DNA of 64,000 nucleotides from Terebella lapidaria (taxonomy: Eukaryota; Annelida; Polychaeta; Terebellida; Terebellidae): the NCBI GenBank assembly GCA_949152475.1, contig OX424567.1, positions 18,501,402-18,565,401 of the forward strand, given 5' to 3'. Both the position numbers and the translations under genes were made by a program. The notes below the pieces were generated by a model. The model was not told the origin of the DNA and made no database searches. It worked only from the letters and a program-made list of their open reading frames with translations. This document shows positions 1-64,000 of the stretch, one piece after another; the stretch's first letter is position 1, and each line of letters begins with the position of its first letter.

Positions 1-216
1 GATCACAGCACTTTCAAAAATAATATTTCCGATTGTTTCAATGAGGTTTCACATCTTAATCTTGTGATTAAATGCAAATACTGTAAGAGCTTCGCGGTAT
101 TTGTTGATTTACCGTAATACATACGCATATATTCTCGATACCCTAAATTTGACCTAATGTCTCATCAATTATAGTGCACATATATGAAATGATATATGCT
201 GAATATTCTCATTACC

Positions 217-313
217 CATATTTCATCATACGGATTGCCAGTGTTCGTGTGGGGTCATTGGCGTGTGACATTATATTTTCGTTAGTACAAATGCCTGATA
301 CAGATACATTTTG
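217..313 (+). pseudogene. Stray partial copy of the IPT/TIG exon in the upstream intron
   Basis: This stretch nearly duplicates the 3' part of the exon at 1260-1469 (about 1372-1468). From CGGATTGCCAGTG onward I see one mismatch over roughly 80 bases (GGCGTG here, GGAGTG in the exon). It stops at the exon's last bases: the copy continues TTTTGAAC where the exon continues TTTTGGTAGT, so the splice donor is missing. It cannot act as an exon on its own. The near identity implies recent duplication, gene conversion or an assembly artefact. Confidence 0.8.
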
Positions 314-329
314 AACTTGGTCTTTGTTA

Positions 330-1125
330 TTATTTTCAAGGTCAGAGCACAAAATGGCCAATTTTTCACTTATTATCGACTTTACAGCTTAGGAATCAAT
401 TGTGAACATACAGGAAATGATTATTCTGAATATTGTCATAACCTTGAATTTGACATCTGACCTCATTTTCAAGGTCACAGTACAAAATGACTAATATTTG
501 GCTTATTATCGACTTTACGGCTTGGGAATAAATTGTACACATATATGAAATGATATATGCTGAATATTATCATGACCTTGAACTTAACGTTTGACCTTAT
601 TTTCAAGGTCGGAACAAACAATAGCTAATATCTCACTTATTATCGACTTTTCAGCTCAGGAATCAATTGTGAATATATAGGAAATGATATATACTGAACA
701 TTGTTATGACAATGAATTTAACATTTTCAAGGTCACAGGACAAAATGGCTAAAATATCGCTTACTATTGACTTTACTGCTTGGGAATCAATTTTGGACAT
801 ATAAGAAATGATGTATGCCGAATATTCTAGTGACCTTGAATTTGGCTTTCGACTTCGTTTCCAAGGCCAGAGCACAAAATGGCTAATAACTCGCTTTTTA
901 TTGACTTTACAGGTTAGGAATCAATTGTGCACACATAGGAAATGATATATACCGAATATTTTGATAACCTTGAATTTAACCCTTGATCTTATTTTCAAGG
1001 TCTCGCTTATCATCGATTTTACCAGTTGAGAATCAATTGTGGACATGCAGAAAATGATATATACTGAATATTCTTGTGACCTTGAATTTGATCAGTGACC
1101 TTATTTTCAAGGTCACGAGTCAGAT
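330..1125. repeat. Tandem array of about 130-bp units with paired AAGGTCA / TGACCTT motifs
   Basis: Six diverged units are marked by variants of CTTATTATCGACTTT at about 365, 502, 635, 760, 888 and 1005, so the period is roughly 117-137 bp. Each unit also carries a version of GGAAATGATATATGCTGAAT and a segment in which TGACCTT and AAGGTCA lie in opposite orientation. The array sits in an intron of the plexin-like gene. One related fragment occurs at about 22117-22170. Confidence 0.85.
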
Positions 1126-1259
1126 GATAATAACTAAGCTATAAAACATGTATTGTCTTGGTAACCTTCCTTATCCTCTAGGCTAATTTTTGTATTCCGA
1201 ACTCCATTTATCATATTCATCATAAGTCTGCATTTTGATATTATTTCTTCAAACACCAG

Positions 1260-4200
1260 TGAACGTTTGTATGATTCATCAATTCCAGAAGTCGTCCGCG
1301 AACCCAAAATAGCAGATGTGTCACCATTATTTGGACCTCAGGCTGGTGGTACCCGGATCACGATTTATGGGTCATATTTCATGCAACGGATTGCCAGTGT
1401 TCGTGTGGGGTCATTGGAGTGTGACATTATATTTTCGTTAGTACAAATGCCTGATACAGATACATTTTGGTAGTAAAAACACAAACATTGCGCATGTTTT
1501 TACAAAGATCCTTGAAAATCTGTTTTCAAATCTGTTTGTGAATTTCTGGGATACATTACCATAGTTCTATTGTCTATGACTCTATATAATTATATTGTTC
1601 ATTTTATACGATAGTGTATTTGATCATCGAATTATGATTGCATGTTCCAGTGATGAAAACTCCATCGTTTCTGTAAACCCTGCCTCTAATCTCACTGGTG
1701 TGCCACTGTCCATCTCCGTGATTTTTGCTGGCAGATCACAACAAATTGGATGGTCCTTTCAATATAGACCGAACCCAGAAATTTCACGGGTTGAACCACT
1801 GGAGACACTGCTAATGTAGGTTGAAAAGTATGGTTAGTTCAATTCACAGGATCCTGCTTTTTCATATTCCAGGTGAATATTGAACACCGAAATCCTTGTT
1901 TTCGTTCATCCACCTATACTATTTTGAACACGTACAGCCTTTGTCATTCATCTGGTCCATGCACAGTGATTTTGCTGGTTTCATTCGTATCCATATACCA
2001 TAGAATGTTTTTCATGGCGTGGAATATTTTTCCTCTCTGTCATCTGTTACGACCGTATCAACAATGTCTGCTTCATTTGCTGCAGATATATGCAGTTATA
2101 TAGGGCCTTAGTGTAGACTGCAGGCCAATGACATTTGTATATCTATGACCACCAACGGATCAAACGAATTCATAAATCCAGAACACACCCCAAACAGGAA
2201 GACAAGTGCATGGTACTGAAGTACCCAAGCATGCATCATGCTGCTACTGGGTTTATTGTTATAGATGTTCGATAAATCTCGTATTGAAAATGTTTTATAC
2301 TCAGTGGTGGCACTACATTGACGGTGACTGGTGACTTTCTGGACTCTGTGGCAACTGCTGTACTTGAGGTGACTGTGGTCGCAAGCTACAAACTACTCGG
2401 AGAAGAAAACGTGTATAACTCAACACAGGAAACATTTCACGAGGTGAAAAGTCGACACATAGGACGTAAATCTCAACTTGTAACTTTTCGCTCCAGGCTA
2501 ATGTGTAAAGAATCTAACAACGGTGTACTAAAATCCACATAAACAACACCACAACTTTTATCGCGGTGTGGTACTGCCTGTCATGTATGGTATTTCTAAT
2601 CATCCAACACCAAATTATTATTTACTTGAGTAATCCAGAGTGTTGTTTGTTTTGTTTTAGGATTGTAACCCTGGGCATAGAACTACTGCCGTCTGCACAA
2701 CTCCAAAGATGGAGATTCCACCAGGGGAGATGTGGTAAATTTACATCTGTGATCCTGGAAACATTTGCATTTTGCATGAGATGTTTATATAAACATCTAA
2801 CGTGCTCAACATTTGGCGAAGGACATTCATGCAAAAACACGCATAAAACACAACACGATTATGATTAACTATAGCATACACAAAATATGAAGTCTACACA
2901 ATACCTACACAGCATAATTGCTCACATCTAATATACATGTACTGGCAAAAGGTTGTATGAACAACGAAATTACATTATTATGTTCTAGGCAAAGATATAC
3001 GGAAAACGACAGGGTGAACTTTGTAGGCGAGGAACGAAGCCTTGAGTTTTACATTGGCTTCAAGCTGGATGGGGTTGATGCCTACAAGAACCTGAGTGCC
3101 AGGGAAGATTTACGTCCTTACTCTAAGCTTGATGTTTTTGGGAAGCCCACCCTGAAGTGTGAAAATACAAAGCTCTGGCAATTTGAAAGCGGCAAACTGA
3201 TGACAATTCAGGTATATCTGGATACTCCTGCTTTCTATATGTTTATTTTCCTGATATACCACAGTTGGATTATTGTTGCCCTAACGTGGAAAATGTTAAA
3301 AACTGTGGTGCATTTCAAATAAAGGGTTAGTGTGTGACATTGAGCTTCATATACCCTGAAGTGTGCAGTCTTAATTTTTCATTGATCAGGGTGAGAAGCT
3401 GAGACGAGGAGTGACAATCCATGACTACAAAGTCCAAGTGGGAGAAGGGGAGTGTGAAATCAGAGATCTACAGGACACATCCCTCATCCTGATGCCGCCA
3501 CAAAGTCCGCCTGAGAGAGGAGAGGCGGATAGCGGCAGCCAGTACAGGGTCCTGGTCAGTGAATGAGAATGAAGACAACTTTCAACTTTATGGTTAAACG
3601 TGACCTATACAATAAGTGTCATATTCAATCTAAATGCAATATCCTAATTATATGTGTCGATCTACCAGGTTCACGTGGGTTCCAACGAGAAGTTACATTG
3701 CGGCAAAGTGGTGTACCCTGGACCTGACTTATTTACAATTCTGACGAGTGTGTTCGCGGTGGTGATCATTGTAGTAGCTGTCACAGCTGGCGTTGTCTGT
3801 TGGTGGAAAAAACGTAAATCATCAACCAACCTAGGAGGTGGCGATGTTAACAGGGCAGTTGATGAAGGGGTGAATAAAAAACGTGGTGATGTCATTGAAT
3901 TTGGACCTGTTCAGATGGATGATGCAGTGGAAGGGCGTGAGCCAGCAACAGGAAATACAGAGAAAGTATACACACGACCTTGCGCCCAAAGTCGACGGTC
4001 TGGCAAAAATAGTTCAGTGCGCACTACGATTTACCCGCCACAAGGAGACAAGTCAGATCATCTGGATGTTGGATCTTCTTGCAGCGCGTATGATAATCTG
4101 AGTTTTGATGCAGACAGCATCGGAGTTCTTGAAGAGACGGATGGACAACAGTATGAGACTCTCAACAAAGAAGATGAAGAGCCACACTATGTCAACTCTG

Positions 4201-4265
4201 TAGCCTTGCGAGGCATGCAGGGTATCACACGTAGTGGGGCAAGAAACCGTGATTCTTTCGTGTAA
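1260..4265 (+). CDS. Plexin-like transmembrane receptor, 3' part (IPT/TIG repeats, TM, short tyrosine-motif tail)
   Basis: Seven exons join in one frame: 1260-1469, 1651-1815, 2305-2443, 2661-2734, 2989-3211, 3390-3554 and 3669-4265, all bounded by AG/GT. They give 523 codons plus a split first codon; the 5' part lies outside the window. Exons 1-6 encode IPT/TIG-type beta-sandwich modules of the plexin/Met kind, with segments such as SPLFGPQAGGT and SGG-like turns, a plexin-like IGFKLDG stretch, and a last module with YKVQVGEGEC. The last exon encodes a single membrane span (about 3727-3805) followed by WWKKRK and a tail of about 150 residues. That tail has no recognisable plexin GAP region. 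It carries YDNL (4089), YETL (4152) and YVNS (4188); YDNL and YVNS fit the pYxN motif bound by Grb2-type SH2 domains. It is likely a cell-surface receptor; the ligand is unknown. A Met-like origin is possible, but there is no kinase. Confidence 0.8.
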
Positions 4266-4563
4266 TCACCGATCAGATGAAATTTCATCGTAATATATGG
4301 TCTTTGCTACTAGATGATTTGTACTAGGCCTATCTGTTGCTATGTACCTATGTACATACTTAATAACTTCACTGACTTTTGGTTTGGTTGGTCCATCAAG
4401 CAAACTGTTGGTTATTCCCGTTATCATATTCAGAGCTAAATTGTCACCTGTAATGGCTGAGAGCGAGGGTTTTATTAATGAGCGACACGATTGCATTTGT
4501 GACAGACAATTTATTGCATTTTGTACATAACATATGTAATCGCATATTTTTTTTTCATCTTGA

Positions 4564-4569
4564 AATAAA
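4564..4569 (+). terminator. Polyadenylation signal of the plexin-like gene
   Basis: AATAAA lies 298 bases after the stop codon, in an AT-rich 3' UTR and followed by T/A-rich sequence. It is the first canonical hexamer downstream of the coding end. Confidence 0.55.
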
Positions 4570-4599
4570 TTTTCTTAAAAAAACCCAATGAATTATTCT

Positions 4600-6200
4600 G
4601 AAGAACACTGAAGTGACATATGGAAAATACATATTCAGGTTGATCGATATTGATTGTGAAAACATTAGAAATATTCGCCATTCGATTGTCCTCTATGAAT
4701 CAGAAAGGGTATAACATTAGGTATAGCCAAGCTAGAGCAATGGTGACTTAGCCTACGTGTAAATTTCACCCACATGACAGCTCTATTTAATCCCATTACT
4801 GAATTATATAGAGCTGCCTTGCAATCATATTAAATCTCGAAGGAAATATATTCATACCTTTACTGACAGTAAAACAAGCCGATAAACAAATTCTCCTACA
4901 TAATATCCGATGGCAGATATAATATAATATCCGATGTCTTCCGTCGCATTGAAACAATATAAACTAGAACTTGGTTACCACACAAAAGCACATTTTCACA
5001 TGTCCAATGTGTCATTAAGGTGAAAAAAATCTACTCGGTATCAATAAAGAATAACGAAATATTAGCAGAATTTCAGAGTTTATGAAAGTCTCTTTGGCAC
5101 GGCAACTTGCACTTTCAAGACCCTCATCCTAGGGGCTACGAGGTGACTCTTCACATCATTACGAATTAATGGGATTATCTTGACTCGTGATATAATATGA
5201 CGAATATCAGAATATCAAGACAAACAAATGAAACGCACCTGAGATCTGACAGTTCATAGCTATCACAATACTAACTTTGGGGTGAGAAATGAGCGGACTC
5301 CAGACCCCACGCCGTATAAGGTTGGACCCCCGCTTCTCGAATTGCTTGATCCGCCCATGTCAACAGCACAATACACCACACAATGCGATCGGTGTTACAC
5401 AAATGCATAGTAAAATTTTTGGAATACTCTCCTTACAAGTATTCGGTTAATTTCAACGATATATTTCATAATATATATAACATTTAGTGTTGACCAGTGT
5501 GTATGTTGAGGGTACAGAAATTATATTTCTCTGTAGGCCTTCACTTCAATATGGATTGTTTTCTAAAAATGTGAACAAAAAGTTGACAAAAAGTGTGGTG
5601 ATTGAGTCTGAGCCCATTCATTTTCCCTATGACTTTCCTCCTCATATTTAAGTATCCACGAATCAAAATTGAATTTTCCCATGAATTTTCGGGTGAACAC
5701 ACAAAATTTAATTCATTTTCCAGGATTTTCATCGACCGTTAGAACCTGCTGATACCGATTCCTGATATTGGTGTCACTGAGTTTTTGACGGAAATAACTA
5801 CAATTCTATTCACAAATTAATGTTACATATCTTTGAGGTTTTGAAACCCTGAAAATAAGCAGTCAATAAAAATAAGGGGGAGAACATGCTACAGGGTTGA
5901 CATTTAATATGGAATATGTTTTTTTATTATTTTTTATTTTCATATTAATTTGTTTTAGTTTTTATTTGCAAGAAATTCGTCTTGCCTGGCGTTCATAGGC
6001 ATACAACCTCATACTTAGTACATTCTTTATCTTCAGTCTGGTAAACACTGTGATACTGAACAAACAACCCAACGCCAAATTGTGCCAACAATAGATTTAT
6101 AATTTATATTTTCAAATTTAATATCTCAACAACATGCAATAGCAGATACATGGAACTTTACAATATTGAGCATCATTATGCCATCTAACACCAACAATGA
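4600..6200. other. Intergenic AT-rich sequence, no feature recognised
   Basis: I see only short chance open frames, T-rich stretches around 5920-5960, and no splice-linked coding pattern, RNA gene or clear repeat structure here. Confidence 0.5.
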
Positions 6201-6239
6201 TCAGTATCGCGTTTGCCCTCCCTGGCAGCATACCCTCAG

Positions 6240-7036
6240 ACATATTGGCCCGAACCAGAGTATATTGGCCCGAACCAGGTTATTGATCCGACGGGTTACT
6301 GCAGCCTAATAATGGGTTCTCTATGGGGTTCATATCTGGTGAACACACTGGCCATGACAAGTGCTCAACCCCCTGATTCTGAAGGGAAGTGGCTACTGTA
6401 CGAGCCCTGTGTGCAGGAGCATTGTCATCCTGTTACACAAAATTGTCCTGAAAGGCCCCTCGAGCGAATGGCAACATTGTTTAGTCTGGGATGCGTATGT
6501 ACTGGTGTTGATCCAGATTGCCAACCAGGATCACAAGGTCACTTCCACCTTCGTGGAAAGCTCCCCATATGATTATCCCACCGCCTCCAGCCTGCACCCT
6601 GGGTAGTATGCAGGCTTCATGGTAAAGTTCTTCATTTCGTCTGCGAACTCGGATGCGTCCATCATGCGGTACACCTCAAATCTCGCCTCGTCACTAATTA
6701 TGGCATGATTCCAGTGATGTGGTTCCAAATGGCGGGGATCACTGGCCCACTGCAGACGTCGCTCGTGATGTCTTTGACTCAGCAGGGGTTTCCTTAGTGG
6801 TTTCCAACCAATCGGCTGTTCACTAGTGTTCTGGATACGCGTAGACCTACACCCATGGCGTTCTGCCACTGTACTCTCAAGGCCCTGGCTGGCATGGTAC
6901 GGCCACCAGTACACAGGCGAATCAACAAACAGTCCTGTCTTCTTGTTGTCTTTATAGGACGTCCTGAGCGAGGCACACCTGTCTCGGCGTTCCTCTTCAG
7001 GACCTTGCTGACCTCCCCCTGTGTTAACTCTGGCAA
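6240..7036 (-). pseudogene. Degenerate Tc1/mariner-type transposase
   Basis: Read on the minus strand, the pieces follow the Tc1 order. First comes an N-terminal DNA-binding part with GVPRSGRP and TTRRQD (near 6960). Then LQWASDPRH and SDEARFEVYRMMD (near 6700) carry the first catalytic Asp, followed by YYPGCR. QDDNAPAH (near 6420) carries the second Asp, and SPDMNPIE (near 6320) the third acidic residue. The frame is broken by several stops and shifts, including a stop just before QDDNAPAH, so no active enzyme is made. I could not locate terminal inverted repeats with confidence. The catalytic motifs make the family assignment firm. Confidence 0.85.
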
Positions 7037-7059
7037 GCGTATACCATTCTTCCAAAGGC

Positions 7060-7714
7060 AGGGAACACGCTATGGCGTATTCGCCGTCCGATTACAGGCC
7101 GAATTTTGGCCCGGTACGCAGGCTGCGTGCTTCGCCATTATTCACAAATAAACGACATTTATTCCGGATATAGCTCTGTAATTCGCAAGAGGGAATGGTT
7201 TGCAATCATTTTCTGGAGCAAAAACGAAACTAATGTGTACTTATCGTAAATAACAAGCAAAATATCCAGAGCTGTCAAATCGGCAGACTTCGTGTTGATA
7301 TTGCCGCCATTTTGCCATGGCACTCACGCGAGATTCGCTGAGAATCATGGGTAAGAAGTAGGCGTGTCTGAAACGGTGTTGAAAGGTGACACCTGCGTGA
7401 CATTATCATGACGAAGTTATCAAAAGAATATGGATCAAATTATTATATTATTTGATGAAAAAAAAGCAACATGTACGAATTGCTTTCATTGAATAATCTG
7501 ATAGAAAAATAAAGATCAATTCATATGGTCTCCCAAGTGGTTTGTTTTGGGTTTTTTGTGTGTGTGCGTGTATTCCTGGCTCTCCGGGTAGCTCACTTTA
7601 TCATTGAAGGAGCTGACACTATAGATCTGTAATTTTTATTTTCTCCTTTAGTTCCTCGATTACTCTTGATGGTTTGGTTAGGTTGACGTTGCTTTCTTCG
7701 TACAATTCATTGTA
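7060..7714. other. Spacer between transposon remnants
   Basis: AT-rich with a short TG-rich run near 7545-7570. No coding or repeat structure beyond that was recognised. It may include the outer part of the Tc1-type element. Confidence 0.4.
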
Positions 7715-9880
7715 GCTGCATTCAATTCAATTCAATTCATTTATTTCATCATCAACAACAATACATGTATATTGAACAAGCAAATACTGTATGAGAATGA
7801 TGAAAAGGAGAAAGAAATGAAGTTTATGGAATTCTCTCCCCTGAAATACTTGTTAAGCTTAATACAATTGTGCAAATATTACTAAAAAGAAAAGAAAAGA
7901 ATTTAAAAAAAAAAAACGAAGTGACTTATATTATTATAAAGCATTTAGAGAAATGTAATTTTTTTTTTAAATGGTTGGTGTGTTTTGATAAAACTGAGCA
8001 ATATTATCACAAATCAAATATTTCGGGCAATACTACATATAAGATAATATATATTTCTGTTTAACAGCTTTTTTAAAATTCATTTAGCGATTGAACAATT
8101 TTTATGCTGGTCTCAAGATTATTCCACAACTTTACACCATTTATACTAATAGCTCTCGATCTCAAATTGGTTTTACAAAAGTTGACATTGAAATTTTTTT
8201 CTACTAGATCTAGTTTGGTACTTATGGACATTATGGGTTTCAGTGAATAACCTGTTAACATTTGCAGGTAAAGTATTACTATTAGCACGATTCATAATAA
8301 CTGAAATTTTTAGCTTGACAATATCAACAAATTTGAGACATTTGTATTGAACGAATAGTGGGTCTGTGTGAGCTCTGTAAGTTGCTTTAGCAACTATTCT
8401 AACGGCTCGTTTCTGTAACAGTATTAACTTTTTCAGATTTGATTCATATACCTTTCCTCATATCTCACATGCATAGTTCAGATATGGTAATACTAAAGAA
8501 CAGTATAAAGTGTACAAAGTTGATTGATCAACTATATGATTAACTTTATACAATATAGAAATATTCTTAGAAACATTAATTTTCTACATACTGCATTTAT
8601 TTGGTTCTTCCAGGATAGATCTTCATCTACCATGACACTCAGAAACTTAGTAACATGTACTCTATCAATTTTATTGTTATCAATATGTATACAGCATTGA
8701 TTTGCCTTTTTATATACTTTATTTCCACTGTTACCAAACAACACATAGTTTGTTTTATTAGTATTTAATGATAACTTATTGACTTTAAACCAATCACTAA
8801 ATTTTTGTAGATCCTCATTCATAGTTTGCATGACCTTTTCAGGGTTCTTTCCCATGTAGAAAGCATTAGTATCATCTGCAAACAGTATGAATTTTAATCT
8901 ATTTGATACCAGAGCCATATCATTTATGTATAAAAGAAACAAGATAGGCCCCATTATTGACCCTTGTGGGACTCCACATACTATTTGTCTTTTTATAGAA
9001 TTAACACCATCAATAACAACATACTGGTTTCTTTGATTCAGATAACTTTTTACCCAGTCAAAAGCGACTCCCCTGATACCATCAATGATTTTTTTTTTTC
9101 AGTAGAATTGTGTGACCTATGGTGTCAAAAGCCTTTTTAAGGTCAATAAACACTCCAACAGTTAAATAGTTCCTGTCATTATTTTCTGTAATTTGCTCAA
9201 ACAGTTCCATCAAAGCAAGTGATGTTGACCGTTTTTCTCTGAATCCAAACAGACTTTCATATAGGATATTGTTTGATTCAATAAATGTAACTAACCTTTT
9301 AAAATACAGTTTTTCAAGTATCTTGGAGATCGGAGGTAAAACACACCGGGCGATAGTTCGAAACTAGTTTTGAGTTACCACTTTTGAATATAAGAATAAC
9401 TTCGGCAGTTTTCATGTCTTCAGGAAATATACCATACTGTGAAGAAATATTGCATATATGAGTTAAAGGTTGAACAATTTCAGAGATAGTACTTTTCACA
9501 ATGGTCATACTTATTTTGTCACTTCCGCTTGAAGATTTATTTTTAAAATTTGAGACAATACTATGTATTTCATTATCTGTACATGGGTTCAAGAACAGAT
9601 TGTTCACGTTGGTCTGACCTAAGTAATTAGAGGAATGTTTGTCAGGACATTTTGTAATATTTTTGGCAAGGGGTGGCCCAATATTTGTAAAGTAGTTTAC
9701 AAAGTGATCCGCAATGGACTTTTTGTCCTTAATCACCCTGTTACCTTCAACAAAATCTTGAAACTCAGAATCTGTAACCTTTTTCCTCTTTGTTATGGTG
9801 TTCAAAATTATCCATGTATTCTTCGAATCAGACTGATATTTTTTAAATTTTGTGTTATAATATTTTTTACCTCAGTTCTT
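7715..9880 (-). mobile_element. Degenerate non-LTR retrotransposon (jockey/CR1-like LINE), minus strand
   Basis: Reading the minus strand from 9880 downward, pieces of one reverse transcriptase appear in the expected order: a pre-RT segment with NYFTNIGPPLAKNI (near 9680), SGSDKIS (near 9530) and SNYRPV (near 9340), then GPILFLLYIND, the catalytic FADDT (near 8880), and the C-terminal GVKLWNNL (near 8140). The frame is broken between these pieces. The 3' end is marked by repeats of TTGAA at 7717-7742, the kind of simple-sequence tail many LINEs carry. Target-site duplications were not found. Activity is excluded by the frame breaks; clade assignment within the jockey superfamily is uncertain. 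Confidence 0.8.
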
Positions 9881-10290
9881 AATATGGTTGCATCCTTCTG
9901 TTATGTTTCTTAATTCCTGGCATTCATTAAGTACATGATAGTGGGTTTCGTTTGTTTTTTAACACCATCTGCATGTTAGGTTTGTGTGCTTTCCTTTGTA
10001 ATTTCCTTTCACATTCAGCATTCTTGATCGGATGCTGAAGATATTAGTGCATGTTTGTCTGTTTTGTTCACTCATGTATTTTGGGTTTTTTTTTTCATGT
10101 TTTCCCAGTGTGTTTAATGGTCTTAGTTCTATGAGGTCTCTCACTTTGGATTGTGTGTTTGCTGCTTTTATGTTTGTTTCATTTTGGTGAGCTGTGTTTT
10201 TTTTTGGTTCACTAGTTTTTTTGCCTGGTATCTGTTGCTGTTGTTTAGCTCACTCATCGTTATGTTTATTTTTTCGAGATGAGATGATCT
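9880..10290 (-). mobile_element. Probable second LINE fragment with a C-terminal zinc-knuckle-like motif
   Basis: On the minus strand, a basic segment with NYKGKHTNLTCRWC is followed, across an in-frame stop, by ETHYHVLNEC. Together they form a Cys-Cys...His-His-Cys pattern like that near the C-terminus of some LINE polyproteins. It abuts the 5' side of the preceding LINE and reads directly toward it, so it may belong to a different element joined there. It is degenerate and short. Confidence 0.4.
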
Positions 10291-11450
10291 ACTGCGCACC
10301 TTGAAAGGTTGGAAAATGAACAAAATGATCGCGCTAAATTGCACTGCTTTATTTTCACATATACACCCACTGAATCGATGACATGTCATTCTTTTGATGT
10401 CATAAAGGTCAGTTAAAACCAATCTGCATCATATTTCACGCATAACAATTCTTTACACGCACTTGAATCGAAGTGTCAAAAATCGTCTGATGAGTTCCGG
10501 CTTCAGAGAAAAAACCTACATGGCTTAACCTACTGGTAAAACATCGATCGAAAATGCAGGTTCAGCCGTGGAGCAGGGTTACACCTGTGTGGTGTTGTTT
10601 TGCCTGGCTATCTCAGTCTGATTACGTGGTAGGACAACCACTCCGTGACAAACTGCCGCACTTGATTGACGCACCATTACTTCAGGAAGTTGTGTTTAAA
10701 ATTTCGTAGCTCCGAGTCAAGGAGATCCTGGGATATGCACATAAATTTGACCAGCCCACATAATTTATAGCAGAACAAAAATCACCCCATATCGCAGTGG
10801 TCAGTACTGTTATTTCATCACCCCATGTGCACTCCCGTGGTGTCAATTGGCACGATAAACGCCTGATCGGCAGGTGACATGCTTGGCTGTGCATCAGATC
10901 ATGTAACAACTTCATGGTGCTTATCAATTTGAATCTATGATATGATATTTCATCAGTTTACCCACCCAACCGATATATTCCATATTAAATGTCAATCCTG
11001 TATTGACAGGCCTAAATGAAATGATCTGACTGGTCTGACAAACATTTATTTTAATTTTTTATCATTTGCCATGGTGCTCAGTGCTCAACACGGTAAAAAC
11101 ACAAACACTCGCTTTAATTTCAGCCTTTAGACAAACCATGAAATTGTCGGATTCCGCCAATATCCGACCTAACCCCCCCCCCCCCCCCCCTCCACCCCCT
11201 CAAATCACTAGATCCGCCACTGTTTTAGTCATAACGCACTCATAACCAGTTCGTCATAGCCAGTTTGTTCCATGTCAGTCATTCGATAGGTGGCGCTAGA
11301 GATCGTTCCGTGTAACGGAGGTTCGTGAAACATTTCCTGATTTTACCAACGAATGCCAAGCTGTCAAAAAGACAACATAGATTTAGATGTAACAAATAAT
11401 CGAAAACATAACGAAAAAGCCAACATAACATTCGAGTTTTTAAAAACAAA
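10290..11450. other. Region upstream of ATG3; homopolymer C run at 11173-11190
   Basis: No gene was recognised. It holds a run of 18 C residues followed by another C-rich stretch. The ATG3 promoter must lie in its last few hundred bases; I see no convincing TATA box near 11451, as is common for housekeeping genes. Confidence 0.5.
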
Positions 11451-14400
11451 ATGCAGAACGTGAAGAATTTCATTCACGGAAAAGCTTTGGGTGTCGCGGA
11501 ATATTTGACACCGGTCCTGAAGGTAACGACAAAGAGTTCATTCAACAAGTACTCGGTTAGCCGGTTACGGTTCGGTTACAGAGTGTAACCGGTTATAGAT
11601 TTTGTGACCGGTTAATCGTGAACCTATTTTGCAACCTCGTAATTCAGTATAAAACACTGTCACGTCAGTCAACTTTCCGCATTTTATAAACGCGCATAAT
11701 TGAAGTGATTTATCATAATATGGCATATTTTCACGTGAAAATGGTGTCTAATGTCGAGTTTTGGCGCGATTTTGAAATGGAGATTTGATATAATGCGAAC
11801 AAAAAAGTAGAAAAAAAGTAGGTGTTACTTTAGACAATATTTAGCTCTATATTTTTGGACAAGTAACCGGTTATGATTAAGTTACAAGCTAACGAGTAAC
11901 CGGTTACGAAATTTTGTACTCGTTGAAGCCCTAGTTTAATATAACAAGAGGCCGAACTCTATATGTTCCTTAATGCAAGCAAGAACAATAGCACCTTCAC
12001 AGGCGAGGGTCTGGCAAACAATAAGACCTTCGCAGGCGAGGGTGTGGCAAACAAAAAGACCTTCGCAGGCGAGGGAGCGGCATCCTAGCATTGAAGTCAC
12101 CCCGAGTTTCTCAAGTTAGAAGTGCTCGGGCACGCATTTTTGTGGGAGTGCGACCTCTCAATGATATTACACTCTCTGTTAACGAGCCATCCGTCCTAAA
12201 TTTGCCGCATCCCAAAGTTCGCTTACCCCGGGTCGCCAACTGAATATTAGCAAAGCATAGAAGCTGTCCTTGTGGAAACAAATTGCTGGTAAACAGATAG
12301 GACACTAGACTCTTGATTACCGATGTTACTGAGTTCTCTGAAGCACATAACAGAGCCTGAAAATGCTGTTGGCGAATTTGGGAATGCGGCGAATTCAGGA
12401 CAGATGGCTCGTAACAAACCCTTACTGGCCTTACGTAGACATGTTGGATACAGCTTGCGGTTTTGATGACCATGTTAGGCGTTAAGCAATACAAATACCA
12501 AAAAAAAATAAATAAATGCACTCCATGCTCTCACATACATCGGCAAGAAATGGCCGTCTATTGTACATTTGAGCTTTAGGCTAGTTATGTATTATTGTGT
12601 GTATCTATTTTTTGCAGGAGTCCAAATTTAGAGAAACCGGTGTAATAAATCCGCATGAGGTAAAGTACAAGATAGATCTAAATTAATTTTCCTTGATGCG
12701 AAAACTATGTTATGAATTTAGGTGGATGTTGATACATAATGCGAGTGCCTAATGTTAAATATTTTTCACTGTTTATTGAAGTTTGTCGCCGCGGGTGAAC
12801 ACATAGTACACCACTGTCCGACATGGCAGTGGGCGACCGGCGAGGAGTCTAAACACAAGTCATACCTACCGAAAGACAAACAGTTCCTGGTCACACGAAA
12901 TGGTATGCCACCATGAATTGTTCCATTAATTCATTTATATTAATTATCATGGATTATTCTGCAAGCTATTCGCTGCTTGAAAACCGTGAAGCATGCTTGT
13001 ATTGTATCATACAAATGTATATAAAAAACTCATTTTGCATTCATAAACATGATAAACCTTAGACAATTTCTTGATTACTATATGTACAAGGTGGTTTCAG
13101 AATATATTATGTTTTCATAAAATTTTGAGCAAAATCGAAAAAAATACCATGTACACCAATTTAAACTGTAAGACGACAAACCACATACATCATTATGATG
13201 TACATGATGTACTGGTTTACACTCACCCCCTCCTCAGTGCCGTGCTACAAGCGAGTCAAGCAGGTGGACAGTCACCAGGAGGACCAGGAGAAGGTGATAG
13301 AGGAGGAGGACGGAGAGGGAGGCTGGGTCGACACGCATCACTTCGCAGGTTGGATTTGTTGCATTTACGTGAATCTGATTAAAACGCCTTCAAATTTTCC
13401 TAAGATCCTTGTGACACAATGTTGAAATTCAATACATGTGTAATTAGGTATCAATTTCCAATCAAGACACAAAATCTTGTCCATTGTCCGAGTACTAGCT
13501 GTGTCGATGGTTGAAATATCCATAACACTCCATAACATAACATACCCATAACACATCAAAATATGAAAAAATATGAAATATGTACTTTACCGATAGATTA
13601 TTTTTCCTTCACACTATGTCTTGTATAATGTTCTAGAAAATGTATTGATGAATGTATGATGCCCAATTTTAATGAGAGAATTGATGAAATTGAGGAGTTT
13701 TTGTTGTTCAGTGAATAGTTTTTGTCTCTGTAGGAACTGGTTTGAACCAGGTCCAGGAAGCCGTGTCAGAGATGACCATAGATGGAAAGGTAAGATGGCA
13801 ATGGGATTCAGATATGACTAGCACTTTCATAGTGCTGGAATCAGGCATAAAAATACAGTTAAATTCTAGAAGATTTCTTTATGAGAATGCCTAAGTTTTA
13901 CTCTGAGAATACAATGTAGTAAAATGATGAATCATTATGTGATATGGTGAAATGTTACTGTTTTGCTAACCCCATTAAACTGTTACTATGGTATACAGGC
14001 GAGTGCCTCAGCACAGCCTGCTGGCGGAGATGATGACGATGATGGAGATGATGATGAGGAGGAGGAGGCAGAGGACATGGAAGCCTATGAGGAGAGCGGG
14101 ATGTTGGAAACAGAAGATCCGGTACGGAAAATGACACAATTGTTTTGTGGTGTTATTTTGATAATACCTATTTGTCATGTTTACTTTACTGTAGCTATTA
14201 TTATAGATCATTGCATATATTCCTTTGTAGTGTTATCTATTACTTTAGTAGTTATGATGTTAATATTTTCTTCATGTTAATTCATCCCTTCTGCCAAGAA
14301 TTTTAGCTGCCAAGAATATTTGTAAACTGGAATTGACAGCTGCTTAATATCTGTTAAATATCTTTCTGAATGAAGTATCTTGCAATGAAAACTCTTTTCA

Positions 14401-15685
14401 AATACCATCTTTAGGGTACGTTAGACTTAGCAGCAGCTCAACGAGATGAGAAAAAAGGAGAGAGTGGAATTCTCCAGACTCGAACCTACGACCTCAACAT
14501 CACCTACGACAAGTATTACCAGACCCCGCGGCTATGGCTCTTTGGTTATGACGAGGTAAATATTGGCCTATTGTGAGACCGTACGATTTCCTGTGCCATT
14601 CACATGTATATGGCAAATTTAAATTGTGGTTTGATCGAAGTTGGCGAATTCGTTGGATGCAAGGGATGTCATTGATACAGTGTTCACCTAAAAAAAGAAA
14701 TAGTTGTGAAATTCAGCTGTTGTGAAAATGAGCATTCAAGAAAGTGTGAAGCTAAAAGGCTGAAGTACAAAGATACTTAACGCAAATATTGAAAAATAAC
14801 AAGTTATTTTGTTATTTAATTGCATAAAAATATTAAATTTATGAAATCCTCACGAAACATTGTGACATTACAGAACCGAAAACCGCTGACGGTAGAACAG
14901 ATGTATGAGGATATAAGTCAGGACCATGTCCATAAAACAGTTACCATGGAAACGCACCCCAACCTGTCAGGACCCCCACGTGCCTCTGTCCACCCCTGCA
15001 AGTAAGTAACCATGGTGACAATATTTTGTGCAATATATCTATTGCTACAGCTGAAAGTCAAAAATGACCTTTAAATAGACTTTACCATCTAGTCACACAA
15101 ATTTGCAAATGAAGCCATTATGTCTTTATCTCATTAAAAAACTAGATTTTTGTTTTAAAACTGCGTTCTTGCTCAATGTTTGTTTTTTGTATCTAAAAAA
15201 CCCAACTGAACTTTTCTCGTTTTGTCATAGACACGCGGACGTGATGAAGAAGATTATCGAGACGGTTGCGGAAGGGGGTGGCGAACTTGGGGTACACATG
15301 TATCCTTGGAAACCATGAATAATAATAAATATACTGGTCTTAACATTTGCCCATTCCACAGATATATGTGAATATAATGAAGAACAATTAGGCGATACGG
15401 GACCTAAGAAAAAATTTAACTCCCGTATGTTCGATATAAACTTATTGAAATTGCAAATTCAACTCCAAATTCAAGGTTGAACTCAACAGTTGAAGAACTA
15501 ACAAAAGTTTTGAAAAGTATTTGATAACTCTCCATTGAAAATCAATGGGAGAATGCTATTTAAGTTTTGCGCCAGTGTGACATTTTCCTTGACTGTTTTT
15601 CAGGTATCTAATGATTTTTCTGAAGTTCGTGCAAGCTGTCATCCCGACTATAGAATACGACTACACTCGACATTTTACCATGTGA
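11451..15685 (+). CDS. ATG3: Ubiquitin-like-conjugating enzyme ATG3 (E2 for ATG8/LC3 lipidation)
   Basis: Ten exons splice in frame: 11451-11522, 12618-12659, 12782-12902, 13238-13348, 13734-13789, 13999-14121, 14415-14555, 14874-15001, 15231-15299 and 15604-15685. They encode 314 residues, the same length as the human protein. ATG3 takes ATG8/LC3 from ATG7 and transfers it to phosphatidylethanolamine on the growing autophagosome membrane. The N-terminal amphipathic helix ([18 protein letters not shown]), [13 protein letters not shown], the acidic flexible insert in exon 6 (runs of D and E), [20 protein letters not shown], and the active-site Cys in SVHPCKH (exon 8/9 junction) are all visible. 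So is the C-terminal [15 protein letters not shown]. No breaks were seen. Introns hold a MITE, a minisatellite and a hairpin. The start is fixed by the conserved MQNV opening. Confidence 0.97.
11535..11935. repeat. MITE-like inverted-repeat element in ATG3 intron 1
   Basis: Both ends carry related sequence in opposite orientation (a TTCAAC-AGTACTC-type end on the left, GAGTAC-type on the right ending GTTGAAGCCCTAG). Several TAACCGGTTA motifs lie near each end. The GGGCTTCAACGAG terminus resembles hAT-type non-autonomous elements. The left end is diverged and no target duplication was confirmed. Confidence 0.5.
11994..12085. repeat. Three-unit minisatellite in ATG3 intron 1
   Basis: Three copies of a unit of about 35 bp with the core CTTCGCAGGCGAGGG (first copy CTTCACAGGCGAGGG) follow one another, separated by TGGCAAACAA-type spacers. 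Confidence 0.8.
12183..12417. repeat. Inverted repeat with about 45-bp arms in ATG3 intron 1
   Basis: The left arm (12183-12230) contains ACGAGCCATCCGTCC. The right arm (12371-12417) contains its near reverse complement GGACAGATGGCTCGT. The arms are about 85 percent alike by eye, with a loop of about 140 bases. It could be a small MITE or a hairpin-forming intronic element. Confidence 0.65.
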
Positions 15686-16734
15686 ACGCTTGCGACAAAT
15701 GACAGTATCATTGGAGTCATTCTGCAGAATATTATAATAATCAATAATTATTGTTCACTTTGCAAAACAACATCTATCCAAACAATTGTGTGAATGTTTA
15801 GATGTAGGCAGCCAGTGTGTATATTGATTTTGGATAATATTTGTGGTATGAATCTGTCATTTCATATTTTTGTTACATACACTAGCTTTACCTGGTTGCA
15901 TATGTATTCTTTGAACTTGCTAAGTTATGATTCATATATGTGAAAAAAAATACGAGACGCCACAGGACCTATACATATACATGCACAATTGGATATAATT
16001 TGCTATGAACATTGTCATTATCACGGTCAGTATCATAACGTTCATTTCATCATCATGTACCATACACATTTTTCATGTTCACCAAATCATGTTGTGTTAT
16101 TATTGAGGCATGATGACATAGAAGGTATATATATATATATATTTTTTTTTTTCCCTTAAAGCATGGGTATTGTGTGTAGTTCTAGTACTTCCAAATACTA
16201 ACAGCTTTCATGTCAAGATTATCTGTGGTTTTCATTGTTGGGACAACTTGCCATAGATTCAAAACTAATGTAGAGAAGAAAATGGTTTGCTTCACAATTG
16301 GGAGGGAATACAAAAACTAGATGTGGTTTTGTGTATATTTACTGTCTGGACTGTGCAATATAATATGAGGGAAAACGTTTTCCACGGTTGCTTAATTTTG
16401 TTTCTTAGTGTTACAATTTAAAATTTGGCAACTCGAATCATTGTAGGATCAATCACATGTCCAGATTGAACATTCAGAGTTGGAATTCATGTGTTATGTA
16501 ACCGGTTTGTGTACCGAGTAAGTGTTTATGACCAGTGTAATAACTACTATTTCCAATTCATTGGACATGTTCATTAGATACGCACATAACTTCCACAAAG
16601 TGTCATGGTTTATTGGTGTTAACTTGTGTTTAACACTAGAATAGGCTTGGGATCGTCATCAGGCTGTTTTTGCGAATGACTGTACACTAACCTGTCCTTG
16701 CTGATATGAGTAATTTCACTGTTGTCTATACCAA

Positions 16735-16740
16735 AATAAA
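16735..16740 (+). terminator. Candidate ATG3 polyadenylation signal
   Basis: AATAAA about 1.05 kb after the ATG3 stop, before the foldback transposon begins at 16883. Another AATAAA at 17042 lies inside the transposon arm. The 15686-16734 interval is AT-rich, with no coding pattern, and is best read as 3' UTR. Confidence 0.4.
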
Positions 16741-16882
16741 TAGTGTAATGGGTCAAAATATGTACAAGCATGCAATTAAGATCGTTTTTGGAAAACATTT
16801 CACAGCACTTTACAACTATAATGTATCATTTCCCTCGGTGAATGTATATGTGGCATCGCTGGTTTGTCTTGCCTGTCAAAAT

Positions 16883-18746
16883 CACAGTGCGCAATCAGTT
16901 TGAAGATTTGGTCACTGGAGGTGGTGCTTTTCTGCAAATTTCGCGGAAAACAGGCAAGGTAAATTTTAGGCTGTTCAGTTTGGTGATGCAAATGCATACT
17001 AAATTCGGAGAACTTCTCAATAGAATACTGTAGTTACTTTCAATAAACTCAAAACTGAATATTATCGGCGATTAAATATAACGACAGCAGATATTTTTTG
17101 ATGCAGAGCGAGCACAAAGTAAACATTCCCCTTTTATCACCCATTTCACACCTAAACGTATCAACTGCTCCGTTATACTTGACTGAGTCACGCACCAAAT
17201 TTGACATTTGATGAGCGATTTAACACTTTATCGAAAGCACACGCTAGAACCATGAGGGTTTCTCTGATTTTGACAAAATCTATTTGTTTTTGTGGTTTGC
17301 CGAGACCCATATGAGATGCAGATGTGACCCACTAGGCGATGCATTATTGACCCACAAGGGGATGAAGAAATGTACCACTATTTTGGTCCATGAAATTCGT
17401 TTTTCTTTGTAGAAAATCACCAATTTACTAATTTCATGTTATTTTTTTCCTAATTCAAAACTTCTAGAATGGAATAGTACACGAATGAACGTGTCATTGA
17501 ATATTAGTGTGTTATAAAGCAATAAACTTGCATGTGATGGTTATCGTGGTGCATAGTGTTGAGAAGTATCATTAACAGTTCAGGAACGCGTACAAGATCA
17601 CAATGGAAGATCGAATAACTATGGAATTTTTGACTACAAGTCACATCATGCGTTTTCAGTATTAGAGCATTTCATTAATCATCACCCAGAACACTGGGTA
17701 AAAATGAGAGTACCACATTTGTGCGAACAGAGTGGACGGACCATGCAAGATGCACTCAAAGACATATGGAGTTTCAGGGGACACATTACAGAACAAAATA
17801 TATTCTGTAGAGGAGGACCTCTCCGTTAACGTGAGTGCATTGACTAACTCCTGGGAAGAGTCCAGCAGCCAAAAAAAGCAGTTCATGATGAAACAAAATC
17901 ATTGAAGAAGAAAAATTAATTCGGAAACAGTTCTGATGATGCAGGCAAATCTCATACTTACTTCACTCCCCAGGACATAGAGTTACAGGCAATTGTCGAA
18001 ATGTTACCAGAAATGTTGTCTGTTCTTCGGCAACATGGTCTTTTTTTGGTGCTCATTTCCTGGCCTAATGAGACTTCTCAAACTATGCACCACGATAACC
18101 ATCACATGCAAGTTTATTGCATTATAACAAACTTAGATTTATTGACACGTTTATTCGTGTATACTATTCCATTCTACAAGTTTTGAATTAGGAAAAAATA
18201 ACATGAAATGAGTAAATAGGAGATTTTCTACAAAGAAAAACGAATTTCATGGACCGAAATGGTGGTACATTTCTTCAGCCCCTTGTGGGTCAATGATGCA
18301 TCGCCTAGTGGGTCACATCTGCATCTCATGTGGGACTCGGCAAACCAAAAAAACAAATAGATTTTGTCAAAATCAGAGAAACCCCCATGGTTCTAGCGTG
18401 TGCTTACGATAAAGTGTTGAATCGCTCATCCAATGTCAAATTTGATGCGTGACACAGTCAAATATAATGGAGCAATTGATACGTTTGGGTGTGAAATGGG
18501 GAATGTTTACATTGTGCTTACGCTGCATCAAAAAATATCTGCTGTCACGTTGTTTAATCGCCGCTAATAATCAGTTTTGAGTATATTGAAGTTAAGTACA
18601 GTATTCTATTGAGAAGTTCTCCGAATTTAGTATGCATTTACATCACCAAACTCAACAGCCTAAAATTTAACTTGCCTGTTTTCCATGAAATTTGCAGAAA
18701 AGGACCACCTCCAGTGACCAAATCTTCAAACTGATTGCGCACTGTG
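16883..18746. mobile_element. Foldback DNA transposon with CACAGTG termini and a 5-bp target duplication
   Basis: The left arm (16883-17574) and right arm (18066-18746) are inverted copies of about 690 bp, mostly matching with scattered changes. Both begin with CACAGTGCGCAATCAG. The flanking five bases are AAAAT on both sides (16878-16882 and 18747-18751), a perfect duplication. From family knowledge, 5-bp duplications and CAC-initial heptamer-like ends are typical of Transib/RAG-type transposons, and CACAGTG equals the V(D)J signal heptamer. I see no matching nonamer and no transposase, and an A/T duplication is not the GC-rich target usually described. The element itself is certain; the superfamily is a suggestion. 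Confidence 0.85.
17563..17829 (+). other. Unrecognised open frame inside the foldback element
   Basis: An 88-codon open stretch with no early Met begins at the inner edge of the left arm and occupies much of the unique centre. The composition looks protein-like (for example HAFSVLEHFINHHPEHWV and CEQSGRTMQDALKDIW). It may be a leftover of a transposase or captured gene. No family was recognised. Confidence 0.3.
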
Positions 18747-18751
18747 AAAAT

Positions 18752-20160
18752 GCACTAGATTCAGAAATAGTGTTCGTCATGTGTTTAATATATATTGATG
18801 ATCTATGTATTCAATAAAATCTTCCACGAGTGTCCACATATTTACAAATTTCCGCATGCAACAAAAATTCTTGTGAAGTATTACAGCACATTCGATTAGA
18901 AATGGAAAGTATGTTAGCAGTGGAAGGTATTAGGAATTATCTTTTCGTATTAACTGTGAAAGAAAGAGAAATATTTCACAGCAATATAGATAAGCTTAAA
19001 TGTCTTTCTGACAAGTAACAAATATTCGTGTTACAGTCATAATGTACGAAAACCTGTTTCTATCACTCGTCTCTAGATGAACCATGGAAATAGATGTAAG
19101 AGACAGATATTTCCATGGTTAAACACTGCAGCTTCACAGGACTGGTCGATAGAAAACCTACCATCGTTCCTAACAAATGTACATTTCAAATAGGGTCGAC
19201 AGGTTCTGTGTGTTCTTTGCCACACTTTGTTGAAAATTACCTGATATATTAGTCGACCACAACCCTGTGTGTGAGTTTCCTAAAGACATTTCTCCACTGG
19301 CTGTGCGATAATATCATTAATAATGCACTTAGACGATAGACGATGAATACAAGTAGATCTACTATACATTGCTCACCGATGAGGACATAATGTAAGGTCA
19401 CCGTAACCATTCGGATCCAGGTATTCTGTTTATTTAGTTACATTTTAAAGCTTCGTTTTACACTCATGATCTATTTGCATTTCGTTTTAAAATTAATGCA
19501 AAGTGTCAAATTCATGTTTCTTGAATTGCTTGAAATATGTATAAAAAAACATTGTTCTCCAAATCCATCTTTTTATGATATAATGATGCATGGTGCATCT
19601 TCTGGTGACCTTGAGTTGACTTTAGAACACCTTGAGTTATCAACCTTTTCATTGGGTTTTGGGTGATATTCTTTCACGTTGAGGTTATAGAGTTCCAAAA
19701 AATGTTTAGGTGTATCTCTGAAAATCTCCCGTTTTAAAAGACAGTGATGCATGCATGCTAGCTACGACCAAAGTCAAGTTCATGGATCTGTGAAAAACGC
19801 TTTTTGGCCGTAGATTTATCTTGACACGTTTACAACACTCATCATTGTAATTTATGTTGAATACACAAGTTGTCTACGTACCTTTACTGCTTCGTACATT
19901 AAAGTCATAGTAAAGGTATTAGACAATCGAAAGTTCGTTCAGGATAGCAAGAACATTTCAATATACATTAGACTATTATATACGTGTTTCGATATCTGAA
20001 ATGCTAAAGCAGCTGCCTTCGAATGTATGCAATATTTTCTTTCAAAACTAAATTTCAGTTCAAATCATCTAATACGATATAACATTGATTTTGACGATTA
20101 CAACGCGTCCGAGTTGTTAGCTCCCCGGACCTATGGTCCGATAAGCTATTGCCGTCAGGT
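18752..20160. other. AT-rich intergenic sequence with a small repeat remnant
   Basis: No gene was seen. Around 19764-19822 the sequence resembles the end of the MITE at 31398-31980 (shared AACGCTTTTTGGCCGTAG-type stretch), so it is probably a fragment of the same family. Confidence 0.4.
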
Positions 20161-20162
20161 TG

Positions 20163-20226
20163 CGTCCGGCGTCCGTCCGTCGGCGTCGGCGTCGGCGTCG
20201 GTGTCGGCGTCGACGACGGCGTCGTC
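20163..20226. repeat. GTCGGC simple-repeat tract
   Basis: Imperfect GTCGGC and GTCC repeats lie within an otherwise AT-rich region. The open frames crossing it on both strands are low-complexity artefacts of the tract. Confidence 0.85.
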
Positions 20227-20519
20227 AAACGCTGGGAAAAATATGTTCGATGAATATTGCTGTAATTCACAAAATATGTTCTATGGGCCCATATCTCCGG
20301 ACCATTTTTTTTTTCGTCGATTGAATCGTTTTTTCCAAAATGGCGGCCATTTTTGTCGAAAAATAGACAATTTTGGACTTTGGCGGCCATTTTCTCAAAA
20401 ACTGTCTGATTAGTTTTGAGATTTTTGTTTCAAAAGATTCCCCTGATATACCTTCGTGCTGTGTATAAGTTTCGTTGCTCTTGAATCGTCGGTCTGCGTG
20501 TGGCAGACCCTGGACGTTC

Positions 20520-22115
20520 ACCTCCCTGTCTTGACCTAACTCGTAAACCAGTGTTTTCTCAAAGGAGTTGTGCTTCGTTCATCCAAATCTGCTATCGTCA
20601 CTCCGCTTTTGAAGAAGTCGGGGCTCGACTCAACTGTCTGCAAAAACTTTCGGCCGATTTCCAATTTGCCATTTTTTGGAAAGGTTATTGAACGACTGGT
20701 GCTCAATAGATTCAGTGACCACATCAGGGTAAATGGTTTGGAGGATACATATCAGTCAGCATACGAATGAATGCACTCAACTGAGACTGCACTGATCAAA
20801 GTGGTCTCTGATTTGAGCCAAGCTCTGGATGAAAATTGGGCTGTCGCTCTGGTCTTCGACACAATCAGTCACCAGTGTCTTTTGCATCACCTCGCGTCAG
20901 CACTGGGCATCAAAGACACGGCACTACAATGGTTCACCTCTTATCTGCAGGGCAGAAACAAGAAGGTTTGCATAGCAGGATCGGCATCCACATCGAAATG
21001 TATGTTGCAGGGTGTGCCTCAAGGCTCAGTTTTAGGGCCTGTTCTATTCTCGGCATATACCAAACCCATCAGTGACATAACTACCTCACACAGAATATCA
21101 TTCCATAAATATGCCGACGACCTTCAGTTGTATGTCACCTTCGATCCATGCGACGTGAACAGCTGAACCAATGCTTTCCAAAGGTTATCGTCATGCATCA
21201 GCGACCTTTCGGCTTGGATGGCACAGAATTATATTCATCTAAACCAAAGTAAATCTGAGCTCATAGTTCTACATCCCCCTCATCAACTGCGAATGTACGG
21301 TACCTCTCCACTTCAAATCGGGGACATCGCCATCATACCCAGCCCAGTTGTTCGGAATCTTGGGCTCATTCTTGATCAACATCTGCACATGTCTAGTGGA
21401 GTGACAGCAGTTGTAAAGACATGCAATATCACCTGCATCAGATAGGGCGGATCCGGAAATACCTCACCCAGCAAGCCTGCCAGACACTCGTGCACAATCT
21501 GATCATAAATCGGTTGGACTATGTATGTTCTCTCCTGAATGGAATTCCAGCCGATCAGGTCAAGAGGTTAAATAATGTCCAAAATCGGGCTGCACGGATG
21601 ATAACGAGGACACGACAACAAGAACATATCACCCCAGTTCTTCGTCAACTACATTGGTTGCCAGTACACAATCGCATCCTAATTCATGTGTACAAGTGCT
21701 TACATGTTTTCGCGATATCAGACTGGTCTATCACTTAAGTCATCATCTGATATAACTCTGCTTAAACCCGTCAAGATCAAGAAATCAGCTGGTGCAAGAG
21801 GATTTCATCATGCTGGACCGGCACTTTGGAATGCCTTACCCAGATCTATCAGGCAATCTGAAACTGTTGCTGCTTTTAAGAAAAAAACTCAAAACCCACT
21901 TTTTCGTTCAGTGTTATGGTGCTTGATTCATTTATTCATTGTTAATTAATTTATTTTAAATGTTCCTACTTGTTCTTAGTGTACTCAATTTTATTTATTC
22001 ATTCATTTTCTATTCATTTATTTTATTATTTTTATTTATATGTCTAGTAGTTTTATTGTAAAGCGCTTTGATATCTTCTGATAGAGCGCTATATAAATGC
22101 CGGTTATAATAAAAA
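20520..22115 (+). mobile_element. Inactive CR1/L2-type LINE, 5'-truncated
   Basis: Plus-strand pieces follow the CR1/L2 reverse transcriptase order: SAIVTPLLKK, NFRPISNLPF, then (after a stop) HSTETAL, LQGVPQGSVLGPVLF, the catalytic YADD (near 21110), NQSKSELIVL, AARMITRTR, HWLPVHNRI and the C-terminal GPALWNALP. The motif A region reads VALVFDTISHQ, shorter than the usual LLDLSAAFDT type, so a small deletion seems to have removed the first catalytic Asp. Stops at 20768 and 21164 also break it. The 3' end (22060-22110) has GTAAAGCGCTTTGA and GCGCTATATAAA, the typical tail of this group. It cannot transpose by itself. Confidence 0.9.
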
Positions 22116-22116
22116 A

Positions 22117-22170
22117 TAATATAGGAAATGATTATGCTGAATATACTTGTGACCTTGTAGTTACCTTGAG
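22117..22170. repeat. Single fragment of the ~130-bp AAGGTCA repeat
   Basis: GGAAATGATTATGCTGAAT followed by CTTGTGACCTTG matches the unit of the array at 330-1125. It directly abuts the 3' end of the LINE. Confidence 0.6.
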
Positions 22171-22990
22171 TAATTTACATTTCGTTATCTCTAATTCAAG
22201 ACTCGTCATCTCGATAATAAATTCGCTATTTCGAATTGAAAGGTCGTTATTTGGAAGTAAAAATTTGCTATCTCCAGTTGAAAACTCGTTATTTCGATAT
22301 TTATATTCGTTATCTCGAATTTAAATTCACGTTATCTTGAAATGAAAAATTGCTCGTTATCTAAAAAAAAGTCGTTACCTTGAATAATTTACAATTCGTT
22401 ATCTCTAATTCAAAACTCGTCATCTGAATATCAAATTCGTTATTTCGAATTGAAAAGTCGTTATCTCGAAATAAAAAGTCGTTATCTCAAATTTAAATTT
22501 ACGTTATCTGGGAAAAAATCGCTATGTCGAGATAAAAAGTTGTTATCTCGAAATAAAAAGTCATTTTCTTGAATAATTTGTATTTCGTTATCTCAAATTT
22601 AAAAGTCGTTATCTTGATATTACATTCGTTAGTTTGAATTGAATTCGTTATTTCGAATTTCTTTTTGTTATTTCGAATTTGACACTTGTTATCCCGTGTT
22701 GAAAATTTATTTCAAATTTGAATTTCGTTATCTCGAAAAACGGTGCTATCTTGAGGTAAAAAGCTACGAAAGATTAATAAAAAAAGCCGTTATCTCGAAT
22801 TGAAAATCGTTATCTTGATTTGAATTTGTCTTTCATTACCTCAAATTTAGAATATCTCGAATTCAAATTCGAGATAATTGAAGTAATTTCGTGATAACAA
22901 ATTTAGTTCTGAGATCTAGAATTTCCAAATTCGAGACAACGAAATTTAAATTCCAGATAACGAATTCAAATTTGAGATAACAATTTTCAA
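22170..22990. repeat. Degenerate array built on TCGTTATCTCGAATT with an orientation switch
   Basis: About 30 imperfect copies of TCGTTATCTCGAATTTAAA-like units spaced 20-30 bases fill the region. From about 22860 the units appear in reverse complement (AATTCGAGATAACGAA type). Coding frames across it are chance products of the repeat. Confidence 0.85.
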
Positions 22991-22999
22991 TTTCGAGAT

Positions 23000-24690
23000 C
23001 TCGAGCTTGTTTATGTTATCCGTTGTGGCCCTAATGCGCTTTAGTGAGTCACATGTATTTGAATGATGCGATATCCATCAGCCTGATACTAGGCTTGAAT
23101 AACGAAATCGATTTTGATCTCTCGGAAACCTTATGCATGTGCATGTACCTTTGTAATGGATCCATGCATGTATATGACAAGAATGCGAATGAGACGGCAA
23201 ACGTCTGCAAAGCAAGCACTATCGAACGCACTACTGGACACACACCAGTAGTAGTTTTTTAATACTAATAAACATTACATATGTCTCCAGTTGCGCATCC
23301 ATTGCAAAAATTGGTCTTCAGGCCATTTTTCAAAATGGCCGCCCCGCAAAATCTCAATTCTTGAGATTGCTTCACTTTAGGCTGCATAGGTCTTCAAAAT
23401 CAAATTTTTGTTACCTATTGCTGCTTATTGTGGGGGCCTGATACATTGTACATGAGAAAATAGTGGTTAAATAAATATTTATAATATGAATATGTCCATA
23501 AATTCAAGATGACCGCCAAATTTAGATAATTTGTCACTAAAATGTCCATAACTTAGGACTGAGTCAACCTAGGATGTTCATTTTGGGGTCTATACCTAGG
23601 TTTTCATATACAGGGAATCCATTTAGATCAAAATAAATACAATCAAGCTGACACTATTTATCAGTATTCGTGACATAAACTGAGAGTGGGAGTGTTGAGT
23701 GGCTAAAATATCAAAGAAAAAGGATGGAAATAGGATGTTACCTCCGCCCATGATAGGTTCACAATCATGCACATTATATATTTTTCTATTTTCCCCTAAG
23801 ATGTAGTTTATTTAACGTGCCGTACAGCTATATGTACTCAATCCATATCATATTCATGATTGATCTATTTGTATGGACAAAGCTGCAATTTTCTGTAGGA
23901 ATATAGACAGATATACCGATACATGTACCGAGTATATCTATACCTATACTGCATGTCTTCTAGCTATCACATTATCTTACATATTTTGCATCACATCATA
24001 TATTCATATAAATTCTCTCGAGAAAAAGCTATAGCATTCACATATTATATTTCAAATAAATGAATTTATATATAGAATTTGCATTTATAATGATACAAAC
24101 TCATTATGTATCAGTGTTTAAATCCACACTTCTTATTTTTAACGCAGATGTGTTAATGAGAATGGAACTGTTGTTCCAGCAAGACAGACGAAAGGATGTC
24201 ATATCGAAATATATTTAATGAAATTTCATGCAGGTTCGTTCTTATATATACAAAAATAAATAAATAACATACGACCGGAATATAAATCAAATCATGTACC
24301 ATAATAATAATAATGACGTACAATGCACATGAAATGTATACATATATAGTAATACGGGGTATCATTGCAGACATAAACATTTATAATGAAAATCTTGAGA
24401 CACAATCCCCGTGTATTTGGAAATACACTTCGATATTGACGCACTCTGATCCTCGCAAACATATTAAAAACCTTACCCATTCGAAATCCATAACCAACCA
24501 ATCACAATTCGCAAATCTCATCCGTTACACGTCCTTTCTAGTGGATGAGAAGAGGTATTTTATCAAACTAACTATTGGACAATCTTGGAACAATGCGTCA
24601 TTGGTCCTATCCAAAACATTGCTACCTGCATCCAGCCGTCCCACAAAGTCTACTTTTGACACGATCAGAGTTCTATGTTAAGTCTGAATT
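23000..24690. other. Intergenic AT-rich sequence, no feature recognised
   Basis: Only short chance frames are seen. It contains two short AAATGGCCGCC / AAGATGACCGCC stretches (near 23333 and 23507) of a kind common in dispersed repeats, and tetranucleotide-like AATA runs near 24250. Confidence 0.45.
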
Positions 24691-24694
24691 CCGG

Positions 24695-25492
24695 TTACCG
24701 TTTTCCAAGAAGGTCTCTGGTTTTTCTCAAGAGATTGTTTATGGACGACCGGCGTCGACTTGACGGTTCGCCGTTGAAGAGGCTGGCCCTATTTGTAGAC
24801 CCAGGGTCGTACACTACTGGTTGTACGTCTTTTACACTGGAGGCTGACCCCCGGCGCGCCAACTCGACAGCCGCTAGAGACACGGGGCTTGGGGTGCCAT
24901 GAGAGGTGGACATTCGCCCCTTCTCCACCGGCAAAGGCGTCGGGATGTTCGAGTTGGGTGCGGAGCATGACTTCTGTGCCACCTGGTGACGAGCCCGCAT
25001 TGGACGAGAGGGTTGCACGATTGGTGGACTGCTTTGAGTTGAGGTGATGGATCGTTTGTCGTCGGAGCGGGATCCACTGGCTCCGGATGAGGGTGACCTA
25101 GAACTCGCTTGTGAGGATGACGATGATTTCATTATCCATTGCAGTAGAGCTGACTGGTCGCTTTGTTCGGCTTGCAGCCGCTTTTCCAAGGCACCAACCA
25201 GCTTCCAGCCTTCTACGCTTCCTTTCTTGCCCTTCGGGATGTGGCCGTTCAGGATAGCTTTCTTCTTGCGTCTCAGTTCCTCATCTCGCTTTGCCTGCTT
25301 TTCTTGCTCTGCCAACAATTTCTTATCAGCTTCGGTCATTTTATTGTCCTCAAGTTCAATTTCAATTTGTGCATTCTTTTCCATTTCCTTTATCAACACC
25401 CTGCGCATCGCCATCCGTCGTTCATTAAACTCCACTTCTTTGGTCGTCTTAATATTTTTCGTCTCCATTGTGCTAAATTGTAGATACCCCAC
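24695..25492 (-). CDS. Unrecognised intronless gene: basic/charged coiled-coil N-terminus, serine-rich C-terminus
   Basis: A 265-codon open frame with a coherent composition, unlike the chance frames nearby. The first Met is at 25492. The ninth codon is also Met (METKNIKTTKEV) and may be the true start. Residues about 20-110 are highly charged (KEMEKNAQIEIELEDNKM, EQEKQAKRDEELRRKKKA) and probably helical. Residues about 120-250 are Ser/Pro-rich, and the end is basic, with RRRSSINNLLRKTRDLL, which fits a basophilic kinase site. No signal peptide or membrane span is seen. I do not recognise the family. It might be a retrocopy, a last exon, or a lineage-specific gene. An overlapping plus-strand frame of 186 codons is taken as its shadow. 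Confidence 0.55.
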   Translation of the reverse strand: MGYLQFSTMETKNIKTTKEVEFNERRMAMRRVLIKEMEKNAQIEIELEDNKMTEADKKLLAEQEKQAKRDEELRRKKKAILNGHIPKGKKGSVEGWKLVGALEKRLQAEQSDQSALLQWIMKSSSSSQASSRSPSSGASGSRSDDKRSITSTQSSPPIVQPSRPMRARHQVAQKSCSAPNSNIPTPLPVEKGRMSTSHGTPSPVSLAAVELARRGSASSVKDVQPVVYDPGSTNRASLFNGEPSSRRRSSINNLLRKTRDLLGKR

Positions 25493-25499
25493 TTCAAAT

Positions 25500-26090
25500 C
25501 TGCAATCCTTCCTCGTTACACCCTTGCACGCTTATACCAGTATCTTGCACGGCTGTTGCACACAGTATTTACAAAATGGTGCCAGCCACTTGCAGATACT
25601 ATAAAGTTGATTGATTCACTATCGCCCCGTCATGCTACGTTAACATGATAGCGTACCACGCGTGAGGTGTGTGCATCGCAAGACAGCCGCGCGTGTGACT
25701 GACGCAGTTGCACTGGAACAGAACCTCACTTCAAACATCCTGCGTGAAGGGAAGCAGGAATGGAAGGGGAGAGGGGGAGGGGGTGAGAGCTGGTGAGGAG
25801 AGTTAAACCAGGCCAGGGACGATGAAATAGGACTTGTCACATAATAATGAAGCGATATTATATGCATCCAAGGTAATTGCTATACATGGAGGGGATATCT
25901 TGGCTTGTCGGTGGTTAAACACAATGACATATCTATACAATATTAATAACATATTCGAAGGGGAGAACCACGCTCGGTAAATACGTTCAACACATGAGGC
26001 AATTATTATTGGCATTGTTATCAACAGTCCCATCGATACAGCCCCTATCGACCTCATAACAAAAACTGCCCCTCTTTAATGCATATTTTA
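25500..26090. other. Upstream region of the 24695-25492 gene
   Basis: It contains a purine-rich stretch (GGGGAGAGGGGGAGGGGG near 25768) and otherwise mixed sequence; no further gene was recognised. Confidence 0.4.
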
Positions 26091-29000
26091 TCGTCAAAAC
26101 AGCAACGGACATGAGAGCAAGATCAAGACTGATGGTGAAAGATCCTCAGGCAAATAAATTTGAGTGGAAAGACCACAGCGGGTTCAATGGCATATATAGT
26201 GTTTGGTGCGTTAAGTACTACTCCAAGGTAAACACCTTCTCGTGGCCTTTGAAACAGCAAAAGACATTCGAATGCAATTTCTATGTTCATGTAGTTGCTG
26301 CAATATATTATGCATAATTGATGACAGCATGATAGGAAGCAAATACATGTATCAGGGCCATGTGTTTAATATGATTTTTATTCTCTGAAGGCAGAGAAAT
26401 GTGTTCAGACATATTCTGTAAACATAATGCCATATTACCACAAATAAATCGTGACCCATATGATGCATCAAACCTGACCAAATACGTTTGCGTAGAAACA
26501 GCCATAACATCAGCAGCATGCGACAGCATTTGCCTCAGAGTGGGACGAATGTTAATAATTCATGAAGCGACCTCCAATGTTTTTCGTGAACCCATTCCGC
26601 CCCACTAACTGTTCGACGACCACATGTAAATTCATGCAATTGAACCTAAAGCATCTACACGAATGCAAAAAAAATAATGTTGATGTCAAAAAGGTTGATG
26701 AACTGAATGTTGATATTATCTATATTTTCTGGTGAAAAGGCTGAGATATGCATAATGTGATAATTTGGGATGAATTGGTTTGGCATATGCCTACGAAAAA
26801 TATCTACATATTACGGTAATCGGGTGACCCTATTAGTAAAAAAAAAAAATGCTAAATCGCCAAATGGTCAAAACAAATATTATATGATCTTTTTATGTGT
26901 TCTCCATTTCTGAACTTGTTTTGTTGTATTTACCTCGCTTGATCTGACCCCGAGTGTCCCCTGTTCAAAAGGTGCGAGGAGGCTTGGCATAAATATTACA
27001 TTCATTAGCCAACACATTCCCTTTATGGTGGTCAGGGTCAAAGCCATTCATAGATACTATCATTCTACGTGTCGGTCTATGACATTGTGTTTGTCAGTTA
27101 TGAATGTATGTATGCAATGAATCCTCACGAATATTCGACCAACATGTAATATAAAGGTATCATCGTCTATACTGTGTTATAATTTAGAATTGTGGGTGGT
27201 CAGGTCAAAATATGGGACACTGATTTTGGTTCCGTTGAATATAGTTTCAAATTAAATGCTGTAAAGCAATCATAGTCGTATAACGTTTGAGAAGAACAGC
27301 TTGAACGGAATACGGTTGTGGGGGCAATCGTTAGGAGGCTTACATGGCGATTCATTATTATCACTAGGGAAATCATATTGATTATGGGGACAATTCATCA
27401 AGCTATCTTTAACTTATTATGTGTATGGAGTGGTACGCCGTAGAGCTAAATAGGTGCTATTTTAGGACTCATCGCCCTAGAGACACATGTCTGAGAGGTT
27501 ATCAGCTTTGCCTTGTTTTTCAGCCATATTTCAGAAACGCTACATCAAAGAGCCAGACATCATATAGGACTCGTCACAAAAAAAATCGATATCTAATGGG
27601 TATTTTGACGAACTCGATATTTTTCAAACCGTGCAACATCTTGGCATTTGTTTTGAAGCTGAAATTGCAGTTGTAAGAGGTATTCAGGATCAAATACATC
27701 AAGTTTTATCATAGGTTACTTTAATTTCAGTTTTGAGGTCTTCAAGTGTAGGCTTACAAAAAGAGCTTTCACTGAATATGTAACATATTCGTTTCTAATT
27801 TCCTATAGTACAGGAAAACACAGTTAATTAAACGGTGATTGAATCGTTCATTCACTGACATATGTCTGAGACTTTTTTTCATAATGCAACTAGAAATTAC
27901 ATTGATCTACAACCACTCTAGTGCACTCTGTTGATCCACTGATCATAACTATAGAGTGTAAATAAGGCTATGGAACATAATATGTCATCAATAACGTATA
28001 CAATGAATTGTCCTGTCGTGTGAATACAACCATTCTTCTGCTTTGCGGTATTAATTTTGAATGTGGAAAGTGATCGCAATGTGCAATTTATCTCTGGTGG
28101 AACAATAATGTGTGAAAATGGTGTTACTTTACCTATTTGCACGAATATCATTAAAAAGGGGCATTGTGTGGATGTTAAGAACTCGGCGCTGACTTATTTA
28201 TCTATAATTGAGATACTGATTGGATAGTAGATCAGGAATCGATTCAGACGTGGAACATAAAATACATCTCTTATAATTTGTGGCTGCTGCAGCTCTATTC
28301 CTTAATTTCAACCATTTCAACGGTAGAAAGATCAATAATACCTTTATTTACGAAATGTTCACCATGTCCCAATACCAACGCACCTGTGAATCAGTTATGT
28401 AATTTTTGTCAATTTGCAATTTAATCATCATATTATATCCATTAGCATTTGAGTCACTATTGACATATCTGCATGCTACAACTACTATACAATACATAGT
28501 TCAGCTAGGGCTAATGCATTCTTTGGAGTGAAATCCATTACATTGCATTTGCCACAGAAAGGACTGTAAAAATTAATAATAATACAACCTACCAATTTTT
28601 ATTGGTGTACTATCAATATATATATATTTTACATTTTGTATTGCAAAATACACGTTTCGACCTGTTATTGGAGTACTCAAATTGAATAGACACATTCTCT
28701 CACAAACAACTGTACCCGAGACATTATTTACTAGATATATCCATATTTTTATTGAGCTGTTTTATGTACGAGAGGTAACGGTATTGATTTTGATGTAAAT
28801 AATTTACATGGTGTTATTGTGTTTGTATTGAGTTCGATAACGTAAATACTATCATCAATCCCTCAGCAGTGTTCATCTTATATCGGCTGATATGCTGCAT
28901 GTGAACCGAAAGGATATTCAAACAATAAAAACAACTCACTACAATGGAGCTGCTTGAGGGAGTGTCTTTCAAAATGAATTAGAGGGTTCCCAATGAACAG

Positions 29001-31400
29001 TGCGATACCTTTTGTTGTATGTATTTTTACACTTGCGATATATCGTTATTTGCAGGTCACCCCTGGTAGTGTAATTCTAGTGGTTGGGTTTTTTCATAGA
29101 CTTGGGAGACGGAGACGAATTCAAGTTTTTGATCTAACAACTCTCATTCTGAGAATATTCGCCTTTTCGCAAATCGGGGAAGGGAATATTTCTGGAATTT
29201 TGTTACTTTATAACTAATGACCATTTGAGAGCACATATATTATCAATATCATGGATGCTATTTTAGGACTGATCGCACTAGACAGACATGCCTGAGGGCT
29301 TATTTAATGAGCTTTGCCTCGTAATTTTTTCAGCCCTATTTCAGACATGGTGCGATGCAGAACCAGACATCATTATCGGACTCGTCACAATAGAGACACT
29401 TGTCTAATGGGTATTTTGACATACTCGATATTTCAAGAAACAGTGCGTCCTGAAAATTGTTTCTGACACGAAATTTGTGATTCTGAGTAGTATCTACATG
29501 ATCTAGGAGGAACTTTATCGGTTGTTTTTAATGGATTATGCTTATTTCAGTTTCGAGGTCTCCAAAAGCTTGCCCATGTCGCGGTGGAAAGAACGACTCA
29601 ATGTTGGTGTTCATGCAATGTTTATTTACACGCTTGCGACCCAGAGCAAGTCTGTAACTAATATATATGTGGCATGTAGAATTCATATATGAATGCAGAG
29701 CCGGTGTTCATCTGCTCGCTGTTTAGAACAAAAGATATACTAGTAATAATTAAGAAAATAGCAACGGATGACCATACTGGCTTAACAAGAGAAATATAGA
29801 CTAAGTTGAAGTGGAATACACCTTGGGTTACACAGAGAAATATGATCACGTATGTACGTTAAAGTGTGGAAGTAGTTACAGTCACTAACCTGAGATATAT
29901 ACAACGATGTGCCATGTAGATAAGAAATGATACATGTATATGAATGCAGAGCCGATGTTTATCCGACATTTGTTAGGAACAAAAGACGATGAATTTGGCG
30001 CCAAATTGTTTGTATACTAGGCAGAATCAACAGGAAATTAATATTGGAGAGAATAAATAAAAGAACTTGGCATTTGTGAACTGTAGAATTAGTAACACAT
30101 GTTAATTAAGTACGGAATAAATATGAAATGAATGTGTACACGCGAAGTCGTATATATATGTGAGTATATACACAGGCTACATAAAAAGCTTTCACTGAAG
30201 ATGTCCTATGGCACAAATACACCGTACCTTCTAGTTTGTCACAGTACATGGAAACACAGCTAATTAAATGATGACTGAATCGTTAATTTACTGAATCAGA
30301 TCTGTGTTTTGAGTAAGGAATTACTCTATACGATGATTTATAATGCAATAAAAATTACATTGATCTACAGCCATCATGGCTGATCCCTTTCTTAATCCAT
30401 TGATCTACATGTAAGGCCACGGACCATAACATGTCATTAATAGCGTACATAATGAATCGCCCTTTTAATTATTCCCTCGAATTGTAGTAATCATTTCGAA
30501 AGCAGAAATTGATCCCATTGTGCATGGCTTCTTATGTGGAACAATGATGTGTGAATAATGTGGTGAATAATCACCGGGAGGGTGTTTTTGGAGTTTGACA
30601 TTGCAGTAATTATACGGTAATTATATAACATTATAAATGATGGTTATTATTGGTATATAATAATATTATTACATATTACATAATAAGGGGATATTGGTCA
30701 CGCAGTAGATCACGAATCAAACCAGAAATGGGACGTAAATCAAACGTCTTTCAACATGTACTTAGGCTTGCACTTAAGCTTAAGCTTAATAAAGCTTTCA
30801 ACATGTACTTAGCCTTGCAAACGCCACTGCATTTTATGTTCTAGAAAAGAAAATATGTTTCAAAGGCTCATCAAGTTCCAGAACCAACGTACCGGTGAAT
30901 CGAATACATGCATCATTTTTATGAGTTTGCAGATATATCATCATATTATGTCCATTAGCATTGGTACAGATACTATAAAACACATTGTTCAACTAATGAA
31001 GTCGGCCCCATACATTGCATATGATAGGCACATAAGTGGAATATTTTGAAACGAAAATCCCAAAGTTGATGTTACAATTTTCACCCAAAATTCAACGACG
31101 AACTAAATATATTTTATAATGAGCATTCAAGATGTAACAACAGGAACAAAAGACTAGTTTTATAAGAGGGAGTTGGGAGTTTAATTAATTATCTTTCAAA
31201 GTACTAAGTTATCACCATAACAGTGAAAGACCGATGCTGAAAGGTCAAAGATCATCACCGACTCTGAAAGGTCCTTTGGCAAATAAAATTGCAGAGAAAG
31301 GCCATATCAAATTCAGTGGCATATAATTTATGGTGTTCTAGTACAATTTCAAAACAACGCCTTCGCATGGCTTTCTGAAAGGTCACACACATGCAAATGC
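26090..31400. repeat. Diverged copies of one duplicated noncoding block (copies I and II)
   Basis: Several stretches recur in the same order. GATCTACA-containing sequence at about 27900-28060 matches 30350-30500. TGTCTGA and ACTCGTCAC segments at 27430-27780 match 29250-29570. A TCCATTAGCAT segment at 28438 matches 30947. A CTCAGGCAAATAAA segment at 26144 matches 31270. Related copies lie at 35810-36766, 48504-48990 and 60950-61330. No coding pattern survives in any copy, so the nature of the original unit is unknown. Divergence is clear, so the duplication is old. Confidence 0.7.
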
Positions 31401-31980
31401 AATTGCTAAATTCAAGTTCATCCATCAGTGAAACACGCTTTTTGGAAGTAGTTTTGTTATAAACAATCGGAACAACTTGAAATTTCGTGTGTATTAATTG
31501 GGCATCATGCCGTAATTTTTCACCAAATTTCAGAGTTCTATCTCAAAAATTGAGAAAGTTAGCAATCTACCCCAATGTTGAATTTCGGTCTCAACATGGA
31601 ATTTCAAAATCTGCACAAAAAACAACAATTTTTATTCGATGTACGAGTCATGTATTGCTTCAGAATACACATAATTACTCAATATAAACCGAGTGTGCCT
31701 TCCGACTCTAAATCAACACAATTGGTTCATTCTGTATGGGCATAAACACGATAAAAGCCTTGAATTTGTTGAAATTTACTTGATCACATTTCCGACTGAA
31801 ATTTAACATTGGGTTAGATTGCCAACTTTTTCAATTTTTGAGATAGAACCCTGAAATTTTGTGAAAAATTACGGCATAATACCCAATTGGAGAACACCAA
31901 ATTTCAAGTTGATCCGATCATCCAAAACAAAACTACGGCCAAAAAGCGTGTTTCACTGATGGATGAACTTCACTTTAGTT
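31398..31980. mobile_element. MITE with about 200-bp terminal inverted repeats
   Basis: The left end (AAGTTCATCCATCAGTGAAA at about 31413) and right end (TTTCACTGATGGATGAACTT at about 31960) mirror each other. The arms continue through TTACGGCATAAT-type and TTGAGATAGAACCC-type sequence for some 200 bp, with a short centre. It interrupts the duplicated block: the sequence on either side is continuous in the copy at 26270-26330. No transposase is present. The target duplication is unclear (TTG at most). Confidence 0.75.
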
Positions 31981-32065
31981 GTTGCAATATATTTTACATC
32001 ATTGATGACAGCATGATAAGATGCGAAAATTAAAGTCTGTTGTGTTTTTGTGGGTCAAGAAGGCT

Positions 32066-32304
32066 TGATAATAATAATTGTAGGCTTTTATATAGCGCTT
32101 TCTAAAATTCTCAAAGCGCTTTACAATTATTATCCCCGGTTTTATGGCCTGTAACCACTTTTCGACCACCGTCCATAGACAATCACCTGTAAGGCTGCCA
32201 CTAGCGCAAGATGACTAGGTCACACATACATTAGAAAACACTGCCAATCGGGTACTCATTTGTACGACTGAGTGAACCGAGACACATTGTGATACACTCC
32301 TTGC
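32066..32304. repeat. Dispersed repeat with an ATATAGCGCTTT tail, left half
   Basis: AATAATAATTGTAGGC, then TATATAGCGCTTTCTAAA and AAAGCGCTTTACAAT, resemble the 3' ends of CR1/L2-type LINEs or their SINE partners. The repeat continues at 34471-34585 after the DNA transposon that splits it. Confidence 0.6.
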
Positions 32305-32309
32305 CCAAG

Positions 32310-34465
32310 CACTGTAGGAACCCCCAGTCGAAACGATTACCGTAACGCGCGTTACGGTAATCAAAAACATGGCGGAAGGCCAGTCGCTTCGTATCGTCCA
32401 TGTCCATTCCCAAAGAAATCACGATTTGTTTGATAAACTTGCAGCATTCCTATGGGAGTTTGGACATTGTTTAACATTCAGTGAGTTGGACGATTGTCTC
32501 AACTTACTGTATGTACGTTTATTTTGCCTGCGAAAAAATGTCACTGGATTACCGTAACGTCATCAAGCTTGACAGCTATGATTACCGTAACGTTTAGGAC
32601 TGATTACGGTAACGTGAGATGTCAAAATACATATTTCAAGTGATTTAACGTAGTCCGCTACAAACAGTGAGGTAACGAAGAGTCACAATTTAAAAGCTAT
32701 TTCATGAATATTATTTCTTCAGATTGACCTATTTTATAGAGTAACTGATCAGATCCTAATATTGAAAAGAATGTAGGGGTCACAATGCTGGTTTCTTTGA
32801 CATATTCGATCAAAATCACAAATATTTACCTAAAATTATATTATATGTCATTTTTTGCACATTTTTGTCTCCATATTCACATCTTGCATCTTGTTTTCCA
32901 TGCGAACAGATATGGTGACCCCCTATTTTCTCTTCAGTTTTTGGATGCTGATCAGTTAATCTATACAATGAGTCATTTTGAAGCGCTAGATTATGTTGAT
33001 ACAGTTATTGATTTAAAAAAAACTCTTTGACCCCCTCCCCTCAATGTTTGGAGCGGACTACCTCAAGTGTAAAAGTAGTGTGTGCTGCCTCCTCCAGTGC
33101 ATATGACTCATAATTTAGAATAATCTTGGTCAGGATGGAACCTAGGCTGTTGAGATAACTTATTTATGTAAAATCATATTTTACGTGAATGTGCACAGCC
33201 AGGGAAAGTACCCACAGGCCAAAGGACGCACAAACACTTGATCATTCTTATAACAGCACATTATCTATTTTACAGCAAACATATCCGGGAATAGTTTAAT
33301 TCAATAGTAACTTTTAATTTAAACCATTATTTTCAAGCCTACAAAAATACAACATATACAATAAATACACGTATAAATAAAATAGTGATAGGTGGACGAG
33401 AAATGGCGATCTGACGAAGACGTGACCTGAGTACTTACCTTATCGGTAAGACAAGTAGTAGTTAATAGTCATTGATAATATGAATATAATAACAATTAAT
33501 AAAAAAATGTATATATTCTGTAAAGGGAGAAGTGGAGGTAGGTTGTTTTTATAATTTTGTCCTAAATACCCAATATGTGGTCATGGTTATGTTTCATATA
33601 AATAATCGTCGCTGTAAAATAGCAAAGAAATACAAGAACACACAAACACGAAAATACAAGGTCGTACTATCAAGGTTGTCGCTACTGCTCATTGTGAGAT
33701 GTTAGTTAATGAAATCTTATTTTCAACGCACATTCATTAAATGTACTGAAAATGAATGTTATATTGTACATAATTGAGAGAGAAGGGGGGGAGGGGGGGG
33801 GTACACATTTAATTTCTGTTTCGTTACTGAATCGAAGCTCAGCCAGAATTTATGTTGTACTGGCACACCAGATAAGGCACCGGTTGGTTGATTAAGGCAT
33901 TTTCGTCTGGTAGTCAATGCATTGTTGGGCCCACTGTGGTGCTGTATTCCGTGTTTGACCAAAAATGATAACACAGCTTCAAACGGCTGTTGTAGGACAT
34001 CTGCATTGCGAATCTAAATTGAGGAAATTTGTGTCAAATATATTATCAACATCAGTTGTATTTTATGCATTCGGCGTGGATACATGTATTTGTGATTTTC
34101 CTGCTAATTTGAGACGGTTTATGCGAGAAATCCCAGTGATTTCAGGGCAGTAATACAACACGTTACGGTAATCTGCCTCACTGTGCCGTCCAACGTTACG
34201 GTAATCAAGCCTAGAAGTTACGGTAATCTTTAACAAATTTTCAAATATCTCCTCACTCGCATCAAACTATACAAAACGTTTCAGAAACAGTACCGATCTG
34301 TTTACCACAACGTCTGATATATATGTATCACTGTGACTCCAATAATATACCCGAGATACCCCGCAAATAACGCAGTTTATATTCGAACCGACTCACCTTC
34401 CGCCATGGTTTTGATTACCGTAACGCGCGTTACGGTAATCGCTTCGATCGGGGGTTCCTACAGTG
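32310..34465. mobile_element. Non-autonomous DNA transposon, CACTGTA termini, 5-bp TSD CCAAG, subterminal TTACGGTAA arrays
   Basis: Terminal inverted repeats of about 80 bp (32310-32395 and 34380-34465) begin CACTGTAGGAACCCCC. The flanks are CCAAG at 32305-32309 and at 34466-34470, an exact duplication. Each end carries a perfect palindrome centred on CGCGCG and flanked by TTACC/GGTAA. Five copies of GATTACCGTAACG or its complement lie within about 300 bp of each end (for example 32547, 32579, 32602; 34161, 34193, 34217). Such repeated subterminal motifs are typical transposase-binding sites. The interior (32625-34150) holds only short frames, so the enzyme must come from elsewhere. The superfamily is undetermined; a 5-bp duplication and a CAC start would allow a Transib-like assignment. 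Confidence 0.85.
32369..32557 (+). other. Short open frame starting inside the left terminal repeat
   Basis: Its ATG lies in the ATGGCGGAAGG segment that both terminal repeats share. Sixty-two codons follow, ending inside the subterminal array at a TTACCGTAA site. No family was recognised; it may be a truncated transposase start or chance. Confidence 0.25.
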
Positions 34466-34470
34466 CCAAG

Positions 34471-34585
34471 GGTGTTAGACAGTCAACACAACAGCGCCTG
34501 CGCCACGGCTCGAACCAGCAACCTGCTGGTCACGAGACGAGCGCCTTAACTGACTGCGCTACCTGTCCTCACAGAATTTGCGTCG
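34471..34585. repeat. Dispersed repeat, right half
   Basis: Continuation of the repeat at 32066-32304 past the DNA transposon, with CGAACCAGCAACCTGCTGG and GCGCCTTAACTGACTGCGCTACC. A segment of this type closes many animal dispersed repeats. Confidence 0.5.
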
Positions 34586-35806
34586 CAGTAGCGATCTTAC
34601 GTTAATACGGTTACGGATGCGTGATTTCACGACTGAATATATAATCAACCAATGGGACTGCGTAAAAATGACGGTCACGGTCGAATGGCGTTCGTCATGA
34701 CCGTTCTGTCTCTATTTTCAATGAGGAGACTCTACTAATGTGACGAATATATGCATGAGGCAATTTCAGCTGAGCGCAACTCGTGCATATCCCCGAGAGC
34801 GATCACCCGATATAAACAACTGCACTGTTGAAGAACACTGATGTTCGTTCTGGCCATGCATACCGTAGTACAAAGAGAAAAATTCCCTGAATAAAATCCT
34901 TTTTGACCGCGATTCAGATACGGATAAAAATATCATCGTGCACGTTGGCATACTGCACCAGAGAGCCAAACGGGAGCTTTCTATACATTTTTAAATATCC
35001 ATTGATAATGTGGGCAATCTAAAAGCGTGGAAGGCGACGCGTACATGTGCATGGGTGTATGCACTGGGGATAGGTTTTGGGGCTGGGTCCTAACGGAAAG
35101 TATGTTACATTTATAAACCTAATATTTGTATATTGATAAAAACATGTCATTTTCGACCATGATCACAGAAAAGTGGTACTTCTACAAGTCCAATATTTGC
35201 GCCACTCCAAAATCACCGTCAGAAATGTTATACTTTACATGCGTCCATTTCCACGATTAAAATTACGGATATGTTTTCGTCATTGACACATACATGCACA
35301 TTTAAAGTTTGAGGGAACCCATGTGGCCATATAATCAGTTAGTACTGTAATGACGTGCTAACATCCCTCACCTCCTTGACATAATTCTGTTATCGAGCAC
35401 ATCACAATAAATCAGCAATGCTTCGTATAACATCTTGTCTATAATTATAGACATTATATATGTTTCAGTGATTTGACAGAAAAGTATGTTTTCCTTCACA
35501 AACATTCAACTTTAGTTGAATGATATGTGGGAACTATGTCTTATAAACATGTCCGTATCCGTCTACTCACTACTCTTGTGTTGTTTTCATATGTAAGTAC
35601 AGTAAAATATTAAACAGTTTTCCATGTGTGATAAGAAAGTCTCGCGGCATTTACATATTCAGTACCATCAGTCATTGAAAATAGAGACATGACGGTCACG
35701 ACGAACGCCATAAGACCGTGACCGTCCTCTTCTCGCTAGCCCATTGGTGGATTATATATTCAGTTGTGAATTCACGCATCCGTAACCGTATTAACGTAAG
35801 ATCGCT
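34586..35806. mobile_element. Inverted-repeat DNA element with about 140-bp termini
   Basis: Left CAGTAGCGATCTTACGTTAA and right TTAACGTAAGATCGCTACTG are exact inverse matches. The arms continue through GGTTACGGATGCGTGA, the ATATAATC-ACCAATGGG stretch, GACGGTCACG and TCTCTATTTTCAATGA, to about 34725 on the left and 35665 on the right. The centre (34726-35664) is AT-rich without recognisable coding. No target duplication was confirmed: the left flank reads GCGTCG and the right GGACGT. It sits between the dispersed repeat and duplicated-block sequence. Confidence 0.75.
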
Positions 35807-36768
35807 ACTGGGACGTAAATCAATAAATGATTCAGCGATATCCAATGAATACGGTTTGTGGCTTCGTTACGCCCCAGTAATTGTTCAACATTCACATGTA
35901 TATTCATGCTGTTGAAGCTAGACCATTATCTACACGAATGCAAAAAAAAAGATATTTGTTTCTGTCAAGAGGGTTTTTGACGACAGTTATAATGAATCAA
36001 ATTATGTTTTGTTCATTTTTTTGCCGACTGAAAAGATGAGATGTGCATAATGGGATAATTTGTTCTGAATTGGTTGGCATCTTCCAATGCCTGTAAAAAT
36101 GTATCCATGCAAGGTAATCTGGTGACACTATTAGTTCAAAATGCTGAATGTCCAAATGGACAACTGTACATTATACATGACATATTGTTCTCCATTTCTG
36201 AATTTGTTTATTGCATTTTCTCGCTCGATATGGCCCTGAGTGTACCCTGTTCAAAATTCTATAAAACACTTGACATAAATATTACGTTTATTAGCCAACA
36301 GATTCTTTTTGTGGTGATCACGGCCATTCATATAGCATCATGAGTCATTGTGTCGATCTAGGACATTATACGCGCCAGTTATGAATGTATGCGATGGATC
36401 AACAATGTATCATGGTCGGAACTGTGTTGTAACAGTAGGTGGTCATGTCAATCATAGCAGTGTAATGTTAGAAAACAACAGTTTGAGAGGAATAAGGTTT
36501 TGGGGTATTGGTTATCATGCGTTACATGGCGATATCTAGTTATTACTAAGGAAAAAATTATATTGATTATGGAGACAATCCATCAAGCTATCTTTTATCT
36601 ATTCTGTGCATGAATTGGTGCGTCGGAGAGCTAAATGGTGCTATTTTAGGATCCATCGCCCTAGACAGACATGTCTGAAGGGGTTATTGAATGAGCTTTT
36701 CCTCGTATTTTGTTTTCAACCATATCCCAGAAAAGGTGCATCGTACATGTGGAACCAGACATCATATC
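35807..36768. repeat. Duplicated block, copy III
   Basis: ATCTACACGAATGCAAAAAA (about 35927), GTGCATAATGGGATAATTTG, GCCAACA and CAAGCTATCTTT-type segments match 26650-27420 in the same order. The end (ACATGTCTGA, GGAACCAGACATCAT) matches 29290-29375. At about 36768 a LINE fragment interrupts it. Confidence 0.65.
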
Positions 36769-37431
36769 CCAACAGATGATATCGGCAAAAAGGCTGAATG
36801 TAAAATAAACGCCCTAGCACGCGTCTCTTCAACATTGAATGTTGACAGCAAAATTTTTGTTTTACAATGGTTTTATCCTGTCTCAATTCTCCTACTGTTC
36901 AGTAATATGGGGATTTTGTAACGTCCAAGATATTAGGAGAATAGAAAAAACTAAAGTATAGAGCCTTGAAATATATATCAAGAAGATTCATTGTTAACTA
37001 TAAGGAGTTACTAAGTGAGTTCAAATTACCATTGCTGTATGAACGTCGTGTACAATGTATCCTGGTTGAAGTTTGTAAGGTACTGAACAAAGTTGGTCTC
37101 CAATATTTGCATGGTCTGATATCAGTTAAACATATTAATATAGAGTCTGCAGAAATAAGTAAATGTCAATCAAACAGGTATGGCCAAAATAGCTTCAAGC
37201 AAGAAGGTGCTAAATTATGGAACTCCATGCCAAAATTCAAACCTGCTGCAAATGTAAAAGAATGCAAGACCAAACTACAAAGTTGGAAAAGACCCACCTG
37301 TACTTGTAATGTATGTACACTATGTTGTCTGTACAATATGTGATCGCATTTTGTTACTGGTATCATTCTTTCTAGATTTCGTATACACTGATGTCATCAT
37401 GTCCTTGTATTATACTCATTTCTTATACTTT
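36769..37431 (+). mobile_element. 5'-truncated LINE remnant, part 1 (split by LTR element A)
   Basis: It starts inside the reverse transcriptase C-terminal region (IGKKAECKINALARVSSTLN). After a frame break it continues with YKELLSEFKLPLLYERR, VCKVLNKVGLQYLHGL and FKQEGAKLWNSMP, motifs found near the end of CR1/jockey-type polyproteins. The coding part ends at 37341-37343. Its 3' UTR is cut at 37431 by LTR element A and resumes at 48398. Severe 5' truncation is the normal result of target-primed reverse transcription. Confidence 0.8.
37428..37431. other. Target-site duplication of element A, left copy (CTTT)
   Basis: CTTT directly before the LTR start matches CTTT at 48398-48401 directly after the other LTR. 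Confidence 0.75.
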
Positions 37432-37514
37432 TGTAACAAAACCATGCAACTGCCGCGCTGAAACGTTCGTTAGGAACGGTCACGTGATCTACAAAGTCCA
37501 CTTGCGAAGACACC

Positions 37515-37737
37515 GTTCGCGGAAGAACCGTTCGCGGAAGCACGATTGCGGAAGCATCATCAGCGGAAGCATCGTTCGCGGAAGAACCGTTCGCGGAAGC
37601 ACGATTGCGGAAGCATCGTCAGCGGAAGCATCAGTCGCGGAAGCACCGTTCGCGGAAGAGGAGCCTTCGCGGAAGAACCGTTCGCGGACGCAGTCTTCAC
37701 CACGTGGAGAAGAGTGCGGAAGATACGTTCGCGGACG
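37515..37737 (+). promoter_or_regulatory. U3 array of GTTCGCGGAAG motifs (element A 5' LTR)
   Basis: About fourteen copies or variants (GTTCGCGGAAG, ATTGCGGAAG, TCAGCGGAAG, GTTCGCGGACG), mostly 14-15 bp apart, lie immediately upstream of the TATA box. This is the position of transcription-factor sites in an LTR. The core TTCGCGGAA has inverted half sites TTC and GAA around GCG and two CpGs. Confidence 0.8.
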
Positions 37738-37762
37738 AAGATGCGCGCGCAGCCACCCTGGC

Positions 37763-37770
37763 TATATAAG
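37763..37770 (+). promoter_or_regulatory. LTR TATA box (element A 5' LTR)
   Basis: TATATAAG just after the U3 array; transcription would start near 37793. The same site lies at 47834 in the 3' LTR, and at 50281 and 60330 in element B. Confidence 0.8.
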
Positions 37771-38329
37771 GGAGAGCGGACGGCCGCTCTGAGAGCACTG
37801 CAACAGCGACATCGACCGTGGGGAGATCGTCACCGCCACAGCCAAGGGACTCGACGAACTCCGTGCGGACGACTCCTTCTTCAGGGCCTTAGAGTCAACC
37901 GGGATTAGACCGACTACCTGGAGAAACCATTCGACTAAACGGGACGGGAAACTTCAACGGGAAGGGACAGAGAGACGCCGCCGGCTAAGAACTCTTTTTA
38001 GTTGTGCCCTCGTGCACTATTTATTTTTGAAATGTGATCATACAGTGCTCCATGTCTGAACTTCATATTTGTACGTCACGTGGGTGACCAGCCATACAAT
38101 TGTAAGTTGATTTGATGTATATAAATCTTCAATTTATTTACATCTGAGTTGCTTCTTGCCTAAGTGAAGCCGGTGAGCTACGGAGTGATGATACACCAGC
38201 GTTGGGGGACACCAATTTAGTGACGGCTCTCGAATCACAACGAGCGGGAGTTACATAAAGTCTATACGATCAGAGAAACCAGGTTTTTTGGGCCACACCG
38301 AAAACAAGTCATTACCAAACGTCACAACT

Positions 38330-38343
38330 TGGTGCACGTGACC
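38330..38343 (+). promoter_or_regulatory. Primer-binding site of element A (tRNA-His type, interrupted)
   Basis: TGGTGCACGTGACC lies three bases after the LTR. Compared with element B (TGGTGCCGTGACC) it has an extra A at 38336. The B version pairs over 12 bases with the 3' end of animal tRNA-His (…GTCACGGCACCA, from family knowledge). The insertion limits continuous pairing to the first six bases. Confidence 0.75.
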
Positions 38344-38390
38344 AGGATCCCCGAGGGTCTACTGCCAGGGAACGAACCTCAGCATCACTC

Positions 38391-40949
38391 ATGTCCGGCG
38401 AAAACGACGAAACTGCCCCAGGGAAGACAGGAGGTGAAGAGGAAGACTCTTCGCGGACGGCCTCACTTGCGGACGAGGAAGACAGCGGTTCGCGGAAGCC
38501 GACCTTTGCGGAAGAGGGAGACGACCGTTCGCGGAAGACGTTCGCGGAAGACGACCGTTCGCGGAAGACGTTCGCGGACGACAACCGTTCGCGGAAGACG
38601 ACCTTGGCGGAAGAGGCCGACGACCGTTCGCGGAAGACAACGTTCGCGGAAGACGACCGTTCGCGGAAGAGCAGCTTCACAGCCAGGGGTAGACGGGACG
38701 TTTCGACGAGTGAGGAGCAATCAGGGAGGTCGAGACCTTCCATGGGCCAGTCGACTAGTCAACAGAGACCCCGGAGCCAGACACCCGACAACCGTTTTCT
38801 TTTCAGACACGACTCTGGGTGGCAGCACGATCGAGACAGGGAGAGGTCAACCTACCTTGAGAGCGTTAGGAGGGGCCCCGAGTTCCGACGAGTGCTGGGA
38901 CCGGAGTACGTCAATCTGGACGGGGAGGACGGCGAAATCTGGGCGAGGAGGGATCGGCTACAGCTACCGGAGCAGAGTCCAAGTGTGGCACCTCCAGAGA
39001 ATGCAGCATTGAGACGGCTTTGGGACCAGTCCCAGCAGCAGTCTGGTGCAACAGAGCAGCAGTCTGGTGCAACAGGGCAGCGGTCGGGTGTGACGAGTCG
39101 ACAAACGGGAGTGACTGGAGGACGGGTTACTTGGGCTCCGACCCAAGAGAGCAGCTCGAGAGGGAGAGGACTTTTCGCGGAAGAGAACATTCGCGGACGA
39201 GAGGCATTCTTCGGCGACAGGGACGCTTGCAGCCGGGGATCCTTCGTGGATGAACGGGCTCGTGGGCGAGGGGGAGTCTTTGGTGACGAGGACGCTTGTG
39301 ACCGGGGAGGGCCCTTCGCGGACGACCACGTTCGCGGACGAGGACGACTCGCGGAAGAGAGTGTTCGCGGAAGAGAGGAGTCTTCACCCAGACGGCGGCT
39401 CGACGAAAGGAGTGATCCAGGCGACCAATCTTCCTTTCCAGTTTTTCAGAATAGACGGGGAAGACCATTCGCGGATGAGCCGGTTCGCGGAAGACTCGCG
39501 GAAGATGGCGTTCGCGGACGTGCATCTTTTGTGGAGGGACGTCTCCGAGACATCTTGGCGGACGAGCCCGTTCGCGGAAGACTCGCGGAAGACGGCGTTC
39601 GCGGAAGAGGCCTGTTCGCGGAAGAACTTCTTCGGGAGCTGTTGGCGGAAGAGTCCGTTCGCGGAAGGTTCGCGGAAGACAGTGTTCGCGGAGGGTTCGC
39701 GGAAGACAGCGTTCGCGGAAGAGGGAGGTCTTCACCCAGTCGACAACCGAGACAGCCAGCCTCCTGGAGAAATCCAGCTTCTATTTCAGTCACCCAGGGA
39801 GGCCGGAGACAGCACCCTTTCTCATCATCGGGCGATGAGGGGCCTTCATCTGATGGAGGGACCGACAGCAGCCATGGTTACCCAGGACGGGGGAGGAGAC
39901 CACCGAGGCGGGGACCGCCGCTGCACCGACGAAGCCCTAGGCCGAGACGGAGGCAGGAGGACTCGTCGTCCGAGGACAGCACAGCCTGGAATCAGAACGG
40001 CAGAAGGAACCGGAAGATGCTGACCCCTGACAAGTTCGATGGGACTTCCATAGAGTGGCCGGTGTACCGGGCCCACTTTGACGTCATCGCAGAGGTCAAC
40101 GGATGGAGCAAGCGGGAACAGGGCGTCTACTTAGCCGGGAGCTTGACAGGAGAGGCGCGACGAATGCTGACCAGCCTGAGTCCTGCAGACCGGAGGGACA
40201 TCGACGTTCTGACCGACAAGCTGACCCTACGATTCGACCCTGACTGTCAGGAGGAGTCCTACAAGGCGACCTTGGGACAAAGAACCCGCAGGAAGGCAGA
40301 GACACCCCAGCAGTACGGCTATGAGTTGCAGCGACTGGCCGGCCGTGGTTATCCGGATCTGAACTCCGCAGCTCAGGAGGCTATCGCCTTAGACCACTTC
40401 TGGAAGGGCCATCCAGATGGGGACATGAAGGTGATGGCGCTCATGAGGAAGATGAAGACCATGGAGGAGGCCATAGCGTTCGTGACCCAGTACGAATGTG
40501 TCAAACCCAAGCCTGGGAAGCCGGTAATGTCCATAGAGTCGGAGGACTCCGAGCCAGCTCTAGGACGGGTCCTACAGCTGTTGAAGAACCAGCAGGGAGG
40601 CGAGATTACCACCAGTGGGCAGCAGAGCAACCAGCCGAACGTAGCGGGTCTACCCAGACTTCCCTACTTCAAGGGGCTCTTTGAGAGCCAAGACAGGAAG
40701 CTGGATCGACTAATCGAGCTGTGTGAGCAGGTGCTATCCATCAAGCCGAGGGCCGCCACTGCTGAGAACAAGGGACCAAGCGCTAGGCCGGGACCAGATG
40801 ACTGTTGGTACTGTGGGAAGCCGGGTCATCGGAAGTACCAGTGTCCAGATCGGCCGCCACCTCGGACCAAGGAGGAGCGCTTGAGTCGACTAATCGAGGA
40901 GATTGGTGAGCGGAACAGTTTGACAGACGAGGTGTCGGAAAACCAGTAG
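38391..40949 (+). CDS. gag: Gag polyprotein of element A
   Basis: 852 residues from MSGENDET. The first ~540 residues are low-complexity and charged. They include two blocks (about 20-95 and 260-445) made from the same GTTCGCGGAAG motif that fills the promoters, read as SRK, FAE or VRG according to frame. Near residues 213-240 are four QQSGAT-type heptads. The Ty3-type capsid region starts near residue 543 (TPDKFDGTSIEWPVYRAHFD) and runs through YLAGSLTGEARRML and QRTRRKAETPQQYGYELQRL to about 700. One CCHC zinc knuckle (CWYCGKPGHRKYQC, residues 805-818) would bind RNA. It assembles particles around the RNA. This start is used because it is the first Met in frame here and is conserved in B. 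Confidence 0.93.
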   Translation: MSGENDETAPGKTGGEEEDSSRTASLADEEDSGSRKPTFAEEGDDRSRKTFAEDDRSRKTFADDNRSRKTTLAEEADDRSRKTTFAEDDRSRKSSFTARGRRDVSTSEEQSGRSRPSMGQSTSQQRPRSQTPDNRFLFRHDSGWQHDRDRERSTYLESVRRGPEFRRVLGPEYVNLDGEDGEIWARRDRLQLPEQSPSVAPPENAALRRLWDQSQQQSGATEQQSGATGQRSGVTSRQTGVTGGRVTWAPTQESSSRGRGLFAEENIRGREAFFGDRDACSRGSFVDERARGRGGVFGDEDACDRGGPFADDHVRGRGRLAEESVRGREESSPRRRLDERSDPGDQSSFPVFQNRRGRPFADEPVRGRLAEDGVRGRASFVEGRLRDILADEPVRGRLAEDGVRGRGLFAEELLRELLAEESVRGRFAEDSVRGGFAEDSVRGRGRSSPSRQPRQPASWRNPASISVTQGGRRQHPFSSSGDEGPSSDGGTDSSHGYPGRGRRPPRRGPPLHRRSPRPRRRQEDSSSEDSTAWNQNGRRNRKMLTPDKFDGTSIEWPVYRAHFDVIAEVNGWSKREQGVYLAGSLTGEARRMLTSLSPADRRDIDVLTDKLTLRFDPDCQEESYKATLGQRTRRKAETPQQYGYELQRLAGRGYPDLNSAAQEAIALDHFWKGHPDGDMKVMALMRKMKTMEEAIAFVTQYECVKPKPGKPVMSIESEDSEPALGRVLQLLKNQQGGEITTSGQQSNQPNVAGLPRLPYFKGLFESQDRKLDRLIELCEQVLSIKPRAATAENKGPSARPGPDDCWYCGKPGHRKYQCPDRPPPRTKEERLSRLIEEIGERNSLTDEVSENQ
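38447..38670 (+). repeat. GTTCGCGGAAG cluster 1 inside gag (element A)
   Basis: About a dozen copies or variants. Successive copies alternate between frames, encoding SRK and FAE/FAD in turn, so the DNA motif is preserved while the amino acids change. Confidence 0.85.
39171..39722 (+). repeat. GTTCGCGGAAG cluster 2 inside gag (element A)
   Basis: Roughly twenty copies or variants, mostly in a third frame (VRG, LAE) with spacing that is not uniform. It lies directly after the heptad repeats. Confidence 0.85.
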
Positions 40950-40972
40950 GGCTCATACCAGCCCCCAACCGT

Positions 40973-43900
40973 ATGGGCCATTGGCAGGTGTGTGCACGGC
41001 TTCACAGGCGAGAAGCTCGACGAAGACGTGAAGAACACATTGCCAGGGGGGAATTTTTAGTTTCACAGATTTTTAATAGGTTTTTCCGGTGTGCATCCGA
41101 AGTAACTGGATGGGCGCAGGAGGAGCTCGAGGATCGAATTCTCGACTATTTGGAGGGCAAGCCTGTCAACACAGACGGGAGTGCCAATGTACAGCAAACC
41201 GATGGAGCCGTGGAGCGTCTAATGCCCCGCGGAGACGTCAAGGAAATGCAGACCGATGGAGCCGTGGAGCGTCTAATGACCCGCGGAGACGTCGACGAAA
41301 TGCAGACCGATGGAGCCGTGGAGCGTCTGGGGACCCACGGAGACATCAACGAGGTTTCTGCTAGCAGCAAGGAGAACCAACAGGTTACAACCTTGAGGCT
41401 GGAGGCTGCGAAACAGCAGGGACCCCCCTATGCAACTGAACCACAAGCGGCCGTGAAAGAGGAGACGGAGGGCCGGTGGAGCGGAATGACCAAGGGGCCA
41501 GCGCAGCAGCTATTGCTGGTGGACGACTCATTACTTATCCGGAGCGGCGGTTCCGAGGGGAGTGATTCCCTTAAGACTGACAGAGAGGACCAGGGTGGTG
41601 CATCACTGTGGGTGGACGACTCAGTACTTATCCAGGGCGGCGTCCCTGAGGAGAGTGGCAGCTCTCTTAAGATTGACAGAAATGGCCAGGTGGTGTCGCT
41701 GTCAGCCGGTGCCCGAGGCACATTGGCGTGGTATGCGGCGTGCCACGTTATGGGGAAGGCGACTCGTATGTTGGTGGACACGGGTGCCTCTTCCACCGTT
41801 CTGGACGAGTGTCTCTTCGACCAAATGGATGACGAACATAAAGCAATGATAAGGCAGACGAGAATAAGGTTACGGGCAGCAACCGGAGACTACTTACAGG
41901 TTCAAGGAGAGATGACAGTTCAACTTCTACTGGGCACACGACTCGTGTCGGCAGATGTACTGGTAGCCAAACTAGGGATCCCGGGAGTGTTGGGGCTTGA
42001 TGTACTTCAACAGATTGGGGGACAGCTGGATCTGCGTAAGGGCGAGTGGCAGGTGGGCGACACTACCGTAGTGATGAGCTCGGGCCACGAGGGCGCCGTC
42101 TACACACTGGTGACGGAGGAGACGGTCGTCTTGCCACCCTTTTCAGAGATGATGGTGGACCTCAAGCTGACAGGAAGTGAGGGAGGAGTTCCGAAGGCCG
42201 GCCTCGTGCAGTCCGCAAGAGAGCCGTTGGAGGACGACCCCCTCGTAGTGGGACGAGCCCTGGTACGACCCCGAGGACGCCTGGTACCGGTGGTACTTCT
42301 GAACGCCGGCGCTGGAGCTTGCACTGTGCTGATGGGGACCATCCTAGCCGAGCTTCACGGAATAGAGGCCGTGATCGACCTGGGATTTCGTCCCGATGGA
42401 GGGAAAACAACCCAGAATGAACCTAAAAGGGAACAGTGGTACCGGGAGGAGAGCGGGAGGGAGCATGAGCCCCTTACACCAAACTCCACCAAGTGGCGGA
42501 ACCGGACGCCTGAGCAGCCCGAAACCAGAGTGCACGCCATGCACGCAGAATCGTCGACGAAGACACCAGAGTGCCCGGAGCATTTAGAACCGCTCCTGGA
42601 GGGAATGCATCCGAACTTGACGGAAAAGGAGGTGGAGGTCGTCAGCGATCTCCTTCGACGCCACCAGCAGGTCTTTATGGGACCAGATGGGAGGTTGGGC
42701 CGGACGTCCCTGGCGAAACACGTCATCGACACGGGAGATCACCCCCCGATCAAGCAGCCTCTGAGGAGAGCCCCGTACTACCAACAAGAGCTGATCGAGG
42801 ACGAGGTCGACAAGATGTTGAAAGCTGACGTTGTGGAGCCAAGTGACAGTCCATGGTCGTCTCCCATCGTGCTAGTGAAAAAGAAGGATGGTGCACTGAG
42901 ATTTTGCGTCGACTACCGCCGTCTAAATGATGTCACCCGGAAGGATGCGTACCCCCTGCCTCGAGTCGACGAGAGTTTTGATACCTTGTCAGGAGGACGA
43001 TATTTTTCGACGCTAGACTTGGCTAGTGGTTACTGGCAGGTCGAGATGGACGACAGGGACAAGGAGAAGACGGCGTTCACTACCCGTAGTGGACTCTATC
43101 AATTTAAAGTGATGCCGTTTGGATTGGCGACGGCCCCGGCTACTTTTGAACGTCTAATGGAGCTGGCACTGAGGGGACTCCAATGGAAGCGTTGTCTAAT
43201 TTATTTGGACGATGTCGTCTGTCTTGGAAAGACTTTCCAAGAAGCCGTGGACAACCTCGAGGACGTGTTCCGGAGACTGCAGGCTGCCGGGCTGAAGCTG
43301 AAACCCGCCAAGTGTGAGCTGTTTCGACAACAGGTCAACTTCCTGGGCCATGTCGTGTCCGACCGAGGCATCCAGTGCGACCCTGCCAAGGTCGAAGCTG
43401 TAACAAAAATGGTTCCTCCGACCACCTTGACAGAACTAAGGAGCTTCCTTGGGTTCGTGGGGTACTACCGCAGATTCATCCCTGACTTTGCCACCCGAGC
43501 GGGACCCCTCAACCACCTGTTAAAGAAGGAAGTCAACTACCATTGGAGCGAGGCTCATCAGCAGGCGTTCGAGGCGCTGCGTCAACCCCTGACCGAGCAC
43601 CCCCTGCTGGTGTACCCTGACATGGACCAAGAATTTATTTTAGATACTGATGCTAGCGGCTACGGAGTGGGAGGCGTCTTATCCCAAGTGCAGGACGGAC
43701 GAGAGCGGGTGATCGCCTATGCTTCCAGAACCCTGAGGGACACCCAGCGGAATTACTGCACCACCAAGCGGGAGCTCCTGGCCGTCGTCAGTATGATACA
43801 CCATTTCAGACATTTCTTGTGGGGGAGAGCGTTCTTACTACGAACCGACCACGCCTCTCTCAAGTGGCTACTGAACTTTCGGGATGCGGAAGGAATGATC

Positions 43901-46045
43901 GCTAGATGGGCAGCTCGCATCGCCAGCTACGCCTTCAGGTGTGAGGTCCGACCGGGAGTACAACACGGGAATGCAGACGGGATGTCCAGATGCCGACAGT
44001 GCCGGAGACCGGATTGTCCCGCCCCTCGCCACACCACAAGACCCGAAGGAGAAGAGGAGGCCTGTCCGACTCAGGAGGAGTGTCCCCTACCCCTGGAGGA
44101 CCTCTCTGACGAGGATCTGCTTCCACCGATCAGCGGAGAAGGATGGAGCCCCGGAGGACCTCAAGTTAACATCTTGCGGGAGGTCCCTGTGGAGCCCTGG
44201 ACGGAGGACTACTATTGCGGAGATGGAGTCGGGATATTCCAGATCTGGGAGGTGCGCTGCCAGGAGGACCCGAGGACGACTACCCAGCCGACCGAGGAAT
44301 GCCTGCCTGACCGGAGCCCCCCACAGACGGAGGAAGGAGCCAGGAGCGTCTGCAGAACCCTGCATCAGCTCCGCCCCTCTGCCTGGGTTTGGTTTCTCCT
44401 GATGATGCTCCTCGCACTGCATGGTTTGGGACCGGAGGTTGTGGCCGGAGCAGCGATCGGCGCGACGGCCGACGTGTGGATGCGCTGCCGAGAGGAGCCC
44501 TTCCTGGACCCATGCCCCAACCCTGTGCTCCGAGATCCAGACAAACAAATGCTAGCTGTCACGCGGGCTATGGCTACGGGAGGACGCCGGAATCCGATGG
44601 AGGGAGCCCCGGAGGCCCAGGTCCTGAATGGTTATTCCCAGGAGGACCTAGTGACCCTTCAACGAGCCGACCCTGAAGTTGGAGGCATCCTCGGGTGGAA
44701 GAATATTTTCACTGAGAGACCTGCATGGCCCGAAGTCAGAACAAAAAGTCAGCAAATGAAGACTCTGTGGCAACAGTGGGACCAGCTGGAGCTACGTGAT
44801 GGGCTTCTGTACCGGCGGTACCAAGCGGCTTGCCAGAACGCACCAATCCATCAACTGGTCGTTCCACAGGTCCTGAGACGCGCCGTCATGAAGGAGGTCC
44901 ACACCGGCAAGCTGATGAGCCACCAGGGAATCACCAAAACAGTCCACCGACTAAAAGCGAGAATGTACTGGCCGGGTATGACGAAGGACGTGGAGCGTTG
45001 GTGCCGGGAGTGCCTGAAGTGTAGTGGGAGAAAGCCGCGACCGGGGCCCAAGTACCACCCCATGGGAAATCTACCGGTAGGCGATCGGCTAGAAAGGGTG
45101 GCCATGGACATTTTGGAGCCTGGAACGATCACCAATTCTGGGAACCGGTATATACTGGTCGTGGGTGATTATTTCACCAAGTGGACTGAGGCCTACGCTC
45201 TACCCAACCATGAGGCTCAGACGGTGGCGGACGTCTTTGTGACTGAGTTCGTGTGCCGCCTGGGAATGCCAGCCAAGATACACACCGACCAGGGACGAGA
45301 GTTCGAGAGTAAGCTTTTCCTTGAGATGATCAAGATCCTAGGAGGGGAGAAGACTCGGACGACCCCTTATCACGCCAAATCAGACGGGATGGTCGAGCGA
45401 TTCAACCGGACCCTGCTGAACCTTCTGGCCGTGGTCGTGGACGAGAACCATGACGACTGGGACGACCATCTGCCCTACGTGATGGCGACTTATAGAACAT
45501 CAGTACACGAAAGCACCGGGTGTACACCATTTCGAATGATGATGGGACGGGAGGCAACCACCCCATTGGACCTGAGGTACCGGACGAAACCGGACGATTT
45601 GGGAGGACCAGTCCCCGAGTGTGCGTCCGAATACGTCGAATGGGTGAAGGAAGCCACCATACAAGCTCACGAGACTGCCCGAGAGTGCCTGAAGACGGCT
45701 ACGGTGCGACAAAAGCGCCATCATGACATAAAATCAGCCGCTCGACATTTTCCGGTGGGCACCTGGGTGATGTATTGGTACCCTCCAAAGGCTAGACCAA
45801 AACTAGGACTAGGGTGGACGGGACCTTATCTCGTTGTGAAGTCTCATCTCGGATGGATGGTGTCCATACAAGATCGACCCGGTGGCAAGATTAAAGATGT
45901 CCACATTGACAATATAAAAAGGTGCTGGTTCACCCCTGAAACCGACGCCTGGATACCCAATCCGGACGATGTGACCCCAGTCCGGACCCCCAGTGATGAC
46001 GAGGGACGAGTGGAAAACAGCGGGAATGCAGTCCAAACGATGTAA
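40973..46045 (+). CDS. pol: Pol polyprotein of element A (protease, RT, RNase H, integrase)
   Basis: 1690 residues from the first Met after the gag stop. Its frame is already open from 40910 and overlaps gag by 40 bases in the -1 frame. Residues 76-130 hold three 18-residue repeats (QTDGAVERL core), and about 180-235 two VDDS-LI repeats. The aspartic protease has DTGA at 269-272. RT has FSTLDLASGYWQVEM and YLDD at 744-747. RNase H has DTDASGYGVGG and TKRELLAV. A long linker (about 1020-1210) contains a hydrophobic stretch near 1136-1163. Integrase has an HHCC finger (about 1309-1349), Asp in VAMDI, then HTDQGREF and VERFN with D-35-E spacing, and a GPY module (WTGPYLVV). No chromodomain was seen. 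It copies the RNA and inserts the DNA. It looks intact. Confidence 0.95.
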   Translation: MGHWQVCARLHRREARRRREEHIARGEFLVSQIFNRFFRCASEVTGWAQEELEDRILDYLEGKPVNTDGSANVQQTDGAVERLMPRGDVKEMQTDGAVERLMTRGDVDEMQTDGAVERLGTHGDINEVSASSKENQQVTTLRLEAAKQQGPPYATEPQAAVKEETEGRWSGMTKGPAQQLLLVDDSLLIRSGGSEGSDSLKTDREDQGGASLWVDDSVLIQGGVPEESGSSLKIDRNGQVVSLSAGARGTLAWYAACHVMGKATRMLVDTGASSTVLDECLFDQMDDEHKAMIRQTRIRLRAATGDYLQVQGEMTVQLLLGTRLVSADVLVAKLGIPGVLGLDVLQQIGGQLDLRKGEWQVGDTTVVMSSGHEGAVYTLVTEETVVLPPFSEMMVDLKLTGSEGGVPKAGLVQSAREPLEDDPLVVGRALVRPRGRLVPVVLLNAGAGACTVLMGTILAELHGIEAVIDLGFRPDGGKTTQNEPKREQWYREESGREHEPLTPNSTKWRNRTPEQPETRVHAMHAESSTKTPECPEHLEPLLEGMHPNLTEKEVEVVSDLLRRHQQVFMGPDGRLGRTSLAKHVIDTGDHPPIKQPLRRAPYYQQELIEDEVDKMLKADVVEPSDSPWSSPIVLVKKKDGALRFCVDYRRLNDVTRKDAYPLPRVDESFDTLSGGRYFSTLDLASGYWQVEMDDRDKEKTAFTTRSGLYQFKVMPFGLATAPATFERLMELALRGLQWKRCLIYLDDVVCLGKTFQEAVDNLEDVFRRLQAAGLKLKPAKCELFRQQVNFLGHVVSDRGIQCDPAKVEAVTKMVPPTTLTELRSFLGFVGYYRRFIPDFATRAGPLNHLLKKEVNYHWSEAHQQAFEALRQPLTEHPLLVYPDMDQEFILDTDASGYGVGGVLSQVQDGRERVIAYASRTLRDTQRNYCTTKRELLAVVSMIHHFRHFLWGRAFLLRTDHASLKWLLNFRDAEGMIARWAARIASYAFRCEVRPGVQHGNADGMSRCRQCRRPDCPAPRHTTRPEGEEEACPTQEECPLPLEDLSDEDLLPPISGEGWSPGGPQVNILREVPVEPWTEDYYCGDGVGIFQIWEVRCQEDPRTTTQPTEECLPDRSPPQTEEGARSVCRTLHQLRPSAWVWFLLMMLLALHGLGPEVVAGAAIGATADVWMRCREEPFLDPCPNPVLRDPDKQMLAVTRAMATGGRRNPMEGAPEAQVLNGYSQEDLVTLQRADPEVGGILGWKNIFTERPAWPEVRTKSQQMKTLWQQWDQLELRDGLLYRRYQAACQNAPIHQLVVPQVLRRAVMKEVHTGKLMSHQGITKTVHRLKARMYWPGMTKDVERWCRECLKCSGRKPRPGPKYHPMGNLPVGDRLERVAMDILEPGTITNSGNRYILVVGDYFTKWTEAYALPNHEAQTVADVFVTEFVCRLGMPAKIHTDQGREFESKLFLEMIKILGGEKTRTTPYHAKSDGMVERFNRTLLNLLAVVVDENHDDWDDHLPYVMATYRTSVHESTGCTPFRMMMGREATTPLDLRYRTKPDDLGGPVPECASEYVEWVKEATIQAHETARECLKTATVRQKRHHDIKSAARHFPVGTWVMYWYPPKARPKLGLGWTGPYLVVKSHLGWMVSIQDRPGGKIKDVHIDNIKRCWFTPETDAWIPNPDDVTPVRTPSDDEGRVENSGNAVQTM

Positions 46046-46059
46046 ACGATGACGGGAGC

Positions 46060-46174
46060 GTTCGCGGAAGAACCGTTCGCGGAAGCAGCGTTCGCGGAAG
46101 CAGCGTTCGCGGAAGTACCGTTCGCGGAAGCACGTTCGCGGAAGCAGCGTTCGCGGAAGAACCGTTCGCGGAAG
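46060..46174 (+). promoter_or_regulatory. Eight-copy GTTCGCGGAAG array upstream of the third gene (element A)
   Basis: Eight perfect copies at 46060, 46075, 46090, 46105, 46120, 46134, 46149 and 46164, almost all 15 bp apart, start 15 bases after the pol stop. The array is outside any conserved coding region and ends about 70 bp before a TATA box. Confidence 0.9.
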
Positions 46175-46242
46175 CAAGCGAAAAACGTTATTTCGTTCCA
46201 CGACAATGCTTTTTCCCCCAGATCCCTGGTCCGCGCCTTTTC

Positions 46243-46273
46243 TATATAAGCAGGCCGGCCTACGATTCCGTCA
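46243..46273 (+). promoter_or_regulatory. Internal promoter of the third gene: TATA box and initiator (element A)
   Basis: TATATAAG at 46243-46250 lies 42 bases before the ATG. A TCATCAC initiator-like sequence places the predicted start at about 46273, giving a leader of some 12 bases. With the eight-copy array it mirrors the LTR promoter layout (array, then TATATAAG). Confidence 0.7.
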
Positions 46274-46284
46274 TCACTTCAACC

Positions 46285-47382
46285 ATGAACACACCAACTC
46301 TGCAGATCATTGAGATACCCGCATTTGCAGACGAAGATTTCGGGGACGTTCCAGATTTCGACTTGGCTGACTTTCTGCCCCTTGAAGTCGACAAGATGAG
46401 CGACCCACCTACCAAGATAGACAAGCCTGACCGGAAGCGGGAGCGCTCGAGGAGCCGGGAGCGTCGTGAGGAGCCCCGAGGAGGTCGACGGTCCCCTGCC
46501 CGGAAGTTGTCCACCGAGAGAGGGCGACGCTGGTGCAGCCCCTGCCGGATCCACGTGACGGCATCCAACTTTAGCCGACACGTGGCGACCAAACACACGC
46601 AGAAGGAGGGGCGGCACCTCTGCAAGATGTGCAGCCAGCGATTCGCCCGCCGAGCTGACAGAGACCGGCATGAGACGTCGCATGCCAGCGGCAACACCCT
46701 CAAGCCAGGACGGAGGAGGACGACGACCGACACGCCCGTGTCCGACCCCCGAGATGGTCCGACTACTGTGTCTGCCCCTGAGCTGAAGACTGTCAGCTTT
46801 GCGGCCAGCGGGACGACCAGCTCCACGCCGTCAAGCCCCCGGGAGGACGCCCCCAGGTCAGAGGACGCCCCAGACCCCGAGGACGACCCCCCGAATAGCG
46901 AAGAGGAACCGGAGTCTCAGCAGGAGCGGAGAGAGGCGGAATCCCCGGAGGCCCCCACCCCCGAGGACGACGGACCCCCCGTTCCCAGAGACTCGGCCCC
47001 TACCTACAAGCCCCTAGACCTGAGTTGGTACCTCAAGCCCGTTCCGGAGGAGGAGGACCAACTGCGACCGTATGTGGAGGGCCTGGGCAGAGCGGTCACT
47101 GCCGGAGAGAAGGCCCTGGAGGACCTGGCATCCACGATAGCCATGGGACGACGCCACCTCACCCAAGCGGAGGCTCGGCTCCAAGCCAAGGAGGAGCAGA
47201 GACAGCTCGAGGCCGAGGTGCTGCAGCTGCGAGGGGAGGCCTCTCAACGAGAGAAGAGCCACCGGAAGGAGCTGCGAGCCCACGTCCGAGAGACCAAGCT
47301 GCTCCGGGAACAGCTCCGAGCATATACAGACACTCGAGACAGGCTGGCGGAGACGTCCGAAAGCGAGGTGGATCGCCAGTGA
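46285..47382 (+). CDS. Third gene of element A: candidate zinc-finger transcription activator
   Basis: 365 residues in the slot where env would sit, but with no signal peptide or membrane span. Residues 10-35 are acidic and hydrophobic (DEDFGDVPDFDLADFL), like an activation domain. About 48-75 is Arg/Ser-rich and could be a nuclear signal. Two C2H2 fingers follow: C84, C87, H99, H104 and C113, C116, H129, H133. About 140-260 is Pro/acidic and disordered. About 262-360 is a long heptad-rich coiled coil (ARLQAKEEQRQLEAEVLQL) suited to dimerisation. The gene has its own TATA box and motif array. A DNA-binding regulator of the element is the simplest reading; an RNA-binding or silencing-suppressor role remains possible. 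The predicted protein looks the same in B. Confidence 0.8.
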   Translation: MNTPTLQIIEIPAFADEDFGDVPDFDLADFLPLEVDKMSDPPTKIDKPDRKRERSRSRERREEPRGGRRSPARKLSTERGRRWCSPCRIHVTASNFSRHVATKHTQKEGRHLCKMCSQRFARRADRDRHETSHASGNTLKPGRRRTTTDTPVSDPRDGPTTVSAPELKTVSFAASGTTSSTPSSPREDAPRSEDAPDPEDDPPNSEEEPESQQERREAESPEAPTPEDDGPPVPRDSAPTYKPLDLSWYLKPVPEEEDQLRPYVEGLGRAVTAGEKALEDLASTIAMGRRHLTQAEARLQAKEEQRQLEAEVLQLRGEASQREKSHRKELRAHVRETKLLREQLRAYTDTRDRLAETSESEVDRQ

Positions 47383-47433
47383 AGTGGAGGGAGAGAGCCC
47401 TGTAAACATCAGACAGGCAGGAAAAGACGAAGA

Positions 47434-47502
47434 AGGAGGAAGAAGAGAAAAGAAGAGAGAGAAAGGATCAACGGGGACGTTGATCTCCAGAAAGGGTGGA
47501 GT
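47434..47502 (+). promoter_or_regulatory. Purine-rich stretch and polypurine tract of element A
   Basis: A long A/G stretch (47434-47468) is followed by AGAAAGGGTGGAGT (47489-47502), which directly abuts the 3' LTR start and is the expected plus-strand primer. Confidence 0.75.
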
Positions 47503-48397
47503 TGTAACAAAACCATGCAACTGCCGCGCTGAAACGTTCGTTAGGAACGGTCACGTGATCTACAAAGTCCACTTGCGAAGACACCGTTCGCGGAAGAACC
47601 GTTCGCGGAAGCACGATTGCGGAAGCATCATCAGCGGAAGCATCGTTCGCGGAAGAACCGTTCGCGGAAGCACGATTGCGGAAGCATCGTCAGCGGAAGC
47701 ATCAGTCGCGGAAGCACCGTTCGCGGAAGAGGAGCCTTCGCGGAAGAACCGTTCGCGGACGCAGTCTTCACCACGTGGAGAAGAGTGCGGAAGATACGTT
47801 CGCGGACGAAGATGCGCGCGCAGCCACCCTGGCTATATAAGGGAGAGCGGACGGCCGCTCTGAGAGCACTGCAACAGCGACATCGACCGTGGGGAGATCG
47901 TCACCGCCACAGCCAAGGGACTCGACGAACTCCGTGCGGACGACTCCTTCTTCAGGGCCTTAGAGTCAACCGGGATTAGACCGACTACCTGGAGAAACCA
48001 TTCGACTAAACGGGACGGGAAACTTCAACGGGAAGGGACAGAGAGACGCCGCCGGCTAAGAACTCTTTTTAGTTGTGCCCTCGTGCACTATTTATTTTTG
48101 AAATGTGATCATACAGTGCTCCATGTCTGAACTTCATATTTGTACGTCACGTGGGTGACCAGCCATACAATTGTAAGTTGATTTGATGTATATAAATCTT
48201 CAATTTATTTACATCTGAGTTGCTTCTTGCCTAAGTGAAGCCGGTGAGCTACGGAGTGATGATACACCAGCGTTGGGGGACACCAATTTAGTGACGGCTC
48301 TCGAATCACAACGAGCGGGAGTTACATAAAGTCTATACGATCAGAGAAACCAGGTTTTTTGGGCCACACCGAAAACAAGTCATTACCAAACGTCACA
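47503..48397 (+). repeat. 3' LTR of element A
   Basis: 895 bp, no differences from 37432-38326 seen on reading, including G at 48246. It contains the motif array (47586-47808) and TATA box (47834). Confidence 0.95.
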
Positions 48398-48503
48398 CTT
48401 TCATCCCATGTATCATTGTCGGTAAATAACCCCCATGGCTAATGTTACTTGTTATCAATATTCCACCGACTTGAAATAAAGTTTTATCTTATCTTATCTT
48501 AAT
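48398..48503 (+). mobile_element. LINE remnant, part 2 (3' UTR and ATCTT tail)
   Basis: It continues the LINE of 36769-37431 beyond element A, beginning with the CTTT duplication. It ends with GAAATAAAGTTTTATC and repeats of TTATC, a typical LINE tail. After it the duplicated block resumes (ATAGACACACTTGTCTAATA matches 29390). Confidence 0.75.
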
Positions 48504-49945
48504 AGACACACTTGTCTAATAGGTATGGTATGTGAGTGGTATCTAGGAGGAGTTTCATCGAGTTTTATTATGGATTACTTTAATTTCACTTTTGAAGTCT
48601 CCAAAAGTAAGCTGATAAAAAAGATTTCACTGAAGATGTCCCAAAACACATAATCGCCTAGTTTCTTATAGTACAGGAAAACACAGGTAATTAACTGATG
48701 ACTGAATCGTACATTTACTAATATGTGTCTGAGTTAGGATTTAGGCCAGATGATGAGTTATAATGCAATTAGAAATGCCATTAACCCACGAGCGCCTACC
48801 GCCTTTAATATCTCGCTCTTTTATTCCATCGGGCAAAAGCAGTATACAGTAAATATGTCCATTAGCATTTGAGTATATATTGATATATCTACATGCTACA
48901 ACTACTATACAGCACACAGTTCTTCTAGTGCATGCGGTACTAGCAATGTTTCACGTTTACATTTTGCATTAGAAAATGCACATATCAACCTATTAAGGAT
49001 GCTTATCAGTCAGGATCCATGCCTTGTCAGCAGAATTCTTGTAAGTTTTATTGGCTTATAACTCCGCAGTTTGGTAATGGATTGCTCTGAAAATTGTTGC
49101 GTAGGTTCTATCCATGATTACAAGGCTTGTCCAATGGCCAGATGGAAGACCCAGTTGATATTCATACAGATCCTGAACGTTATACACCGCCAATCAAATG
49201 TAACTTACGTAAAAAACTGACAGCATTTTAGGGTACAGTTTCTTGACTATGGTTAGATTACATATCATAGAACAATAACCTACTGTGTGTTTTTGGATTT
49301 ACCTCAACATTTGATGGGAATTTGATGGTCAAAATAGCATGTTATATATCATCCGCACTGAAAATACACTGAGCAAAAGAAATTGATTGTCAATCGCATT
49401 GATAACGTGTATATCCGTTGGCATTGTAAGCTCAACCGCAAACTACATCAGGAATTCAGCGACTCTAATATTTTCTATATGCAGTATAGAACCAAAATCA
49501 CAACAACATCTCACTCCTGAGTACAACGTTCTCGACAGCTGAGCATTGACGGTATTCGCCATACGAATAATCCGCTGATCTGTACTTAGCGCTTCACTGA
49601 CCAGCGGCACAAGACATTTTCATGGGATCACAATAGATATACACATTTGCACATCAATTCGACATAATTATCGATGGGATACCTCAAATTTGAGGGTAGG
49701 TTATTGATCACGGACATGTGCACTAACTGCAGTTAAGAAACTACACCCTGTAATGCTTCGTGTACGCAACGTAAGTTACATTTGTTCAAGCAACATTCAA
49801 CTCCATTTATATTCTAATTGATTAATGAAATCTTCAATCTCTTCTTCTTGTCAGCTTCATAGATGTATACAGAATATACATTCCAAATTTCAAGTGAGTT
49901 TGTGATGAAACGGCCGAGATATGAACCAATATTGCACGTGGTATG
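48504..49945. repeat. Spacer between elements A and B: duplicated block copy IV, then unassigned insert
   Basis: 48504-48990 matches 27600-28660 (for example GCATTTGAGT at about 48865 and ATCTACATGCTACAACTACT at about 48887). From about 48991 a different sequence starts and runs to element B. It contains an imperfect inverted repeat: TGTAACTTACGT at 49198 and ACGTAAGTTACA at about 49769, with TTTCTTGAC / GTTAAGAAAC further in. No coding was seen. Confidence 0.55.
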
Positions 49946-49949
49946 AAAC
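49946..49949. other. Target-site duplication of element B, left copy (AAAC)
   Basis: AAAC precedes the LTR and recurs at 60894-60897 directly after the 3' LTR. Confidence 0.75.
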
Positions 49950-50844
49950 TGTAACAAAACCATGCAACTGCCGCGCTGAAACGTTCGTTAGGAACGGTCA
50001 CGTGATCTACAAAGTCCACTTGCGAAGACACCGTTCGCGGAAGAACCGTTCGCGGAAGCACGATTGCGGAAGCATCATCAGCGGAAGCATCGTTCGCGGA
50101 AGAACCGTTCGCGGAAGCACGATTGCGGAAGCATCGTCAGCGGAAGCATCAGTCGCGGAAGCACCGTTCGCGGAAGAGGAGCCTTCGCGGAAGAACCGTT
50201 CGCGGACGCAGTCTTCACCACGTGGAGAAGAGTGCGGAAGATACGTTCGCGGACGAAGATGCGCGCGCAGCCACCCTGGCTATATAAGGGAGAGCGGACG
50301 GCCGCTCTGAGAGCACTGCAACAGCGACATCGACCGTGGGGAGATCGTCACCGCCACAGCCAAGGGACTCGACGAACTCCGTGCGGACGACTCCTTCTTC
50401 AGGGCCTTAGAGTCAACCGGGATTAGACCGACTACCTGGAGAAACCATTCGACTAAACGGGACGGGAAACTTCAACGGGAAGGGACAGAGAGACGCCGCC
50501 GGCTAAGAACTCTTTTTAGTTGTGCCCTCGTGCACTATTTATTTTTGAAATGTGATCATACAGTGCTCCATGTCTGAACTTCATATTTGTACGTCACGTG
50601 GGTGACCAGCCATACAATTGTAAGTTGATTTGATGTATATAAATCTTCAATTTATTTACATCTGAGTTGCTTCTTGCCTAAGTGAAGCCGGTAAGCTACG
50701 GAGTGATGATACACCAGCGTTGGGGGACACCAATTTAGTGACGGCTCTCGAATCACAACGAGCGGGAGTTACATAAAGTCTATACGATCAGAGAAACCAG
50801 GTTTTTTGGGCCACACCGAAAACAAGTCATTACCAAACGTCACA
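49950..50844 (+). repeat. 5' LTR of element B
   Basis: 895 bp with the same ends and TATA box (50281-50288) as in A. The motif array lies at 50033-50255. Confidence 0.95.
50033..50255 (+). promoter_or_regulatory. U3 GTTCGCGGAAG array of element B 5' LTR
   Basis: Same copies and spacing as in A. No changes in the motif copies were seen. Confidence 0.8.
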
Positions 50845-50847
50845 ACT

Positions 50848-50860
50848 TGGTGCCGTGACC
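50848..50860 (+). promoter_or_regulatory. Primer-binding site of element B (tRNA-His)
   Basis: TGGTGCCGTGACC starts three bases after the LTR. The first 12 bases are complementary to the acceptor end of animal tRNA-His including CCA. Confidence 0.75.
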
Positions 50861-50907
50861 AGGATCCCCGAGGGTCTACTGCCAGGGAACGAACTTCAGC
50901 ATCACTC

Positions 50908-53445
50908 ATGTCCGGCGAAAACGACGAAACTGCCCCAGGGAAGACAGGAGGTGAAGAGGAAGACTCTTCGCGGACGGCCTCACTTGCGGACGAGGAAGAC
51001 AGCGGTTCGCGGAAGCCGACCTTTGCGGAAGAGGGAGACGACCGTTCGCGGAAGACGTTCGCGGAAGACGACCGTTCGCGGAAGACGTTCGCGGACGACA
51101 ACCGTTCGCGGAAGACGACCTTGGCGGAAGAGGCCGACGACCGTTCGCGGAAGACAACGTTCGCGGAAGACGACCGTTCGCGGAAGAGCAGCTTCACAGC
51201 CAGGGGTAGACGGGACGTTTCGACGAGTGAGGAGCAACCAGGGAGGTCGAGACCTTCCATGGGCCAGTCGACGAGTCAACAGAGACCCCGGAGCCAGACA
51301 CCCGACAACCGTTTTCTTTTCAGACACGACTCTGGGTGGCAGCACGATCGAGACAGGGAGAGGTCAACCTACCTTGAGAGCGTTAGGAGGGGCCCCGAGT
51401 TCCGACGAGTGCTGGGACCGGAGTACGTCAATCTGGACGGGGAGGACGGCGAAATCTGGGCGAGGAGGGATCGGCTACAGCTACCGGAGCAGAGTCCAAG
51501 TGTGGCACCTCCAGAGAATGCAGCATTGAGACGGCTTTGGGACCAGTCCCAGCAGCAGTCTGGTGCAACAGGGAAGCGGTCTGGTGTGATGAGTCGACAA
51601 ACGGGAGTGACTGGAGGACGGGTTACTTGGGCTCCGACCCAAGAGAGCAGCTCGAGAGGGAGAGGACTTTTCGCGGAAGAGAACATTCGCGGACGAGAGG
51701 CATTCTTCGGCGACAGGGACGCTTGCAGCCGGGGATCCTTCGTGGATGAACGGGCTCGTGGGCGAGGGGGAGTCTTTGGTGACGAGGACGCTTGTGACCG
51801 GGGAGGGCCCTTCGCGGACGACCACGTTCGCGGACGAGGACGACTCGCGGAAGAGAGTGTTCGCGGAAGAGAGGAGTCTTCACCCAGACGGCGGCTCGAC
51901 GAAAGGAGTGATCCAGGCGACCAATCTTCCTTTCCAGTTTTTCAGAATAGACGGGGAAGACCATTCGCGGATGAGCCGGTTCGCGGAAGACTCGCGGAGG
52001 ATGGCGTTCGCGGACGTGCATCTTTTGTGGAGGGACGTCTCCGAGACATCTTGGCGGACGAGCCCGTTCGCGGAAGACTCGCGGAAGACGGCGTTCGCGG
52101 AAGAGGCCTGTTCGCGGAAGAACTTCTTCGGGAGCTGTTGGCGGAGGAGTCCGTTCGCGGAAGGTTCGCGGAAGACAGTGTTCGCGGAGGGTTCGCGGAA
52201 GACAGCGTTCGCGGAAGAGGGAGGTCTTCACCCAGTCGACAACCGAGACAGCCAGCCTCCTGGAGAAATCCAGCTTCTATTTCAGTCACCCAGGGAGGCC
52301 GGAGACAGCACCCTTTCTCATCATCGGGCGATGAGGGGCCTTCATCTGATGGAGGGACCGACAGCAGCCATGGTTACCCAGGACGGGGGAGGAGACCACC
52401 GAGGCGGGGACCGCCGCTGCACCGACGAAGCCCTAGGCCGAGACGGAGGCAGGAGGACTCGTCGTCCGAGGACAGCACAGCCTGGAATCAGAACGGCAGA
52501 AGGAACCGGAAGATGCTGACCCCTGACAAGTTCGATGGGACTTCCATAGAGTGGCCGGTGTACCGGGCCCACTTTGACGTCATCGCAGAGGTCAACGGAT
52601 GGAGCAAGCGTGAACAGGGCGTCTACTTAGCCGGGAGCTTGACAGGAGAGGCGCGACGAATGCTGACCAGCCTGAGTCCTGCAGACCGGAGGGACATCGA
52701 CGTTCTGACCGACAAGCTGACCCTACGATTCGACCCTGACTGTCAGGAGGAGTCCTACAAGGCGACCTTGGGACAAAGAACCCGCAGGAAGGCAGAGACA
52801 CCCCAGCAGTACGGCTATGAGTTGCAGCGACTGGCCGGCCGTGGTTATCCGGATCTGAACTCCGCAGCTCAGGAGGCTATCGCCTTAGACCACTTCTGGA
52901 AGGGCCATCCAGATGGGGACATGAAGGTGATGGCGCTCATGAGGAAGATGAAGACCATGGAGGAGGCCATAGCGTTCGTGACCCAGTACGAATGTGTCAA
53001 ACCCAAGCCTGGGAAGCCGGTAATGTCCATAGAGTCGGAGGACTCCGAGCCAGCTCTAGGACGGGTCCTACAGCTGTTGAAGAACCAGCAGGGAGGCGAG
53101 ATTACCACCAGTGGGCAGCAGAGCAACCAGCCGAACGTAGCGGGTCTACCCAGACTTCCCTACTTCAAGGGGCTCTTTGAGAGCCAAGACAGGAAGCTGG
53201 ATCGACTAATCGAGCTGTGTGAGCAGGTGCTATCCATCAAGCCGAGGGCCGCCACTGCTGAGAACAAGGGACCAAGCGCTAGGCCGGGACCAGATGACTG
53301 TTGGTACTGTGGGAAGCCGGGTCATCGGAAGTACCAGTGTCCAGATCGGCCGCCACCTCGGACCAAGGAGGAGCGCTTGAGTCGACTAATCGAGGAGATT
53401 GGTGAGCGGAACAGTTTGACAGACGAGGTGTCGGAAAACCAGTAG
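50908..53445 (+). CDS. gag: Gag polyprotein of element B
   Basis: 845 residues from MSGENDET. The frame stays open upstream to 50806 because B lacks the extra base present in A, but that stretch crosses the LTR end and primer site, so the internal Met shared with A is preferred. It has three rather than four QQSGAT-type heptads. The capsid region and CCHC knuckle are as in A. A few residue changes exist (for example EEQPGRS for EEQSGRS). The motif clusters lie at 50964-51187 and 51667-52218. Confidence 0.92.
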   Translation: MSGENDETAPGKTGGEEEDSSRTASLADEEDSGSRKPTFAEEGDDRSRKTFAEDDRSRKTFADDNRSRKTTLAEEADDRSRKTTFAEDDRSRKSSFTARGRRDVSTSEEQPGRSRPSMGQSTSQQRPRSQTPDNRFLFRHDSGWQHDRDRERSTYLESVRRGPEFRRVLGPEYVNLDGEDGEIWARRDRLQLPEQSPSVAPPENAALRRLWDQSQQQSGATGKRSGVMSRQTGVTGGRVTWAPTQESSSRGRGLFAEENIRGREAFFGDRDACSRGSFVDERARGRGGVFGDEDACDRGGPFADDHVRGRGRLAEESVRGREESSPRRRLDERSDPGDQSSFPVFQNRRGRPFADEPVRGRLAEDGVRGRASFVEGRLRDILADEPVRGRLAEDGVRGRGLFAEELLRELLAEESVRGRFAEDSVRGGFAEDSVRGRGRSSPSRQPRQPASWRNPASISVTQGGRRQHPFSSSGDEGPSSDGGTDSSHGYPGRGRRPPRRGPPLHRRSPRPRRRQEDSSSEDSTAWNQNGRRNRKMLTPDKFDGTSIEWPVYRAHFDVIAEVNGWSKREQGVYLAGSLTGEARRMLTSLSPADRRDIDVLTDKLTLRFDPDCQEESYKATLGQRTRRKAETPQQYGYELQRLAGRGYPDLNSAAQEAIALDHFWKGHPDGDMKVMALMRKMKTMEEAIAFVTQYECVKPKPGKPVMSIESEDSEPALGRVLQLLKNQQGGEITTSGQQSNQPNVAGLPRLPYFKGLFESQDRKLDRLIELCEQVLSIKPRAATAENKGPSARPGPDDCWYCGKPGHRKYQCPDRPPPRTKEERLSRLIEEIGERNSLTDEVSENQ

Positions 53446-53468
53446 GGCTCATACCAGCCCCCAACCGT

Positions 53469-56400
53469 ATGGGCCATTGGCAGGTGTGTGCACGGCTTCA
53501 CAGGCGAGAAGCTCGACGAAGACGTGAAGAACACATTGCCAGGGGGGAATTTTTAGTTTCACAGATTTTTAATAGGTTTTTCCGGTGTGCATCCGAAGTA
53601 ACTGGATGGGCGCAGGAGGAGCTCGAGGATCGAATTCTCGACTATTTGGAGGGCAAGCCTGTCAACACAGACGGGAGTGCCAATGTACAGCAAACCGATG
53701 GAGCCGTGGAGCGTCTAATGCCCCGCGGAGACGTCAAGGAAATGCAGACCGATGGAGCCGTGGAGCGTCTAATGACCCGCGGAGACGTCGACGAAATGCA
53801 GACTGATGGAGCCGTGGAGCGTCTGGGGACCCACGGAGACATCAACGAGGTTTCTGCTAGCAGCAAGGAGAACCAACAGGTTACAACCTTGAGGCTGGAG
53901 GCTGCGAAACAGCAGGGACCCCCCTATGCAACTGAACCACAAGCGGCCGTGAAAGAGGAGACGGAGGGCCGGTGGAGCGGAATGACCAAGGGGCCAGCGC
54001 AGCAGCTATTGCTGGTGGACGACTCATTACTTATCCGGAGCGGCGGTTCCGAGGGGAGTGATTCCCTTAAGACTGACAGAGAGGACCAGGGTGGTGCATC
54101 ACTGTGGGTGGACGACTCAGTACTTATCCAGGGCGGCGTCCCTGAGGAGAGTGGCAGCTCTCTTAAGATTGACAGAAATGGCCAGGTGGTGTCGCTGTCA
54201 GCCGGTGCCCGAGGCACATTGGCGTGGTATGCGGCGTGCCACGTTATGGGGAAGGCGACTCGTATGTTGGTGGACACGGGTGCCTCTTCCACCGTTCTGG
54301 ACGAGTGTCTCTTCGACCAAATGGATGACGAACATAAAGCAATGATAAGGCAGACGAGAATAAGGTTACGGGCAGCAACCGGAGACTACTTACAGGTTCA
54401 AGGAGAGATGACAGTTCAACTTCTACTGGGCACACGACTCGTGTCGGCAGATGTACTGGTAGCCAAACTAGGGATCCCGGGAGTGTTGGGGCTTGATGTA
54501 CTTCAACAGATTGGGGGACAGCTGGATCTGCGTAAGGGCGAGTGGCAGGTGGGCGACACTACCGTAGTGATGAGCGCGGGCCACGAGGACGCCGTCTACA
54601 CACTGGTGACGGAGGAGACGGTCGTCTTGCCACCCTTTTCAGAGATGATGGTGGACCTCAAGCTGACAGGAAGTGAGGGAGGAGTTCCGAAGGCCGGCCT
54701 CGTGCAGTCCGCAAGAGAGCCGTTGGAGGACGACCCCCTCGTAGTGGGACGAGCCCTGGTACGACCCCGAGGACGCCTGGTACCGGTGGTACTTCTGAAC
54801 GCCGGCGCTGGAGCTTGCACTGTGCTGATGGGGACCATCCTAGCCGAGCTTCACGGAATAGAGGCCGTGATCGACCTGGGATTTCGTCCCGATGGAGGGA
54901 AAACAACCCAGAATGAACCTAAAAGGGAACAGTGGTACCGGGAGGAGAGCGGGAGGGAGCATGAGCCCCTTACACCAAACTCCACCAAGTGGCGGAACCG
55001 GACGCCTGAGCAGCCCGAAACCAGAGTGCACGCCATGCACGCAGAATCGTCGACGAAGACACCAGAGTGCCCGGAGCATTTAGAACCGCTCCTGGAGGGA
55101 ATGCATCCGAACTTGACGGAAAAGGAGGTGGAGGTCGTCAGCGATCTCCTTCGACGCCACCAGCAGGTCTTTATGGGACCAGATGGGAGGTTGGGCCGGA
55201 CGTCCCTGGCGAAACACGTCATCGACACGGGAGATCACCCCCCGATCAAGCAGCCTCTGAGGAGAGCCCCGTACTACCAACAAGAGCTGATCGAGGACGA
55301 GGTCGACAAGATGTTGAAAGCTGACGTTGTGGAGCCAAGTGACAGTCCATGGTCGTCTCCCATCGTGCTAGTGAAAAAGAAGGATGGTGCACTGAGATTT
55401 TGCGTCGACTACCGCCGTCTAAATGATGTCACCCGGAAGGATGCGTACCCCCTGCCTCGAGTCGACGAGAGTTTTGATACCTTGTCAGGAGGACGATATT
55501 TTTCGACGCTAGACTTGGCTAGTGGTTACTGGCAGGTCGAGATGGACGACAGGGACAAGGAGAAGACGGCGTTCACTACCCGTAGTGGACTCTATCAATT
55601 TAAAGTGATGCCGTTTGGATTGGCGACGGCCCCGGCTACTTTTGAACGTCTAATGGAGCTGGCACTGAGGGGACTCCAATGGAAGCGTTGTCTAATTTAT
55701 TTGGACGATGTCGTCTGTCTTGGAAAGACTTTCCAAGAAGCCGTGGACAACCTCGAGGACGTGTTCCGGAGACTGCAGGCTGCCGGGCTGAAGCTGAAAC
55801 CCGCCAAGTGTGAGCTGTTTCGACAACAGGTCAACTTCCTGGGCCATGTCGTGTCCGACCGAGGCATCCAGTGCGACCCTGCCAAGGTCGAAGCTGTAAC
55901 AAAAATGGTTCCTCCGACCACCTTGACAGAACTAAGGAGCTTCCTTGGGTTCGTGGGGTACTACCGCAGATTCATCCCTGACTTTGCCACCCGAGCGGGA
56001 CCCCTCAACCACCTGTTAAAGAAGGAAGTCAACTACCATTGGAGCGAGGCTCATCAGCAGGCGTTCGAGGCGCTGCGTCAACCCCTGACCGAGCACCCCC
56101 TGCTGGTGTACCCTGACATGGACCAAGAATTTATTTTAGATACTGATGCTAGCGGCTACGGAGTGGGAGGCGTCTTATCCCAAGTGCAGGACGGACGAGA
56201 GCGGGTGATCGCCTATGCTTCCAGAACCCTGAGGGACACCCAGCGGAATTACTGCACCACCAAGCGGGAGCTCCTGGCCGTCGTCGGTATGATACACCAT
56301 TTCAGACATTTCTTGTGGGGGAGAGCGTTCTTACTACGAACCGACCACGCCTCTCTCAAGTGGCTACTGAACTTTCGGGATGCGGAAGGAATGATCGCTA

Positions 56401-58541
56401 GATGGGCAGCTCGCATCGCCAGCTACGCCTTCAGGTGTGAGGTCCGACCGGGAGTACAACACGGGAATGCAGACGGGATGTCCAGATGCCGACAGTGCCG
56501 GAGACCGGATTGTCCCGCCCCTCGCCACACCACAAGACCCGAAGGAGAAGAGGAGGCCTGTCCGACTCAGGAGGAGTGTCCCCTACCCCTGGAGGACCTC
56601 TCTGACGAGGATCTGCTTCCACCGATCAGCGGAGAAGGATGGAGCCCCGGAGGACCTCAAGTTAACATCTTGCGGGAGGTCCCTGTGGAGCCCTGGACGG
56701 AGGACTACTATTGCGGAGATGGAGTCGGGATATTCCAGATCTGGGAGGTGCGCTGCCAGGAGGACCCGAGGACGACTACCCAGCCGACCGAGGAATGCCT
56801 GCCTGACCGGAGCCCCCCACAGACGGAGGAAGGAGCCAGGAGCGTCTGCAGAACCCTGCATCAGCTCCGCCCCTCTGCCTGGGTTTGGTTTCTCCTGATG
56901 ATGCTCCTCGCACTGCATGGTTTGGGACCGGAGGTTGTGGCCGGAGCAGCGATCGGCGCGACGGCCGACGTGTGGATGCGCTGCCGAGAGGAGCCCTTCC
57001 TGGACCCATGCCCCAACCCTGTGCTCCGAGATCCAGACAAACAAATGCTAGCTGTCACGCGGGCTATGGCTACGGGAGGACGCCGGAATCCGATGGAGGG
57101 AGCCCCGGAGGCCCAGGTCCTGAATGGTTATTCCCAGGAGGACCTAGTGACCCTTCAACGAGCCGACCCTGAAGTTGGAGGCATCCTCGGGTGGAAGAAT
57201 ATTTTCACTGAGAGACCTGCATGGCCCGAAGTCAGAACAAAAAGTCAGCAAATGAAGACTCTGTGGCAACAGTGGGACCAGCTGGAGCTACGTGATGGGC
57301 TTCTGTACCGGCGGTACCAAGCGGCTTGCCAGAACGCACCAATCCATCAACTGGTCGTTCCACAGGTCCTGAGACGCGCCGTCATGAAGGAGGTCCACAC
57401 CGGCAAGCTGATGAGCCACCAGGGAATCACCAAAACAGTCCACCGACTAAAAGCGAGAATGTACTGGCCGGGTATGACGAAGGACGTGGAGCGTTGGTGC
57501 CGGGAGTGCCTGAAGTGTAGTGGGAGAAAGCCGCGACCGGGGCCCAAGTACCACCCCATGGGAAATCTACCGGTAGGCGATCGGCTAGAAAGGGTGGCCA
57601 TGGACATTTTGGAGCCTGGAACGATCACCAATTCTGGGAACCGGTATATACTGGTCGTGGGTGATTATTTCACCAAGTGGACTGAGGCCTACGCTCTACC
57701 CAACCATGAGGCTCAGACGGTGGCGGACGTCTTTGTGACTGAGTTCGTGTGCCGCCTGGGAATGCCAGCCAAGATACACACCGACCAGGGACGAGAGTTC
57801 GAGAGTAAGCTTTTCCTTGAGATGATCAAGATCCTAGGAGGGGAGAAGACTCGGACGACCCCTTATCACGCCAAATCAGACGGGATGGTCGAGCGATTCA
57901 ACCGGACCCTGCTGAACCTTCTGGCCGTGGTCGTGGACGAGAACCATGACGACTGGGACGACCATCTGCCCTACGTGATGGCGACTTATAGAACATCAGT
58001 ACACGAAAGCACCGGGTGTACACCATTTCGAATGATGATGGGACGGGAGGCAACCACCCCATTGGACCTGAGGTACCGGACGAAACCGGACGATTTGGGA
58101 GGACCAGTCCCCGAGTGTGCGTCCGAATACGTCGAATGGGTGAAGGAAGCCACCATACAAGCTCACGAGACTGCCCGAGAGTGCCTGAAGACGGCTACGG
58201 TGCGACAAAAGCGCCATCATGACATAAAATCAGCCGCTCGACATTTTCCGGTGGGCACCTGGGTGATGTATTGGTACCCTCCAAAGGCTAGACCAAAACT
58301 AGGACTAGGGTGGACGGGACCTTATCTCGTTGTGAAGTCTCATCTCGGATGGATGGTGTCCATACAAGATCGACCCGGTGGCAAGATTAAAGATGTCCAC
58401 ATTGACAATATAAAAAGGTGCTGGTTCACCCCTGAAACCGACGCCTGGATACCCAATCCGGACGATGTGACCCCAGTCCGGACCCCCAGTGATGACGAGG
58501 GACGAGTGGAAAACAGCGGGAATGCAGTCCAAACGATGTAA
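53469..58541 (+). CDS. pol: Pol polyprotein of element B
   Basis: 1690 residues, all catalytic motifs as in A. Only three residue differences were noticed: two near the end of the protease region (VMSAGHEDAVY here, VMSSGHEGAVY in A) and one in RNase H (VVGMIHH here, VVSMIHH in A). The 40-base overlap with gag in the -1 frame is kept (53406-53445). Confidence 0.95.
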   Translation: MGHWQVCARLHRREARRRREEHIARGEFLVSQIFNRFFRCASEVTGWAQEELEDRILDYLEGKPVNTDGSANVQQTDGAVERLMPRGDVKEMQTDGAVERLMTRGDVDEMQTDGAVERLGTHGDINEVSASSKENQQVTTLRLEAAKQQGPPYATEPQAAVKEETEGRWSGMTKGPAQQLLLVDDSLLIRSGGSEGSDSLKTDREDQGGASLWVDDSVLIQGGVPEESGSSLKIDRNGQVVSLSAGARGTLAWYAACHVMGKATRMLVDTGASSTVLDECLFDQMDDEHKAMIRQTRIRLRAATGDYLQVQGEMTVQLLLGTRLVSADVLVAKLGIPGVLGLDVLQQIGGQLDLRKGEWQVGDTTVVMSAGHEDAVYTLVTEETVVLPPFSEMMVDLKLTGSEGGVPKAGLVQSAREPLEDDPLVVGRALVRPRGRLVPVVLLNAGAGACTVLMGTILAELHGIEAVIDLGFRPDGGKTTQNEPKREQWYREESGREHEPLTPNSTKWRNRTPEQPETRVHAMHAESSTKTPECPEHLEPLLEGMHPNLTEKEVEVVSDLLRRHQQVFMGPDGRLGRTSLAKHVIDTGDHPPIKQPLRRAPYYQQELIEDEVDKMLKADVVEPSDSPWSSPIVLVKKKDGALRFCVDYRRLNDVTRKDAYPLPRVDESFDTLSGGRYFSTLDLASGYWQVEMDDRDKEKTAFTTRSGLYQFKVMPFGLATAPATFERLMELALRGLQWKRCLIYLDDVVCLGKTFQEAVDNLEDVFRRLQAAGLKLKPAKCELFRQQVNFLGHVVSDRGIQCDPAKVEAVTKMVPPTTLTELRSFLGFVGYYRRFIPDFATRAGPLNHLLKKEVNYHWSEAHQQAFEALRQPLTEHPLLVYPDMDQEFILDTDASGYGVGGVLSQVQDGRERVIAYASRTLRDTQRNYCTTKRELLAVVGMIHHFRHFLWGRAFLLRTDHASLKWLLNFRDAEGMIARWAARIASYAFRCEVRPGVQHGNADGMSRCRQCRRPDCPAPRHTTRPEGEEEACPTQEECPLPLEDLSDEDLLPPISGEGWSPGGPQVNILREVPVEPWTEDYYCGDGVGIFQIWEVRCQEDPRTTTQPTEECLPDRSPPQTEEGARSVCRTLHQLRPSAWVWFLLMMLLALHGLGPEVVAGAAIGATADVWMRCREEPFLDPCPNPVLRDPDKQMLAVTRAMATGGRRNPMEGAPEAQVLNGYSQEDLVTLQRADPEVGGILGWKNIFTERPAWPEVRTKSQQMKTLWQQWDQLELRDGLLYRRYQAACQNAPIHQLVVPQVLRRAVMKEVHTGKLMSHQGITKTVHRLKARMYWPGMTKDVERWCRECLKCSGRKPRPGPKYHPMGNLPVGDRLERVAMDILEPGTITNSGNRYILVVGDYFTKWTEAYALPNHEAQTVADVFVTEFVCRLGMPAKIHTDQGREFESKLFLEMIKILGGEKTRTTPYHAKSDGMVERFNRTLLNLLAVVVDENHDDWDDHLPYVMATYRTSVHESTGCTPFRMMMGREATTPLDLRYRTKPDDLGGPVPECASEYVEWVKEATIQAHETARECLKTATVRQKRHHDIKSAARHFPVGTWVMYWYPPKARPKLGLGWTGPYLVVKSHLGWMVSIQDRPGGKIKDVHIDNIKRCWFTPETDAWIPNPDDVTPVRTPSDDEGRVENSGNAVQTM

Positions 58542-58555
58542 ACGATGACGGGAGC

Positions 58556-58670
58556 GTTCGCGGAAGAACCGTTCGCGGAAGCAGCGTTCGCGGAAGCAGC
58601 GTTCGCGGAAGTACCGTTCGCGGAAGCACGTTCGCGGAAGCAGCGTTCGCGGAAGAACCGTTCGCGGAAG
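58556..58670 (+). promoter_or_regulatory. Eight-copy GTTCGCGGAAG array upstream of the third gene (element B)
   Basis: Identical in number and spacing to the array in A. Confidence 0.9.
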
Positions 58671-58738
58671 CAAGCGAAAAACGTTATTTCGTTCCACGAC
58701 AATGCTTTTTCCCCCAGATCCCTGGTCCGCGCCTTTTC

Positions 58739-58769
58739 TATATAAGCAGGCCGGCCTACGATTCCGTCA
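58739..58769 (+). promoter_or_regulatory. Internal promoter of the third gene (element B)
   Basis: TATATAAG at 58739-58746 and a TCATCAC initiator about 30 bases from the TATA start, unchanged from A. Confidence 0.7.
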
Positions 58770-58780
58770 TCACTTCAACC

Positions 58781-59878
58781 ATGAACACACCAACTCTGCA
58801 GATCATTGAGATACCCGCATTTGCAGACGAAGATTTCGGGGACGTTCCAGATTTCGACTTGGCTGACTTTCTGCCCCTTGAAGTCGACAAGATGAGCGAC
58901 CCACCTACCAAGATAGACAAGCCTGACCGGAAGCGGGAGCGCTCGAGGAGCCGGGAGCGTCGTGAGGAGCCCCGAGGAGGTCGACGGTCCCCTGCCCGGA
59001 AGTTGTCCACCGAGAGAGGGCGACGCTGGTGCAGCCCCTGCCGGATCCACGTGACGGCATCCAACTTTAGCCGACACGTGGCGACCAAACACACGCAGAA
59101 GGAGGGGCGGCACCTCTGCAAGATGTGCAGCCAGCGATTCGCCCGCCGAGCTGACAGAGACCGGCATGAGACGTCGCATGCCAGCGGCAACACCCTCAAG
59201 CCAGGACGGAGGAGGACGACGACCGACACGCCCGTGTCCGACCCCCGAGATGGTCCGACTACTGTGTCTGCCCCTGAGCTGAAGACTGTCAGCTTTGCGG
59301 CCAGCGGGACGACCAGCTCCACGCCGTCAAGCCCCCGGGAGGACGCCCCCAGGTCAGAGGACGCCCCAGACCCCGAGGACGACCCCCCGAATAGCGAAGA
59401 GGAACCGGAGTCTCAGCAGGAGCGGAGAGAGGCGGAATCCCCGGAGGCCCCCACCCCCGAGGACGACGGACCCCCCGTTCCCAGAGACTCGGCCCCTACC
59501 TACAAGCCCCTAGACCTGAGTTGGTACCTCAAGCCCGTTCCGGAGGAGGAGGACCAACTGCGACCGTATGTGGAGGGCCTGGGCAGAGCGGTCACTGCCG
59601 GAGAGAAGGCCCTGGAGGACCTGGCATCCACGATAGCCATGGGACGACGCCACCTCACCCAAGCGGAGGCTCGGCTCCAAGCCAAGGAGGAGCAGAGACA
59701 GCTCGAGGCCGAGGTGCTGCAGCTGCGAGGGGAGGCCTCTCAACGAGAGAAGAGCCACCGGAAGGAGCTGCGAGCCCACGTCCGAGAGACCAAGCTGCTC
59801 CGGGAACAGCTCCGAGCATATACAGACACTCGAGACAGGCTGGCGGAGACGTCCGAAAGCGAGGTGGATCGCCAGTGA
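58781..59878 (+). CDS. Third gene of element B: candidate zinc-finger transcription activator
   Basis: 365 residues; I noticed no difference from the protein of A. Acidic N-terminus, basic segment, two C2H2 fingers (84-104 and 113-133) and C-terminal coiled coil are all kept. Conservation of an open frame together with its promoter in two separate insertions supports a working gene. Confidence 0.8.
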   Translation: MNTPTLQIIEIPAFADEDFGDVPDFDLADFLPLEVDKMSDPPTKIDKPDRKRERSRSRERREEPRGGRRSPARKLSTERGRRWCSPCRIHVTASNFSRHVATKHTQKEGRHLCKMCSQRFARRADRDRHETSHASGNTLKPGRRRTTTDTPVSDPRDGPTTVSAPELKTVSFAASGTTSSTPSSPREDAPRSEDAPDPEDDPPNSEEEPESQQERREAESPEAPTPEDDGPPVPRDSAPTYKPLDLSWYLKPVPEEEDQLRPYVEGLGRAVTAGEKALEDLASTIAMGRRHLTQAEARLQAKEEQRQLEAEVLQLRGEASQREKSHRKELRAHVRETKLLREQLRAYTDTRDRLAETSESEVDRQ

Positions 59879-59929
59879 AGTGGAGGGAGAGAGCCCTGTA
59901 AACATCAGACAGGCAGGAAAAGACGAAGA

Positions 59930-59998
59930 AGGAGGAAGAAGAGAAAAGAAGAGAGAGAAAGGATCAACGGGGACGTTGATCTCCAGAAAGGGTGGAGT
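59930..59998 (+). promoter_or_regulatory. Purine-rich stretch and polypurine tract of element B
   Basis: Same arrangement as in A. AGAAAGGGTGGAGT (59985-59998) abuts the 3' LTR. Confidence 0.75.
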
Positions 59999-60893
59999 TG
60001 TAACAAAACCATGCAACTGCCGCGCTGAAACGTTCGTTAGGAACGGTCACGTGATCTACAAAGTCCACTTGCGAAGACACCGTTCGCGGAAGAACCGTTC
60101 GCGGAAGCACGATTGCGGAAGCATCATCAGCGGAAGCATCGTTCGCGGAAGAACCGTTCGCGGAAGCACGATTGCGGAAGCATCGTCAGCGGAAGCATCA
60201 GTCGCGGAAGCACCGTTCGCGGAAGAGGAGCCTTCGCGGAAGAACCGTTCGCGGACGCAGTCTTCACCACGTGGAGAAGAGTGCGGAAGATACGTTCGCG
60301 GACGAAGATGCGCGCGCAGCCACCCTGGCTATATAAGGGAGAGCGGACGGCCGCTCTGAGAGCACTGCAACAGCGACATCGACCGTGGGGAGATCGTCAC
60401 CGCCACAGCCAAGGGACTCGACGAACTCCGTGCGGACGACTCCTTCTTCAGGGCCTTAGAGTCAACCGGGATTAGACCGACTACCTGGAGAAACCATTCG
60501 ACTAAACGGGACGGGAAACTTCAACGGGAAGGGACAGAGAGACGCCGCCGGCTAAGAACTCTTTTTAGTTGTGCCCTCGTGCACTATTTATTTTTGAAAT
60601 GTGATCATACAGTGCTCCATGTCTGAACTTCATATTTGTACGTCACGTGGGTGACCAGCCATACAATTGTAAGTTGATTTGATGTATATAAATCTTCAAT
60701 TTATTTACATCTGAGTTGCTTCTTGCCTAAGTGAAGCCGGTAAGCTACGGAGTGATGATACACCAGCGTTGGGGGACACCAATTTAGTGACGGCTCTCGA
60801 ATCACAACGAGCGGGAGTTACATAAAGTCTATACGATCAGAGAAACCAGGTTTTTTGGGCCACACCGAAAACAAGTCATTACCAAACGTCACA
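59999..60893 (+). repeat. 3' LTR of element B
   Basis: 895 bp, no differences from 49950-50844 seen. The motif array lies at 60082-60304 and the TATA box at 60330. Confidence 0.95.
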
Positions 60894-62310
60894 AAACCAT
60901 TGAAATTACGTGGATCGTGCTCGATACTCAATCTTAATGGTGCAGCCAAGACGAACAGAAAACTTGTCTCGCAAACAACTATACCCGAGACAATATACCC
61001 TAGATATCTGTCAATAAAATTTAGCATATAATGTTAGTTTCTTTGATGAAGTGATGGCAGGCAATTGTATTGGTTATATATGAATACTTTACACGGTGTT
61101 TTTGTAGTTGTATCTAAATACAATAATGTACATAAACCATCGATACCTCGGCAAGTTCATATTCTCTGGGCGCATACGCTACATGTACATGTAAACCAAT
61201 TTCGAACAATGAAAAGCTGCTTGGGGGAATATCTTTCATAATTAATTTGATGGTTCATTATGAACAGTGTGACACCTCATGTTGTACTTTTCACACGTGC
61301 AAGTTATCGTTAAATGCAGGCTATTTCCTTACACTGAATGCCGTTAATGCGTAACAAATTATTCTCTAGTGCTTATGATTTTGTTGTATAAAACTGAACG
61401 ATAAAAAATATTGTTTATGATTTTACTTATGAAATACTATTTTGAGTGTAATTGCCTTTTCACTGATTAGGGTACGGGATAATTTCACAAACAATATATG
61501 TCGTGAATTGTGACACCGCTGCATGATAAATCAATGAGGTCCGTTTGTATGATATTACGTACATGTATGTAAAGAACACCTAATGGTTTTCCTTTTCTTC
61601 TTCTGGCTATCTCCATTGCCTCATCACGATTGAGGCTCACAGTTTTACCCCTTACTAAGCGCAGTTCAGTTACATGTATCTGGCAAATCTTGAAAAATTG
61701 ATAATTAAACCATGGGTTGGACAAAGGATGTACAATGTTTTCTGATTTGTTGATTTTGTAGTCGTGGCAGCAAACGAAGGATGATGTCATCCCGACAATA
61801 TTGTCCTAATTCAATCACACAAATAGCACCGCGAAAAAATCGCATGTGTCCTCTGAGCATTGGCTGGACCTTTTAAATAGGTCACTCAGTACATTCAACA
61901 TCACCTCCATGAAATAACATGTTTGATTCCGCTCGAATGATTTTTGCCCATAATTCTATCCTAGATAGACGGATCAATATGAAGTTCCATATGTTTAAAT
62001 TTGACATGAACCATTTTTCTAAACCAAATCTTATAACACTACCCGTGAAACTGAAAAGTTGCCAGTCTACTCCCATGATCAATTCTAGCGCCAGATTCGA
62101 TCACATAATTACAAACAAATTTGTTTACTAAACGAAGTGTATGCCGATGAACTATCTGGAGTAGCACCTTAAATAATATGGCAGAGGGCTTCAACGTGTC
62201 TGGTGGTTAGAGACTGATTCATCTGGATTTGAACTACATCTTCGTATCTATTTCAATATTCACCCTTTGCAAATGGAAACAATTGTATAACAGTATACGA
62301 TCTACTATGC
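60894..62310. repeat. Right flank of element B: duplicated block, then unassigned sequence
   Basis: 60950-61330 matches 28690-29060 (CTCGCAAACAACTATACCCG against CTCACAAACAACTGTACCCG; AACAGTG and GTTATCGTTA-type segments). 61330-62310 shows no coding or repeat structure I can name. Confidence 0.55.
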
Positions 62311-62313
62311 TAA

Positions 62314-63630
62314 ACTAGTTCCGGTAAAAGTATAGTATAACGGGCCAGATTTAATTCTTTAATGGGACCATATTTTAGCTATATAGGGCAAAAATGTGGC
62401 CCCACGACAAAAGAAGAGTCTCTTCTACCATAAAAACACGCATACATCAATGAGGATTTATTATAAGTATGCAATTCAACCCGCTTTCTGCAAGCATTTC
62501 CATCAACTCTTCTGGCTCCAAACTACCCTCCATTTTGATGTGACGTCCTCAAAACTTGTGCAGAATTATTTCAGAAAGAGGCATATCATGACATCGTTCA
62601 AAATTATGACGTCACAGGGAATGCCCTAGTATTTTTTTATTCATTGTTGTGACATGAAATCAAACGGAATGAACCTAATATTAATAAGACATCAGTTCTA
62701 AATTCTATTATATTATATGTGATTCATTCCGTGTATCTGCTTTGAACTGGACCACATTCAGACATACTAGTAGAGTCTATACATGTGAAATAAAGAAATG
62801 AATACAATATTCAAGACAATTGTTCTATGTCCAATATAGAATAATAAATGTGATTCATGTATCTGCCAAAATTGAGACAATTCCCAGCCTTCCATTCCAC
62901 ACTATAATATGTGTATTAGTTTATTTTTATAATAGACCACATTTTCTGTTATAGGAAAAAATGTGGTCCCATTAAATAATTTTATTTGAATAAAAATTAA
63001 TGGGACCAAATTTTTGTCTATAGGCAAAATATGTGGTCTCACTGAAAACTTTATTGGAATATAAATTATTGGGACCACATTTTGGCTATAAGTATGTGAG
63101 ACAATTCAAAACCTGTGCTCCAATAATGAATGGACCATTTCACAGGGACTCCCGTCTGAAAACGTAAATCAGAAGCGAGGGGCTTTGAATCAATTTCAAC
63201 CGTTTTGTGCATAACTTCAAACGATAAATATGCACATATATACATCGCATTTAGATAAAGTAAGCCTTTGCCTCGACTCGTATGGCCTAAATATATTATA
63301 CAAATACAAATGTATCTGCAAAATGTCACATTTTGTTGTTGGTATATGCCCATTCTCCCATTCTCAACGGTCTTTTCGCATATAACCATATCGCGTGACT
63401 GCTTGAGCGTGCACGCGGCTAAGCGCGCGGATGCTGCTTGAGACAACTTCGGAATCTCGTGTGTGGTTTTACGCTGCCATGGAAGCGCGTGTTCTGCCCT
63501 CAGTAGCCATTGGTCTGTTTGAACCACGGAAATTACCGAGTAATGCCAGGTATTCATGAGGTCCGAGTGGGCTCTGTGAAATGGTCCATTGAATCTGGCC
63601 CGCTATACTATACTTTTATCCTAGTTCGTG
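62314..63630. repeat. Inverted-repeat region with a GGACCACATTTT minisatellite and a nested palindrome
   Basis: The outer arms AAAAGTATAGTATAACGGGC (about 62327) and its near complement GCCCGCTATACTATACTTTT (about 63597) enclose the region. Inside, three or four units of about 65 bp with TGGGACCACATTTT cores (62935-63095) alternate with AATAAAAATTAATGG-type sequence. A second inverted pair, TGGACCATTTCACAG (63131) and CTGTGAAATGGTCCA (63573), suggests a smaller nested element of about 460 bp. The 163-codon minus-strand frame at 63066-63557 lies in this palindrome and is not supported as a gene. Confidence 0.55.
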
Positions 63631-64000
63631 AATATTACATATTTCCTCATCGTAATCTCGAATATAAATCATAACCAGATGACGTGTTCATATATGGGCA
63701 GTGTTGAGTGCATACCAATTACGATTCATCGAAATCAGTTTCATTATGCAATGTAATACATACTCTTCCTGGTCAAATGTTCCTTCATTTTCGGTTATCA
63801 GCCTACTGGATATTCCTGATTGTTCAACTACTGTACTGTGGTGTAAGTAGCACTATATTACCACCAATACAATTAGATTTCAAGATGCCAATGAAAAAAC
63901 GTAAACTACAACATTGTGCAATAAAAATAAAACCCGACCAATTAGTTAATCCAAAGACACACTGGTGTCATCATGGTCAACCAATGTGTGATTGTTCCTA
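63631..64000. other. Terminal AT-rich sequence, nothing recognised
   Basis: No open frame, repeat structure or signal could be assigned in the last 370 bases. Confidence 0.5.

Follow-up and report, generated by a model that had tools for sequence, protein, structure and literature searches.

The 64-kb window, the whole stretch of DNA that was analyzed, contains two complete Ty3/gypsy retrotransposons in the same orientation (37432-48397 and 49950-60893; Table 1). Their assignment to Ty3/gypsy follows from LTRs of the form TG...CA, a short target-site duplication and the order protease-RT-RNase H-integrase; gag and pol were scanned with Pfam in element 1. The 895-bp LTRs are identical within each element, and a single base differs between those of element 1 and those of element 2. 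Element 1 is flanked on both sides by CTTT and element 2 on both sides by AAAC, and these different duplications together with the near-identical LTRs indicate two recent, separate insertions. Element 2 is 22 bp shorter than element 1, and the repeat spacings show that 21 of those 22 bp are missing from its gag. The primer-binding site just inside the 5′ LTR, which resembles the 3′ end of animal tRNA-His, shows a one-base length difference between the two elements; no tRNA genes were found in the 64-kb window. Early pol carries 54-bp tandem repeats (41131-41352) in about three copies in both elements, some with GCGGA inside them, and the pol translation includes a hydrophobic stretch (SAWVWFLLMMLLALHGLG...) between RNase H and integrase that is odd for pol. 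The host DNA holds a satellite-like array of ~21-bp, TTCGTTATCTCGAAT-like units at 22157-22640. Long inverted repeats at 16882-18747, with arms of 262 and 308 bp that are 91-94% complementary, are perhaps foldback or MITE-like, and a weak match to a Tc3-type transposase helix-turn-helix on the minus strand (6573-7055), under the Pfam cut-off, was the sole match among five flanking frames.

Table 1. Positions in the window of the genes, repeats and predicted features of the two elements.
Feature	Positions	Strand	Remarks
5′ LTR, element 1	37432..38326	+	895 bp, identical to 47503-48397
U3 array	37514..37737	+	14 sites, mostly 14-17 bp spacing; GCGGA 14/14
CTATATAAG, likely TATA box of LTR promoter	37762..37770	+	behind U3 array
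gag	38391..40949	+	852 codons; zinc knuckle slightly under Pfam cut-off
gag array	38448..39721	+	37 site-like stretches, 34 exact GCGGA in region; three reading frames
pol	40973..46045	+	1690 codons; protease, RT, RNase H, integrase by Pfam
Array before gene 3, element 1	46059..46174	+	8 sites, 14-15 bp spacing
CTATATAAG, likely TATA box of internal promoter	46242..46250	+	34 bases before gene 3 ATG
Gene 3, element 1	46285..47382	+	365 codons, ATG to stop; predicted activator
Acidic N-terminus, candidate activation domain	46285..46410	+	residues 1-42; relaxed published rule passed, strict rule failed
Two C2H2 fingers	46534..46683	+	residues 84-133; helices TASNFSR and RRADRDR
Predicted long helix, probable coiled coil	47053..47376	+	residues 257-364; AlphaFold2 single sequence
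3′ LTR, element 1	47503..48397	+	identical to 5′ LTR
Element 2	49950..60893	+	sibling; LTRs 49950-50844 and 59999-60893; AAAC duplication
Array before gene 3, element 2	58555..58670	+	CTATATAAG at 58738-58746
Gene 3, element 2	58781..59878	+	DNA identical to element 1 gene 3

In Ty3/gypsy elements that have a third gene, an envelope gene is more usual there. The original prediction had described an intact 365-codon frame after pol in both siblings, which is what we find (gene 3; Table 1), and had held that its product has no signal peptide or membrane span and is not an envelope. Hydropathy and Pfam both bear this out: the highest mean of any 19-residue Kyte-Doolittle window in the protein is 0.52, so a membrane span is absent, and no envelope family was among its Pfam matches at E up to 1. 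An envelope role for gene 3 was therefore rejected. The acidic N-terminus and the basic stretch proposed from the sequence are also present, with 11 acidic and 1 basic residue and several Phe and Leu in residues 1-42, and 16 basic and 7 acidic residues in 43-80.

The claim of two well-formed C2H2 fingers proved a little generous. Finger 2, C-x2-C-x12-H-x3-H, fits the C2H2 pattern C-x2-4-C-x12-H-x3-5-H, but finger 1, C-x2-C-x11-H-x4-H, has a loop one residue under the usual 12. Pfam finger models match the gene 3 protein, but under their cut-offs. The closest solved structures by sequence are cellular or engineered fingers, including the two-finger domain of Tramtrack (2drp, E 0.001) and the Zif268 variants DSNR (E 0.0058) and RADR (1a1i, E 0.013). 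A single-sequence AlphaFold2 model has a mean pLDDT of 64 and places a single helix at residues 257-364, with block means of 91-97 over residues 271-360. The C-terminal coiled coil of the original prediction thus stands as a predicted long helix, which we infer to be a coiled coil. A Foldseek search against the PDB returned 31 matches, the best with an E of 1.2 and none meaningful.

Elements 1 and 2 each contain 38 copies of the near-palindrome TTCGCGGAA, those of element 1 all on the plus strand, and the remainder of the window contains one more. The expectation is 0.05 (dinucleotide model, one strand of element 1), and the array is far beyond chance. All 62 occurrences of GCGGAA in element 1 lie on the coding strand. 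The U3 sites were collected with a tolerance of 4 mismatches over 12 positions. All 14 sites retain GCGGA as well as the G two places on, whereas the three bases of the preceding TTC are retained in 10/14, 11/14 and 9/14; the sixth base is A in 12 sites and C in 2. Counting only the 12 distinct copies leaves the core without variation. Deviating cells number 0 of 70 for the core, against 16 of 70 for the five bases upstream of it. Nine stretches were collected before gene 3, eight of them with GCGGA. Since the TTC half varies in U3, the word was taken as GCGGA(A/C)G and not as the near-palindrome. TTCGCGGAA can be likened by consensus to STAT and E2F sites; a STAT- or E2F-like reading was rejected on the same variation of the TTC half.

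Within gag the word falls in all three frames (19, 11, and 7 sites) and encodes peptides such as FAE, VRG, and SRK. At fourfold-degenerate third positions of the gag core, 53 of 54 carry the word's base, where 14.5 would be expected from the element's other codons. Treating the copies as independent gives a tail probability of 4e-31, which cannot be taken literally for copies that derive from one another by duplication. The sharing of the same silent choices by three frames with different peptides stands.

In C2H2 proteins, the 5′ triplet is contacted by the C-terminal finger. Counting helix positions back from the first His of each finger gives the contacts (-1, 2, 3, 6) T-S-N-R for finger 1 and R-A-D-R for finger 2. 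A Zif268 finger with R-A-D-R binds GCGT with a Kd of 0.035 nM, GCAC with 0.068 nM, and GACC with 9.3 nM, as listed in Table 1 of PMC3002361. The Asn3/Arg6 pair of finger 1 is found in modules for GAA and GAT in Table 2 of PMC9705829, where the module order runs reverse to the site, and in a module for GAC in PMC5260015. Finger 1 should read GAN. With finger 2 on GCG, finger 1 on GAN and the C-terminal finger on the 5′ triplet, the predicted site is 5′-GCG-GAN-3′. The match between word and fingers is not a blind one, as the array was known before the fingers were read. Sixteen of the 1024 possible 5-mers would match the 12-base consensus of the array on one strand or the other. With a single LTR counted, the plus strand of the element has 72 GCGGA (19.8 expected), which puts the word third among the 1024 5-mers there; 56 of the 72 fall within the three arrays, and the opposite strand has 4. 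The order GANGCG, with the fingers reversed, was rejected as not enriched (13 vs 21.1 expected in the same one-LTR element). That the gene 3 protein would bind the arrays of its own element specifically is well supported by sequence.

The array is followed by CTATATAAG in the same layout in the LTR and before gene 3, in both elements. The 9.2 kb that separate the two LTRs in element 1 contain CTATATAAG once, against 0.004 expected in first-order Markov sequences, and a transcript probably starts behind this copy. The original prediction that the protein binds repeated sites in the element's own promoters survives in part: the predicted site coincides with the conserved core of the arrays and lies before two likely TATA boxes, but the whole near-palindrome is not retained as the site.

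Relatives were drawn from the 120 matches listed of 1949 proteins found with the integrase part of pol, and third regions in frame with pol were scanned for fingers. Paired C2H2 fingers after integrase were present in P0011 and P0071 among these 120 listed matches of 1949, P0011 with fingers similar to those of gene 3 and the more distant P0071 with a pair in the same place; five more of the 120 listed have single C2H2 pattern matches, none behind integrase. Like gene 3, both have two C2H2 fingers after integrase joined by an 8-residue linker; unlike gene 3, the fingers are in one frame with pol. The finger region of P0011 matches gene 3 at an E of 6e-5 and shares the finger 1 shape C-x2-C-x11-H-x4-H. 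Its contacts are DRNR and RADR, so that R-A-D-R recurs at finger 2 and the predicted site is again GCG-GAN. Between integrase and fingers, P0011 also has a 21-bp-period repeat, with Ala-Glu 11 times in a row at a 7-residue (21-bp) spacing, and residues 1401-1600 contain AE 14 times, with 2.0 expected. Because Ala-Glu is encoded by GCN-GAR, the DNA of P0011, which is known here from the protein alone, may hold GCGGA(A/G). The fit is less good at the sixth base of the word. This is mostly A in our element, where Thr at -1 in finger 1 would sooner suggest T, and Asp at -1 in finger 1 of P0011 would sooner suggest C; the sixth base thus breaks simple recognition rules in both, which counts against the proposed match. 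P0071 has the contacts SEQR and SHNQ, which predict a site other than that of gene 3, AANGAN. Its fingers match those of P0011 at an E of 6e-8, in a very small search space, and those of gene 3 at an E of 0.22, which is not significant.

Tandem peptide repeats were sought behind integrase in the 94 relatives with a long enough tail, with the element's own gag (P0002) set aside and 26 of the 120 dropped (19 with short tails, 7 without the anchor motif). Such repeats are present in P0004, P0007, and P0008 and, at lower integrase identity, in P0037 and P0062. The tail repeats of the first three (NKEP.., SGSSGDSA.., and S[AD]LR at a 15-bp period) occupy the same place as the array before gene 3, and are perhaps the site arrays of other elements.

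Wider searches returned little. In the protein database, searches with the whole gene 3 protein (E up to 1) and with residues 72-140 (E up to 10) matched only the query itself. Candidates there must have 5-residue words in common with the query, and P0011 is kept out by its length, so distant relatives can be missed. Viral contigs gave no match for gene 3, the RT-RNase H piece or the integrase alignment; the array pattern was found there in 4 stretches, in which words were counted and a finger pattern was looked for. In prokaryote genomes, the integrase alignment found 4 loci in metagenome bins. One of these, from a bacterial metagenome bin, is a distant gypsy-like element (L006) with a third frame of 1051 codons behind pol (6915-10070). 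A dense short array was not found in it, and the case is ambiguous; the other three (L005, L007, and L008) were examined by a scan for fingers and words.

We consider it probable that the two-finger protein of gene 3 binds the GCGGA(A/C)G arrays of the LTR, its own promoter and gag, likely activating both promoters. The fingers would bind the words before the likely TATA boxes of the LTR and gene 3, and also those within gag. The acidic N-terminus would recruit the transcription machinery, while the long helix would pair proteins bound at neighbouring sites. Through the internal promoter, gene 3 would be under positive feedback, with the gag array as a possible enhancer lying within transcribed sequence. 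An alternative or additional effect of the same binding could be to protect the CpG-rich arrays from silencing. Of these actions activation is the most likely, since the sites lie before two TATA boxes, one of them gene 3's own, and the N-terminus is acidic.

We infer activation, dimerisation, and feedback, and activation is the weakest step of the explanation. Strict and relaxed rules for activation domains were taken from PMC10550315. None of the 327 gene 3 tiles passes the strict rule, which is missed by a single count; 22 of 2000 shuffled versions of gene 3 pass it. The relaxed rule is passed by 12 of 327 tiles, all N-terminal; it is also passed somewhere by 402 of 2000 shuffled versions and by a pol stretch (20/1652 tiles). 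The third region of P0011 has 0 of 1041 passing tiles and that of P0071 has 1 of 301.

The nearest alternative to activation, and one that may be part of the same thing, is that the protein binds the arrays for anti-silencing, keeping copies of its own element open or free of methylation, in the manner of Arabidopsis VANC. The sites are indeed in tandem arrays, also far from promoters within gag, and the word contains CpGs; VANC targets, too, are often tandem repeats that vary between related elements, according to PMC5735166. However, dense arrays in front of two TATA boxes, together with an N-terminus that is acidic, suit an activator at least equally, and the VANC domains DUF1985 and DUF287 are absent from the Pfam matches, so that we give this reading some weight while judging it unlikely. 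The protein might also bind as an autorepressor, or brake on copy number. A gene under its own target array could equally form a negative feedback loop and the strict activation-domain rule was missed, but the N-terminus is acidic and rich in Phe and Leu, and three large arrays would seem costly for a pure brake; such a role appears quite improbable.

Other readings take the arrays away from the gene 3 protein. They could serve as enhancers to which a host protein, for instance one of the ETS factors, binds, the fit with the gene 3 fingers being luck. The ETS core is GGAA, and its presence inside the word, which suits host ETS factors too, counts against our proposal: GGAA is found in 44 of the 56 exact-GCGGA sites of the three arrays, including 20 of the 22 that belong to the promoter arrays, and the share of 5-mers that would fit the array consensus (16/1024, as above) also leans this way. 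Against a host factor, GGA is followed by C, G or T in 12 of the 56 sites (U3 2/14, gag 10/34, before gene 3 0/8), and in P0011, R-A-D-R contacts again go together with a GCN-GAR repeat. We hold a host enhancer to be unlikely. The confinement of all 62 GCGGAA to the coding strand would agree with the word acting as RNA, in packaging or translation, and its commonest form can fold into a CCG-UUCG-CGG hairpin. The 3-bp stem and UUCG loop are possible in just 17 of 56 sites, though, and U3 retains GCGGA where stem and loop are gone, which leaves this reading very improbable. There is as slight a chance that the arrays are neutral products of slippage. Tandem Repeats Finder does report periodic arrays of 13-17 bp and multiples, and duplication makes copies alike, but three separate arrays have different spacings and a core that is kept while the flanks vary, and silent positions are kept in three reading frames.

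Retroelements with their own transcription activator are, to our knowledge, known mainly from complex retroviruses. The case is evenly balanced that this is an animal Ty3/gypsy lineage with a private circuit, consisting of its own zinc-finger activator and matching word arrays in the LTR, the internal promoter and, in three frames, gag, in which fingers and word would change together so that each family switches on only itself. A Ty3/gypsy element that lets both its activator and its target word be read from sequence would amount to a natural, self-contained code pair of protein and DNA, and related elements would be replicate experiments on the joint evolution of finger specificity and site arrays. 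It would also account for a capsid gene built from one DNA word in three frames.

As a layout, the system would work like foamy virus Tas or VANC, and the gene 3 protein matches neither family in Pfam: the four Pfam matches include no family of the Tas/Bel-1 type. Among titles and abstract openings in the literature, in which subscription journals are thinly covered, no gypsy element with a self-encoded C2H2 activator was found, which is not proof of absence. Among solved structures, the fingers of the protein are closest to cellular or engineered proteins that are not retroelement genes, with the SNFxR helix of Tramtrack finger 1, a two-finger pair as in Tramtrack, and the R-A-D-R (RADR) contact residues of Zif268 variants. 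VANC of the Arabidopsis VANDAL transposons, as described in PMC5735166, acts on short words in tandem repeats of its own element, and gene 3 likewise encodes an element's own protein alongside tandem short words. Unlike gene 3, VANC comes from a plant DNA transposon and has other domains; VANC acts by loss of DNA methylation. Foamy virus Tas (Bel-1) is a DNA-binding protein with sites in the LTR and an internal promoter, according to PMC8670036. Gene 3 is set apart from Tas by its C2H2 fingers, its dense uniform arrays, its sites through gag and an element without env, and resembles it in its position after pol, its apparent internal promoter and its predicted sites in both LTR and internal promoter.
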